From Colius striatus (lineage: Eukaryota; Chordata; Aves; Coliiformes; Coliidae), in NCBI RefSeq assembly GCF_028858725.1, contig NC_084790.1, positions 87,138,996-87,202,995 of the forward strand: DNA of 64,000 bases. The letters run 5' to 3'. The notes beneath the pieces were generated by a model, which was given only the letters and a program-made list of their open reading frames with translations, was not told the origin of the DNA and searched no databases. Of the stretch, positions 1-64,000 are shown one piece after another. Numbering within the stretch: the first letter of the stretch is position 1; each line of letters begins with the position of its first letter. Made by a program: the position numbers and the translations under genes.

Positions 1-437
1 TGATTCTCTGACTTCAAGTGTGTGAGCTCCTCCCCTGTTTCTTAATTAAATGATATGCCAGCATTGTCACTGTTTTTGCCATTAGCAGTGTTAGCAGGTG
101 AAATAGTAGTAACTAAAAAGCAAAGGACCACCTATCTGGGAAACAGATTTCCTTAGGAGAACGTGCTGCAGAGGTTAAGAACTGTAATTTCAAAGAGAAA
201 TGAGGAAAGGAGAAATTTGGGGAGAAGAGCAGCAGATGGTAGAGGTAGTTGTGGGATGAACAAATATTCTTCTTCACCTTGCTAAAATAAGAGCCTTATT
301 ATTTTACCTGGAACAGAGTTTCTCTTCCTGCAAGCATCCTACTTGAATCCCTGTGGAATCAGCTGTGGATTGGTGCAGATGTGAACACCCCACATCAGTT
401 GTGTGCCATATTATCCTTGAGTATCTTTTCCTCCTAG

Positions 438-590
438 AGTTGTTGGGGGAATTCTGTCCACTGGTGGAAAGGCTTGGGTTCGATGAAAATTTTGTGGATA
501 TCACAGCAATTGTGGAGAAGAGACTAAACCAGCTACAGCAAAGTGGATGCCCCAGGATCTGTGTGTCTGGCCACGTATACAATCACCAAG
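438..590 (+). CDS. POLI: POLI exon with catalytic DEN motif
   Basis: The acceptor is cctcctag at 437, the donor gtaagt at 591. The exon reads LLGEFCPLVERLGFDENFVD and on to GHVYNHQ, closely matching the human palm. The Asp-Glu pair supplies two of the three carboxylates that hold the catalytic metals. The exon enters with two bases of a split codon and leaves with one, and the exon at 1536 completes that phase. Open frame upstream of 438 is intron, so the ATG at 353 is not a start. Confidence 0.95.
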
Positions 591-3500
591 GTAAGTTAAA
601 ACACATTGGAAAATACAGCAAATGCTTGTGAAGTTCAGTACAAGGTGTCTGTCTGCTTTGAAGTGTTGGCTGGAGCTGAACATTTGGAAACTTGCCTTGC
701 TCTGTTGTCTGCTCAGCTTCTGCATGGAGAGTAGAAGCTACCACAGATGTTGAGCAGTGTTCTAGTTAGGCCACCCAAAACCCCAAACCTCTGTGGTAGC
801 TCAGCACAGATTGGCAGTGTCCTCTTTTTTTCCCTTTAGTTTTGCTGTGGTAAGATTTTGCTTCAGCTTGAACCTTGTTGACGACTGGCAAAACTGAATC
901 AGTTTTCTAATGAATGAAAACCAAAAAGAAGAGTAACTTTTTGCCACAGCCACAGGCTTACTGAGACTGAAGCAGCCAACTGAGCTGTGCATGAATGTAG
1001 TGGCTGTGCCTGGTTCTCACTTCATGCACGAGGAAGGGAAGCAGTTGGCGCTTTTTTTTTCCCCCTGGACTTTGAGCTATTGTAAGGCCTTCAAATCAAA
1101 CACAATTTGAAGAGGAGGGAAATGCCTGAATAGTGTGTTTCCTCGTTTGGCATTTGCATGTGAGGAATAAAGGCTGAGCTGCAAGGTAGCCCTCTAAGTG
1201 AAAGATTAGTAAATCTCTACTCTGGTTACATAGGCACAAGAATCTGTGATACTTAACACTTTTTACTGATATCTTTTAATATATTTTATATGTAAAATAC
1301 TCCATTATGCTGCCTGGACAGCATACCCCTGGTTTGGGACAGCAGCTACCCCCCTTTTAACAGTGTTTGTGAGAGACAGGAGCGTGGTTAAACGTGGCTA
1401 CAGAAGCCACAGCTGGACTCATGAGGCCATACCTTGTACTGCTCTAGTGCAGTGTCAAAAATACCTAAACCTAGGGAATTAGCTAACTTAGGTGACTTGT
1501 TTACATACTGAGCACTGGTTGTTTTTGCTTTGCAGCCATCAATCTGCAGGACACAAGGCACGTAAGGCTAGTCATTGGGTCTCAGATTGCAGAGGAGTTC
1601 AGGGAAGCCATATATGAGAGACTGGGCCTCACGGGCTGTGCAGGAGTGGCCTCCAACAAACTGCTGTCTAAACTGGTATCTGGGACCTTTAAACCGAATC
1701 AGCAAACAGTGCTTCTGCCTGAAAGCTGTCAGGAGCTTCTGCGCAGCCTTGATCACATCCAGAAAGTGCCTGGTAAGTGTGTGCTGCTCTCAGCAACAAT
1801 GAGGAGCGTGTTGCCAACTTGTGAGAGAGTGAGAAAATACACTGAAAAGCTAAGAGCTGAAACAACTTAAAAATCTATTCCTGCAAGCAGGCAGCAGGGT
1901 GTGCAGGTGTGTGTTTCTTTTTTGTCCATAAGCTGTTTGAGTTTTGCTTAGCAGAAGGAACAAAAGGACTTTGGTTTTCTCAGTTTTAGGTTGTGACACA
2001 AGTGTCTCGCAGCCACTCACAAGGTACTTTCAAAAATACTGAAATCTCAGTCTGTTGTTATTGAAGCCCACATTTTATTGTGGCTGATAGTAGGCTTTAA
2101 ATACAAAGTCTTTAATATTTGCTGATTGGAAACCAGTTATTAAAGCCTGATGAAGCCCTCTGAGGAAGCCCTTTTCTCAGTTGCTCTACACTGACACTCT
2201 GCTGCTGGCCAGGAAGCATTGATGCAGGCTACAGGCATGGGCAGCCCTTTCATAGAATCACAGAATGGTGGGGTTGGAAGGGACCTTTAGAGATCATCCA
2301 GTCCAACTCCCCTGCAGAAGCAGCTGGCACCTAGATCAGGTCACACAGGAACATGTCCAGGTGGGCTTGAAGCCCTCCAAGGAAGGAGCCTCCACACCCT
2401 CCCTGGGCAGCCTGGGCCAGGGCTCCCTCACTCAAACACTCAAACAGTTTGTCCTGATGTTTCAATGGAACTGTTTGTGTTCCAGCTTCACCCCTTGCCC
2501 TGTCACTGGACACAATAGAAAAAAGTGCTGCTCCAACCTCCTGACACCCACCAGTGAGATATTTTAATGAGGTGTCCCCCCCGCCCCGGTCTCCTCCAGA
2601 CTAAACAGCCCCAGGTCCTGCAGCCTTTCCTCCCAGCAAGGCCTTTCTGATGGCAGATTCTAGGACTCAAATGGAAACTCACCAAAAAACGGTGTTCAAG
2701 GGCCTGCACTGTAGTAGCAGAAATACTTGTCAATATTATTTGTGTAGGCTTGAGGTTTGTTTTTTCTTTCACCTTTCCCTGTGTTTTTCATACACATTTT
2801 ATTTAGGCATTGGCTACAAAACCAGCAAACGTCTTGAAGCGCTGGGGGTTAGGAACGTGTGTGATCTCCAGGCGTTTCCCTCTGCTGTGTTAGAGAAGGA
2901 ACTGAGCACTTCTGTTGCTCAGCGTATCCAAAAACTCAGCTACGGAGAAGACGACTCCCCTGTGACTCCGTCTGGCCCACCTCAGGTACAGGTAGAATTC
3001 TAAAGTACTTTATGAGGAGCAAAAGAAATTGCTTTTAGTTTTATACAGCTTGGCTGGGACAACCAGAGTGATGCATTTTTGAAAGCATTCTCTAGTACAA
3101 TTCCAGTTAATGTGTCAGTCTCCCTAAACTCAGCTGAGCTCTGAGCATCAAAGATATCTTGGTGCTAATTAATTATTATAGGTGTTTTTCCTCTTCAGCA
3201 TTTTGAAGGTAATACAAAATTGAAAGGACTAATGTGTTGGCTTGTTTTAGTCCTTTAGTGATGAAGACTCCTTTAAAAAATGTTCATCAGAAGGGGAAGT
3301 GAAAGAGAAAATTGAAGAACTGCTTCCTAACTTATTGGACAGGTGACTGTTTCCAGTAGCTCTTTTTGATGACTGAAATTGTGACCTGAAGGGACTTAGG
3401 TTTGTCTTGTAATCTACATTTCTTCTCTCACCAAAATACATTTATAGAGACAGGATATGCCTCCCTATTTCTCCTTTGGTCTATTTTTTCCCCAGTTCAA

Positions 3501-6500
3501 GGATTGTCCTGCTGCTTTGCTCCACTTCTCTCTTGCCCCCAGGCTGGCTCTGAGCCCTTCTGTTCCTCTGCAGCTCCTCTTTGCATTTGCTGATCACACT
3601 GTTGTTTGGTTGCGAATCACAGCATTTAGTGCATCCTCATTAACATAGAATCAGAGCATGGTGGGGTTGGAAGGGACCTTCAGAGATCATCCAGCACAAC
3701 CCCCCTGCAGAAGCAGGTCCCACCTAGATCAGGTCACACAGGAACGTGTCCAGGTGGGTCTTGAAGCCCTCCAAGGAAGGAGCCTCCACACCCTCCCTGG
3801 GCAGCCTGGGCCAGGGCTCCCTCACTCAAACACTCAAACAGTTTGTCCTTATGTTTAAGTGGAACTGTTTGTGTTCCAGCTTCATCCCATCACCCCTTGT
3901 CCTGTCACTGGATACAACAGAACAAAAGTTCTTCCCCAACGTCCTGACACCCACCAGTGAGATATTTGTCAATATCAATGAGCTCCCTGAGTGAAGGGTC
4001 TCTTTCGAAGAGCATCTTTCTCTACGTTCAGACCATTGCTGATCACTGTTTATGTATCTGCTGTTCCACAGGTTATTTTTCTGTCACTCTGGAAGAAGAG
4101 TTTCATTTCTTCCTCCATCCTTTGCCCTGGATCCAGAAAGTAGCCAAGCCCAAGATCCTTGACAAACACACCTGCAATGCAGGAGGACACACACTGCCAT
4201 CACTTTCCTGCTCTCCCTTTCTACATCATGATTATCTTAGTTTAATATAATGAGGATATATTCTAGCAGCACTGAACTGCTTCCTGTTCTGCCATGGTTC
4301 AACTGCTGGTTTCTCAAACCCTATTCGTGTCAGCCCTGAAAAGTCTGTTGTCCCTCATTAGTTCTTCACTATCTTTTCCTCTAAACATTTCCATACCCTC
4401 TGCATGTGTCTCCAAGCCTTTAAATGCTCTGTAAGTCTGAAAGGTTTTATTTCCTCACATCTAACCAAGTCTCAGAACAGATAGATCCATTTCAGTTATG
4501 GTAACATTGTGGGCAAGCAGTCTTTAATCTGCATCTCAGGCATGCCCCAGGCCAAGCTGGGGGTGACCTGCTGGACGGCAGCTCTGCAGAGACAGACCTG
4601 GCAGTGCTGGCTGATAATAAACTGCCCATGAGCCAGCAACGTGCCCTCGTGGGCAAGAAGCCAGTGGCAGCCTGGGGGCATCAAGAAGAGTGTGGGCAGC
4701 AGGGCCAGGGAGGTTCTGCTCCCCCTCTGCTCTGCCACATGTGCTGAGGCCTCACCTGGAGTCCTGTGCCCAGTTGTGGGCTCCCCAGCTGCAGAGGGAC
4801 AGGGAACTGCTGCAGAGAGGCCAGTGCAGGGCCAGCAAGATGCTCAGGGCACTGGAGCATCTTCCTTGTGAGGAAAGGCTGCAGGACCTGGGGCTGTTTA
4901 GTCTGGAGAAGAGGAGACTGAGGGGGGAGCTCAGTAATATTGACAAATATCTCTCCGGTGGGTGTCAGGAGGTTGGAGCAGCACTTTCTTCTGTTGTATC
5001 CAGTGACAGGACAAGGGGTGATGGGATGAAGCTGGAACACAAACAGTTCCATTGAAACATAAGGACAAACTGTTTTGAGTGTTTGAGTGAGGGAGCCCTG
5101 GCCCAGGCTGCCCAGGGAGGGTGTGGAGGCTCCTTCCTTGGAGGGCTTCAAGACCCGCCTGGACACGTTCCTGTGTGACCTGATCTAGGTGGGAGCTGCT
5201 TCTGCAGGGGGTTGGACTGGATGAGCTCTAAAGGTCCCTTCCAACCCCACCATGCTGTGATTCTGTGATTGCTCAGTAATTATGAAACCTGAAGGAAGCT
5301 GTTTGTCCCATCTTATTCACAGCATTTAAAATTGAGAAAGAGTTTCTGTAGGGAAAACACACAGTTTTTGAGGGGGAAAGAAACAACTACATACTTTTGT
5401 TTCTCAATCTTCTTCCAAAAGCCAGCTAACCTTTTGCTGCTGAAGTGGGAACGTTTCCTCAAAATGCAAAAAGATCTAAAAGCTCTTACACAGGGTGTAG
5501 CTGTAAAGAATACACTACTTTTAATATATGAAGTATGGAAACATGGCAGTATTGCAGACTGAGGTTTCACATTCACTTCAGTTGAAGACGCTTGGTGACA
5601 GCAGTCACAGTATACTGAACTTCTAACTTATGGGTAGTTAAGGGGAACAGCTTGGACTCAAAGTCTGCTGTATAATCACTGGAGTAAAGCCAGAAGCTGG
5701 GAGAGCTCTGTAGTCATGGAATCATAGAATCATTTCAGCTGGCAGAGACCTTTAAGCTCATTGAGTCCAGCATTTGTCCCAGCCCTATCAACCACCAGCC
5801 CATTGCCCTCAGGGCAGCATCCAATGCTGTGACAATTTCTGTAGAGCCTCTGAAATATCTCAGAATGGTAGGGGTTGGGAGGGACCTCCAGCACAAGCCT
5901 CAAACAGCCACTCGCAGTCATGACTGCTTTGTGCTCCACAGAATAGAGAGAGATGGGAGACAGCCACACACCGTGAGGCTGACCATCCGCCAGTTCTCCT
6001 GCACCAACAAATGGTTCAGTCGGGAGAGCCGTCAGTGTCCTGTTCCACCTCATCTCCTTCACAAGTTTGGGAAAGGTAAACCCAGAAGGTTTTGATACTT
6101 CTGAAAGTATCATCTTTGTGCTGCTACCACCTAACTAACCTCCCTGTAAAATTCTGTTACTTAGTGTCACGATAATGTTCCCTACGCTTAGTCCTTCCAA
6201 TACTTTTCTGTTACTGCTAATGGATGTGTCCTGATGCAGCACGCTAAAATCATGGAGAACTTCAGTGTGGGAAAAACTTGTATGCTGCTGCTACCTTGTA
6301 ACCCAGCCTGGGTGTATTGCTGGCTGAAAATTCTGTGGTGGGGTGGGAAAGGGTAACTGAGGGCTGCTTCCTAGATTAATCTGCTTTTCTCTGTTAGGGA
6401 TTTGAATTATGGTCTCAGTTTCATTATGTAATAAACCATATTTTTTATATATCTCTGAAAATTAATAACATAAAGGCACTCATCCTACTCAGACTTGAGC

Positions 6501-9046
6501 TTTCTAACCAGCAATTGCAATTCATCTGACACTTCAGATGGGAGTGAGCAAATAAATCAGAATCACTGCTGTATCAGCACATGGAATCACCCCTCCCCGA
6601 CTTCAGTTCCCAATTGACTTCTCAGAGTCCTAGGGAAGCTATTGAAAGCCTCTGTAGATTCTCACTTGACAACTGCTCCTGGACTTCTCTGTCAGAGCAG
6701 ACTAACAGTTACTGTCAGCTTATTGTCATACAGACTCCAGTGAACCATGTTATTACCCGTGCTGGGGTAATGTTCTGCACCTTCATGGCTCAGTAAAGGC
6801 CTTTCTGGTACAACTGCATAATTTTTAAAGCCTTGGCTTGGACTCTGCAACCCTTTTCTAAGTCCATGCTATAAAGTAATCTTCCCTCAAGCATTTCTAC
6901 TGGAGAGGAAGAACAAGCCTGTTATTCAGTTCAGGCCATACCAGACAGGGCAGAACGAACACCTTAACAACCCTGTTGACAGACTATTTTGGAAGCCTTT
7001 AACAGTACTTCCCTTTGGACTTTGCATGAGATTGATTTAAATGGCACTTCTGATGACACACATTCCTCTTTTTCCCACCTTTTTTCTTTTAGGCAGGAGC
7101 AACATCATATCACCATTGGTTGATCTACTAATGAAACTCTTTCGAAAGATGATAGATGTAGCTCAACCATTTCATCTCACCCTTCTGAGTGTCTGCTTCT
7201 CCAACCTCAAAGATCTTCCTAGCAGCAAGAAAGGATCAATTGGTTTCTATCTAAAGCAGATGTCACCACCATCAGGCTCTGGTAAACGTGTCCGGGTAAG
7301 CTGGAAGATACTGAAAACAATCAGCAGATAAGAAAGGTCTGAGATTCTGTCTTTATTATCTGTATTTAAACTTTAAATGAACGTTTATTTGGAGTCTTCT
7401 AAGGAGGTGTTACTTGTGTGCTTTCTTTCAGTAGATGGTATTAAACCTCTTTTAAAGAGTCTTACCTTGAATGGGACAGCCAGCTAGGTTATCAAGCCTT
7501 AACTGAAGAGAACAGAACTGCTGTTCCTTGCAGTACAATCTGCTCTTTATTTAGTGCTAGTGCAAAAACAGGCCACTTACTCAGATACTGTCACTCTGAT
7601 GCACTTTTTACCTTACACTAAAATCTTACAAGTTGCTTCTCATTTACCTTGTTGCTTTTATTAAGATACTTTCAGAGAGTTTGTTTACCTTTCTATGCAT
7701 ATGCAAGTCTCCCTGTTCAGACTAGAAACTAAACAAACACCAAATTCTGTACTGGCCACCAGCATCTGGTCTGGTGAGCTTCTAACTCCTGCTCAGAACT
7801 GGAACAAACCTCCTCCCTCCCAGCTGCATCTGCTAGACCCTGAAGGAGCTGCCTGTGGAAACGCTGCAAAGTGTTTCCACAAAATGCTTGCAGTACCCAA
7901 CATGGAACCTTAGTAACTTCAACATCATGTAGTGGAATGAATTTAGCGTTTCTCTCTTGACATATCAATTTTGTACCTTGGTAACCTTGAGGCTTAGGAA
8001 AATGATGTGTGGGTAACATCATACCCAGAGAGTTGGAAAGCAATCAAATGCACTGTTAAAAATAAGATTTGAAAAGTCACTAATGATTGATCATAAGAAT
8101 AAAACAAACCCTACTGTCTGTTAAGGTATAATTAGAAAGACTTGCTCTTTGTGAAACAGTGCTTGGTCACTAGCAGATTGCACAGAACATACTTAGGCGT
8201 CTGTGTACCTGTTTGCTACAGGAAGTGGAAGATGTCTCACAAGGTGAGGGAAGTGCTTCGAGGAACAAGAGCTTCAAGGGAACTGGAACTACAAAAACAA
8301 GGAAGCTTTCAGAGGAAAAGGAAAGTGATACTAAACCAGCAGGAATTCCTGACTTGCCATTTCCTTTGTGTCCCGGTGGCACAGACCAGGAAGTCTTCAG
8401 GGAGCTTCCAGAAGATATTCAAAAAGAAATTGTTTTGGAACAAACAGAAGCAATCCCAAGGGAGGATGTTTCGGGTATGCCATCTGTGTGCTTTGCAGAA
8501 GAGGTACACAGCACTGCCCCAGGTTCTAGGGGACTGAACAGGGATATGCAGTCTGCAGCATGCAGCACACACCTCACATCGGCTCCTGAAGAGGCAGCTG
8601 TTCTGCCACACAGCTCCAGGGCCAGTTGTTCCTCCACGTGTCCCAGCAGTGCAGTGGCCAGCAGCAGCACAGAGGAACAACCTGTTGACTCTCTCAGCTT
8701 CCCAGCGAGAGACCTGTCATCTCTGGAAGCTGGAGCCAGCCAAACCATCATGCATGGCCCTGTCTTGGATAAACATAAGCAAGCCTCTGAAACAACCTTG
8801 GAGGAGAAAACTTCCAGTAGGGAAACAGTAGTTATGTTCCCTCCCAATGTCGACCCAAAGACTTTTTATGAACTACCTCCTGATGTGCAAAAAGAGCTAC
8901 TAGCTGAATGGAAGAGTGAGGAACCTGCATCCAAAAGGTCTATGGAGAAGCCCTCAGAAAAGCACAGAACAAGTAAAGGACGAAGGAATGCTGCGCCGTG
9001 TTTATCACAGTCTAACAGTTTGCTAAGATACTTTAAACCACAGTGA
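438..9046 (+). CDS. POLI: DNA polymerase iota, 5'-truncated by window edge
   Basis: Y-family translesion polymerase that inserts nucleotides opposite damaged bases in the nucleus. Coding exons, each with AG/GT borders and matching phase: 438-590, 1536-1772, 2807-2985, 3251-3342, 5942-6075, 7093-7295 and 8222-9046, giving 606 residues. The first exon here carries the catalytic F-D-E-N-F-V-D motif (Asp126/Glu127 in human numbering). The next exons hold the thumb (IGYKTSKRLEALG helix-hairpin-helix) and the little finger (RESRQCPVPPHLL). The last exon has two ubiquitin-binding motifs with the Leu-Pro core. The N-terminal exons, with the first catalytic aspartate, lie left of base 1. Adding about 110 missing residues gives a length close to the human protein. 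Introns carry CR1 fragments in both orientations. STARD6 converges from the right. Confidence 0.97.
2251..2645 (-). mobile_element. CR1 LINE 3' fragment
   Basis: Starts with the reversed CR1 tail CATAGAATCACAGAATGG and runs through the conserved 3' end. It lies in the POLI intron before the exon at 2807. Confidence 0.92.
3643..4000 (-). mobile_element. CR1 LINE 3' fragment
   Basis: Same subfamily as the copy at 2251, in the POLI intron after the exon ending 3342. Confidence 0.92.
4535..5272 (+). mobile_element. CR1 LINE 3' fragment
   Basis: About 740 bases ending in CATGCTGTGATTCTGTGATT. It is opposite in orientation to the two preceding copies and lies in the same POLI intron as the 3643 copy. 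Confidence 0.92.
5716..5905 (-). mobile_element. Two short CR1 tails next to a POLI acceptor
   Basis: An older CR1 tail (about 5716-5835) is followed by a second short one (about 5860-5900). The right end is within about 40 bases of the POLI acceptor at 5941. Confidence 0.75.
7093..7295 (+). CDS. POLI: POLI little-finger exon with internal PIP-like motif
   Basis: The exon runs from ttttag to gtaagc and encodes SPLVDLLMKLFRKM and on to FHLTLLSVCFSNLKDL. It then has KKGSIGFYL, which aligns with the human internal PCNA-interacting segment KKGLIDYYL. The hydrophobic and aromatic positions are kept while the Leu before Ile is Ser. The exon closes the little-finger domain before the regulatory tail. 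Confidence 0.93.
8222..9046 (+). CDS. POLI: POLI terminal exon: two ubiquitin-binding motifs and PIP-like tail
   Basis: The acceptor ends at 8221 and the stop TGA is 9044-9046. UBM1 (around 8386-8434) reads QEVFRELPEDIQKEI and UBM2 (around 8852-8911) reads DPKTFYELPPDVQKELL. Both keep the Leu-Pro pair that contacts ubiquitin, so recruitment to ubiquitinated PCNA should work. The linker between them is serine-rich and poorly conserved. After UBM2 the chain runs about 40 residues further, with basic stretches, and ends SLLRYFKPQ, which resembles a PCNA-interacting peptide. The human protein, as I remember it, ends soon after UBM2 without such a tail. Confidence 0.95.
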   Translation, partial: EVEDVSQGEGSASRNKSFKGTGTTKTRKLSEEKESDTKPAGIPDLPFPLCPGGTDQEVFRELPEDIQKEIVLEQTEAIPREDVSGMPSVCFAEEVHSTAPGSRGLNRDMQSAACSTHLTSAPEEAAVLPHSSRASCSSTCPSSAVASSSTEEQPVDSLSFPARDLSSLEAGASQTIMHGPVLDKHKQASETTLEEKTSSRETVVMFPPNVDPKTFYELPPDVQKELLAEWKSEEPASKRSMEKPSEKHRTSKGRRNAAPCLSQSNSLLRYFKPQ

Positions 9047-9132
9047 ATCATTTTTCATAACAGTGGCACTGTAAGAATCAGCACTTGAAGGCACTTTAGT
9101 TAAGTTTTACTATACATTGTAAAGATGTGAAC

Positions 9133-9138
9133 ATTAAA
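9133..9138 (+). terminator. POLI: Probable POLI polyadenylation signal
   Basis: ATTAAA lies about 90 bases after the POLI stop codon, in AT-rich sequence with no better AATAAA nearby. Cleavage would fall near 9150-9160. Confidence 0.45.
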
Positions 9139-9159
9139 CATTTACTTTGACAACTGTTG

Positions 9160-9640
9160 ACATAAAACCTGCCAGTGACTGTTTAAGTAGCAATTAGTCC
9201 GTCTTATTTGCCTTTCTAATCAATTGACATTTATGGGATGAATCTTTAGTTGACCTAAAAATATAACAACATGCAAACATATTTTAGTATTCACTATTAA
9301 TACCTCAGTACACTGACTGGGGGAAGGACTTTTTACCTCAATTCCCACAGAGCTACACTACCTATGTAGTAAATAGTCTCTAACAGCTTGAGAGGGGATT
9401 GAGCAGAGAAGTGAAAGCAGTTTTCACACTGTTCTTTAATTTGCACCACTGTCTTTGTGAATTGTAACGGAAATGGCTATCCACGTGGCTCTCACTATTT
9501 CCTGCAGTTAACTCAGAACTAGATCTACCAGAAATAATAGGAGGTGGTGGGAAACATTACTTCCAAATAACTGACAGCACCAGCATGTTCCTGGAAATGA
9601 GTCAGCGTATAAAAATGGTTTGGTGATCGGAAAACGACAA
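9160..9640. other. Short intergenic gap between convergent POLI and STARD6
   Basis: AT-rich unique sequence between the two predicted 3' ends. I see no exon, repeat or structured RNA here. Confidence 0.5.
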
Positions 9641-9663
9641 ACAACTGTGTGTAAAGAGCAGCC

Positions 9664-9669
9664 TTTAAT
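9664..9669 (-). terminator. STARD6: Probable STARD6 polyadenylation signal
   Basis: TTTAAT on the plus strand reads ATTAAA on the minus strand, about 530 bases beyond the STARD6 stop. The intervening 3' UTR contains a short TG/TA microsatellite. Confidence 0.45.
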
Positions 9670-9918
9670 GAAATAACACATACAAATGCATCAGGATTTT
9701 CTTCAAAGGCTTAATTCCAAAACAAGGAAATGGTTGCTCATTACACTTGCAGACTTAATACAACAGGTTTAAAGTCTCCATTACATGTGATGCTGGCTGG
9801 TAACTCTTGTTGGCAAGAGTACACAATTGAGGTAAGAACGTATCAAAATGTAAAGCTACAGCAAAATATTTCACCACTGTCTTTTAACATTGCTGTCATT
9901 TGTATCACCAGATTATTA

Positions 9919-9938
9919 TGTGTGTGTGTGTATATATA
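9919..9938. repeat. TG/TA dinucleotide microsatellite
   Basis: An alternating (TG)n run followed by (TA)n, about 20 bases, inside the presumed STARD6 3' UTR. Confidence 0.8.
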
Positions 9939-10197
9939 TTCTCTGCAGTTAAAGTGCAAAAATACTACAAAACATGACCCAGTTACATGGAAACTGACAC
10001 CCTGTACTTGGGTGGCACTTCAGTATTCATTCTTGCATCGTCCCAGGAACACAGAAGACAAGCATTCATCATTTTAACACTTAAGCTTTATATATTTCCA
10101 CATAAACCACAATCAAAATTTATCATCTACTGTAAAAACTGATGTAAGTAGAAGGTGCATGTGACTTAAATGGTTATTATTTTCCACTTGCCTTTAA

Positions 10198-13100
10198 TTA
10201 TGGTCTTTCAAGCCTTTTAAGTCCAGCTCTTGTGTCAGTGATTAAGTTTATGAGAGTCATAGGTAATGCTGTCTCCACTACAGAACCTGGAAGCATTCCT
10301 CCTAGTTCTGGCTGAATAAACACAACTAGTTTGGAATGCTGCGGATTCCTGTGAGGAAAGGAGCAAAACCCTTCAGTTAGTCTTTCAGAGCCTGTTACTC
10401 CCTCTATGAAACTTGCTTAAAGGTGTACACATGTTTACAATGTATATGCTGTCTCTGCTGAAATCACTGGTGTGGAGAAGTGGAGAATATATGTATGAAG
10501 TTTCAGTTGTTTCAGAAGACAGCCTGAGTCACAGAACTGTTCTGCACAAAACCATTCCAGGCTTCCCCAGAATAAAACTCAAATGTTTTTGGAGAGGAGA
10601 GGAGAGGAGAGGAGAGGAGAGGAGAGGAGAGGAGAGGAGAGGAGAGGAGAGGAGAGGAGAGGAGAGGAGAGGAGAGGAGAGGAGAGGAGAGGAGAGGAGA
10701 GGAGAGGAGAGGAGAGGAGAGGAGAGGAGAGGAGAGGAGAGGAGAGGAGAGGAGAGGAGAGGAGAGGAATAACCAAAGATGCCAATGTGATGGGACTTTA
10801 ACTACTTACTCAGGTAAAGGTGAACACACATATCCGCAGGGATTGTTGTACCCTCGGACACAAGAGGGAGTCGGAGGGCAGCTGGAGCAGTCCACGCTGA
10901 CAGCTGTAAGTCACCACACACAAGAAGCAAAGTCACATTAATCATGCTCATCATAATCACAGAATCTGGGAAGGGACCTGGAAAGCTCATCCAGTGCAAC
11001 CCCCTGCCAGAGCAGCACCACCTAGAGCAGGGCACACAGGGACTCATCCAGCTGGGGTTGAATGTCTCCAGAGAAGGAGCCTCCACAGCCCATCTGGGCA
11101 GCCCCTGCCAGTGCTCCCTCACCTCAACAGGGAACTAATTCTTCATTGTGTTGCTTTGGAACGTCTTCTGTTCCAGCTTGTCCCCGTTGCCCCTTGTCCT
11201 GTCATTGGCCATCACTGAGAACAACCTGGCTCCAGCCTCCTCACACCCACCCTTTACCCACCCTCAGTCTCCTCCAAGCTGCAGAGCCCCAGCTCCCTCA
11301 GCCTTTCATCACAAGGGAGATGCTCCACTCCATCACCTTCGTGGCCCTGCACTGAACTCTCTCCAGCAGCTCCCTGTCCTTCTGCAACTGAGGGGCCCAG
11401 AACTGGGCACAACATTCCAGATGTGGTTTCATGAGGGCAGAGAAGACAGAGAAGAGAACCTCTGCACCTACTACCCACAGCCCTTCTGGTACACCCCAGG
11501 ATGCCATTGCCCTTCTTGCCCATGAGGGCACGTTGCTGGCTCATGCTCATCCTGCTGCCCACCAGCACCCCCAGGTCCCTTTCCCCTATGCTATTGTCTA
11601 AGTTAGTCATACAACTTCACAATACCCTCTAGAAAAATACTCTAACTGCTGCAGGAGCACACCAGATCTCGCAATACGGTTGCTAATGCGTTCAGCAATT
11701 CCATTCTGTACACAAAACACCCACAGGACATGAAATATTTGTGCAAGTAATTAAAAGGTAAAGACTTGCATACCCCAAGGTATTATCCTTGAGAGGTTAC
11801 TGCGCATACCTAAGTGCTGAGGTGCAGCTTAGTGCTGGACAAAGAAGTGAGTTTTTCAGCAGATGTCATTAATTAGTAAACACAGTCGCAGAGGAAAGGA
11901 GGAAACCGCTGCACACATGCACAGCAGTGGTTAGGAGGAGTTATTTGATTCAGTCCACTGTCACTTCTGCACAGTGAAGTGTAAGAACGTGGCTTGGAAA
12001 TCACCAAGAGGTCAATAAAGCTCCAAGATGAAAAATGATGGTTTTCTGCCACATGCCAAGACCCACAGATCAGAAAGAGTCAAGGGCAGAAATGAAGCAG
12101 CAGTGAGGTATTTTCCTGGTAGATCATAGGGTTGTAATATTAATCTCTTTATATTTCTGTGTAAGATTATAGAGCCAAACTCAAAGAGAATCCAATGAGG
12201 TAAGTCAGGAGCTGGCTCTGAGAACATTGGGCAAGCAGCACCTGGTCAGGAAGCCATGGAGGTACAGAGAAGTCATTAAATAAACAATTTCCATACTGAA
12301 ATAATAAATTCTAGCTTTCTCACAGGACTACTCCTTTACTGTTTTCAATTTTTTCCAAGAGAGGCATAATAGGACAATAAACAAAGAAAACAGCATTCTC
12401 TTTGGAGACAAAATTCAACTGTTTCTGTATTAAACAAGCCACTTTTTGGAGGGAAATAAACAGGAGGGGACTGTTAACGTCAGTAAGGGCACAGGCTGAG
12501 CAAGGTACATGGTCTACATGGTCACCTTGGGATTTCCAGAAAGCAAGACAAAACATAAGAACATGCAGGAGTTACATCAACTTACAGTTAGTGGTAAGGA
12601 CATCACCAGGGTATGGCCTAACATGCAGCAGGTCAACAAAATCTCTCGATGAGATCAGTCCCATACCATAGCTGTGTGTTACACTGTGGTATATACCAGT
12701 GTCCTACAAAGTAAGTAAAGGTGCATTTTTTATTAGTGTGGAAGCAGCTGAGTTTTACTGAATTGGCAAAGCAGCATTACATGTTGGATATTAGGTACGT
12801 GGCACAGAAATGGATCCCTGTTTGTTAGTCTAAGGCAACAGTGCTCATAACCTAATTAGTGCTGAACACAAGAGCCAGGAGAGGGATCTTCCAGCAATAC
12901 AGGGCAGGGATTCACTGCCAGCCTTTGAGGACATGAAGCAGGAGTGCAGTTTCTGTCTGGAAAAAATGTGCACGTTTAGTATCCATGTCTGATGGAGCCA
13001 GAAAGCCTACTTGCTCTAAGACACGTGCTAGACTGCACATTGTGTTCTAGGACAACCATCTACAATTTGTTCAAGTGCATCAGTTCCAAGAAAAGCAAAG

Positions 13101-16100
13101 TGGTTGGATGCACTACTACCTCATAACATCTGACCAGTTCTAAAGCAGAAGAAAGTAAGAGAGGTTCAGGAGGGTTTACTTTTTTCCATGTTTAAGGAAT
13201 ACTTTGACATATTTCAGTCATTCAAACACATGTAGTATATCCTGAGACACCTCTCCATCACACACAGGGCCATTCCTGCCAAGTGGTTAGATCAAAGCCA
13301 GCTAACACAGAACTGATATTCCTCATGGAAACTCTGAGTTACGGGTTTCCAGAGCTCTTGGGAAAAAGCCCCAGGCAAGTGGAATCACAGCAGTGGTGCA
13401 GCATCAACTCAGCCTCTGTGTTGCCTTTAACTTGGGTGATTTTCCAAACTTGTGTGGCCTATGATGATGCAGAGGGGAGCTTCCCCTGCAATTCACTGTC
13501 ATTCGGTATCACTCTGTTCTTGATGGTAACTTCTGTTCTTTTCCATGGACTTAATTCTTGGCATGCTAGAGGATTTTTATCATAGAATCATAGAATGGTA
13601 GAGATTGGAAGGGACCTTTAGAGATCATCCAGTCCAACCCCTCTGCAGAAGCAGGTTCACCTAGATCAGGTCACATTGGAATGTGTCCAGGTAGGTCTTG
13701 AAGACCACCAAGGAAGGAGCCTCCACAACCCCTCTGGGCAGCCTGGGCCAAGGCTTCCTAACTGAAACACTTACGTTTGTTTAAGTGAAACTTTTTGTGT
13801 TCCAGCTTCACCCCATCACCCCTTGTCCTGTTGCTAGCTACTGTAGAAAAAATGGATGTCCCAACCTCCTGACACCCATCATTTAGATATTTGTAAATGT
13901 TAATGAGGTTCCCCCTGAGTCTCCCCTTTTCTAGACTGAACAGCCCTAGGTCCCGCAGCCTTTCCTCACAAGGAAGATGCTCCAGTGCCCTGAGCATCTT
14001 GCTGGCCCTGCACTGGCCTCTCTGCAGCAGTTCCCTGTCCCTCTGCAGCTGGGGAGCCCACAACTGGACACAGGACTCCAGATGAGGCCTCATCAGAGTA
14101 GAGCAGAGGGCGAGCAGAACCTCCCTGGCCCTGCTGCCCACACTCTGCTTAATGCATCCTAATAAATCTCTTAATAAATACTTAAATTAACCCTGCTTTT
14201 AAAATTAAAACACCCTAAGGGGTAGAACACATTTCATATTCATTTCACATTGCTGCAGGTTTAGAAATTTTCATTGGCCCTGAATGGATCTCGCATTGAG
14301 ACCTTTCTTTGTCCAAGTATAGGTCTTTTTAGTCACTATGATTCATGCAGAAAGAGTTAAAATCTTTGCATTGAATTACAGCATTACCTGGTCGATCCTT
14401 TCTAACAGCCTGTACGACTGTAACGCCTTGTCCCACTTGCTTCGGTACTCAGGAAGATACATAAAAGGAATAATTTTACTAGGAACTTCCTTAATTATCC
14501 CTTCTCCACGGTATCTAGATGGTGTGACAAACAGATATTGAATTCATGGTTATCAACTGGAAAAAGAAGTTACACAGTGGTAAGCGCCCAGCAGTTGGGG
14601 ATGCCAGGCTGTAACGAGGTAAAGTACACACACTGGATTGCATTGGATGGGTTGATTGAAATCCACATAGCAATAAAATTACTCTGTGACTGATTTTTGA
14701 AACCACTACCTTCCTGACACCACACATTTTAAATTAATTATCTGTGAGCTGTTAGACAGTAACCCGTTAATTTAAACACGTGCAATTCATCTACTAAGTC
14801 GTTTTTCCTTTGCAGATACTTTCAGTCCATCTTGACACTGCAAAACCTTCTCAGTCTTTATGAACTAGCACATTCTGGCACTTCTCTAGCTTTTTGTTCA
14901 CCACCTTTTGGAGAGTTCAAGGGAAAGTCCACCAAGGGCAAAAAGAGTCCTCTCACAAGGAAACAGGAAACTCCTGCATTGCTGGGAACTGCTCCCTAAT
15001 ACAGGTCTCACACCTAGTTCTGAGAAACTGTGAATCACTACAATAAGCACTCACAGGCTGCAATTAAATGCAAAGGTGAAGGATGCTGCGGAAGGACAGG
15101 TGAGCTGGACACGCTTGCAAACAAAGAAATGTGAAATCAGACTTACAGACCACGGTGATGCAGGAGTGTAAGTCAGAAAGAGCAAAGGTAGCCAAGTTCA
15201 AACACAAGAGGCCCTGTAAAATCACCTTGCACGAGTTCTCAGGGTTTCTGAAGCGTGGGTGTGTGACTGCTCTAGAAACTTGCTTCTCTGCTAACTACAG
15301 CAGTGAGGGAAAACATTTGAATACTTACTCCAAACCAGCAAGTGTAAGCTGTGGCAGGACTAGTTACAACCAGCACACTGATATTTGGATACACCCTTTG
15401 TTTCCATAACTCCTGTGATCTAATGTTTATCAACCTATCAGCTCTCACCTGCATCCTCTCCTAAACTGTGGTGCTACTCAGGGGGACTTCTCCTAGGCAA
15501 GGCTTCTGAAAGACCCAGCTGCTAGAATAAACAAAAGAGCAACACTGGTGAAAAATCTGAGTTTCCAGTTTTTACGGTGGGTTATTGGGAACTGCACTGG
15601 AAGAAGGGTGAAACAAGCCTAGTAAAGACAGCTCAGATCACCCCCCACCTAGCCTCACTGTATTTGACAAACTGAAACACATACTTCATTGTCTTTCTTG
15701 ATCTTAGATGATACAATTCCAAGCAAAATCCTCTTCAGCCTTGAACAATCACGTTAACGCTACCCTGAACCCTGCTGAAAATACTTCACCTGAGTGATGC
15801 AAGAAGGATCCTGAAAGCCTTTCACAACCAGATCCCAAACTGATTTCTTTTTGCAAGTAAAGCAAACTGTTAACATTCCTGACAACTAAAAAAGAAACTG
15901 GCATTTGTGATACTTGGTGAATAAACATTCAATGCCAAACCGAAAATGGGAACAGCTACACTTTTGGCTCCTAGGAACAGCTAGTATTCCTTCACAAAAG
16001 ACATGCTAGGGACCAATACTGTTTGTTCATGTGACAAAGATCTGTACAAAAATAAACAAAGGGCAGAATCTGCCTCCCTGTACCAAATGGCAGGAAACGG

Positions 16101-17827
16101 GGCGATGTGTTTACTTTGCAGATTGTAACTGCAAAGGACTTGCCACATACAGATCTGAGCACAACCAGAAATGGCTTTGTGCCTGGTTCAGACTGCAGCA
16201 TGTCTTTTTTCTTCCACAAAAACAAGTCAGGCACACTCTTATGAATTCTAAGCAACCAGGCTCTCACTCCCTCACATCCATCTGTATTGAGAAGGCTCTG
16301 GGGAAACTTTACCTAAAGGGGCCGACAAGAAAGCCAGACAGGGACTTTTTACAAGGCCCTGTAGCAAAACTGAGGGAGGGAAGATTTAGGTCAGCTATTA
16401 GGAAGCAGCTCTTTACTGTGAGGGTGGTAAGGCACTGCCACAGGTTGCTCAGAGACGCTGTGGGGGCTTGAAGCAACCTGGAAGGTGTCTCTGCCCATGG
16501 CAAGGGGGTTGGAACCAAATGAGCTTTTAAGTTCCCTCCCAACCCAAATCTGTCTACAGTTCTACTCTAGGAAACAAGACCTAAAATACACCAATAATGC
16601 CACACACAAAGTATGCAAATTCTTATGAAGATAACAGTACTTTTAACATATTACAATGAAATAATACACTATATTCCATTAGAATACTGTAATTGTTCTG
16701 TAAAACTAGTGATAAAGCGTTGCCTTCTATAACTAATACCTTCTGTGCTCAAGCCTTCAGAAATAACTAGCAAACCAAGCAAGACTTTTGAATCTAGAAC
16801 ACCACTAATCACAGACATCATATTTAGAACAAAAAAAAAGTCAGGTGCAAATTTCCTCCACTGCCTGTCTGTCCAGATCGACATTTAATACAATTTAATA
16901 CTCTTTAGGTGTTAAAAGAGAGAAGTGAAGGACAAGTGTCCTCCTCTGCTTCTGCATTCTTCAGTGGGAATTTTCTCTTCCTTTTCCCTGATTTCATGAG
17001 TTGAATCACCTTGGTAAACAATCACCTGAGTGCTACAGCCACCATAAGCAAGAAGCGTGATTGCAGAGCCAGGAGAGGGATGAGGAAGAAAGTAACAGCC
17101 AACTCTAGCAGTGACAGTAGGCTCTGAGAACAGCTTAATCTGCCTCTTCTAACTCCACCCTTCTGGGTCATCCACCTGCTTAACACTAGCACAGAATTCA
17201 TCACTCAAGAGAAGGAAGGACAGAGGGATTTGTTCCAGACGTTACATGACCTTCTTATTCTCACTCCAGCTAATTAACTTTCAGGTGACAGAAAGAACAA
17301 GGTGCAAAGATCAGATGAAGTAGAGCAAGTGCATTAAGCACGTCTGCATCTGTGAACTATCAGTTTCACAAGCATGAAGGGGTTAAAAGCGAAGCCCAGC
17401 TGGCAAGATACAATGGCTTAAATGCAGTACTTCCCCACAAAGAGCCACTGACTTCAAGCCAAAACTGTGCCTTCCTACCTACTTATTCCACATCAGTAAG
17501 CATGACATAGTCTTTAATTTTCACAGTACATTTTAAGCTTAAACTTAAACCCAAACTTCAGTTTTCACTGGTTGGGAAATCCCTTTCTCCTACTCCAGAC
17601 CTACTGCTGACCCAGTGTAACCACAGTGCAAACCCTTCTCTGCATCTAGCAAAGTGAAGCTCAACAGTCTTCACTCAGGGCAGAATGTGGTGAACTTTTC
17701 CATGTCAATCTTGGGTGTCAAAGCTCAGAAAAACGCATTGTTACTGTGACAACGGCAAACAAAATGTAAATACTTACAGGTTTCCTGGGTAGTCTTTTGA
17801 AGGCTTTGAAGAAACTGTAACATTTTT
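10198..17827 (-). CDS. STARD6: StAR-related lipid transfer protein 6 (START domain)
   Basis: Small START-domain protein of the STARD4/5/6 group; these are soluble carriers of sterols or related lipids, and mammalian STARD6 is mainly a germ-cell protein. Minus-strand coding exons in transcription order: 17778-17827, 14388-14514, 12586-12703, 10810-10903 and 10198-10348 (stop at 10198). Phases join exactly and give 179 residues. Conserved landmarks in order: [16 protein letters not shown], then [14 protein letters not shown], then KWDKALQSY, then [14 protein letters not shown], then [14 protein letters not shown], then the C-terminal helix [15 protein letters not shown]. The protein ends at LERP, about ten residues shorter than human. 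The first coding exon upstream of 17827 is uncertain (see 18668-18796). STARD4 or STARD5 is excluded mainly by position between POLI and C18orf54. Confidence 0.9.
10591..10769. repeat. Uninterrupted GGAGA pentanucleotide array
   Basis: About 36 perfect copies of GGAGA with no visible interruption; one strand is pure purine. It lies in the 461-base STARD6 intron between exons ending at 10810 and starting at 10348. On the STARD6 transcript it reads (UCUCC)n, a long pyrimidine tract ahead of the last acceptor. Open reading frames through it are artefacts of the repeat. Confidence 0.98.
10952..11612 (-). mobile_element. CR1 LINE 3' fragment
   Basis: Different subfamily from the 2251 copy (CCCCTGCCAGAGCAGCACCA). 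It lies in a STARD6 intron, same orientation as the gene. Confidence 0.9.
13581..14165 (-). mobile_element. CR1 LINE 3' fragment
   Basis: Begins CATAGAATCATAGAATGG; in the STARD6 intron between exons 14388 and 12703, in gene orientation. Confidence 0.92.
16288..16565 (+). mobile_element. Older CR1 fragment
   Basis: Contains GAGAAGGCTCTGGGGAAACT and a diverged 3' end with GGTTGCTCAGAGACGCTGTG, typical of an old CR1 subfamily. Confidence 0.7.
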
Positions 17828-18667
17828 CTCAGAAACAGAGAAAAACAAAAAAGAAAACAACTTAGCAGTTGATAAAAGAGCTGCCGGGTCATTTTTCAAG
17901 GAAAACAGTTTTAAGTGCTTTTTGCAACAAACTGTATTTAATTAAAACAACTTCAGAAACAGTATCAACTAATATTTTCTTACTGAAACTTTTATCACCC
18001 TCCATCCTGACGTATCTTGACTGTATGACAAAATCTTTTCTGACACTTCATCTGCAATTTTCTTATAGTCCATTTATCTATAAAGATTTAAAAACAATGT
18101 GTTGGTACATGATAAAAGCACTCCTTAAGAGGGAAAAAAAACATGTCATTCCTGCTTTGTTTCCACAGGTTTCACCATTCATTAACTGAGTGTTCCTATC
18201 AAATCAACTTTTTGTTCATTATATCCCACTTCAGAAAGAGATAAGCAATAAACAAAACTCTGTGACCAACTTCCAGTCTGGGCTAGGGAGAAGTAGCCAC
18301 TGGTGTGGACCTTGAGAATGAATTACAGCATCCAGCAAGACACATTGTCCACTCCACACTAAAGCCATCATTACTCCACAGTAAAACTTCCCCTGCTCAC
18401 ACAGTTTATCGTCTGAAATCGTGCCTCTGCCAAGATTTGCTGAGGTCATTAGACCAGCAGGAGGCTGACAAAGTTAAAACACAAGAGGCTCAAACAATCA
18501 AAGAGGTTTTTCTTCAGCCAGTACTTTATGAGGTGTCATTGTGGAAACTCTTTGGCAGGTGAGAGACCAGCACCGAGGCTACAGAAACACTGTCACCAAG
18601 ACATCCTTCACCCAGCCCAACCCTGCCCTCCCTAACGTGGCATTTCTGCTGTGCTGGAGCTCCTTAC

Positions 18668-18796
18668 CTGAACCCTCGCCCTCCCCAAACCCTGCAGTAT
18701 CTCTCTTGTAGCTCTTTGTCCTAAGATCAACTGTGGTTCAAAGGCCAACAGCCCTGCACACTTCTGGACTGGTGTTGCACATAAAGCTAACTCCAT
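18668..18796 (-). CDS. STARD6: Candidate first coding exon of STARD6 (uncertain)
   Basis: On the minus strand an ATG at 18794-18796 opens 43 codons that reach a strong CAG/gtaagg donor in phase 0, which is the phase the exon at 17827 requires. The stretch GQRATREILQ loosely resembles the human N-terminal helix AQQTAQEVLG. Against it, the conserved Trp-Lys-Val-Val segment that should precede the NVTV strand is missing. A different frame of the same bases reads YKRDTAGF, close to human YNRDTSGW but in the wrong phase. The donor may be real while the start codon and frame are not. Confidence 0.3.
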
Positions 18797-18857
18797 ATCA
18801 ACACCTTTATGGGGCTGTCTCATGTAACAGGTCACACAGGCTTTTCCAGAGCTATCT

Positions 18858-19640
18858 TAGAATCATGGAAACATTAGAGTTAGAACAGACCTTTATGTTC
18901 ATCACTCACCTCACACTGCCATGCTAAACTGAACCATATCCCCCAGCAACTCATCTATGCATCTTTTAAATATCTCCAGGGATGGGGACTCTACCACCTC
19001 CCTGGGCAGCCTGCTCCTTTGCTTAACAACCCTCTTGGTGAAAAATTTCTTCCCAGACTCCAATCTCAACCTCCCTCAGTACAACCCAAGCCCATTTTGT
19101 CTTGTCCTGTCATTATTTACTGGAGAGAAGAGACTGAACCCCATCTCCCTGCAGCCTCCTGTCAGGGAGTGTCAGAGAGTGCTGCTGTGTCCCCTCAGCC
19201 TCCTCTTCTCCAGGCTCAACACCCCCATTCCCTCAGCCCCTCCCCAGCCCCTTGTGCTCCAGCCCCTTCCCCAGCTCTGTGCCCGGCTCTGGCCACGCTG
19301 CAGCCCCTCAGTGTCCCTGTGGCAGTGAGTGAGGGGCCCAGCACTGACACAGCCCTGGAGCTGCAGCCTCCCCAGGGCCCAGCACAGGGGACAACCCCTG
19401 CCCTGCTCCTGCTGCCACCCCAGAGCTGATCGCAGCCAGGCTGCCCTTGGCCATTTGCCCCTCTGGGCACGCTGCTGGCTCCTGTTCAGCCCCTGGCACC
19501 AGCCCCCCCAGGCCCTTTCCCTGCAGCAGTTTCCAGCCCCTCTGCCCCAGCCTGGAGCTGCCTGGGCTTGGGGAGGCCCAAGGGCAGGACCCAGCACTTG
19601 CCCTTGTTGGACCTCATACAACTGGCCTCGGCGCATCGCT
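18858..19640 (-). mobile_element. CR1 LINE fragment, GC-rich subfamily
   Basis: Starts at the reversed tail AGAATCATGGAAACATTAG and continues into GC-rich sequence shared with the copies at 34275 and 59143. It abuts the minisatellite region in STARD6 intron 1. Confidence 0.85.
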
Positions 19641-19840
19641 CCAGCCTTCACTGTACCCCGTGTAATGTAGCCAGGTGTTTAATTTACAACCCCCCTTCCT
19701 CAGGAAGGCTGCTCGCCGAGGGCTACGGAGGAGCACACATGCTCCGCCGGGCACGAATTGGCAGAGGTGCTGGGAGCTGGGCTGCCTGCGACCACCAGCC
19801 CCCACCACTCACCGCAGCTCCGAAAACCCTCAGCCCCATG

Positions 19841-20800
19841 AGGGCAGCCCTGACTGACCCCAGCCAGCCCTGACAGACCTCTGCCAGCCCTGACAGACTC
19901 TGGGCAGCCCTGACTGACCCCCGCCAGCCCTGACTGACCCCTGCCAGCCCTGACAGACCCCTGCCAGCCCTGACAGACTCTGGGCAGCCCTGACTGACCC
20001 CCGCCAGCCCTGACTGACCCCTGCCAGCCCTGACTGACCCCTGTCAGCCCTGACAGACCCTGAGCAGCCCTGACTGACCCTGGGCAGCCCTGACTGACCC
20101 CAGCCAGCCCTGACTGACCCCTGCCAGCCCTGACAGACCCCTGCCAGCCCTGACAGACTCTGGGCAGCCCTGACTGACCCCCGCCAGCCCTGACTGACCC
20201 CTGCCAGCCCTGACTGACCCCTGTCAGCCCTGACAGACCCTGAGCAGCCCTGACTGACCCTGGGCAGCCCTGACTGACCCCAGGCAGCCCTGACTGACCC
20301 CTGCCAGCCCTGACAGACCCCTGCCAGCCCTGACAGACTCTGGGCAGCCCTGACTGACCCCCGCCAGCCCTGACTGACCCCAGGCAGCCCTGACTGACCC
20401 CTGCCAGCCCTGACTGACCCCTGCCAGCCCTGACAGACCCCTGCCAGCCCTGACTGACCCCAGGCAGCCCTGACTGACCCCAGGCAGCCCTGACTGACCC
20501 CTGCCAGCCCTGACAGACCCCTGCCAGCCCTGACTGACCCCGAGCAGCCCTGACAGACCCTGAGCAGCCCTGACTGACCCCCACCAGCCCTGACAGACCC
20601 TGAGCAGCCCTGACTGACCCCCCCCAGCCCTGACAGACTCTGAGCAGCCCTGACTGACCCCGAGCAGCCCTGACAAGACCATGAGCAGCCCTGACAGACC
20701 CCCGCCAGCCCTGACAGACCCCGGGCAGCCCTGACAAGACCATGAGCAGCCCTGACAGACCCCGGGCAGCCCTGACAGACCCTGGCCAGCCCCTCAGCCC
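19841..20800. repeat. 20-bp minisatellite with higher-order structure
   Basis: Roughly 45-48 tandem copies of a 20-base unit close to CAGCCCTGACTGACCCCTGC. The register is kept exactly, without an indel, from about 19841 to 20676, after which one-base shifts appear. Units differ at TGACTGACC versus TGACAGACC and in the four-base linker. The variant order repeats every nine units (180 bp). It lies in STARD6 intron 1, just beside the CpG-island promoter. The minus strand has no stop codon in any frame of the unit, hence the long but meaningless open frames of 402 and 477 codons. Confidence 0.97.
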
Positions 20801-20912
20801 GCTCCCTGGCGCTGGCAGGGTGCCGGGAGCAGAGCCCTGGCTGAGGGCTGAGGGCCGGGAGCTGAGGGCCGGGGGCTGCGGGCGGGAGGCGGCAGCGGCA
20901 CCGCGCACTCAC

Positions 20913-20990
20913 CTCAGCGGCTCGACCCGGCCCCAGAGCCCCGCGGCGCGGCCCGGCCCTCCCAGCCGCGGGCCATGCTGGGAGCTGTAG
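20913..20990 (-). other. STARD6: Likely STARD6 non-coding first exon
   Basis: On the minus strand, GAG/gtgagtg is a strong donor at the CpG island. The upstream limit is not defined by sequence. No ATG opens a START-like frame, so it should be 5' UTR. Confidence 0.5.
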
Positions 20991-20993
20991 TCC
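20973..20993 (-). promoter_or_regulatory. ZNF143/STAF-type motif
   Basis: CATGCTGGGAGCTGTAGTCC is the reverse complement of the well-known ACTACAnnTCCCAGCATG promoter element bound by ZNF143. It sits in the middle of the CpG island. Confidence 0.7.
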
Positions 20994-21013
20994 CGGAGCA
21001 ACCCGCCCGGCTT

Positions 21014-21027
21014 GGACTACAAGTCCC
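21014..21027 (+). promoter_or_regulatory. Second, inverted ZNF143-like motif
   Basis: GGACTACAAGTCCC repeats the ACTACA-TCCC core of the neighbouring site in the opposite orientation, with about 20 bases between them. The downstream GCATG half is replaced by CG-rich sequence. Confidence 0.5.
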
Positions 21028-21039
21028 GCGGGGCCGCGC

Positions 21040-21113
21040 GGTCGCAGCCATTGTGTCAAGGAGCGCGGCCCATTCGAAAGCGCTGAGCGGCAAGGGCCGG
21101 AGCAGCGGCCGCG
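21040..21113 (+). other. C18orf54: Likely C18orf54 non-coding first exon
   Basis: Plus-strand GC-rich segment ending at a GCG/gtgggt donor, about 1.1 kb before the acceptor at 22189. The start is inferred from the promoter motifs only. Confidence 0.4.
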
Positions 21114-22189
21114 GTGGGTGGCGGTGCCCGGGGCTGCCGGGCCGGCCGGGGGGCTGCAGCGGTGTGGAGCGGCTGTGCTGCTCGGGGACGGCCTGACTCC
21201 TCTTGTGAGGGGAAAAGCCGACCCCTCCCCGCGGTACTGTGTGAGGATGGGGGGCCGGGACATCTCTGTGCTTAGCCAGGCTCCTCGGCCTTCCGGGGGA
21301 AAAGCACTTCGGCCTTGGTTGAGCTGACCCCCACGTTGTCTTTTCCATGTAATTCGTTCCGTTGTGGTTGCGTGATGACCGCTGTGTGCATGCAGCAGTG
21401 GGTGTAACAGGGTTATTCGTCTTTGATCCTTGTTACAGCGCCTGTTTCATGGTACCCTAACAGGCTTCTTTTGAGCAGGGATGGAATGGACTGTTAGGTT
21501 TCTTCCAGTGGCTTTGACCATCCCCATTCCAGCGTTTGGAGCAAGCTTGGCTTTAACATCTCTGCAGGTTGTGGAGTGACAAAGGCATCTTGGCTTGTAT
21601 TGGCTAAAATGTATAGATAAAGCAATTTGAAGTGCCCGTAAAATCGCTTTGCTGTGTGTGTCCGTTCTGATTACACAGAAATACCCACAAGGGTAATGGC
21701 TTCCTACTGTTGTTACATTGAGCTGTTAGTTTTTCATGTCACTTAGGCTCTGTTTCATTTCTCTCTGCACTGCTTTTCTGTGCTGGTTCTGACTTGGAGT
21801 ATCTCTATTGAACTGTATGTTTGGTAACAAACATCAGCAATTCTTCCAGGAAATCCCCTTCTTGCAATAGCAGGACACTGAGGTTCCCCTAGAACTAATG
21901 ATGAGCTGGATTTTCTTGTCCTCATCATTCCCCCCACACACTATTACAGTTTCAATGTACACAAAGTATTCTCTAGGGTTATCCCTCTTTCCAGAGACTT
22001 TATTTTCTGCCTTTGACATTTTTAGGGGTGGCTCATAGGTATGACAAGCTTACCTGAAAAGTAGTAAGTTGAATAGCTAAACAGCACTTTTTAGGTGATA
22101 AGAGTTACAGGACAAAAGTAAAAGGTCCTGGATACATTACAGTTTATGGAAAGATAATCACTTGCACTGTTGTTTCTTTTTCCATTTAG

Positions 22190-22210
22190 ATGGATTTAAA
22201 AGATGTGTGA
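22190..22210 (+). promoter_or_regulatory. Six-codon upstream ORF overlapping the C18orf54 start
   Basis: The exon begins exactly with ATG (22190-22192) after the acceptor ccatttag. This frame reads six codons and stops at TGA 22208-22210. The main ATG is 22203-22205, inside the uORF in another frame, so ribosomes using the first ATG terminate just past the true start. Confidence 0.7.
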
Positions 22211-25200
22211 AGATTCTAACAGCATGGCAAGCTCACTAGAGGAAAGCAGTACTTGCTCTCCCGATTCAACGGTATCTTCCCTTTTATCAAGCATTGACAG
22301 CAATAATCCATGCTCAAATAGCTTGATTCAGTACAAGGACAAGCTTTACAGCTCTGCATCTGAGGCATTGGAGGCTTATATTGAAGATTTTGATTTAAGC
22401 CTCACATCTTCAGAAATAAGCACTGGAAAAATCTGCATTTATCAAAGCACTCCCAAAAAAGTAAAGATTTCAAAGCACCATGCCAAAGACAGCCAGGGTA
22501 TGTGAACCTAAATATGCTCTTTAATAAGTTTTTAGTGTTTGCTGTTCTTGTTTTGTTTTCATTGCCAATGGTATTGCAACTCTTTGTCTCATACTAGGTG
22601 TGTTTTGGTGAAGGTGTATTCCCCTGCACAACTGCTTGCAAGTCTTTAGGGTATAGTAAACAGTGCTTGGTCATGGCTAGCAAGGTTTGTCATTCTCTAT
22701 AATGCTTTTTCACAAGTGCTCAGCAGGTTGGTAAGAATTTGTGACCATGCTTATAGATGCAATAATAAATTCCAGAGTATGGAATTAAAATGGTATTTTT
22801 TGTATGTGAATGTCTGCTGCAGCAGTGTAAATCTTTGCTTAAACATGAGTCTGGAAAGAAGAAATCTCAGTTTCCAGAGTAACTTACATCAGAACCTAAT
22901 TAATTGAAGGAGTTGCCTTAAAACATTGCTTTTTCTTAGAGCAAATTTTACCTCTTATCAGTTCATAGAATCCTAGAATGATGGGGGTTGGAAGGGACCT
23001 TCAGAGATCATCCAGCCCAACCCCCTGCCAGAGCAGATTCCCCTCAAACAAAGGGCACAGGAACATGTCCAGGTGTGTTTGGAAACCTCCAAGGAAGGAG
23101 CCTCCACACTCTCCCTGGGCAGCCTGGGCCAGGGGTCCCTCACCTCACCTCACACTGAAACAGTTTGTCCTTATATTTCAATGGAACTGTTTGTGTTCCA
23201 GCATCTTTCCATCATCCCTTGTCCTGTCACTGGATACAACAGAAGAAAGTGCTGCCCCAACCTCCTGACACCCACCATTTAGATATTTGTCAATATTCAT
23301 GAGATCCCAAACAGGTTTTTATTTGATTTTTTTAAATGATTTTTAATCAATATTAATTGATATTTTATTTTAATTGAGCTTTATGGAATATACTTTGGAA
23401 GCTGAAACCTAACCCAGCTGGGTAATGTGTGTGGGTTTGAATTGGCTGTTGTAATTATTAGCTGTCTTGACAAAATAAATGCTAAATTGATTACATGAGA
23501 AGATAAAGAGTAGGCTTTTGGGGTAGATCTAGAGTAAATAACTGTGCTTGAGCTAATTTGTCTTGCAAATGCTTTGCCTGTTACATCTGAAATCACAGAG
23601 TCCTAAGTACAGGAGAACTTAAGACCCAAAAAAGGATGCTGGTCTGTGTTACATGGACAGTTATGGCAGCACATTCTATTATCCAGGGCTTTTGGGTTTC
23701 TTTTCACTGTATCCTATAACCTTCCTTCACACTTTTCCCTTTTTTCTCTTAGTTGTTTCGTAGCTGTGTTTTAGCTTTTTGTTTGTGTTTTTCTAACAGA
23801 AAGCACCTTCTATTTAAGCTTATTTCCTAAACAAAATAAGCATTCTGTTTACCATTAAAAATGAGAAGCTGTTCTATGGAAGATGTCACCTCCTCACATT
23901 CCACTCTGAAATCTCTGATCTTTGCAGAACTCTCATCTCCTTTCACAAGCTGTCTAGTCTGCATGTGTGTTTTCTGTGTTGCAGTAGCCTGTACTGTACA
24001 GATTTCACTTTAGTTAAGTAAAAAGGATTTCATACTGTAATTCTTCCCTGAAAATCTGTTGGGTCAAGTTTATCCAGCATGTAACTTTCTGTAGAATCCC
24101 AAAATCGTTCTGTAGGCCCATTACCTTACTCCTTGCTTTGCAAGCTCTTGCTTTTAGCTTGTTTTTTTCCTTTTTCTCTAGCAATTGTGTTCAGTTTCAG
24201 TCCATGGAAAATCATGCCCAACATTACTGTGATGAGGAAATGGTGTTACTCAGACTGGAGTAGTAAGGATGTATCTGCAAAATATACAGTTCTGAAGGTG
24301 AAACTAAAAATGTGTCATAGGATCTTGGTGTCTTGTTTCTCCTAAGTAAAAAACCAAAGAAAATACCAAAGCTACTGATGTTCTATGCTACAAATGGAAA
24401 GATAACTTTTGACTGGTAAGGTTTCTTTCAAGCTTCTGATGAGAAACAGAACCACTCCTGCAAGAGCTGTGATTCAGGATCCTCTGTTTTAAGAATATAT
24501 TTCAGCTTTAAAATATTACATCACGTTAGATCTTACAAATGTATCCTCTTGGTATGCTTGAGGTTTAGCAATTTATGTGAAATATCTTTGTTTTTCAGCC
24601 TTGGATGGCTTTAATCAGCACATAGGACTGGGTTCTCTTGCTTCACCCTCGCAAAGACAGAGTGATTGTGACCTAGATTCAATTAGCCTTGCAACAGATG
24701 ATCTGTTAGCATTTCCAGCAGATGGGTCACTGCCTTTTCTCCAGTGTAGCCCTTTCAAATCAAAGCATCAAAGTAGTGAGTGGAACAGACAGTCACTGAA
24801 AACATCTCTCCACCCTTGCCAAGACTCATCACTCAATACCAAAAGCAGTTTCTGTCTCCAGGAGAACAGCAAACCTGTTGCTCACCAGAAGCCACACAAA
24901 GACTTCAGCAGAAAGAAATGCAGTGTGTATACACCTGTTAGGCACGATTCTGCATCCTCTAAAGGAAGTTCAAGAGCTTTGTCTTTTGAAGGGATCTCTA
25001 ATGCTTATTCTGCTAAGAATTATTCACGATGTCTCTCCAGTCACAAGCCTGACTTCAGTGTGTCAGGGATAAGTATTATCCCCAACTTTCACTACCCAGT
25101 CTGGTTTAAGAGTGATCACCTTTCTTCTGATTCAACTAGAGAAACCGATGGCCCAAGTTTTCATACAGAAGCTACAGCTTCCTCTTCACAAGCTTTTGAG

Positions 25201-28200
25201 ACTCAGGGACAAAGACACGACGTAGACAAAGACAATTCTGAGTTTAATGAACACAATGCCCATCTGGATGCTAGAGGTGATAACAAAGTAGAAGAAAGTT
25301 GCAACTATGACAGTCCAGGTTCACACTTCCAACCTGACAACTGGTTTTCAAGCCACGCCAAAAAGCCACTCAGAGGTAACTGTGTTTCATGTAATTTTTT
25401 TAAACTTTGAGAATAGCTACAAGGACATGTACGTTGTGTTTTAAAACCAACACTCTCTGGCCGCAGTGGTCTGTCTGCACTGTACAGATTTAGTCACATC
25501 CACCTTCAACAAATTACTCAAAACACTTACTAGTAGCTGTCAAACGGCTTTAATACTCAAAGTTTTTACATATAAACCAATACTTAAGCACTCTTTGTAC
25601 CCCAAAGGCTATTTGTTGCAGGGGCTTACTTAGTCCCTTACCCCGAGGTAATGACAGTGTAACCTTGGGAGAGATTCCTAAGCCTAGTGTAAATAAACCT
25701 GACAAATTGCCTGATAAATTGTATTTCTCACCAGTCTTTTTTTGTTACTTTACATAGTCAGCAGGAGATACTTGTAACCCATATATTTAGGATATCTGCT
25801 GCCTTCAGTTTATGTGAAGACTTTCTTTGGGAATCTGTCATGTAGCTGCCCTTCATCACTCATCAGAAGCAAGGAGGTCCTCAGGTGGTGAAGCACCATC
25901 TTTATATGATGAAATATCACCAAGATGCCCTTTGATATGAGAGATTAGCATTTCAAAGTGTTAATTACTTTCACTGCTAAGTTACTCCTTTAAGGAGAAA
26001 TATTCTTTATGAAAAGCGTAAACATTGATCTCTCCTTTTTCCCAAGAGGTGATCTATATAAACTAAATTAAAATGTGGTTTATCTTGTGTATTCAAAGTA
26101 AGAAAATGCAAGTACCTTTATAACACATATTCATGAAGAACTTTAAATGCAAGCTGGGTGTTAAAAACATACATGAGGATGTGTCTGTCACTTCTTTGTG
26201 CTTGGCTCAACCTATTTTTGTACGTGAGTCTGGTAGGTTGGCTGAATGTGTGATTGAATGTGCAAACATACACATCTATGTTTGCCTGATTTCTCTCCCA
26301 GGTGCCTGTAAAAGCAGCTATTAGAACAACCTGTACAAGATAATAATGAAATTAACCTCAGAACTTACATTATTAATAAGTAGTACTTAACGTATTGTGA
26401 GTTAATTACATTTTCTACAGCATGAAAGCCAGAGTAAAATCATTAAGTAACCTTGAATGCTGCACATGGTACTTGTTTTACATAAGCTAGGAAAAGAAAC
26501 GCTTGACTATTTAAATTACTCTCCTGGCCAGAATCTTGCAGACACCATTTGTTACTGATGATTTACATGCAATGATAACATACAAATATAACCAAAGGAG
26601 CTGTGTTGGGACTATACTGTCTGTAGAATATCTCCAGTGTTAATTTGTCTGCAGTAAATTTTCTCTTGAGTATTACATAAAATTCAAAGCAGTGTAGAAA
26701 TAATGACCTTGGAAAGAGTTGGACACACTGTGTCCTTGGTTTTTGTCAGAAGAGCAGCTTGAGCTACTTACCTTGAAAGATGCCAGAGGTCTGCAGAGTT
26801 CAAATGAAGGTCTGTTGAATAATGTGGAAAATGATGTCAGCCCTTCTACAACTGATATACTAGGAGCAGAAAGATCGTGGGAAAATGTTCCAGTTGCTTG
26901 GTAAGTGAACGTGTATCTTACACTAGCTTGTTCATGTAAAGGTGTGATGTATTTAATTGCTTTTGTATGTGAATGATAAGTAACAGTGATGTGGCGTGTA
27001 CATAAAGAAAGGATTTAGTATTAGATTTCAGCCTGACCTCAGTGCTTCCATCCTGTGCAATGGAACAGGTCATCGTGAGCACTGTTGAGGCACATACAGG
27101 ACAACCAAGGATTCAACCCCCTGCACCAGGACAGGCTGGGAGTCGAACTGCTGAAGAGCAGCTCTGCAGAGAGAGACCTGGCAGTGCTGATTGATAGTAA
27201 GCTAAATATGAGCCAGCAATGTGCTCTCGTGGCCAAGAAGCCAATGGCAACCTGGGATGCATCAAGAAGAGTGTGGGCAGCAGGTCAAGGGAGGTTCTTC
27301 TCCCCTTTTACTCTGCCCTGGTGAGGCCTCATCTGGAGACCTGTGCCCAGTTGTGGGCTCCTCAGCTCCAGAGGGACAGGGAACTGCTGGAGAGAGTCCA
27401 GCACCGGGCCAGCAAGATGATCAGGGCACTGGAGCTTCTTTCATAAGAGGAATGGCTGCGGGACCTGGGGATGTTTAGTCTGGAGAAGAGGAGACTGAGG
27501 GGGGAATCTCATTAACAGTTACAAATATCTAAAGGATGGGTGTCAGGAGGTTGGGACATCCCCTTTTTCTATAGTAGATAGTATCAGGACAAGGGGTGAT
27601 GGGATGAAGCTGGAACACAAATAGTTCCATTGAAACATAAGGACAAGCTGTTTCAGTGTTTCAATGAGGGAGCCCTGGCCCAGGCTGCCCAGGGAGGGTG
27701 TGGAGGCTCCTTCCTTGGAGGGCTTCAAGACCCACCTGGACACGTTCCTGTGTGACCTGATCTAGGTGGGAGCTGCTTCTGCAGGAGGGTTGGACTGGAT
27801 GATTTCTAAAGGTCCCTTCCAACCCCTACCATTCTATGATTCAGGCCCAGCCAGAGTGGCTTTATGAAGGGCAGGTCCTGTTTGATCAAGCTTATCTCCT
27901 TCTATGACAAGGTGACCCACTTAGTGGATGAGGGAAAGGCTGTCGATGTGGTCTTCCTGGACTTCAGTAAAGCCTTTGACACAGTCTCCCACAGCATCCT
28001 CCTGGAGAAGGGTCCTGTAACCCCTAATAGTGTTCTGTTTTGTGCTCCTGTTGTGAGACAGGTTAATAATCTGACCTTCTGCTAGCCACCAAAACACCCA
28101 AATAAGAGAACATCACTGGAACTGTGTCCTAAACTATAGCTAAGAAATCCTTACCTTGCCTTTTTTATTTACTGGCAAAAGTACATACATCAAGGTGCTG

Positions 28201-31200
28201 GCAGGACTCTGGTGTTTCACTGATGCAATGTATGTGTTTTTATCACAACAGCTGTACCTTAAACCAATTATTTTAGTTTATAAACCTGTTGTTCTAACTC
28301 TCTACTGCATGTTTAATGTTGGTTTAGTAAACCACCAGTGCCTGTGTGCTGTGAGGACGTGGAGAAGAATGTACCATTTCCCAAGGCAGATATGGTACAT
28401 AAATTCCTGGAAGACTGTTTAAATGACAAAAATAAGGTCAGTAAAACTGAATATCTGTTTCTGAGAGTGCCCAAAATGTCCAAGACAGGTAAATATTAGG
28501 AGGGTCAATACCTGTAAATTGTTCTTTCTTCTAGAACGTGGAAAGTAGGAAGTCTAACTGTAGTCATTTAGTCATATTAGAGCATGAAGGACTTATACAG
28601 TTTTCATCAAATCCTATAACCTAGCCTGGCTGATGTACTGTTGGGTATAAGTCAAGTTCAAGAGTTATGTTAAGTAATACACTTCTCATTCCTTATGCTG
28701 TTACGTGGGAATTGGATCATGGATTGAATTTACTCTGTTGATTATTCATTATTTTATTCCCATTCCTACATATTAATTGCCTTCTTGGCAGCTTTAATAT
28801 TCTTCAGCCTTTCATTATGATTATATGAACCCTTCCTGAGCCAGGGAGAAGAGCACTGAGCCCAGGGATCTAGATGAATGAATTTAGGTATCGTTATGTT
28901 TCCTTTACCTTCTGCCTATTATCCTTGAATCTTAACTGCTCTAAGATTCTGGTTTCCCATCTTGTAGTAAACAGAGCTGTACTCTAAGTTCTTGCACTGT
29001 GGCACGTCCCTCTGATTCTCTCAGGAGTTAATTGACTCAGACTCTTAATGACGTGCAGGAGTAATTGAAGTTACTCTGTCTAAACAGTGTTTCACTGAAT
29101 TTCATCCTCTGTGCTTCCTGTTCTCTTGGTTCTGCTCCATTGTCAGATATTTCTAGACAGAAATGTTTCTAGATTATCCACAAATTTCTGTCACCATGAG
29201 TTAATTTGCTTTTCTGATAATGGAACAAGCAGTGATTACACAGATGCTAATTACAGGGATAAAACTGTGTTTATCATTAAGGAAGCTTACTTGCTCTGTC
29301 AGTTATGAAATGTTGAAACACATTCCAGCACTGCTGTCGTAGCATTACAAGAACTGACAGTGTTCTTGAGCTATTTCCCCCACACCAGGGCTGAGACCTC
29401 TCTGTGTTGCTTCACATCTTCCTCACAGTGTATTTACAGTGACTTCACTGACCATACAGCAACATGAACCGTGATGAACCTGTGTAGCATCACACGTGTA
29501 CCATTTAAAAACAGACCTTTAAAGATCAAGTAGAGGCTGAAACACTCAGGGAGATTTGCCTTTTGAAGTTTCCCTGAAACAATGTAAAGTTGGTTGTTTT
29601 GTTACGTGCCTGGGAGTGTGAACGAATCCTTTGTGTTTTGCTTTAGGAAAGTACTTTCTCTGGGTGCCTTCATCACAGACCCCTTGAAGCTTTGAAGCTA
29701 ATGTTGTTTAAACTTCAATCACTTCATGGAAGTTTAAGCCAAAATGAAGCTGCTGAGCAAGAGGAAGGGTTTGAAGAAGTGAGTATCCGTTTTTGCTGCC
29801 GGGTCGTGGGAAGCCGCGCCGCTGAGCCGGGAGGTGGCGGCACTGGGCAGCGCCTGGCGCCTCCTCTGCTGCTGCAGCAACGGCAGTCTGCTGCAGAAAG
29901 TTGGCTTCTGAGAAGCTCCACGTTAATTCTCAGCTTTCAGGGACATGTACCAATTTTTTTAAAAGCTAGACGTTCCTGTATCACAGAATCTCAGACTTGT
30001 GGGGGCTGGAAAGGCCCTGCAGAGCTCATCCAGCCCAAGCCCCTGCTAAAGGAGGTTCCCCTCGCTCACGGGACACAGGAATGTGTCCAGGCCGGTTTGG
30101 AAACCTCCTGAGAAGGAGCCTCCACACCCTCCCTGGGCAGCCTGGGCCAGGGGTCCCTCACCTCAGCACCAAAGGGGTTTCTCCTCCTGTGCCAGGGGCA
30201 CTGCCTGTGTTCCAGCCTGAGCCCATTACCCTTTGTCCTGGCACTGGCCACCACACAACAAACACTGTCTCCAGCCTCTCTATACCTGCCCTGGAGGGAT
30301 TTCTCAGCATTGCTGAGGTGCCCTCGAGCTCAGGCTTCTCTTCTCCAGGCTGAACAGCCCCAGATCCTGCAGCCTTTCCTCATCAGAGAGATGTGCCAAT
30401 CCCCTAGTGCTCTGTCCTTGCCTCCTCTGGCATCAGTGAGTTGACATTTTGTGGCACTGGGGTTTCAGAATGGTTTCATAGGCTTCATAATCTCTTTTTA
30501 CCCTTTTCATAGTGTTGTTTGCATGTGATTCCTAAACCCATGACATCCTAGTGAATGAAGTGCTCGATAGATATCTGAGTCAGCCAGGCTGGGAGTATGG
30601 GCTAACAGAAACCTCAGGAGACTCTACATTGGCAAATGCAAGGCCTGACATCAGGGAAGGAAGAAATCCTCACAGCCATACAGGCAGGGGACTGCCGGGC
30701 TAGGGAGCTGCTCTGTTGGAAAGGCCCAACTAAGGTATAGGCTGAACATGAGCACTGGCAAAAAGGAGGAGCAGCAGAACCTCCCCTCACTTCAGAGGAG
30801 ACTTCAATAAGCCTGTGGAGGTGGTTGGGGGTCAAGGCACTTGTTTTGGGAGGGAAGCTGAGAAAATTGGGCATGTTCAGGCTGGAGAACAGGAAGTTTT
30901 GAGGGACCTTACAGAAGTCTTCCTACACCTATGACGAGGGTATGAAGAAGATGGAGCCAAGGTCCAAAGTGGAAGGATGAGAAACAGGTATAAACTGAAA
31001 TAGGAGCTTCACACTGGACAGTGGGTGAAGCTTATTAACCCTGAAAATGGTTAAGCAGTTGTTCAAGAGAGTTGGTGCAATCTCTGTCCTGGGAAGTGTT
31101 AAAGATTTGACTGGGTAAAGGCCCAAGCAACCTGCAGTAATCTCATAGCTGCCTCTGCTTTGAGCAGCGGACACTTCCTGCTGTCACTCCCACCCTGGAT

Positions 31201-32382
31201 TGTTTTGTGATGCTGTAAAGTTGTTGGCAACAATTTCCCATGTGAAGTGTTGTAAAAAATGTTGTGTCTCTGTCAGTCTTGGAAATTTTTCCTTCTGTCA
31301 GTTAACATTGTTTGTTTGTTTGTTTTCTTAAGCCTTCTGAAGAGATGGGGGCTACGTTCAAACTGTGTGACAGTGAGATTATCCCTCTTGCTAATTCTAT
31401 TCGGAGGTAAGTGCCCATTGATGTTCTGACTTTTCACTGTTTTCAGGAAGGGCAGCAAAGGAATGCTAAGTTACCTCAGAGAGTTGTCATCTCAAAACTT
31501 TAAGAGTAAGCCATAGTGAATCATCAAAATCATGGAAGTTCGCAGAGCAGAGAAGTATCCAATGAACAGTTGCAGAGATCTACTGTGTAAATAAGCATCT
31601 GTATTTTGTCTGTGTCAATACATTTTTGCTGCAGGTGGATGGATTTCAAATTAATCAGGCCTGCAGAACTTTGTAGTATGGGACAAAATATTTACTTACC
31701 TTTTCACACTTTGGTGGAGAAGATAATTGCTAGAAAACACATTTCCTTAACATTTATAAGTGACTAAAGAAATAGTAAGTTTGCGAAAAGATGGAGGGCG
31801 GGGGGAAAAGGGTTGTGTTGTGTAGAACATTTCACAGAATGACAGAATCTTAATGACTGGAAGGGACCTGGAAAGCTCATCCAGTGCAACCCCCTGCCAG
31901 AGCAGCATCACCTAGAGCAGGGCACACAGGAACTCGTCCAGCTGGGTTGGAATGTCCCCAGAGAAGGAGCCTCCACAGCCCATCTGGGCAGCCCCTGCCA
32001 GTGCTCCCTCACCTCAACAGGGGAGAAATTCCTCCATGTGTTTCTTTGGAACCTCTTCTGTTGTAGCTTGTTTTTATGTTCCAGCTTTGGAAGTTTTTAT
32101 CTACATCTTAATGTCTTTTATAATCTTCAAAACAAAAAGCGAGTGGAGCAGATAGGGAGATGTGAACTGTATCTGGTACCACTCAGACTGTTCAGCTCTT
32201 TGTAAGGAACCAATGTTTGTGTTAGATGTAAACAGTAAGGTCTAAATCCTTGTTGAAGTTTTCATTTTTCTTAACCCAGGGCTTTACATCATTTATCACG
32301 TGTTAAAAGCCTTGCTGAGGACAACAGCAACCCACAGGAGCAGAGCGATGATCATGAAGATAAGCAAGGAGAAAAGCAGTAA
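22203..32382 (+). CDS. C18orf54: Lung adenoma susceptibility protein 2 (LAS2)
   Basis: Vertebrate protein of poorly known function, named from a mouse lung-tumour susceptibility locus. Seven coding exons: 22203-22497, 24599-25375, 26750-26900, 28328-28436, 29647-29778, 31333-31406 and 32280-32382, giving 546 residues, close to human length. The N-terminus is serine-rich ([11 protein letters not shown]) and contains [19 protein letters not shown], the best-conserved block. The large second exon is low-complexity and Ser/His-rich. Later exons encode the conserved [13 protein letters not shown] helix and [15 protein letters not shown]. No transmembrane segment, signal peptide or enzyme motif is visible. 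The uORF-overlapped ATG at 22203 is chosen because it opens the conserved frame with A at -3. Several introns contain CR1. Confidence 0.9.
22963..23310 (-). mobile_element. CR1 LINE 3' fragment
   Basis: Reversed tail CATAGAATCCTAGAATGATG; in the first coding intron of C18orf54, antisense to it. Confidence 0.9.
24599..25375 (+). CDS. C18orf54: C18orf54 large central exon
   Basis: The acceptor tttttcag ends at 24598 and the donor follows AGAG at 25375. It encodes about 259 residues beginning [14 protein letters not shown], rich in Ser, His and Asn and probably disordered. Both splice junctions are phase 1, so skipping it would keep the reading frame. Confidence 0.9.
27027..28012 (+). mobile_element. 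CR1 reverse-transcriptase fragment, split by a nested CR1
   Basis: The left part (about 27027-27114) and right part (about 27841-28012) together match the uninterrupted CR1 piece at about 54458-54720. The right part encodes reverse-transcriptase residues with [17 protein letters not shown]. It is truncated and not autonomous. Confidence 0.8.
27115..27841 (+). mobile_element. CR1 3' fragment nested in an older CR1
   Basis: About 727 bases ending CATTCTATGATTCA, inserted in the reverse-transcriptase region of the host copy. GATTCA is found at both junctions. Confidence 0.8.
29980..30415 (-). mobile_element. CR1 LINE 3' fragment
   Basis: Reversed tail TCACAGAATCTCAGACTTGT; in a C18orf54 intron, about 200 bases after the exon ending 29778. 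Confidence 0.85.
30575..31190 (+). mobile_element. Degraded CR1-like LINE
   Basis: Has the order of CR1 3' landmarks in eroded form, such as CAGGCTGGAGAACAGGAAG. Boundaries are approximate. Confidence 0.45.
31833..32085 (-). mobile_element. CR1 LINE 3' fragment
   Basis: Reversed tail TCACAGAATGACAGAATC; same subfamily as the 10952 copy, in the last C18orf54 intron, ending about 195 bases before the final exon. Confidence 0.88.
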
Positions 32383-34270
32383 CTTGTGAAGCTGATACCT
32401 AAGAATATGCTGATGTTGTATAACTTAATAATTTGTCAGCCTCACCACTGGTCAAAACTGTTTTGAAAGCCAAGGAACTGCATATTCTCTAAAATGTTTC
32501 ATTCAGTATTTCTCTATTCTTTTCACTAATTACTTCAAAGCTTAATTGAGTGTTTAGTGCTTCCTGTAAGATCTAACAATATGTGACAAGAGACAGCACT
32601 TTGCAAAGAGTATTTAATTAAAACAACATGAGCACTTTCATGGAAGAATCTCCTATGTTTATGTAAACTCACAAAAACTTCAGCTATCTGCCCAGTTCTA
32701 GTCACTGCTTCTTTACACAGGCTGTTAGAAAGAGCTCAGCATCATGTGTCAAGTTAAGCAGTAAGGTTTAGCAATAGCATAATTGCAAAATAATCCCAGG
32801 GCTGTTCTTTCTAACGGGACTTGAGTTGGTGTAATTGGATGCTGCTTCTTCCCTGAACACAAACTTACCAAATGTATTGTATCAAAAAGAGTCAGAACCC
32901 CTTGGCAACTGTCCCCCTTTCACCTTCTAGTCAAGCGTGGCTCTTTGGAGAGAGAAGGTTCTCCTTGAGAGGTGTCCTGTTTTGGAACCCAGAAGGTGTT
33001 TCAGCTGGACTGCTCTGCCAGCTGGTTGTCTCTTATGGGGAAGCCCTCCCTTCCATTTTCCTTGGCTTTGTCCTTAGCTTTAGAGCATGTAAAATCCTTC
33101 ATTGGGCCTAAATTGGCAGAGAAGCAATAGGATTTAAATGTTTTTGGCACCATAATCAACAGAATTAGCTTGTGAAAGCCACTGATAAGGACTGAAACCT
33201 GTGCAGGGGAGAGAGGAGTAGGACTTAGCCCATTTGCAAACAGCAAGTTGAGAGACAAAGAGAAAAGCTGTAAGTAGTCATTTGAGCTGTGAGTTGAAAT
33301 ATGTTGGCAGAACATTCTGAAAGAAGCCTTTAGGACCTCTTCTGAGGTTTACAGAATGTAGCCTAGCATTTCATGCTGTCAGTAAACAAAGTATGTCTGG
33401 CAACATCCCTTTCTAGTGAGCTGTTTCCTTTTGGTCTGCATAGTTACAGGTACGTGAGAGAGGGGAGGCACCAGAACATGCACTGATTCTGAGAAATGAA
33501 ATAGAAACCTGAAGAAAAGGTAGAAGGAAGATTGTCTGTGTGTTTTCCCCATCTTCCTGGTAAGAATTAGTAAGTAGAGAGATAATAATAGATGAATTCA
33601 TTTTATGGCTGTGATGACATCATGAGAGCATAGGAAGTAGTACAAAAATGAAGCTACTCCTGTTGTAGAAGCATTCATAAACCATTGCTGAAAGGAATGT
33701 ACGAGCCAACTGATGCTGTGGGTGTAACTGTTGCCTGTACTAAGACAGTTTTTGTTTGCCAGGGGTTATTTTATCAGAGGAATTCAGGTGTGCAGGAAAG
33801 ATGATGGTTTCTTGCTGACATCACATGTCTGAGTGGATCACGGTGGATGTGCTCTACTCTGGGTGCTGTGTGTAGGCAGTGGGTGCATGCTGAGTTGTTT
33901 GAGCTAGTACACCTCAGACTCCATGCAGGCAGTGTGGCACTTCCTAAACTACTCCAGCTCTCCTGTTTCTGAGGGGGCTTGTGCCTACAGAGCTCACAGT
34001 TTATTCATCCAGGTAAACAGATGCTCCTGGGGGTGCTAGTAGCACAAGCAGGATGGACTAAAAATAAGACTTGAAGCCCTGAGCATACTTTAGAGGTTGT
34101 ACCACACTCTCATGTCCTGTTTGCATAGAACAAACCATGAAGCTCCCTTAGAACTTCCCCTGATGTCAGGGCAGACTTCTTTCACTATTTAAAAAGTCTT
34201 TTTCATTACTTGCCCCTTGGACAATTCACATACCTAACTGTGTTTGAGATTCCTCATATTTTGGAGGGTT
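32383..34270. other. Intergenic, after C18orf54
   Basis: Begins with the C18orf54 3' UTR, which is AT-rich with an ATTAAA near 32616. The rest is unique sequence in which I find no coding exon or clear repeat. Confidence 0.5.
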
Positions 34271-34274
34271 TTTT

Positions 34275-34875
34275 TAATTAGAATCAGAAGTATTTTGGTT
34301 GAAAAAGCCCTACGAATCCTAGCCCTCCCCTCACCCTGCCCAGCCCACCACTAACCCACAGCCCTCAGCCACATGGCTTTGGGATCCCTCCAGGGCTGGG
34401 CACTCCCCCACTGCCCTGGGCAGCCTGGCACAGGGGCTGACACCCCTCTCAGGGAAACAGTTCTGCCTCAGCTCTGATCAAAACCTCCCCTGGGGCAACT
34501 TGAGCCCATTTCTTCTTGTACTGTCACTTGTAGCAGCACATGAGCAGAGGCTGACACTTTCCCAGCCAACATCTCCTGTCAGGGAGTGTCAGAGAGTGCT
34601 GCTGTCTCCCCTCAGGCTCCTCGTCTCCAGGCTCAACACCCCCATTCCCTCAGCCCCTGCCCAGCCCCTTGTGCTCCAGCCCCTTCCCCAGCTCTGTGCC
34701 CGGCTCTGGCCACGCTGCAGCCCCTCAGTGTCCCTGTGGCAGTGAGTGAGGGGCCCAGCACTGACACAGCCCTGGAGCTGCAGCCTCCCCAGGGCCCAGC
34801 ACAGGGGATGATTTCTGCCCTGTGTCTGGTGCCACCCCCCTACTGATCCCAGCCAGGCTGCCCTTGGCCTTCTTG
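34275..34875 (-). mobile_element. CR1 LINE fragment, GC-rich subfamily
   Basis: Follows the 18858 copy closely from about GTCAGGGAGTGTCAGAGAG onward. Confidence 0.85.
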
Positions 34876-35346
34876 GACTATTAGCCTCCAGATATTTCCC
34901 CTTTGTCAGTTTAATGTACTCTGATGGAAAGTTTCAGCACACTTCAGGTTTTATGATACATGGACCAAGGTAACAACTGAAGGTATCATTGACGTTAGCA
35001 AATATTCATATTTACTAACTTTTTATATTGGCCAGGTATGAAAGGCTTTGATCATGGATAAGGCCTATGTGTGGGGTATTGTACTGCTCAAGAGAAAAGT
35101 ACCTTAAACATAAAACTAAGCAACAAACGAGGGACAGTTCCTACTTGTAAACAAATTCAAGTAAGAATAGGATAACATAAAAATAGCAATAAAGGAGCAT
35201 TAGTGACTAAGTGGTGACAACTGGATTCATAGGCAGATAATTTTTAAAAGGCTATGAAGATTTTAATGGTCATTGAAGAGTCTTTTAGAGAGAGATTTGA
35301 CCCAGACCTTTCTCAATGATGTCTAATGATAGGATAAGGGGCAACC

Positions 35347-35515
35347 ATAGAATCACAGAATGGTGGGGTTGGAAGGGACCTTTAGAGATCATCCAGTCCA
35401 ACTTCCCTGCAGAAGCAGCTCCCACCTAGATCAGGTCACACAGGAACGTGTCCAGGTGGGTCTTGAAGCCCTCCAAGGAAGGAGCCTCCACAACCCCTCT
35501 GGGCAGCCTGTTCCA
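35347..35515 (-). mobile_element. CR1 3' fragment, left arm of an inverted pair
   Basis: Reversed tail CATAGAATCACAGAATGG, stopping at the palindromic junction TTCCAGCTGGAA (35511-35522). Confidence 0.88.
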
Positions 35516-35752
35516 GCTGGAACAGAAGAGATTCCAAAGAAACACAGGAGGAATTTCTCCCCTGTTGAGGTGAGGGAGCACTGGCAGGGGCTGCCCAGAT
35601 GGGCTGTGGAGTCTCCTTCTCTGGAGACATTCTGACCCTGCTGGATGAGTTCCTGTGTGCCCTGCTCTAGGTGGTGCTGCTCTGGCAGGGGGTTGCACTG
35701 GATGAGCTTTCCAGGTCCCTTCCAGCCCTTCAGATTCTATGATTCGATGATA
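35516..35752 (+). mobile_element. CR1 3' fragment, right arm of an inverted pair
   Basis: Runs from the palindromic junction to CAGATTCTATGATTCGATG. It belongs to the 10952 subfamily, not that of the left arm. Confidence 0.88.
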
Positions 35753-35754
35753 TC

Positions 35755-38700
35755 AGTTGAGGGGGGGAAAAAGTACCTCTTTGCTTCTATATACTGGTCA
35801 GTTCTTGCAATTACAGCTGGAATTTAGATTGCTTGTAAGTAAGAATAAAGAAGTTCCCACTTGGGGAAAAATTAATGCAATACATAATACAAGTAATAAA
35901 TGGGAGTAATTTACCAAATCCACATTATCAGTGATGTTCTTGTCCCTGAGGAGTTTTATTGAACTATGGTCTTCTGTAGTGTCAGCAGGAGAAACAAGTC
36001 AGACACCTGGATTTGGAGGAAATACTAAAAATAGCAGGACCATGTAAAAGGGAGGACACCACTCCTCAGCAAGTTCCAGGAGGTGTTTTCTAAGGATGTA
36101 TACGAGTATTTGTGATCCTCTGTATTTGCATTTACAGGAAATCTTTTATGAGGGCACTTCCTCAATTACAGTGTGTATATATATATCAGTAAAAGGGAGC
36201 TGAGGGAAGTGAGGGCTTTGGTGAAGACAAAGATTGTGCTGCAAAATTTGGTGGAGATCTCATCTGTGGTAAGACTGTAGCTTGGTGTGGTGCAAGGGTA
36301 ATGGATGGGATTTCTGTCTTGGAGGTTTGGGGCTTTAAAGGCATAATGAGAGGGTCCAATGTGATCCTGGTCTTGGAATGGAATTACTGTATGCTGCAAT
36401 TATCTTTTCCTAACAGTCCACTTCCACTACCAAATCTCTCTGTGTCACTGTATTCACACTGATAGAAGAAGATGCCAGTATAGGAAACTTTAATTTCAGG
36501 CTCCAGATGTCATCAAGGCTAGTCAACAGTGCTGCCAGTAGAGGGTTAATTTGGCTGGAGGTTGTACTTGGTCCAGTCTGAAAAGGAGGATCTGAAAAAC
36601 TGCAAACCTCATGGTCACTTATTATCAGTTTGTTCTTTCTTTTGCTGTGTAACTCTGACAAGTGCCAGAGCAGTGAGATGCTTGTGGATTACCACATGCC
36701 ATGAAGTACCTGGAATGGTGAAACCCTTGAGAATCAGGATGCATATTCATGTTGATGTGGGTTCTGTAATCTATCAGGGGGGTTCTTTTTTATTTTTGTG
36801 TCCTTTCTCAAAGTATTTGGTCAGCTTTACAGTTGGTAGAGTTGTCTCTTCCTGCGCAGAGACAGAGCTGTTCAGAGGGAAAGGTGAACATCCTGTCATT
36901 AATTTTAATTGACCTGATCCTGCTGTTGCCAGTTTGAACAGCTGAGCTTTCACAGATCTTCCAGGACAGAAAAGAAAGGATGGCTGAGGAGAGATGGGCT
37001 CTATCTCATAAGGAAAAAGAAGTGTCTTTTTACGTTTAGGCTTACCAATTGAGGAAAGGAAGGCTTTAAACTAGAGTTCATGGGGATTGATGACAAAAGA
37101 ATGTGTTATCAGTGGAAAGGTGACTAGAGAGATAGTAATTGTGAATAGAGAGTTTTTATCAAAGTGACTGAAGCAATATGGAAAAGAGAATAGTGAATAC
37201 ATCTGCTTCACATTTAAGATGTCTCCAGTAGCTTAGGCTAAAAGGAAGAGTGTACCAGGCTCTGCACAAAGTTGTGATGTGGACAATGTAAATGTTTGGT
37301 GTTTGTTCAGTAAGACATTTCATTTCTTAATGAATGAATACAGACAAAGAAGTGAAAGTGGCTCCTGAAGAAAAAGGGAGCGAAGCTATGTTTCTCTATG
37401 AACATTTTCCTTTGAACTCCAGAATATAGAGGGAGATAACCTGTTAAAAGTCACTTTATGATAATCGAAGGAGAAAAAAGCCTGAGTGCTGTTATATTGA
37501 GGACCCACCAAACCCACAGAACCAAGAAGGACAGGACTGGACGTTTTTGTAAACAACTGAGGGTTTAATTTGCCTTCAGGAGACAAAAGTTAACCAAATA
37601 TTTGTTGGGAAAAAGAAATTGATTACAGGGTATTTCTGTAATAGTCTACAAACTTTGCATGCTAGGATGGTGTCAGGTTTTGGTTCAGAAGGTGAAGGTT
37701 AATGCAATAATCTTCTTACTTTTAATTGTATTAATTTTCTTCAACGTTGTCAAGGATTTTAGAATGGGAAAGAGGAAGAACAGGGGGGAAAAAAGGCACC
37801 TGCAAAATACACAAAAGGTCTGCTTGCAAAATCCTGCGAAAGAAAAGCTTAGAGGGAAAGATGCTCAGTGGTGTGGCTGTTCATAAAAACACAAATATTT
37901 AAGGTGCAGTTGCAGGATAGCCTAAAATGAAACAGGGAAAACAGATGTAATAGATCTTGTAGTCCTCCATGGTCTTTAAGAAGGAAGTATAACAGAAATA
38001 ACTAGAATTGTCCCTAAAGATGAGTCATCCTGGACTTCTGTGCTTTTTGGGAAGTCCAAAGCACAAAAAAAGGAGTGATAAGGGGGAAAAACTGTCAAAG
38101 ATAATAAAATGACCCATTGATTATGATAGTAAATGACAAGTCTCTTACCAATGAAGAAAATGTGGTCCACAACCTTCCCGTAGAGGGTAATCAAATGATG
38201 TCAGTGAAGGCACAACGTTAAAACATCATCAGCATGAGGCTCAACATTAAAACCTCATCAGCAACAGGAGGAGGATAAAGCTCAGATATAGACAGGGCAA
38301 GCATGATTCATAGCTCTTATGCAAACTGCCTGTGGTGCAGGTACTACACCTGCAGACACCAACACAGCCCCTGAGGAAACCGTTGAACTTGTAGTGTCTG
38401 GAATGTGGTGCGGTCCCATAAGGGTCTGGCTGAGGGGTGTTAAACAGAAAGTCAGCCAAACACCAAAGAATTATAGGGCAATAACCTCAGTTAAGTTCTG
38501 ACACACATAAGCAAACACAGAATATATAAAGGAAAGGGGGGGGGGGGGAACCCAACAGAGAGGCCATTGCAAACACTGTATGTTACACAAAGGTAGTTTC
38601 CTTTTCCTGGCTGGGCAGCAATGTTTAACACTTGTGTGCCTCAGAACAAGGAATCATAGTCTATATGAAGTGATTTTGGGGTGAGTGGAAAGCAGTATTT

Positions 38701-39780
38701 GGAGAGCAGTTATCAACAAACTCCATTGCTGGTCTTTATCTTGGAAATGTGGAGGAGTTAGAAAAGATCTAGAGAAGAGTGAATGATCGTGGAGATGGAA
38801 GAGCTGCCCATCAAGGGGAGACTAAAATGACTGGGACCTTGAGCTCAGAGAGGAAAATATGTGCTTGCTGTTGCTCAAATCCCACAAAACAACAGTATAT
38901 GAGGCACAGAGGACTTATCAGGACATCTGCTGACTACTGAGAAGTGCTCTTTGTTTTAACCAGTAAGCTGTAAACTGAGGAGTATCAGCAGATCCAGGAA
39001 AGGCTTTGTCCACGTCATGGTATTTTTCATAGAGTGAACTCTGAAAGGTTATTCTCTCTAGCATCTCTCATCCAGCATTTATATGTGCTTCTAAAGTATG
39101 AAAGGTGTAACCTGGAAAGAGCAGCCAGGCTATGCCTTCCCCCTAAGGTCTTGTCAGAGAAAAGTTGCTGAGCTGGGTGTCCTGTTGTCCTCACCAAGCA
39201 GGGCATCTCCCATGCAGCCAGAGCCGTGGCAGGAGGGTAAAATGTGACGGTTCTGTTGCAGCAAAGGTGATTTTGACTTGTGAAAACCTTTTTAACTATA
39301 ACAGTATGTAAGCAGGGAAATGGGTTGCTAAAGAAGTTATGGAACCTCAACCGTTTTTGTGGTCGTAAAAGTAGATTACACAATGAGCCAAAGCTGTAAT
39401 TCAACCATACGATGTCCTTAGCTGAGGTGAAGGAACTACATGACCTCTGCTTGGGCGCTTTTTCCCCCCTAAGTGTTTGATGGCTGGGGCTCTGTCTCAT
39501 TGTCATGTTGTGTCTTGGGGTTCATGTGATACATGAATAATGTTAAATCTGGATGTGGAAATTGTCAGACCTTTGGGCTGTAGTTTAGTGAAGAAGAGAT
39601 TTCATGTTGCATCACATTTCTGCCCAGCAGCACTGCACTAAATACCATGGCTGTTACTACACAGAATGAGTCACTTCCCTGGACTCTGTCACTGAACTGA
39701 GCACATATTGGAATTAACATTCTTTTGTTCCTGTGTTTTTTTTTCTTCTGTGGATTTTTCTTCTGTGGACTTACCCATTT
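35755..39780. other. Intergenic, before the bicupin gene
   Basis: Mostly unique AT-rich sequence. It includes a 13-base G run (about 38536-38548) and a stretch around 38690-38960 that looks like an eroded LINE 3' region. No convincing coding exon was found; the promoter and 5' UTR exon of the bicupin gene probably lie in or near this interval. Confidence 0.45.
38690..38960 (+). mobile_element. Possible ancient LINE remnant
   Basis: Diverged text reminiscent of the CR1 3' region, such as GGGGAGACTAAAATGACTGG. Weak support. Confidence 0.3.
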
Positions 39781-39792
39781 CAGCTGTAACAA

Positions 39793-39870
39793 ATGGACAA
39801 CCAGGCGTTTGAAATGCACGGAGAGAACATACGAAGCCCTTCAAAAGGCAAAGAGTGGCCACAGAGAGAG
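39793..39870 (+). CDS. Bicupin exon 1: cytoplasmic tail
   Basis: The acceptor-like tttcag ends at 39783, implying an upstream 5' UTR exon. The ATG is nine bases into the exon and opens MDNQAFEMHGENIRSPSKGK, then EWPQRE to the donor at 39871. The tail is hydrophilic and carries no signal peptide, in keeping with a type II membrane protein. Confidence 0.75.
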
Positions 39871-42800
39871 GTACTAGCCATTTTCTTTTACAGTGCTATC
39901 AAAACATTATTAAGAGAGCCAGTCTGAATATTAAACCCTTCTTTTGTAATATGACCTAATCCTGTGTCGTTGAGATGGTCCTGAAGAAAATAAAAGCTGA
40001 AGAGGGCTTCAAGGTCCTAAAATGCATAGCTCTGTGTGCAAGATCTGAACTGTGAGACATAGCTCCCTGGCCCCACTCAAGTTAATAGCTAAATTCTTTA
40101 TCCCCTAACTACTGGACAAAGTAATTATCTTTGGAGGATTGCCCATTGATTTTAACAGAAAGAGCTACTTAAAAGCTCATTTTGTGGTAATGTTGAGCAT
40201 CTCCACAGAGTCACACACTGGAACAGTTTCATCTCTCTCTCTCTCTCTTTTTTTCCCCCCTGGAGAAAAGTAATTCTGTAATTCTCTGTAATTTTCCCAT
40301 TAAAGTTTTTGCTCCTTGAGATTTGAACTAACTCCACGCAACAAGAGTTGGTGCATTGCTCGTAACCCATTACTTTGCAGCCTGCACAGTGCTGCTTCTC
40401 AGCTATAAACGTACCAATTTGTTGTGACCTTCTCCCAACCTCGCTCATTCATTCCACACAGCTGTGCTGAGGGTGAATGTCCTGTGTTAGTTATCCTTAC
40501 TTAATGTGTACATCGCTCCTTCAGCATCAATTTCAACTTATTGAAGCAGTGCCACTGCTGTAAATTAAAGGCCCTCCAGAACTGGGGTTTCAGATGCATT
40601 TAACTATAAAGCCTCGTTCTCTGATGAGAGTCTGTGGTCTGAGCACTGCTGTTGGGATGTTTAATTGAACATGGGCTTGAGAAAGGGAGTCGTTTAAACT
40701 TCTGTGCTGAGGAATGTACTTGTGAAACGCTTCTGTCAAGTAGATTCATTAAAAAGGTCGTTTTGTTAAAATGTCAAAGTGTTTCTTTTGGTTCTGATTG
40801 TCCACCTTAAGAAATCAACATCCACACCTCATTTTCAGGCACTCACTGCCTGAAAGTCAGACTTGTAAAGGTGGATCAAGCTATGCACCCAAAATCAATC
40901 GAGTTCTAGCATTTGGGCCAGAGTATGCAGTCTCTATTCATCTGAAGCTGCAACTTCAGCAGTAGATCAGGTCAAGGGAGAGGAAACACTGAACATTTTC
41001 ACCAAGGTGATGCCTCATGGTGCCAGAAGTGCCATGGCTCCTTCTGTGAAGAACGTGTGCTTCTGCTTCCTCCCTACACCCTCCTCCACACACCTGAGTG
41101 TCCAAAAAGGACATATCAGTAAAGAACTAATGCCTAGAGCAGTTAGTACAGATGAAACATCCCCATTCTGGCCTCTCCTCTCCACTGCCAGGGAGCTGGG
41201 CCACATGAGATGTGACACAAAGCAAAGGCAGTGTTTCTGCCCCAGAGATGAAGGTTTGCCCTGAGCTGATGCTGCAGGTCTTCAGCATTTGCGACATTGA
41301 TTAGAAACTCAGACCTCAGGATGAGGACAACGTGATTTTACTTGATAAAGGGCAGCAACAATCTGATAACATCCTCCATAAGGTTTTGCTGGACTGGCCC
41401 AGTAATTTAGCTATACCTGTGTTTCTGAAAGACACACTGCTGTGACAGGAAAAGAACTGTCACGAACTTTCTCCTGTGTGTTAGATCTAATTCCTTTTTA
41501 TCGGTTTCAGGAAAGAAAGGCCAGCTGGTCCCTAATGAAAGTCTTTCTAGTTTGCCTGTTGGCCTGTGTAATCACCACTGCAGTAGGAGTGCTGGTGCTG
41601 TCCTTGGTCTATGTGAAGAACCCTGCCTATATAAAACAGACTGATGCCAAAGACAACGGTGCACCTTCCCCACAACCAGAAGAAAAAAGTGTGGATAACA
41701 AGTTCCAGTTCCTGTATCATCTGGGGAAATCAAAGGTAAATTGCTCCTCTTGTGCAATGACATTCTGGTGTCATATAAGGAAATGTAATGAATTAGTTTC
41801 ATTTAACTATTTAAATGCTAGGTGATCAGGCAAAACTTGTTACCCTGGGCTTCTGATGTAATCCATGGGGAGGTACACAAACTTCCTGACAGCTTTTCTC
41901 TCCATGAGAGATGTTGGAAGTGGCATGGATCACCTCTCAGAAAGCTAAATAATGGCTCTAACAAATTAGGCTTGCAAGGCAAGGCAACCATTTCATTCTG
42001 AAATTGCAGAGCATGGAATCTTGAGAAACAAACCCGGAAAGATCAGATTTTAAAGGAAGCTGAGCAGCACACAAACTTTTTCTTTCTTAGGGCTGGATTC
42101 AAACAACTTGGTATGTCACAGTAAAAACGAGCCCTGTGGTCTTGTTTCAGTGAGCTCAAGTGAATTCATGGACAATGTAACAAAGCCCTAGGGATTATGT
42201 AGGTTTTGTTTAGGTGTTTTTTGATACTTACAGAAATGTAAGACACACCCCATCTTCTAAACATACCTTTGAGTAAAACCCAACTCCTGACTCACTTTTG
42301 CTTTTCAACACAAGAGGGAAAAAGCTACATTAGATGATAAGGCACTTTCAACTGAAAACAGCCATTCTGATACCTTTTCATCTTAGAAATCATAGTTTTC
42401 ATCTTTTCATCATAGTTAAAAACTATGTAATGCATTTAAACCAAAACAGTGTTCAGGAAAGCAGACAAAAGTGTTTAACAGGAGGGCAACACATCTAATT
42501 TGCCCTTCCTCAGTGCAAGGTGACTCTTTCAAGCACAAAGCATGTCCTAGAGGTAGTAGACATATTGGCAAAGGCATGGTTTCAGGTGCAAGTAGTTTGC
42601 AACTGTAGAAATTCAAGAAAGTGTCTTAAGAATGTCCTGAGTGTTTTGGGTCTGAGTGAGCATAGAATCATAGAATCATAGAATAGAATGGTAGGGGTTG
42701 AAAGGGACCTTTAGAGCTCATCCAGTCCAACCCCCTGCAGAAGCAGCTCCCACCTAGATCAGGTCACACAGGAACGTGTCCAGGTGGTTCTTGAAGCCCT

Positions 42801-45800
42801 CCAAGGAAGGAGCCTCCACAACCCCTCTGGGCAGCCTGTGCCAGGGCTCCCCTACTGAAACACTGAAATAGTGTTTTCTTATGTTTCAATGGAACTGTTT
42901 GTGTTCCAGCTTCATCCCATCACCCCTTGTCCTGTTGCTAGATACTATAGAAAAAAGAGATGTCCTTTTTTGAGCATATGTAGCTCATTTCCCAAATTAG
43001 AGCATGTGAGCAATATGTAACTGATTTCCCAAATTAGAAATCCAGAGTCACATAAAAAGAGGAGGAACAGGTAAGATTTTTTTTAATCCATCATTCCTTA
43101 TCTCTCAATTGTTGAAAGAACACAATGGAGAAAGAATTTGAAGGCATATAAATGGTTGTGAAAAGGGACTGAAATACATACAGAGAGAATCCTCACTGAG
43201 AACACCAAGAACTTCCTGAAATACTTCCTGTCTGATCAACACCATCCACAATTAACACAGTGCCCCTCTGCCATGGACTTCACAGGTATACAGCTACCCA
43301 GGCGGGGAGATTCAGTGGGCAAGATTCAGGAAGGACGCAAATGAATATGAAAGCGACGAAGAAATGGAGTTTGGGCAAAGTATCAATAACCATCGCTCCC
43401 AAATGACTTTTGGGACCTTACGGATCAAAAGCAAAGGGCTTCGGGCTCCCCACTGGCATTTTAATGCCAATGAGCACGGCTACCTGCTGCAGGTATGACT
43501 TGTTTCATTTGGTTTTGCTCTGTAAAGCACGATGTATGTATAGGAGCACATATGTGAAAATGAATTGCAGCTGCATGACCTACAAATGGTAACAGGTAAC
43601 AAGCAGAATTGCCATTGATTGATGCATGACATTAGTTTTCTTGTTTGAAGTAATGGTTTCAAACGGAAATGCTTGAAATGGGCTGTTTAACGTTGTCACT
43701 TGTGAGAGGACCAGGCACCTGCAGCTTACAAGGAAGCAGCAGAGACTCAGGATACCTGAAAGTTAACAGGATTTTGTGTGCTTATCCAAGTGCTTACAAT
43801 GGTTAAAGTAATTGTGTTCCTGTGCAACCTGGTCTAGGTGGACCTGCTTCTGCAGAGGGGTTGGACCAGGTGCCTCCCATACTTCACCACACAAACCATT
43901 AGACAGTTTGTGCTGGTAAACAAGCCACATTTTTGTTCATTGAAACAAAAAACCCTAAAAGTCCTAATTTCTCCTTGTTCATCTCCATTGACTGTGGAGA
44001 TTCTCATATCATCTTTGTTTCTCAAAGCATTTTAGATGTGGAAGACTGTTTTGTTGCCATACAGCCTTCTCTTTCCTAGACTAACTACCCCTCCCTTTCC
44101 CCTTCAGTAAATCCTCTTTGAAAAGATTTGCCCCATCTCACTTGAGATTCACAAATCCCAAGTCTTCAAAAATCAAGGAAATGAAAGAGAGAATAAATAT
44201 AAGCTCCCCATGAGGAATTCAAGACAGCATGTTAGTTTGAAAACAAGCTGGTCTTTCTTTGGGAGCATAGGTGCCTAGATATATCTCAACTATTCATTTA
44301 TTCCTATGAATAGTTATACTTACTTTGATAACATGACCAAACAGCTGTTTCTCTCTCCAGCAGTTCTGGCCCAAAGCTGTTCACAGCCTCTTTAATAAGA
44401 AATGGTCTTGAGTATGAGTAGTGTGACTTTGTCATGTGTTCCTTAACCTTCCTAAAACTCACTTAAAATGCTGTTCTGGGTTTAAGTTTAAAAAGTCATC
44501 AGGATCTGGGGTTTTTTTTTCTCCTTCAGGCCATTTGAATTATTGATTTGTCCCATATGGGTTAAATGAGAAGACTTCCATGTGGACTGTAAGGCTCTGC
44601 TTTTGTTACAGGGTTCTGCCTGGATTGGAGTAATAGGGGCAGATAATGGCATGGTTACCACCTACAACGTCACAGCTGGCCAAGTCATCTTCTTCCCTAG
44701 AAACACTGTGCATTGGATAAAGAATGTAGGGTCAGAAGATTGTTTGTTCTTGCTGTTTTTCACAACACACGAAGAACTTCAGACCTTGGATGTAGATGAT
44801 GCCTTCTTCTCTACCCCAGAGGATATAGCAGCTAGAGCATTACAGGTCTGTACAACAGGCTAGCCAGCCTCTCTCTGCTCTTCCACACATTAACATGGCA
44901 GCCCAGGCTTTCTGGATATATCTTTTGGAGAGGATCCTCCTTACCTCAACTGTTCCCTGTAGTGCCATCAGTGTGGAAGGGAGTACACATGTCCTTTGTG
45001 TAACACTGTGTCCATTTATACACGAGGAGAAATAAATGATGATGCTCTCTCCAAGAAACCTTTTCTCCTCCACCCTCCACTCTCCACTTTCATGTCCAGT
45101 TCATGGAGGATCCTCCACACTCCCCAAGTTGGAAGGGAAAATAAGACAGTGAGAAGCTCAGCAGCTTGCTGACTCTGTCATCTCAATGTGCATTGTGTGT
45201 CCTGCAGCCACCAGGTGGAGTTAACTTCATCAGAACCTTCAAGAAACAAGTGGAAGATCAAGCAGTCAACCTCCCACCCAACCTGGATGAGCTCGTCCAA
45301 AGCGCCAACTATGTGCAGTCTCCAGACAACCTGGTGTGGCAGTACTTCTACAACCTCAAAGGTACACACACAGGGACTTTGTGTGTAAGGTCTCTGTGTT
45401 TCTAGCAGAGGAGAGGAAGGGATCTGTAATGGATTCACTGAAACAAGAGTTTAAAAGTATACAGGGAATTTAAGGAGATGAAATAAAGAACTCTCTTGAT
45501 TTTACTGTTTTTATCTGCAACAGTAGATACAAGAGCAGAGTGACAGTATGTAGCACAGAGTAATAGCTCCCATGTCCAGGTTCTCTACTGATGTTTGTGA
45601 CCAGGATTGGTCTGTTCCCTGCTATAGTTAAGCAATAACCTTAATCTAAACTTCTCATTCATTAAAATCTCACAGGCTTGGAAGCTCTGCAGCAGTTTGA
45701 CTGGAGAGTCACTGATGCTGAGCTTCTTAGAACATCTTCCATTTGCATATCAAACAATAATGAATAAACACCTTAACATATAGCTAATTACATCTTCCCT

Positions 45801-48800
45801 TTCTTTTACAAATACAACTTCATAAACAATGTTGAACCATATTCACTGTTTGGTGTGTCAACAACTGTATCAATTGACCCTCTGTACAGCCTGGATCTAG
45901 TGATTGTCAGTGAGCACCTAATAAACATAGCTGGCAAATCTTACTTCTAAGGTGTATAGTCTATCAAAAAAACCCCATAAAAAGCAAATACAGGTCCAGA
46001 TAGCCGATGAAGGTCATGAGAAATAGATGTGTGACAAAATGTTTTGCCCTCAGGCTAAAACATTCCTCTGTGTTGGCAGCACTTCGCAACGTGACTTGTG
46101 GTCAGTGCCATAAACACAAAGGGGTACGATGAAAGGTGGCTTGTTCCTTAAGTGTATAGCTAACAATAGCGATTTGGGATGGAAAAACCAATCTAGTCAG
46201 AGCTGTTCAGTACAGTTATCTGTCTACAGATAGTTAAGCTAAGTTGGGCGTTCTTGGTTCCAGGGGCTGGTAAGATGCGAGGCCTTTAGCAATGACTTGA
46301 AGTTATCTGATAAAGAGAGTTGTGGTAACCAAACCCTGTGGGAAATGCTCATTCCTTGTCTTTGCTTTAGGGTCAACAGAGTATCCTTTCCCAGGAGGAG
46401 CCTTCCAGTGGGCCCGCTACCGCAGGAACGCCACTGGGCTGAATGACACGGAAAAGATCTTCAGTGAGTCCCTCAACAAGGTTGGTGCCTTCAGTTGGGT
46501 GCTGCAGCTAATGGAACCCCAGGCACAGAGTTCCCATGGGATGGGCACTGCTTTGTCTTGTATAACAGGGATATAACCAACCTGGATGGTTTTCTGACCA
46601 TCTTTGTTCTGCTTTCCAGCACGAGAATACCCTCACCTTAGCAACTCTCAGGATATCCAGCAACGGCCTGGGGCAGCCTCATTTCCACTTCAATGCTAAT
46701 GAGATGGGTTATGTCATCAGCGGCTGTGGACAGGTAATGTGAGGGATATGTCAGTGGAGCTTTGGCTGTAAGGCAGTTACAGACCCAATAACTGGTTTGC
46801 AGCCCTACAATTAGCAATCCTACAATTAGCAGTTTTACAAAGCTTGCAGCATCCACGTTTTCCTTCTCCACACCACGATTTGATCTCAAGTGCATTTGTG
46901 GAAATATGTCTGGTCACAGTGGAGTTACACACAGAGCAGAATTTGCCCATCTTGTTAACTTGTTCACACACTCGTGGCAGGAAACACCACGCTCCTGACT
47001 GCTGCCAGTACAAAACAAAAAAGGCCAATACTTTTGATTTAGCACCTCAGAGGAAAAGACAAATAGAAGCAAATTCAGTGAGTATTAAGATTTAAGAGTG
47101 CAGGATTTCACTATTTGTTTTTCACAAGATGTAAGTTTGAAGTGCAGGGACAATTGTGATGGAGTTATTAGAACTGGCATTGGAATGAGAATTAGAGTTG
47201 GAATCAGTGAGGTTGGAAAAGCCCTTTAAGCTCCTGGAGTCCAACAGTTCCCCCAGCACTGTCACAGCCATCACTAACCCGTGTCCCTCAGCTACACAGC
47301 TTTGGGATTCCTCCAGGGATGGGGACTCCACCACTGTCCTGGACAGCCTGTGCCAGGGTTTGACAGCCCCTTGGGGAAGAAGCTCTTGCTCACCTACAAT
47401 CTAAACCTCTGCTCCTGGTGCAACCTGAGGCTGTTTCCTCTTGCCCTGCTGCTCGTTACTTGGGAGCAGAGGCTGATCAGCCCCAGTTTCACAGCCTCCT
47501 GTGAGGGAGGTTCAGAGAGTGCTCATGTCTCTCCTCAGCCTCCTCTTCTCCAGGCTGAACACCTCCATTCCCTCAGCTGCTCCCCATCAGACTTGGGCTC
47601 TAACATTCTAATGAGACTCCATAACGTAAGGACTTACTGTGTTCTTTCTCAAGAGCCAGCCTAAGACCCCTCTGCCTTGCTGGAGCCTCAGTGAACATGC
47701 TGGTGCTGCAGCAGCTGATCTCAGAGCAGAGCTGGGACCATCTTTGTGCATTTATGCAGTAACAGCACACTGGAAATTGTTGTTGAGTATCGCTGCTTTA
47801 CTTGCAATAGGTTGGAGTTATTCTCTCTGGAGCCACTGCCAGCTTCAACATTGGCATTGGAGACGTCATATTTTTCCCTGTTGGAACCCAGCATTACATC
47901 AAGAGTGTATGTGATGAAGACTTGCTTTTGATTCTGGCCTACAGTACAGGAAACCAGGTGAGAGCTCAGATGGGCAAGGGAAGTAACAAAATGTTCAGCG
48001 TTATGCCTTGGGACACACCTTCCAAGAGAAACGCTAAGAGCGTGTCGAGTTCAGTGCCAGTGCAAATTTTCTTCTGGTGTGGCTGTTTGGCATATAACAC
48101 CTATCAAATCTCTACACACAGAAATGGGAGGGGAGATGGGGAAACAGAGGTCTGTGGAAAGATGTGACAAAGCTCATATGTCTTGTCCTAACTCCTTTGG
48201 CCTCATCTGGAGTCCTGTGTCCAGTTGTGGGCTCCCCAGCTGCAGAGGAACAGGGAAGTGCTGCAGAGAGGCCAGTGCAGGGCCAGCAAGATGCTCAGGG
48301 CACTGGAGCATCTTCCTTGTGAGGAAAGGCTGCGGGACCTGGGGCTGTTCAGTCTGGAGGAGACTGAGGAGGGAGCTCATTAATATTGACAAATATCTCT
48401 CTGGTGGGTGTCAGGAGGTTGGGGCAGCACTTTTTTCTATAGTAGTCAGCAACAGGACAAGGGGTGATGGGATGAAGCTGGAACACAAACAGTTCCATTG
48501 AAACATCAGGACAAACTGTGTCAATGTTTGAGTGAGGGAGCCCTGGCCCAGGCTGCCCAGGGAGGGTGTGGAGGCTCCTTCCTTGGAGGGCTTCGAGACC
48601 CACCTGGACACGTTCCTGTGTGACCTGATCTAGGTGGGAGCTGCTTCTGCAGGGGGTTGGACTGGATGAGCTCTAAAAGTCCCTTCCAACCCCACCATTC
48701 TGTGAGTCTATGATGTGTGTGAGTAAGAGAGATGGACTTCAGATGTGTTTGTGCATGAGGTCCTGCTGGTGTTCAAGGCACTGCTGGTGTTCACAAGGTG

Positions 48801-49142
48801 CTCAGGCCGAGCACCCACCAAAGGGCAGCATCTTTGTCAACCCAGGAGCCAGAGCAAGGCTGTTTTATCTAGAATGACACATCTCCAGTGGCCTTGGTAG
48901 CCCAGTGTGAGACTCCTCATTGGTTATCTACTTGTGCACTGTAACACTCCATATTGTTATTACTGGATTAAATGGATGTCACAGCTGTGATGATTGTTTT
49001 TAACCCACCATCTCTTTCTCCACAGCTGGAAACCCTCCGCATGAACGAATACTTTCGGGGCACAGCAGATCACATCCTGGCTCAGCTTTTCCTGAAGGAA
49101 CAGGCTGAGTTCCAGAATTTCCCAACAGCTGCCAGAAATTAG
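39793..49142 (+). CDS. Membrane-anchored bicupin protein at the DYNAP locus
   Basis: Nine coding exons: 39793-39870, 41511-41735, 43286-43492, 44612-44845, 45208-45361, 46371-46480, 46620-46733, 47811-47957 and 49026-49142. They join in phase to 461 residues. Residues 1-36 are a basic cytoplasmic tail, about 37-61 a transmembrane helix, and 62-100 a Pro/Glu-rich stalk. Two cupin domains follow. Cupin 1 has HWHFNANEHGYLLQG (His157, His159, Glu164) and His204. Cupin 2 has HFHFNANEMGYVISG (His357, His359, Glu364) and His402. All eight metal ligands are present. Sequons at Asn189, Asn319 and Asn324 fit an extracellular ectodomain. The family resembles germins, spherulins and bacterial oxalate decarboxylases, but the reaction, if any, is unknown. 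By position this is the DYNAP locus. It may be annotated elsewhere as spherulin-like; I cannot check. Confidence 0.92.
41511..41735 (+). CDS. Bicupin exon 2: transmembrane helix and stalk
   Basis: Encodes ERKASWSLMK, then a hydrophobic run from KVFLVCLLACVITT through GVLVLSLVY, then a hydrophilic stalk with SPQPEEKSVDNK. It ends FQFLYHLGKSK. That last piece matches WQYFYNLKGS before the second cupin, so the duplicated unit begins in this exon. Positive charges before the helix favour an outside C-terminus. Both junctions are phase 0. Confidence 0.9.
42661..42968 (-). mobile_element. CR1 LINE 3' fragment
   Basis: Starts with three CATAGAAT-type tail units; in the bicupin intron before the exon at 43286, antisense to the gene. 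Confidence 0.92.
43286..44845 (+). CDS. Bicupin cupin domain 1 (two exons)
   Basis: Exons 43286-43492 and 44612-44845. Motif 1 is H-x-H-x4-E-x6-G exactly as in germins. Motif 2 reads GQVIFFPRNTVHWIKN, where Asn replaces the usual Gly after the Pro but the His ligand is kept. Beyond the barrel comes TTHEELQTLDVDDAFF and a helix. The Ser-Glu-Asn-Ser lid loop of oxalate decarboxylase is absent. Confidence 0.93.
43815..43885 (+). mobile_element. Short CR1 3' scrap
   Basis: About 70 bases matching CCTGGTCTAGGTGGACCTGC of the CR1 3' region, without the terminal tail units. Confidence 0.65.
46371..49142 (+). CDS. Bicupin cupin domain 2 (four exons)
   Basis: Exons 46371-46480, 46620-46733, 47811-47957 and 49026-49142. 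It starts PFPGGAFQWARYRRNATG. Motif 1 is complete and motif 2 reads GDVIFFPVGTQHYIKS, the canonical form with Pro-x-Gly and His. The terminal helix LETLRMNEYFRGTADHILAQ mirrors the end of domain 1. The stop TAG is 49140-49142. Confidence 0.93.
47190..47605 (-). mobile_element. CR1 LINE 3' fragment
   Basis: GGTTGGAAAAGCCCTTTAAG marks an older subfamily; ends about 200 bases before the bicupin exon at 47811. Confidence 0.82.
48198..48713 (+). mobile_element. CR1 LINE 3' fragment
   Basis: Ends CACCATTCTGTGAGTCTATG; in the last bicupin intron, sense to the gene. Confidence 0.92.
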
Positions 49143-49338
49143 TCAAGAGAAGCCTCCCTTAGCAGCTAATGGCTCTGGGAATCGTTTCACCGTCACCTTG
49201 TGGTACCTTTGTCACTATTTATCTAGAGATGTTCAGAAAAACTGAGCATTTGGGGATCGTTAATGATGAAAAGCTGTTTTCTTTTTTGTACTGTTACTGT
49301 GTTTTATTTATAGTGCCATGTAATTGGACTGATTGCAC

Positions 49339-49344
49339 ATTAAA
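49339..49344 (+). terminator. Probable bicupin-gene polyadenylation signal
   Basis: ATTAAA about 200 bases after the stop codon, followed by a GT/T-rich stretch suitable as a downstream element. Confidence 0.55.
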
Positions 49345-49680
49345 GTAATGCCTACCATTACAGTTGCCGTTTGCTCTGTCCCCCGTAACCTGCTCTCGCA
49401 CCGCTGACGTTCACTGTGACCTTCTGTCGGGAAGACACTGCTCCTACCTACAGCACCTGCACACAGACACAACGTGGCCACACGTGTCTGTGCCCAAAGC
49501 AGATATTGCATTGTAAGCCCTGCATTAGAGGGTGATGATGTCGTCATACACTCCGGTCATATTTGCTCTCCCCTCTGGACCCTGAGGAGTTCAGAACCCT
49601 AACTCCTTTTCCTGACATTAACACCAAAGAGACACCTGATTGTGGAGGAAGCATTGGAGGCTTCACTCTCAGCAGTAGAT

Positions 49681-50050
49681 GAATCACAGAATCATTTTGG
49701 TTTGAATAGAACTCCTAGCTCCTGCAGCCCCAGCCCTGCCCTCACCCTGCCCAGCCCACCCCTGACCCACAGCCCTCAGCACCTCAGCTCCACGGCTTTG
49801 GGATCCCTCCAGGGCTGGGCACTGCCCCAGCTCCCTGGGCAGCCTGGCACAGGGGCTGACACCCCTCTCAGGGAAACAGTTCTGCCTCAGCTCCAGCCTC
49901 AACCTCCCCTGGGGCAACTCCAGCCCCTTTCCTCTTGTCCTGTCATTCATTACTGGAGAGAAGAGACCAACCCCCAGCTCACTGCAGCCTCGTGTCAGGC
50001 GGCTGCAGAGAGTGCTGCTATCTCCTCTCAGCCCCCTCTTTTCCAGGCTA
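49681..50050 (-). mobile_element. CR1 LINE fragment
   Basis: Reversed tail ATCACAGAATCATTTTGG, GC-rich subfamily, 340 bases after the bicupin polyadenylation signal. Confidence 0.85.
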
Positions 50051-50412
50051 AGTAATAGCTCATTTCATTGATCCAGTTAGCTCTGTTGACTACTTCATTA
50101 AGACTCCCAAGAGGTGGGGTGCAGGTATCAACCCTTCTGTAGGTGTGTTTCCAGGAAATCTCATTGTTTGTCAGTCTGTTCCTAATTTGAGCATAAAGCT
50201 CTTAGTCCTCCTGCTTTACTCTGTTGCTGCTCTGCTGTGAGTGGAGCATTCTGGAGCACCTCTTATCAGGAAGACAGGGTGAGCTGCATTGCTGCTGTTT
50301 ATCACATCCTAATGACATGATCCTTGCCTTGTGTGTCCAGATCATTCAGGTTAACAGTCTCTGAAATGCATTTTCCACAGCTAATTACCACTGCAGCCCT
50401 GCCCTTGTGCTT

Positions 50413-51110
50413 CATAGAATCACAGAATGGTGGGGGTTGGAAGGGATCTTTAGAGATCATCCAGTCCAACCCCCCTGCAGAAGCAGCTCCCTCTTAGATC
50501 AGGTCACACAGAAACGTATCAAGGTGAATTCTGAAGCCCTCCAAGGAAGGAGCCTCCACACCCTCCCTGGGCAACCTGGGCCAGGGCTCCCTCACTCAAA
50601 CACTGACACAGTTTGTCCTTATATTTAAAAGAACTGTTTGTGTTCCAGCTTCATCCCATCACCGCTTGTTCTGTCACTGGACACTACAAAAAATAAAGTG
50701 CTGCCCCAACCTCCTGACACCCACCACTGACATATTTGTCAATATTAATGAGATCCCCCCTCAGCCTCCTCTTCTCCAGACTGAACAGCCCCAGGTCCCG
50801 CAGCCTTTCCTCACAAGGAAGATGCTCCAGTGCCCTGAGCATCTTGCTGGCCCTGCACTGGCCTCTCTGCAGCACTTCCCTGTCCCTCTGCAGCTGGGGA
50901 GCCCACAACTGGACACAGGACTCCAGATGAGGCCTCAGCAGATGTGGCAGAGCAGAGGGGGAGCAGAACCTCCCTGGCCCTGCTGCCCACACTCTGCTGG
51001 ATGCCCCCAGGCTGCCATTGGCTTCTTGCCCACGAGGGCACGTTGCTGCTCATGGGCAGTTTATCATCAGCCAGCACTGCCAGGTCTGTCTCTGCAGAGC
51101 TGCTCTCCTT
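50413..51110 (-). mobile_element. CR1 LINE 3' fragment
   Basis: About 700 bases, same subfamily as 4535 but reversed; begins CATAGAATCACAGAATGG. Confidence 0.92.
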
Positions 51111-51857
51111 TGTGAATGCTTCATTTCTATTTGGTTTTTACTAAATAGCTTGATCTTTTAGACTGCTTTTCTACATTTAATTTTCATCTTGATGTTTATC
51201 TTCGTCTTAGCTCAGCAAGGAGCTCTTCACTATAAGTGTGCATTCAGGTTCAGAGCACTCCAGCATCCACTTTACAGATGTTCTGTGCTTAATCCTGCTT
51301 TAACATTTACCAAGCCAAATAACCTGGTTGTCTCACCACAGCCTGTTTAAGTGCTGGTCAGCCTTTGGGCTTCCATCAAAGCTGTCTTTATTTGACCACA
51401 GTGGGATTTCACGCTGTACTGAGTCATCATTCTTGTCCCACCTCCTGGATTCAGAATCCAAGCAAACGGTCAGAGCACAAGCACCAGGTTTCTGGTTCAT
51501 CTTCAGTTGCTCAAACCACTGAACTCTTGTTAGTGCTGAGCCCAGAAGCTTGCCTAAAGACATGATAGAGATCAAAATGCCCTCTGAATCAGCCATACTA
51601 TTAGGGCCTGGAATTGCTGCTTGTACCATATTTGAAATATAAGAGTAAGGCGTGTTCTTGTGTGCTAAGAGCTACTGATATATATTACCAGGCCATAGGT
51701 AGCACTGTCTGACAGAACATATGGTTGTTCCTCTGTGTTGTGCAGTGCTGGACCACTGTCAGCCCAGGAACTCTTGGTATTAGTCAAGGTCATTAATATG
51801 CTTTGGCCCATAAGAGCAATATATTCAGTGAGTGAGGGAATATACTCTCCCCTTCTC

Positions 51858-52420
51858 ACAAAATCATTTTGGTTGGAAAAGCCACTGAAGCTCACCAAAT
51901 CCAAGCTTTCCCCTCCCTCTGCCCAGCCCAGCACTGACCCCTCAGCACCTCAGCCCCACGGCTTTGGGATCCCTCCAGGGCTGGGCACTGCCCCAGCTCC
52001 CTGGGCAGCCTGGCACAGGGGTGACACCCCTCTCAGGGAAACAGTTCTGCCTCAGCTCCAATCTCAGCCTCCCCTGGGGAAACTGGAGCCTGTTTCCTCT
52101 TGTCTTATCAATTGTTACTTGGGAGCAGAGACCAATCTCTCATCTCATTACAGTCTCCTGTGAAGGAGTTGCAGAGACTGCTCATGTCTCTTCTCAGTCT
52201 CCTCCAGGCTGAGCATCCCCAGGGCCCTCAGGCTCTCCCCAGCTCTCGTGTCCATCTCTGGACGTGCTCCAGCACCTCTGTGGCTCTCTGTGAGTGAAGG
52301 ACCCAACACTGGACACAGTGTTCAGCAGTTTTGTTGGTATTCTGACCATTTTGCCTTCTCTTTAATTAGTACATTAACTAGGTGTCCACCCTCCCCAGTA
52401 CTGCAGGTCCAAATGAGGCC
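51858..52420 (-). mobile_element. CR1 LINE fragment
   Basis: Starts CACAAAATCATTTTGGTTGG; same subfamily as the 49681 copy. Confidence 0.85.
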
Positions 52421-54300
52421 TAAAAAGATATAAGACTTGACTCTAAATTCTCCTTGGTCTTTTCCAAGCTCTTTTCATACTTACAGACAATTGGACAGAT
52501 TTTGTTCAAACAGGTTTTTCTTCTTGGAGTTCTTGAATTGATGTGGGAAAGATGGTCTTGAAATGCCTCCAGCCATCTGTGCTGGGCTTTATCCAAAGAG
52601 ATGAGGACCAAACTTCTCAGCTCTGAGGAGCTAAAGGATGGAGGGTTGTAGGGACTGCAGAAGTTCACAAGATCTGATGCAGGGAGCTTCTCGCAGCCAG
52701 TTCTGCTTCCTTACCTCACCTTTGTGTAAGGGATTTGCTTGAAGTCAACAGGAAGAACTACAAGCAAACTGAGATAATTTGCTCCCTGGCAGATGTTGTG
52801 ATGCATCCCCCAATGTGACAGGGGTTCCTGGTGTGTCTGGGGGCATTTTCTGAGCCAGTACCCAGCCCCCATGGGGATGGGGCTCACAAGTTTCCTTGGG
52901 CAGCTTGAGCCCTGAAGGGAAAATCACTTTTGATCACCCAATTTGCCCTCAAAGGGAAAACACCTTTTCCTGCCTCATCTCCATGCCAAAGCATCTCCCA
53001 GTGGTGGCCACTGGGTTTTATAGCAGGAGATAAAATAGGATTTCTATAACTGGCTGCTATAAGTCAAAGGTTTCCCAAGGCCATAAAACACTCCATGGTG
53101 TTATTACCTGGGAGGGTTTATCCTTCTCCAGGCCTGGCCCCATGGGTTACCTTTAACAAGTGTACATTTTACAGCCCAGCAAAGCTTCACTCCTGGTGGA
53201 GTTTGACAAGTTGTCTCCTACAGGAACCTGTGTTTACAAACTGGATGGCAGTGAGAGATTAGCTTGAGGAATCTTCCTGAACTCTTAAGCTCTTTGACTC
53301 CATTGGTTGTACGTGGCTCTGTCCCAGGGCTCTGTACCCCTGCAGCGTGCTCCTTCCCAGCTTGGTGAGGCTGGTGGGTTGGATCTGCTGGGGTTAGCAG
53401 AGCTCTGAGTCCAGAGATGTGACTTCTGCAGCCAGAGATGCTCATGGAGGGGCACCTCAACACAGGAGCTGGGGGCTGCTCCCACCAGGGCTTGAAGAAC
53501 CTCCCAAAATCCCCACCTTGTCTCTCTTGGCAGGAGCAAATGACAGGAGTGTGATGTGGTGGAGGCAAAATGTAGTAACCCATTGAAATGTGGCTTAAAA
53601 AAACCCACTCAAAGCAACAAAAAAACAAGTAATAGAAAAAGCCCCCAGACCTAAATAATCTTGCTATCAGTATGCCAACCTGCACTGTTCTTCTGTGCCT
53701 GCATCGTGTTCCATGAACGTGTGCACACATAAACATCTCTCCTGTTGAGCTCTCATCAGCTAAAAAGCCATGTAGAGCTCAGTAAGATCTCAAGAGGTCT
53801 CTGTACAGGATGATTTAATAACAAACCTGCTCTGTCCATGTCAGCCTCACAGGTTAGAAACATTGTGAGACCTTTATCTTTCTCTACCAATGCCAGCACA
53901 GCCAAACAGAAGATCCATCCCATGCCCTGACCCCAGACAATGACCCCCACAGTGCTGAGTCATCCCACAAGCTGAAGGGTCTTTTGAAGACAAGCCAAGG
54001 TTTGTTGTGACAGCTGCTTAGCTGGAAATAGCTCACCTTGGTTTATAGAGCCATATTGCTAATTACAAGGGTGGCATCCCTTTGTAGTCAGGGTTACTCA
54101 CTCCTCCAGTCAGGGACCTCCCAGCAACCTCAAAGGCACCTGCCAGGTGTGGGTTTATGGGCTGCTGTTAGCCTGTGCAAACAGGACAGGATCAAGGTGA
54201 GCCCAGCCAGCAGCCCCTCCAGATGTCTCCCCCAGCTTCACACAGGAGGTGGGTTTGCATGGGTGGATCAGTGCTGGTGACTCTTGGGGTAGGAACACCT
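52421..54300. other. Intergenic unique sequence
   Basis: No exon, RNA gene or clear repeat seen. The longest open frame here (172 codons, minus strand) has no recognisable features. Confidence 0.5.
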
Positions 54301-54339
54301 GAGGGATGAGGGACCTCCTCTCTTTGCAGGGTACCAAAA

Positions 54340-55320
54340 TGCACCCAGAGATGAAAATAAAGAACTGTCCACTAAATTACCAGCCTCAAAGGGGTCAGAG
54401 GTGCTCCTCAGTCAAGAGGGAATGTAACAAAAGGACCCAGTGGAACTACAGGGCTGTGAGCCTGACCTCAGGGCTGGGGAAGGTTATGGAGAAGATCACC
54501 CCCTGAGTGCCACAGTGAAGCACACACAGGACAACCAAAGGTTTCAGGCCCAGCCAGTGTGGCTTTATGAAGGGCAGGTCCTGCTTGACCGATATGTTCT
54601 CCTTCTATGACAAGGTGACCTGCTTAGTGGATGAGGGAAAGGCTGTGGACGTGGTCTTCCAGGACTTTACTGAGGCCACAGCCTCCCATAGCATCCTCCT
54701 GGAGAAACTGGCTGCCCATGGCTTGGATGGACCTGTTTTGGCTGGAAAATTGGCTGGATGGCCAGGCCCAGAAAGTCATAGTGAATGGAGTTAAATCCAT
54801 TTGTTGCTGGTCACCAGTGGTGTTCCCCAGGGCTCGGTGCTGGGCACAGCTCTCTAACATCTTTATCTGGATGAAGGGATGGAGTTCACCTTCATGCACT
54901 TTCCTGATGACATCAGGCTGGGTGGGTGTGTAGATCTGCTTGAGGGCAGGAGGGTTCTGCAGAGGGCCCTGGCCAGGCTGGAGCCATGGGCTGAGTGCAA
55001 TGGGATGAGGTCCAACAAGGGCAAGTGCTGGGTCCTGCCCTTGGGCCACCCCAAGCCCAGGCAGCTCCAGGCTGGGGCAGAGGGGCTGGAAACTGCTGCA
55101 GGGAAAGGGCCTGGGGGGGTTGGTGCCAGGGGCTGAACAGGAGGCAGCAGCGTGCCCAGTGGGGCAAGAAGGCCAAGGGCAGCCTGGTCACCTTGCAGTG
55201 CCTGCCCATGATTGATGACAGTCTCCTTGGCCACAAGCAGTGGAGCAGGCAGCAGTGCACGGGCCAGGGCAGCAGTGGTGAGTTGAAGAGGAGAGAGCTG
55301 GTGGAGGTTTAAATGGAGAT
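54340..55320 (+). mobile_element. CR1 reverse-transcriptase fragment
   Basis: Encodes decayed reverse-transcriptase text including [11 protein letters not shown] and a broken version of the [13 protein letters not shown] motif, then downstream GC-rich CR1 sequence. Frameshifts and stops make it inactive. Confidence 0.85.
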
Positions 55321-55714
55321 ACAAGGCTGGACTTCTACACACAATGTTTGCTGCTGCCCTGCTACTGCCTCTACTGTCCCCTGCCCAAAGCCTTGCACAC
55401 ATGGGTAACCCCCAAGGGGGTTTGAACCCAGTTCAGTTGCACTGCAACTTCTTCTCCTGCCATGGCTTATGATAGAGTCTCTGAGTGCCTTATAAATGCA
55501 CCAGTGCTTGTCCCTACAGGTTTGCACTTCATTTCTTTACTCATTTTGCACTGCTGCTGGCAGTGAGCAGATGATTAGTACACTGATTTAACCAGCCATG
55601 ACATGGGGAAAAAGAAAGGCTGTCCCCCCATAAAGCAGCTGTGTTGGGAAGTCACCCTGAGGGAGAGATCCCACAGTGATGGTGATCCCTCTGAAAAGCT
55701 TGTTTCCTTCTCAT

Positions 55715-55905
55715 TCAATCATAAAACCATTTTGGTTAGAAGAGCTCTTTAAGCTCAACAAGTTCAAGCCCTCCCCTCACCTTGCCAAGCGCCACTCATG
55801 GCCCTCAGCACCTCAGCTCCATGGCTTTGCAGCATCTCCAGGGATGAGGACTCCCCCACCGCCCTGGGCAGCCTGTTTCAATACTTAACAACTCTCTTGG
55901 TAGAA
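55715..55905 (-). mobile_element. Short CR1 3' fragment
   Basis: Diverged tail ATCATAAAACCATTTTGG; old subfamily. Confidence 0.75.
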
Positions 55906-56231
55906 ACAGATCTTCCTTAATTGACTCTAATTACAAATAATAAAGGAAACAATGAAATCTCTGTTGTCACAGGGCGGCATCAGGGAAGTCAGGAAGGTCA
56001 TTTACTGCCTCGTTCATTTGTCACAAAGCTTGGACTCCAGCTTTCACACAGTGCTGCTCCTGCATTTTGGGAACACAATGATGTGTGCACATCAGTGGCA
56101 GAAGCCATGGTGGGAGAAATACCAAGTAACCTGTAACAATGCATTCTAGATGTAATAAAAGCTGAAGGAAAGGGGGCTTTTCTGCTTCGTGTCTCTGTGC
56201 TGACTAGGAGGTGCCATGATGGGATGGAAGA

Positions 56232-56415
56232 GGCACAGAATCTCTCAATGGTGGGGGCTGGAAGGGCCCTGCAGAGCTCACCCAGCCCAACCACCTGCTA
56301 AAGCAGGTTCCCCTCACTCAGGGGGCACAGGAATGTGTCCAGGTGGGTTTGGAAACCTGAAAAGGAGCCTCCACACCCTCCCTGGGCAGCCTGGACCAGG
56401 GCTTCAACAGCTGGA
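56232..56415 (-). mobile_element. Short CR1 3' fragment
   Basis: GGTGGGGGCTGGAAGGGCCC; same subfamily as the copy at 29980. Confidence 0.85.
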
Positions 56416-57334
56416 AAAAACTCACAATGGAGCTGGAAAAATTGCAGCATGTCCTTATTGGAAAGAATTTCCCCATCAACTACAGGGGAAGCCCTGCCTG
56501 CCCTGCTCCTCTGCAGGGCAGAGCTGTGCATGTCACAGCTGGATGCAGCTCTGGGCCATGGGAGACTTTGGGAGCAGCAGTAATGGGGTGGTAATCCTGA
56601 CAGGAGAAGGTAGTTTAGGATAAAAAAGGAGACATTTGAACTGAGAATGCATTTTTCCCCTTTGGGAATGCCACATCTCTGTCTCAAGGGCACACAGCTC
56701 CACTGTCCCCATTTCATTTTCACTCAGGGCAGAGGCTGTGCTGCTGTCCCAGAGACCCCCAGAAGCACTTCACAGTCAGGGATTTGACTGAAGAGATTCT
56801 GATGCCAGGGAAGGGCAGACACTCGTTTGCAAATCAAGTAAGCTGCCAGACAGGGGTGTAAGTACTTCCCTGGAGCCCTCTGCACAGGTCTTGCCTCTGG
56901 AGCAGGAAGCATCTGTCCCTCTCCTCTGGTACCAGATACAACTTAGTCACCTGTAAGATGCATTCTAACTGAATGCATTTTCACTCCAGAGAGGTGTGTA
57001 TCAGCAGCATGTGCATTTTGAAGCAGGGATTTGAACATCCCCAGCCCACCCCATCAGTGTTACTGGAGTCACTTGTTGCTGTCACAGGCTGATCAGATTA
57101 TTTGACACGTAACAAGAGCACTGAGGTTGTGTTTTAAAAGTAACTCTGAGCTGATGCAGTTCCATGCTGAAGTAGTCATGATGCTGGTAGGCTCAGGAAG
57201 AGTCAGATCATGAAAATGGGTGAATCAGACCTCCCTGGGGCTGGAGAGCCAGTTCTCATTAAATTCAGTGGGAATATTCTCAGTGGAAACCAGATCAGGT
57301 CAGGGAAAGGAGTGCTGGTGAACACAGCATTTTT

Positions 57335-58078
57335 CACAGTGGTGGGGGTTGGAAGGGAGCTTTAGAGATCATCCAGTCCAACACCCCTGCAGAAGCAGCT
57401 CCCACCTAGATCAGGTCACACAGGAACGTGTCCAGGTGGGTCTTGAAGCCCTCCAAGGAAGGAGCCTCCACACCCTCCCTGGGCAGCCTGGGCCAGGGCT
57501 CCCTCACCCCAACACTCAAACAGTTTGTCCTGATGTTTCAATGGAACTGTTTGTGTTCCAGCCTCATCCCATCACCCTTTGTCCTGTTGCTAGATACAAT
57601 ATAAAAACAGGATGCCCCAACCTCCTGACACCCACCAGTGAGATATTTGTAACTATTAATGAGCTCCCCCCTCAGCCTCCTCCAGACTAAACAGCCCCAG
57701 GTCCCGCAGCCTTTCCTCACAAGGAAGATGCTCCAGTGCCCTGAGCATCTTGCTGGCCCTGCACTGGCCTCTCTGCAGCAGTTCCCTGTCCCTCTGCAGC
57801 TGGGGAGCCCACAACTGGACACAGGACTCCAGATGAGGCCTCAGCAGATATGGCAGAGCAGAGGGGGAGCAGAACCTCCCTGGCCCTGCTGCCCACACTC
57901 TGCTGGATGCCCCCAGGCTGCCATTGGCTTCTTGCCCACGAGGCCACGTTGCTGCTCATGGGCAGTTTGTTATCAGCCAGCACTGCCAGGTCTGTCTCTG
58001 CAGAGCTGCTCTCCAGCAGGTCACCCCCAGCCTGGCCTGGGGCAGGGGGTTGTTCCTCCCAGATACAGGGCTCTGCAT
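57335..58078 (-). mobile_element. CR1 LINE 3' fragment, arm of an inverted pair
   Basis: About 740 bases close to the 50413 copy; the next element is joined head to head. Confidence 0.9.
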
Positions 58079-58081
58079 TCC

Positions 58082-58207
58082 TGCTCAGGAGGTTCCCAGA
58101 CCCACCTGGACACGTTCCTGTGCCTGCTTTAGCAGGGGCTGGGGCTGGAGCAGCTCTGCAGGGCCCTGCCCACTCCCACCATGCTGGGATTTTGTGACTC
58201 TATGACC
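58082..58207 (+). mobile_element. CR1 3' end, arm of an inverted pair
   Basis: Only the last 125 bases of a CR1, ending GATTTTGTGACTCTATGACC. Confidence 0.85.
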
Positions 58208-59142
58208 TCTCTTTGTGCTTCAATTACCTCTGTCAGCTGCCATTGGAGTAGACAGCATCATGAAGCTGCATCCCAAACCATCCTCTGTATGCAGCACTGA
58301 TGCACGTTGGGCTCCTTTCCTTACATAACCCTTCCTTTTAGAGGAAGGTCACCCCCAACCAAGGGCAGGCTGAGGAGTGAGGTGTGCCACTCTCACCACA
58401 CACGCAGTGCCTGTCTGTGCCTGGACATGTCTCCTGTGTAGATGACGACAGCCCCTCACCCAATTTTCAGCTCATTAATCACGAATCCCCAATTTCAAGC
58501 TGCAACATCACTGTCCCTTAGTTGTGGCACTGTTCCCTTCAGCCATAATGGAGCAGTCACTGGGAGTGCAGCTGCACAAAGGATGTAATTGGGCAGAAAT
58601 GCAGGCTGGCTTTTAGCAGGGAACACTGTGATGTGTTTCATTTATTCAGGCTTGGCTACTGAGGGCTCCTTAAGTTTACCATGTGATTTTCTTTTCTTTC
58701 CTTCTCTATTCTTCACCATTTTACCCTGCTTTTAGCTTTGTCCCCTACTCTCTTCCAGCCCCTAACACTCTGTGATAACCTGAGCCTGCTCTTCTTATCC
58801 CCTTGTGTGTGATATTGCATCTCCATCTCTCACTTCCTTTGGGAAGTGCCCCCCCAACACTAATTTTTCCTCCTCTGTTCCTACCTTCATGGCCCTTTGC
58901 CCTTCCCCAAGGGTGCCTGGGCTGTCCAGCAGGGACTGAGCTGGTGGCAGCATCTCTCAGCATCATCTGAGCAGCTCAGGAAGCAAAGAGTCATTCCTTG
59001 GGCTGTAGCTGTCTTAGTGGTAACACCCAATTGAGGAGCCTCAGTTTGTAAAGTGCCTGATATGCCTCAAGGCTGCAAGAGTGGGGATGTTAATAGCACT
59101 CACTCATTTTAAGCTGAGGCTAATATGCATCCTGAATTCCTG
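58208..59142. other. Intergenic unique sequence
   Basis: AT/CT-rich unique DNA between CR1 copies; nothing coding seen. Confidence 0.5.
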
Positions 59143-59735
59143 GCTTGTGGCAACACTGGGGTGGCAGCAGGAGCAGGGCAGGGATTGTCCCCTGTGCTGG
59201 GCCCTGGGGAGGCTGCAGCTCCAGGGCTGTGTCAGTGCTGGGCCCCTCACTCACTGCCACAGGGACACTGAGGGGCTGCAGCGTGGCCAGAGCCGGGCAC
59301 AGAGCTGGGGAAGGGGCTGGAGCACAAGGGGCTGGGCAGGGGCTGAGGGAATGGGGGTGTTGAGCCTGGAGAAGAGGAGCCTGAGGGCAGCCAGCAGCAC
59401 TCTCTGACACTCCCTGACAGGAGGCTGCAGGGAGCTGGGGGTTGGTTGCATCTCCCCAGCCATGAATGACAGAACAAGAGGAAATGGGCTGAAGGTGTCC
59501 CAGGGCAGGTTGAGGTTGGAGCTGAGGCAGAACTGTTTCCCTGAGAGGGGTGTGAGCCCCTGTGCCAGGCTGCCCAGGGAGCTGGGGGAGTGCCCAGCCC
59601 TGGAGGGACCCCAAAGCCCTGCAGCTGAGGTGCTGAGGGCCAGGGGTTAGTGGTGGGCTGGGCAGGGTGAGGGCAGGGCTGGGACTGCAGCAGCTTCAAG
59701 CTTTCCAACCCTAACGATTCAATGATTCTAAGCAT
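59143..59735 (+). mobile_element. CR1 LINE fragment, GC-rich subfamily
   Basis: Close reverse-oriented relative of the 18858 and 34275 copies, ending AACGATTCAATGATTCT. Confidence 0.88.
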
Positions 59736-60006
59736 GAGTGAGCACTCATCATTCCAGAGGCATCTACTGCCATTAAAACCTGGGGATCAGCAGAGCATCA
59801 GCTGAAGAGAGTTTGCTGAAGACCTGACTGGGTGGATTAAATCAGTCTATGGCTGGTACCTTGGTGTTTGCTGAAGGTGCTGCTGTGACATCTCAGGAGC
59901 CTTTCCATTGCAGAGCAGAATTCAGACAATCCGAGTGAGAGGAGAGGGAGAGAGGCCACTGGTGCCCATGGCCATCCCATGCTTGGAAGCTGATGCAAGA
60001 AATGTT

Positions 60007-60200
60007 CATAGAATCATAGAATCACAGCATGGTGGGGGTTGGAAGGGATCTTCAGAGATCATCCAGTCCAACCCCCCTGCAGAAGCAGGGTCACCTAGAT
60101 CAGGTCACACAGGAACGTGTCCAGGTGGGTCTTGAAGCCCTCCAAGGAAGGAGCCTCCACACCCTCCCTGGGCAGCCTGGGCCAGGGCTCCCTCCCTCTG
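60007..60200 (-). mobile_element. Short CR1 3' fragment
   Basis: Intact reversed tail CATAGAATCATAGAATCACA but only about 190 bases long: strong 5' truncation. Confidence 0.9.
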
Positions 60201-61689
60201 GAGCTGATGAGAAGCATGAGTTTGTGGGGTTTGACCTTTTGCTAACTGGCAGCACCACCAGGGAATGCCTACTCATGTATGTGTGTGTGTGTAGGAGATT
60301 TGCATGGCTTTCTGAAGGTCAGGGGGCTCCCAGCACGATGAAACAAACACCCAAACCACCAATTTCACTCTTTCTCAACAGCCATTCCAGACTGCAGCAG
60401 GAAGGATGAGTCAGCAGCAAGAACCCCCTGGCTTGCAATAGCACAGAAACGTGGCAACAACCTTGATGCAGACACCAGCCCTCTGAGCACGAATCACTGA
60501 CGTGTCTCAGCTAAGATGGAAGTGAAAACCAGCTTGTCTCTTGGGGCAGGCAAGGTGAAAGTTTGGGGCTTTAATTCACTTTGTATCAAAAAGAAAGCGT
60601 TGGAAAAGCACATTTCTTCCCAGAAACACTTTCTTTTTGCACACTGCCATTATTATCCCCATTAGGTCTGCTGCTGGGTCGGGTTTTTTTCCCCTTTGCT
60701 TTGTGCTTTACTGTTGTCACACAGAAAAAATAAAACCCAAGCCTCTGTGGCTCATTATGAGACAGAACTCGACTCTCCAGATACCAATTAATGGGACAGA
60801 TTCAACTCAAAACCCTTCAACTCAAGCCCATTGGAAAAAAAACCCCCACCCAGAAGATTTGCACAATGTGTTTTCTGAGAGCGAGTTTGCTGTAGGTAAA
60901 CCCCAGCTCCCTGCCTGCCAAAAGTGAGCCTAGAACATTTTGTTCTTCACTGATGCATCAGTTTCTCGACCACAGCTTTTCTTCTTCACTTTTCTCCCCT
61001 TGGATCATAAAGGCACCGAAATGTTATTGATTTAAATTAGTGATGAAGAGATGATGTAGCAGTGAAGAGGTCCTGGCTCACCCCTCAGTCCTAAACTGAC
61101 TGAGGGAAGGTTTGGTATCTCCACACTGAAGAGCTGGGATGTGTTCCTGAGTCTAGGAGGCTGTCAGTGCCAAATCTCAACAATCTTGTGTCTACTCCTC
61201 CTTTTTCTCAGGCTGATTTTTCCCCACAAGTTTAAAACTCAGCTGTTGTGGAAATGTAGCTACAAGTGTGAGAGAAGCATTCACATCACCAATCTGCCCA
61301 GGGGATGGATGAGCCATCACACATCAGGGACCTTAGGAAAGTAAATGGAAGGAATAAGGATATCTTGGTGTTTCCCTGCCTTTTACAGAGGGTTATGAAT
61401 GATTTTCAGGTATCTGAAGTATTGTTTGGACAAAGTGATCAGAGCAGGGGCTGTAGGTCAAACCTGAGCCCTTTCAGCATTTGTTTCTGCTTCCTAAAGA
61501 GGCTGCTGAAATGTTCTCAGCAAAAGGGCAATAGGTACCAACAATTGTAGGGTGTCTGGTGCAAACATTCAGTTTCAAACACTGTAAGTAAGGTTCACTT
61601 TGGGAACAGGGTGTGTATCCCCACATGCATATGAGGCCATGCCAGACCACACAACATTTACTCACCTGTAATGACTTTGCCTTGACATG
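60201..61689. other. Intergenic unique sequence
   Basis: Contains a short TG microsatellite near 60280. No coding exon recognised. Confidence 0.5.
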
Positions 61690-62280
61690 GTGAAGGTCCT
61701 GCTCTGGGGGGGCATCCAGAAGAGTGTGGGCAGCAGGGCCAGGGAGGTCTGCCTGCTGAGGCCTCATCTGGAGTCCTGTGTCCAGTTGTGGGCTCCCCAG
61801 CTGCAGAGGGACAGGGAACTGCTGCAGAGAGGCCAGTGCAGGGCCAGCAAGATGCTCAGGGCACTGGAGCATCTCTCTGATGAGTAAAAGCTGCAGGACC
61901 TGGGGCTGTTCAGCCTGAAGAAGGAAAGGCTGGGAAGTGACCTTACTGAAGTTTATAAATACCTAAAGGATGATTGTTGAGAGGCTGAGGCCAGTCTTTG
62001 TTCTGTAGTGGACAGTGAAAGGACAAGGGGTAACAGGCACAGGGTGGGACACAGGCAGTGACACTGGCACAGGAGGAGAAACCCCTTTGGTGCTGAGGTG
62101 AGGGAGCCCTGGCCCAGGCTGCCCAGGGAGGGTGTGGAGGCTCCTTCTTGGGAGGTTTCCAACCCCACCTGGACACGTTCCTGTGCCCCCTGAGCCAGGG
62201 GAACCTGCTGTAGCAGGGGGTTGGGCTGGATGAGCTCTGGAGAGCCCTTCCCACTGCCTCCACGCTGGGATTCTGTGAAT
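61690..62280 (+). mobile_element. CR1 LINE 3' fragment
   Basis: Ends CGCTGGGATTCTGTGAATTC. The internal order matches the CR1 3' region with a deletion near 61750. Confidence 0.88.
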
Positions 62281-63062
62281 TCCTTCACATTGTACACAGG
62301 TGCTGCAATCCCCACTTCCTCATCGCAAGGGGCTGCTAGAGCAAAGGCCTTTTTTGACATAAACTTCTCATCTTCACCTCTGGGCCCCCATGGAGACCCC
62401 TTAGCCCTTATCCCAGGCATCCACCCAACACCCTCCCCTGCACCCCAGTTCTCTCATCACTCATAAAACTGAGTCATTACCCTCAACATAAAGAAAACAA
62501 ACCTCTTCTTCCAATGCCCTCCAGCACCGTGGGTTTGCACAGAGCTGGGAGCGAGTACAGAAAACACTGACTTCAGAAAACAAATTGTGAAAGCCAGCAG
62601 TAGATTAAATCTTATGAATTTCCCCTTACCAAAGAAACAGCGCCAATTTCTGAGCTTAATTCACCAACTAGGAAAGGCCAAACTCACAGGGGTACAGGTT
62701 GAGGAGGATTTCCAGTTATTACATCCCCACAGCACCAGGGAAATCATTTTGACTTTACTGCATCCTGTCTGCACAAAATATTGTCTCATGAATTTTTATT
62801 ACTGAGTGGCACACTGTAATCTGGTTTTTATCTTGCCATTAAATGAAGCCATATGGAAAACAATTCTCTGTGTTTAACAGGAGTCTAAAGTGTATCAGAA
62901 GAGCCAGAAGTCCTCAGGTCTGTGTATCCCAATATGTCCCTCCACCGACATTTTGATCAAAAAAAGAAACTGTGTATTGAACTTACACCACACACACACT
63001 GTTGTGAGGTACATCCAGCTCACAGACAAACCTGCCTCCAAGAAAAAGGAGTAGTGGTCACA
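62281..63062. other. Intergenic unique sequence
   Basis: AT-rich; no exon or repeat recognised. Confidence 0.5.
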
Positions 63063-63960
63063 CAAAATCACAGAATCCCAAGGGCTGGAAGGGACCTGGG
63101 AAGCTCATCCAGTGCAACCCCCTGCCAGAGCAGCACCACCTAGAGCAGGGCACACAGGGACTCATCCAGCTGGGGTTGGGATGACTCCAGAGAAGGAGCC
63201 TCCACAGCCCATCTGGGCAGCCCCTGCCAGTGCTCCCTCACCTCAACAGGGAACAAGTTTGTCCTTGTGTTGCTTTGGAACCACTTCTGTTCCAGCTTGT
63301 CCCCGTTGCCCCTTGTCCTATCACTGGCCATCACTGAGCACAGCCTGGCTCCATCCTTCTCACATCCACCCTTGATGGGTTTGTAACATGAATGAGGTCA
63401 CGCCTCAGTCTCTTCTCCAAGCTGCAGAGCCCCAGCTCCCTCAGCCTTTCATCACAAGGCAGATGCTCCACTCCATCACCTTTGTGGCCCTGCACTGAAC
63501 TCTCTGCAGCATCTCCCTGTCCTTCTGGAACTGAAGGGCCCAGAACTGGACACAACATTCCAGATGTGGTCTCACACGGGCAGAGCAGAGGGGGAGCAGA
63601 ACCTCTCTGACCTACTGCCCACAGCCCTTCTGGTACACCCCAGGATGCCATTGGCCTTCTTGCCCACGAGGGCACGTTGCTGGCTCAGGCTCATCCTGCT
63701 GCCCACCAGCACCCCCAGCTCCCTTTCCCCTACACAACTCTCTAACAGTTCACTCCCCAGTCTGTGCTGGTGCATGAGGTTGTTCTCTCCCGGATACAAG
63801 ACTCTACACGTGTCCTTGGTGAATTTCATTAGATTTCTCTCTGCCCAACCCTCCAGCCTGTTCAGATCTGGTTGAATGGCAGCACAGCCTCTGGGGTGTT
63901 GATGCCGTGAAGCAGCCAGTCAGGACTCAATGCCAATGTGCCCATGAAGCAGGGATTCTG
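63063..63960 (-). mobile_element. Long CR1 LINE 3' fragment
   Basis: About 900 bases, the longest uninterrupted copy of the 10952 subfamily here. It may run past the window edge. Confidence 0.88.
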
Positions 63961-64000
63961 TACAGCAGCTGAGGCATTTCTCCACCAAACGTGCCCACCC

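Follow-up and report, generated by a model that had tools for sequence, protein, structure and literature searches.

What would a double cupin of the germin type be doing behind a transmembrane helix in a bird? Such bicupins are familiar from plants, fungi and bacteria, and the question is raised by a gene of Colius striatus (GCF_028858725.1, NC_084790.1:87,138,996-87,202,995, forward strand; this whole stretch of 64,000 nt is here called the window), which occupies positions 39793-49142 of the plus strand. All exon and feature coordinates are window positions. The explanation that, taken as a whole, we consider fairly probable is that the gene is the DYNAP ortholog in a longer form, that its cupins bind metal, and that the mammalian protein has been truncated. 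The gene is laid out as follows.

39787..39789, plus strand: stop codon TAA, in frame before the ATG; an acceptor-like AG ends at 39783
39793..39870, plus strand: coding exon 1, 26 codons of the N-terminal tail
41511..41735, plus strand: exon 2, remaining tail, CLLAC transmembrane helix and stalk; corresponds through its helix to the final exon in human DYNAP
41526..41612, plus strand: CLLAC domain/transmembrane helix, residues 32-60, by Pfam PF15675 and likeness to human DYNAP
43286..43492, plus strand: exon 3, first part of cupin 1, with R154, H157, H159 and E164
44612..44845, plus strand: exon 4, second part of cupin 1, with H204 and sequon N189
45208..45361, plus strand: exon 5, inter-cupin linker
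46371..46480, plus strand: exon 6, start of cupin 2, with sequons N319 and N324
46620..46733, plus strand: exon 7, cupin 2, with H357, H359 and E364, and G354 at the position of R154 in cupin 1
47811..47957, plus strand: exon 8, cupin 2, with H402
49026..49142, plus strand: exon 9, C-terminus and stop
49339..49344, plus strand: ATTAAA, polyadenylation-like hexamer about 200 bases 3' of the stop

When the exons were joined in the genomic frame, 461 codons plus a stop were obtained with no internal stop, and all eight introns were of the GT-AG type, in agreement with an earlier note on this DNA that had described an intact 461-residue frame with canonical splice sites. Its description of nine in-phase exons holds for the joined frame but not for the exons taken singly, as seven introns are in phase 0 and the one after codon 299 is in phase 1. 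Not a single exon base fell within window-internal repeats, and the frame was thus rejected as a repeat product; an Rfam scan gave no match at the gathering score. The pyrimidine-rich stretch 5' of the ATG, ending in AG at 39783, and the in-frame TAA that follows it suggest an upstream untranslated exon before coding exon 1. The intact frame suggests that the gene may be functional.

The Pfam search of the 461-residue product proposed in that note detected Cupin_1 in two stretches (121.4 bits against a cut-off of 22, E 3.1e-35), Cupin_2 above its cut-off, and the CLLAC domain (PF15675; 54.5 bits, cut-off 25, E 8.3e-15), and so the single transmembrane helix and the two germin/OxdC-type cupins read from the sequence earlier were both recovered. 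The His3Glu site is complete in both cupins, with motifs at 157/193 and 357/391, and all eight ligands are kept (H157, H159, E164 and H204 in cupin 1; H357, H359, E364 and H402 in cupin 2). When the PDB was searched by sequence, the best match was OxdC, with an E-value of about 1e-17, and the cupin region also matched 11S globulins and plant germin (oxalate oxidase, 1fi2). These Pfam E-values and the PDB match indicate that the cupin and CLLAC assignments are not due to chance. Germin has one cupin where the bird protein has two, the 11S globulins are storage proteins, and neither is known to be membrane-anchored. Bacterial OxdC and the bicupins of NCBIfam TIGR03404 share with the bird protein the two Cupin_1 domains and the His3Glu sites, and include the closest solved structures by sequence; the bird protein differs from them in having a membrane anchor, a separately duplicated cupin pair, a lid that is 2-3 residues shorter than in OxdC, and a TIGR03404 score of 139.7 bits, well below the cut-off of 254.2.

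A further difference lies three residues before the first metal histidine, where cupin 1 has R154 and cupin 2 has G354. This is the position of R92 in the catalytic cupin of OxdC. Among bacterial bicupins, arginine occupied it in both halves in 77/77 cases, a figure biased by retrieval patterns that favour arginine before the metal motif. The lid glutamate of OxdC, E162, was aligned with E225 in one alignment and not in another. It is highly probable that the ectodomain binds metal; that it is an enzyme has about even chances, and oxalate is a doubtful candidate for its substrate. An alternative, compatible with the DYNAP identity and somewhat less probable than even, is that the cupins are non-catalytic and serve in ligand binding or as structural, oligomer-forming domains, like the seed-storage globulins. 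The presence of 11S globulins among the PDB matches, the lack of the arginine in cupin 2 and the short lid would fit such a protein. However, the storage globulins have largely lost their metal ligands, and the retention of all eight here counts against a globulin-like reading, as does the arginine retained in cupin 1.

The likely role of the protein is that of a metal-dependent ectoenzyme, tethered to the membrane in type II orientation and working via cupin 1. Human DYNAP is reported to be a type II protein with its C-terminus outside, and by analogy with it we place the N-terminal tail of the bird protein in the cytoplasm. The three sequons, N189, N319 and N324, all lie C-terminal to the helix, and the charges flanking the helix (+3/+1 in the bird, -1/-1 in human) are weak evidence of topology. 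In the proposed protein, a short N-terminal tail would stand in the cytosol, and the cupins would face either the extracellular space or the lumen of the Golgi. Three His and one Glu would hold a metal ion, probably Mn, in each of them. Catalysis, on a small carboxylate such as oxalate, would likely take place in cupin 1, in which the second-shell arginine is conserved and which has the shorter branch in the tree described below; cupin 2, with Gly at the arginine position, would be mainly structural or support an oligomer.

The origin of the cupin pair was analyzed with 85 bacterial or viral-contig loci containing a bicupin frame, 77 of which had two usable, non-identical halves; 27 of these 77 were hand-picked for spread as rows of a tree. 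The two bird cupins were sisters, with support of 100/98 and terminal branches of 0.43 for cupin 1 and 1.0 for cupin 2, and the pair fell outside 22 OxdC-type bacterial pairs, indicating that it arose apart from that of the bacterial oxalate decarboxylases. In agreement, AU tests against the grouping of N-terminal with N-terminal and C-terminal with C-terminal OxdC cupins gave p values of 0.0098 and 0.031, with a 22-row OxdC set chosen after the tree was seen. As a warning, two long pairs, that of the bird and that of a bacterial or viral-contig locus (L043), met in the tree (85/62); upon removal of L043, the support for the bird pair was unchanged at 100/98. The likeness of the bird halves is 44%, and the identity between the halves of the bacterial bicupins averages 37%; since the latter values span 27-59%, the bird value is by itself not unusual. 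Against the 77 bacterial bicupins, the identity of the bird protein was at most 33%, and on this ground a recent acquisition from the sampled bacteria was rejected. Tree, AU tests and identities together also led us to reject a derivation of the bird pair from that of bacterial OxdC; by the tree and the AU tests, it is a duplication of its own. Viral contigs scanned with the single protein contained four stretches that fitted a pattern, none of them a relative.

This separate duplication goes beyond the earlier note, and so does the identity of the gene, which is almost certainly the bird DYNAP ortholog, given the family of its CLLAC helix and the order of its neighbors, listed here.

1496..9046, plus strand: POLI exons; Pfam IMS, DNA polymerase-iota thumb and UBM above cut-off
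10201..18073, minus strand: STARD6 exons; five segments with 41-50% identity to a working sequence of human STARD6, E 1e-6 or better
22200..26901, plus strand: C18orf54/LAS2 exons; one sub-threshold Pfam match, and position
87256651-87266708 of the same contig, plus strand: RAB27B-like exons, about 54 kb beyond the window end, found with a working query sequence

The order is therefore POLI-STARD6-C18orf54-[gene]-RAB27B, in which the last two share the plus strand, and the human order is POLI, STARD6, C18orf54, DYNAP, RAB27B (PMC4868023). Three of the five STARD6 segments matched Pfam START, each below the cut-off, and two had no match. For C18orf54, the exon at 26707-26901 scored 18.2 bits against PF15792 LAS2, below the cut-off of 27, and the frames at 22200 and 24562 had no significant Pfam match, this assignment being made by eye and position. 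Within the window no RAB27B was detected, only three matches at chance level (E 0.12 to 0.43).

Human DYNAP (dynactin-associated protein, C18orf26) was compared in a working version of its sequence, with which one printed primer agrees only in part; its CLLAC domain scored 63 bits. Both proteins have a single helix, and the helix exon starts in phase 0 in the bird (exon 2) and, by the numbers of the human paper, in human (near residue 100). A conserved Trp stands at residue 6 of this exon in the bird and at about residue 9 in human, and the printed human PCR sizes fit a 55-residue exon inexactly (152 against 165 bases). Outside the helix no likeness was found, as 340 of 500 shuffles scored as high for the N-terminal tail and 117 of 500 for the stalk. 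The human protein, unlike that of the bird, has 210 residues, a longer N-terminal tail and, in the working sequence, no match to cupin profiles; its last exon contains the helix and a Ser/Thr-rich tail, whereas bird exon 2 splices in frame to the cupin exons. A terminal helix exon with such a tail is known from human DYNAP only, and may not define the family.

DYNAP is already a gene name in the bird literature on the DCC locus (PMC5327406, PMC5327424), where it is listed between STARD6 and RAB27B; it is very probably the Colius striatus gene studied here. Bird DYNAP is thus already in print by name, with transcripts in Galliformes (PMC5327406). The main text of PMC5327406 contains neither 'cupin' nor 'oxalate', and among the papers listed in our literature searches there was none joining DYNAP with cupins and nothing relevant on vertebrate bicupins or CLLAC. 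In a coral transcriptome study, a 'Cupin family protein' appears as a mere list entry, with 6 paralogs, so that animals do not lack such genes altogether, and the part consulted of a paper on the cupin superfamily does not mention vertebrates or animals.

As the bird gene combines the same anchor with two cupins, human DYNAP may be what is left of a formerly larger protein of the cell surface, probably an enzyme. We consider a truncation on the mammalian side probable: the helix exon would have lost its downstream splice and would now end in the Ser/Thr-rich tail. The fuller statement, that early vertebrates had a bicupin tethered to the membrane, probably a metalloenzyme, with cupins from a duplication of their own, and that mammalian DYNAP is its remnant while birds retain it whole, falls just short of even chances. 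The opposite direction, in which a short CLLAC protein was ancestral and a bicupin was added downstream of it in sauropsids, either through the joining of exons or out of a transferred gene, is unlikely. It would fit the helix being the only part common to the bird and human proteins, in a comparison confined to one bird and human, and OxdC-like genes abound in bacteria, with 561 of the 595 candidate stretches among the matches listed being confirmed. Against such a gain, the region beyond exon 2 is spread over seven exons, the cupins lie outside the OxdC-type bacterial pairs, and their low identity to the 77 bicupins makes a recent transfer from these improbable.

It is very improbable that the helix likeness, limited to about 32 residues, is convergent and the gene an unrelated occupant of the same interval, since 21 of these 32 residues are identical to the working sequence of human DYNAP (none of 20,000 shuffles scored as high, and the best reached 10), CLLAC is above its Pfam cut-off, place and strand relative to RAB27B are as in human, and a search of the 1.21-Gb genome with the 461 residues returned this locus as the sole match, although a helix-only gene could escape such a first look. 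Still less probable is a decayed or unexpressed gene, for which it could be said that in Colius striatus the gene is known here from genome sequence alone, given its 461 intact codons, GT-AG introns and full set of metal ligands, and the DYNAP transcripts that PMC5327406 reports for every galliform it examined.

Studies of human DYNAP have dealt with its oncogenic properties: when overexpressed it transforms mouse cells. It is also reported to co-precipitate with dynactin p150, and its physiological function is described in the literature as undetermined. Should the bird ortholog prove to be a bicupin of the cell surface, the original task of DYNAP would become open to ordinary biochemistry, and the human protein could be read as a tail and an anchor that have outlived their ectodomain. 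No oxalate-degrading enzyme is known from vertebrates; if our reading is true, a germin-type bicupin would stand on the vertebrate cell surface, possibly handling oxalate.

Nine exons at 39793-49142 (+) were rebuilt from the raw sequence and gave 461 codons plus a stop. All of the eight introns were GT-AG, with seven in phase 0 and one in phase 1. The coordinates, length and splice sites proposed in the earlier note, which had described an intact nine-exon gene for a membrane-anchored double-cupin protein, were thus correct. The following signals flanked the coding region.

39783, +, pyrimidine-rich stretch with a terminal AG, just 5' of the start codon
39787, +, in-frame TAA, just 5' of the start codon
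49339, +, ATTAAA, 3' of the stop codon

Because the first two precede the ATG, the true exon 1 probably lies upstream and is untranslated. In the genome that contains the window (1.21 Gb, 191 contigs; window at C40:87138996-87202995), Cupin_1 gave a single match at E <=0.001, inside this gene (5 candidates scored), and the 461-residue protein gave nine matches at E <=1, which were its nine exons (10 candidates scored). Self-similar, CR1-like sequence made up 21.5% of the window and included no exon bases of the gene. Together with the genome size, such repeats suggest a bird. Four CR1-like blocks were found in its introns (42667-42965, 43816-43866, 47202-47586 and 48199-48726), leaving the exons untouched.

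The Pfam search that the earlier note had called for recovered the two cupin stretches (Cupin_1, E 3.1e-35 for the protein), and Cupin_2 and Polysacc_synt_C also exceeded their cut-offs over this region. The nearest solved structures were oxalate decarboxylases (E ~1e-17), followed by SLL1358, 11S globulins and germin. The metal ligands were complete in cupin 1 (H157, H159, E164, H204) and in cupin 2 (H357, H359, E364, H402). A single strongly hydrophobic segment was detected (19-residue windows, starts 29-45), and all three N-glycosylation sequons were C-terminal to it. Residues 32-60 matched Pfam CLLAC, which we take to be the helix of human DYNAP (E 8.3e-15; 54.5 bits against a cut-off of 25). 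The 210-residue human sequence scored 63 bits with CLLAC at residues 108-137 and contained no cupin match at E <=1. When the bird helix was aligned with the human helix, 21/32 residues were identical; among 20,000 composition-matched shuffles, the best had 10 identical residues, and none reached the alignment score. Outside the helix there was no significant likeness, as 340/500 shuffles of the N-terminal tail and 117/500 of the stalk scored equally. The human sequence used agreed with the primers printed in PMC8329785 for the central and C-terminal parts of the protein, and the N-terminal primer agreed in its first residues only.

The gene follows C18orf54 on the plus strand, and its neighbors were identified as follows.

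In the window, +, POLI, with Pfam IMS, polymerase-iota thumb and UBM above cut-off
In the window, -, STARD6, five segments at 41-50% identity to the human protein, with START in 3/5 segments, below cut-off
In the window, +, C18orf54, the weakest-supported neighbor, with one LAS2 match of 18.2 bits against a cut-off of 27
C40:87256651-87266708, +, five RAB27B-like exon pieces in order, the first 96% identical, ~54 kb beyond the window end

RAB27B was absent from the 64-kb window. A RAB27 query gave 93 matches in the genome, as expected of a large family, and a second set of RAB27-like exon pieces was located on another contig, C9. The human order in PMC4868023 (Table 2) is MBD2, SNORA37, POLI, STARD6, C18orf54, DYNAP, RAB27B, CCDC68, TCF4; the bird gene occupies the place of DYNAP. 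With POLI, STARD6, C18orf54 and RAB27B all retained, the species is probably neither a typical galliform nor a passerine. Within this interval, a 20-base minisatellite of 47 copies was observed between STARD6 and C18orf54 (19845-20792), and it accounts for minus-strand open frames of 538 and 402 codons there. Within STARD6, GGAGA is perfectly repeated 35.6 times (10591-10768). A reverse transcriptase fragment (27840-28082; RVT_1 28.5 bits, slightly under the cut-off), lying between the final C18orf54 exon detected and the bird gene, is probably a CR1 element.

The name DYNAP is already in use for birds. In the portion of PMC5327424 on the DCC region, which is on chromosome Z in birds when DCC is present, DYNAP is placed between STARD6 and RAB27B and reported missing from there in Galliformes and Passeriformes. 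PMC5327406 describes it as salvaged and fast-evolving and reports it from the chicken assembly and from the transcript data of every galliform examined, so that chicken retention is disputed between the two accounts. Fast evolution, with little but the helix shared with mammals, might explain why one of the studies overlooked the gene. Neither "cupin" nor "oxalate" occurs in the main text of PMC5327406. A literature search of main texts, mostly from non-subscription journals, found nothing joining DYNAP with cupins, only DynaPro light-scattering instruments.

According to the Fig. 1 legend of PMC8329785, the last exon of human DYNAP, exon 3, carries the helix and a Ser/Thr-rich tail. Exons 0 and 1' sum to 144 bases, and isoform b lacks exon 2 and is 55 residues shorter. 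From these numbers, human exon 3 would start in phase 0, near residue 100; the PCR product sizes given there are 152 bases apart instead of 165, so the exon-phase numbers are not fully consistent. Bird exon 2 likewise starts in phase 0. The conserved Trp is residue 6 of bird exon 2 and about residue 9 of the human exon. Most simply, the human helix exon would be equivalent to bird exon 2 minus its downstream splice. Human DYNAP is reported in that paper to be a type II protein of the Golgi and plasma membrane whose C-terminus faces the exterior; by analogy, the bird cupins would be extracellular or luminal. The observation of the earlier note is confirmed, and the gene proves to be more than it described: a bird DYNAP whose double-cupin ectodomain has no counterpart in human DYNAP.

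The origin of the cupin pair was analyzed. Cupins 1 and 2 were 43.8% identical over 146 columns, above the identity of either half to 77 bacterial bicupins (means 24-27%, maximum 33%). This internal likeness alone is unremarkable, since the halves of one bacterial bicupin average 37% (27-59%), and the tree decides. In a careful tree of the bird halves and 27 of the 77 bicupins, the bird halves were sisters (100/98), and the N and C halves of 22 bacterial pairs formed separate groups (98/98 and 90/89). Five pairs lay outside this split alongside the bird pair: L004 and L075 (archaea), L021 and L032 (Chlamydiae) and L043 (Alicyclobacillus), whose halves were each other's sisters. Forcing the bird N half among the 22 N halves was rejected (p 0.0098), as was forcing the C half among the 22 C halves (p 0.031). 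FastTree with all 77 bicupins also paired the bird halves (0.998). The tree program gave a long-branch warning for bird and L043, and the bird pair was unchanged without L043. The NCBIfam oxalate decarboxylase model scored 139.7 against a cut-off of 254.2. Given the tree, the rejected groupings and this score, the protein was not placed in the oxalate decarboxylase family, and its cupin pair either arose separately or was homogenised. The introns of one half do not fall at exactly the positions of those in the other, pointing to an old duplication. On a Phyllobacterium plasmid (L002:1183-3828), an OxdC-type bicupin has as neighbors an FdhF/YdeP oxidoreductase and a formate/nitrite transporter, a setting compatible with decarboxylation of oxalate by this bacterium. 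The IMG/VR contigs L085, L086 and L087 each encode a protein related to OxdC-type bicupins and might represent the flanks of prophages and not viral genes.

An arginine three residues before the first metal histidine was found in both halves of 77/77 bacterial bicupins, a count that the search patterns favor. Cupin 1 keeps it (R154), whereas cupin 2 has Gly, and the branch of cupin 1 was shorter (0.43 vs 1.0 in the careful tree). These features favor cupin 1 as the putative active site. A preferred site in one cupin is also known for OxdC, whose C-terminal cupin lacks the flexible lid (PMC8254039). The OxdC lid glutamate fell opposite E225 in one alignment but not in another. Oxalate would be the first candidate substrate, a tentative and rather unlikely one. 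The main rival reading is a non-catalytic, ligand-binding ectodomain. Under the favored reading, bird DYNAP would be a metal ectoenzyme tethered to the membrane, in which cupin 1 provides the active site and cupin 2 has a supporting role.
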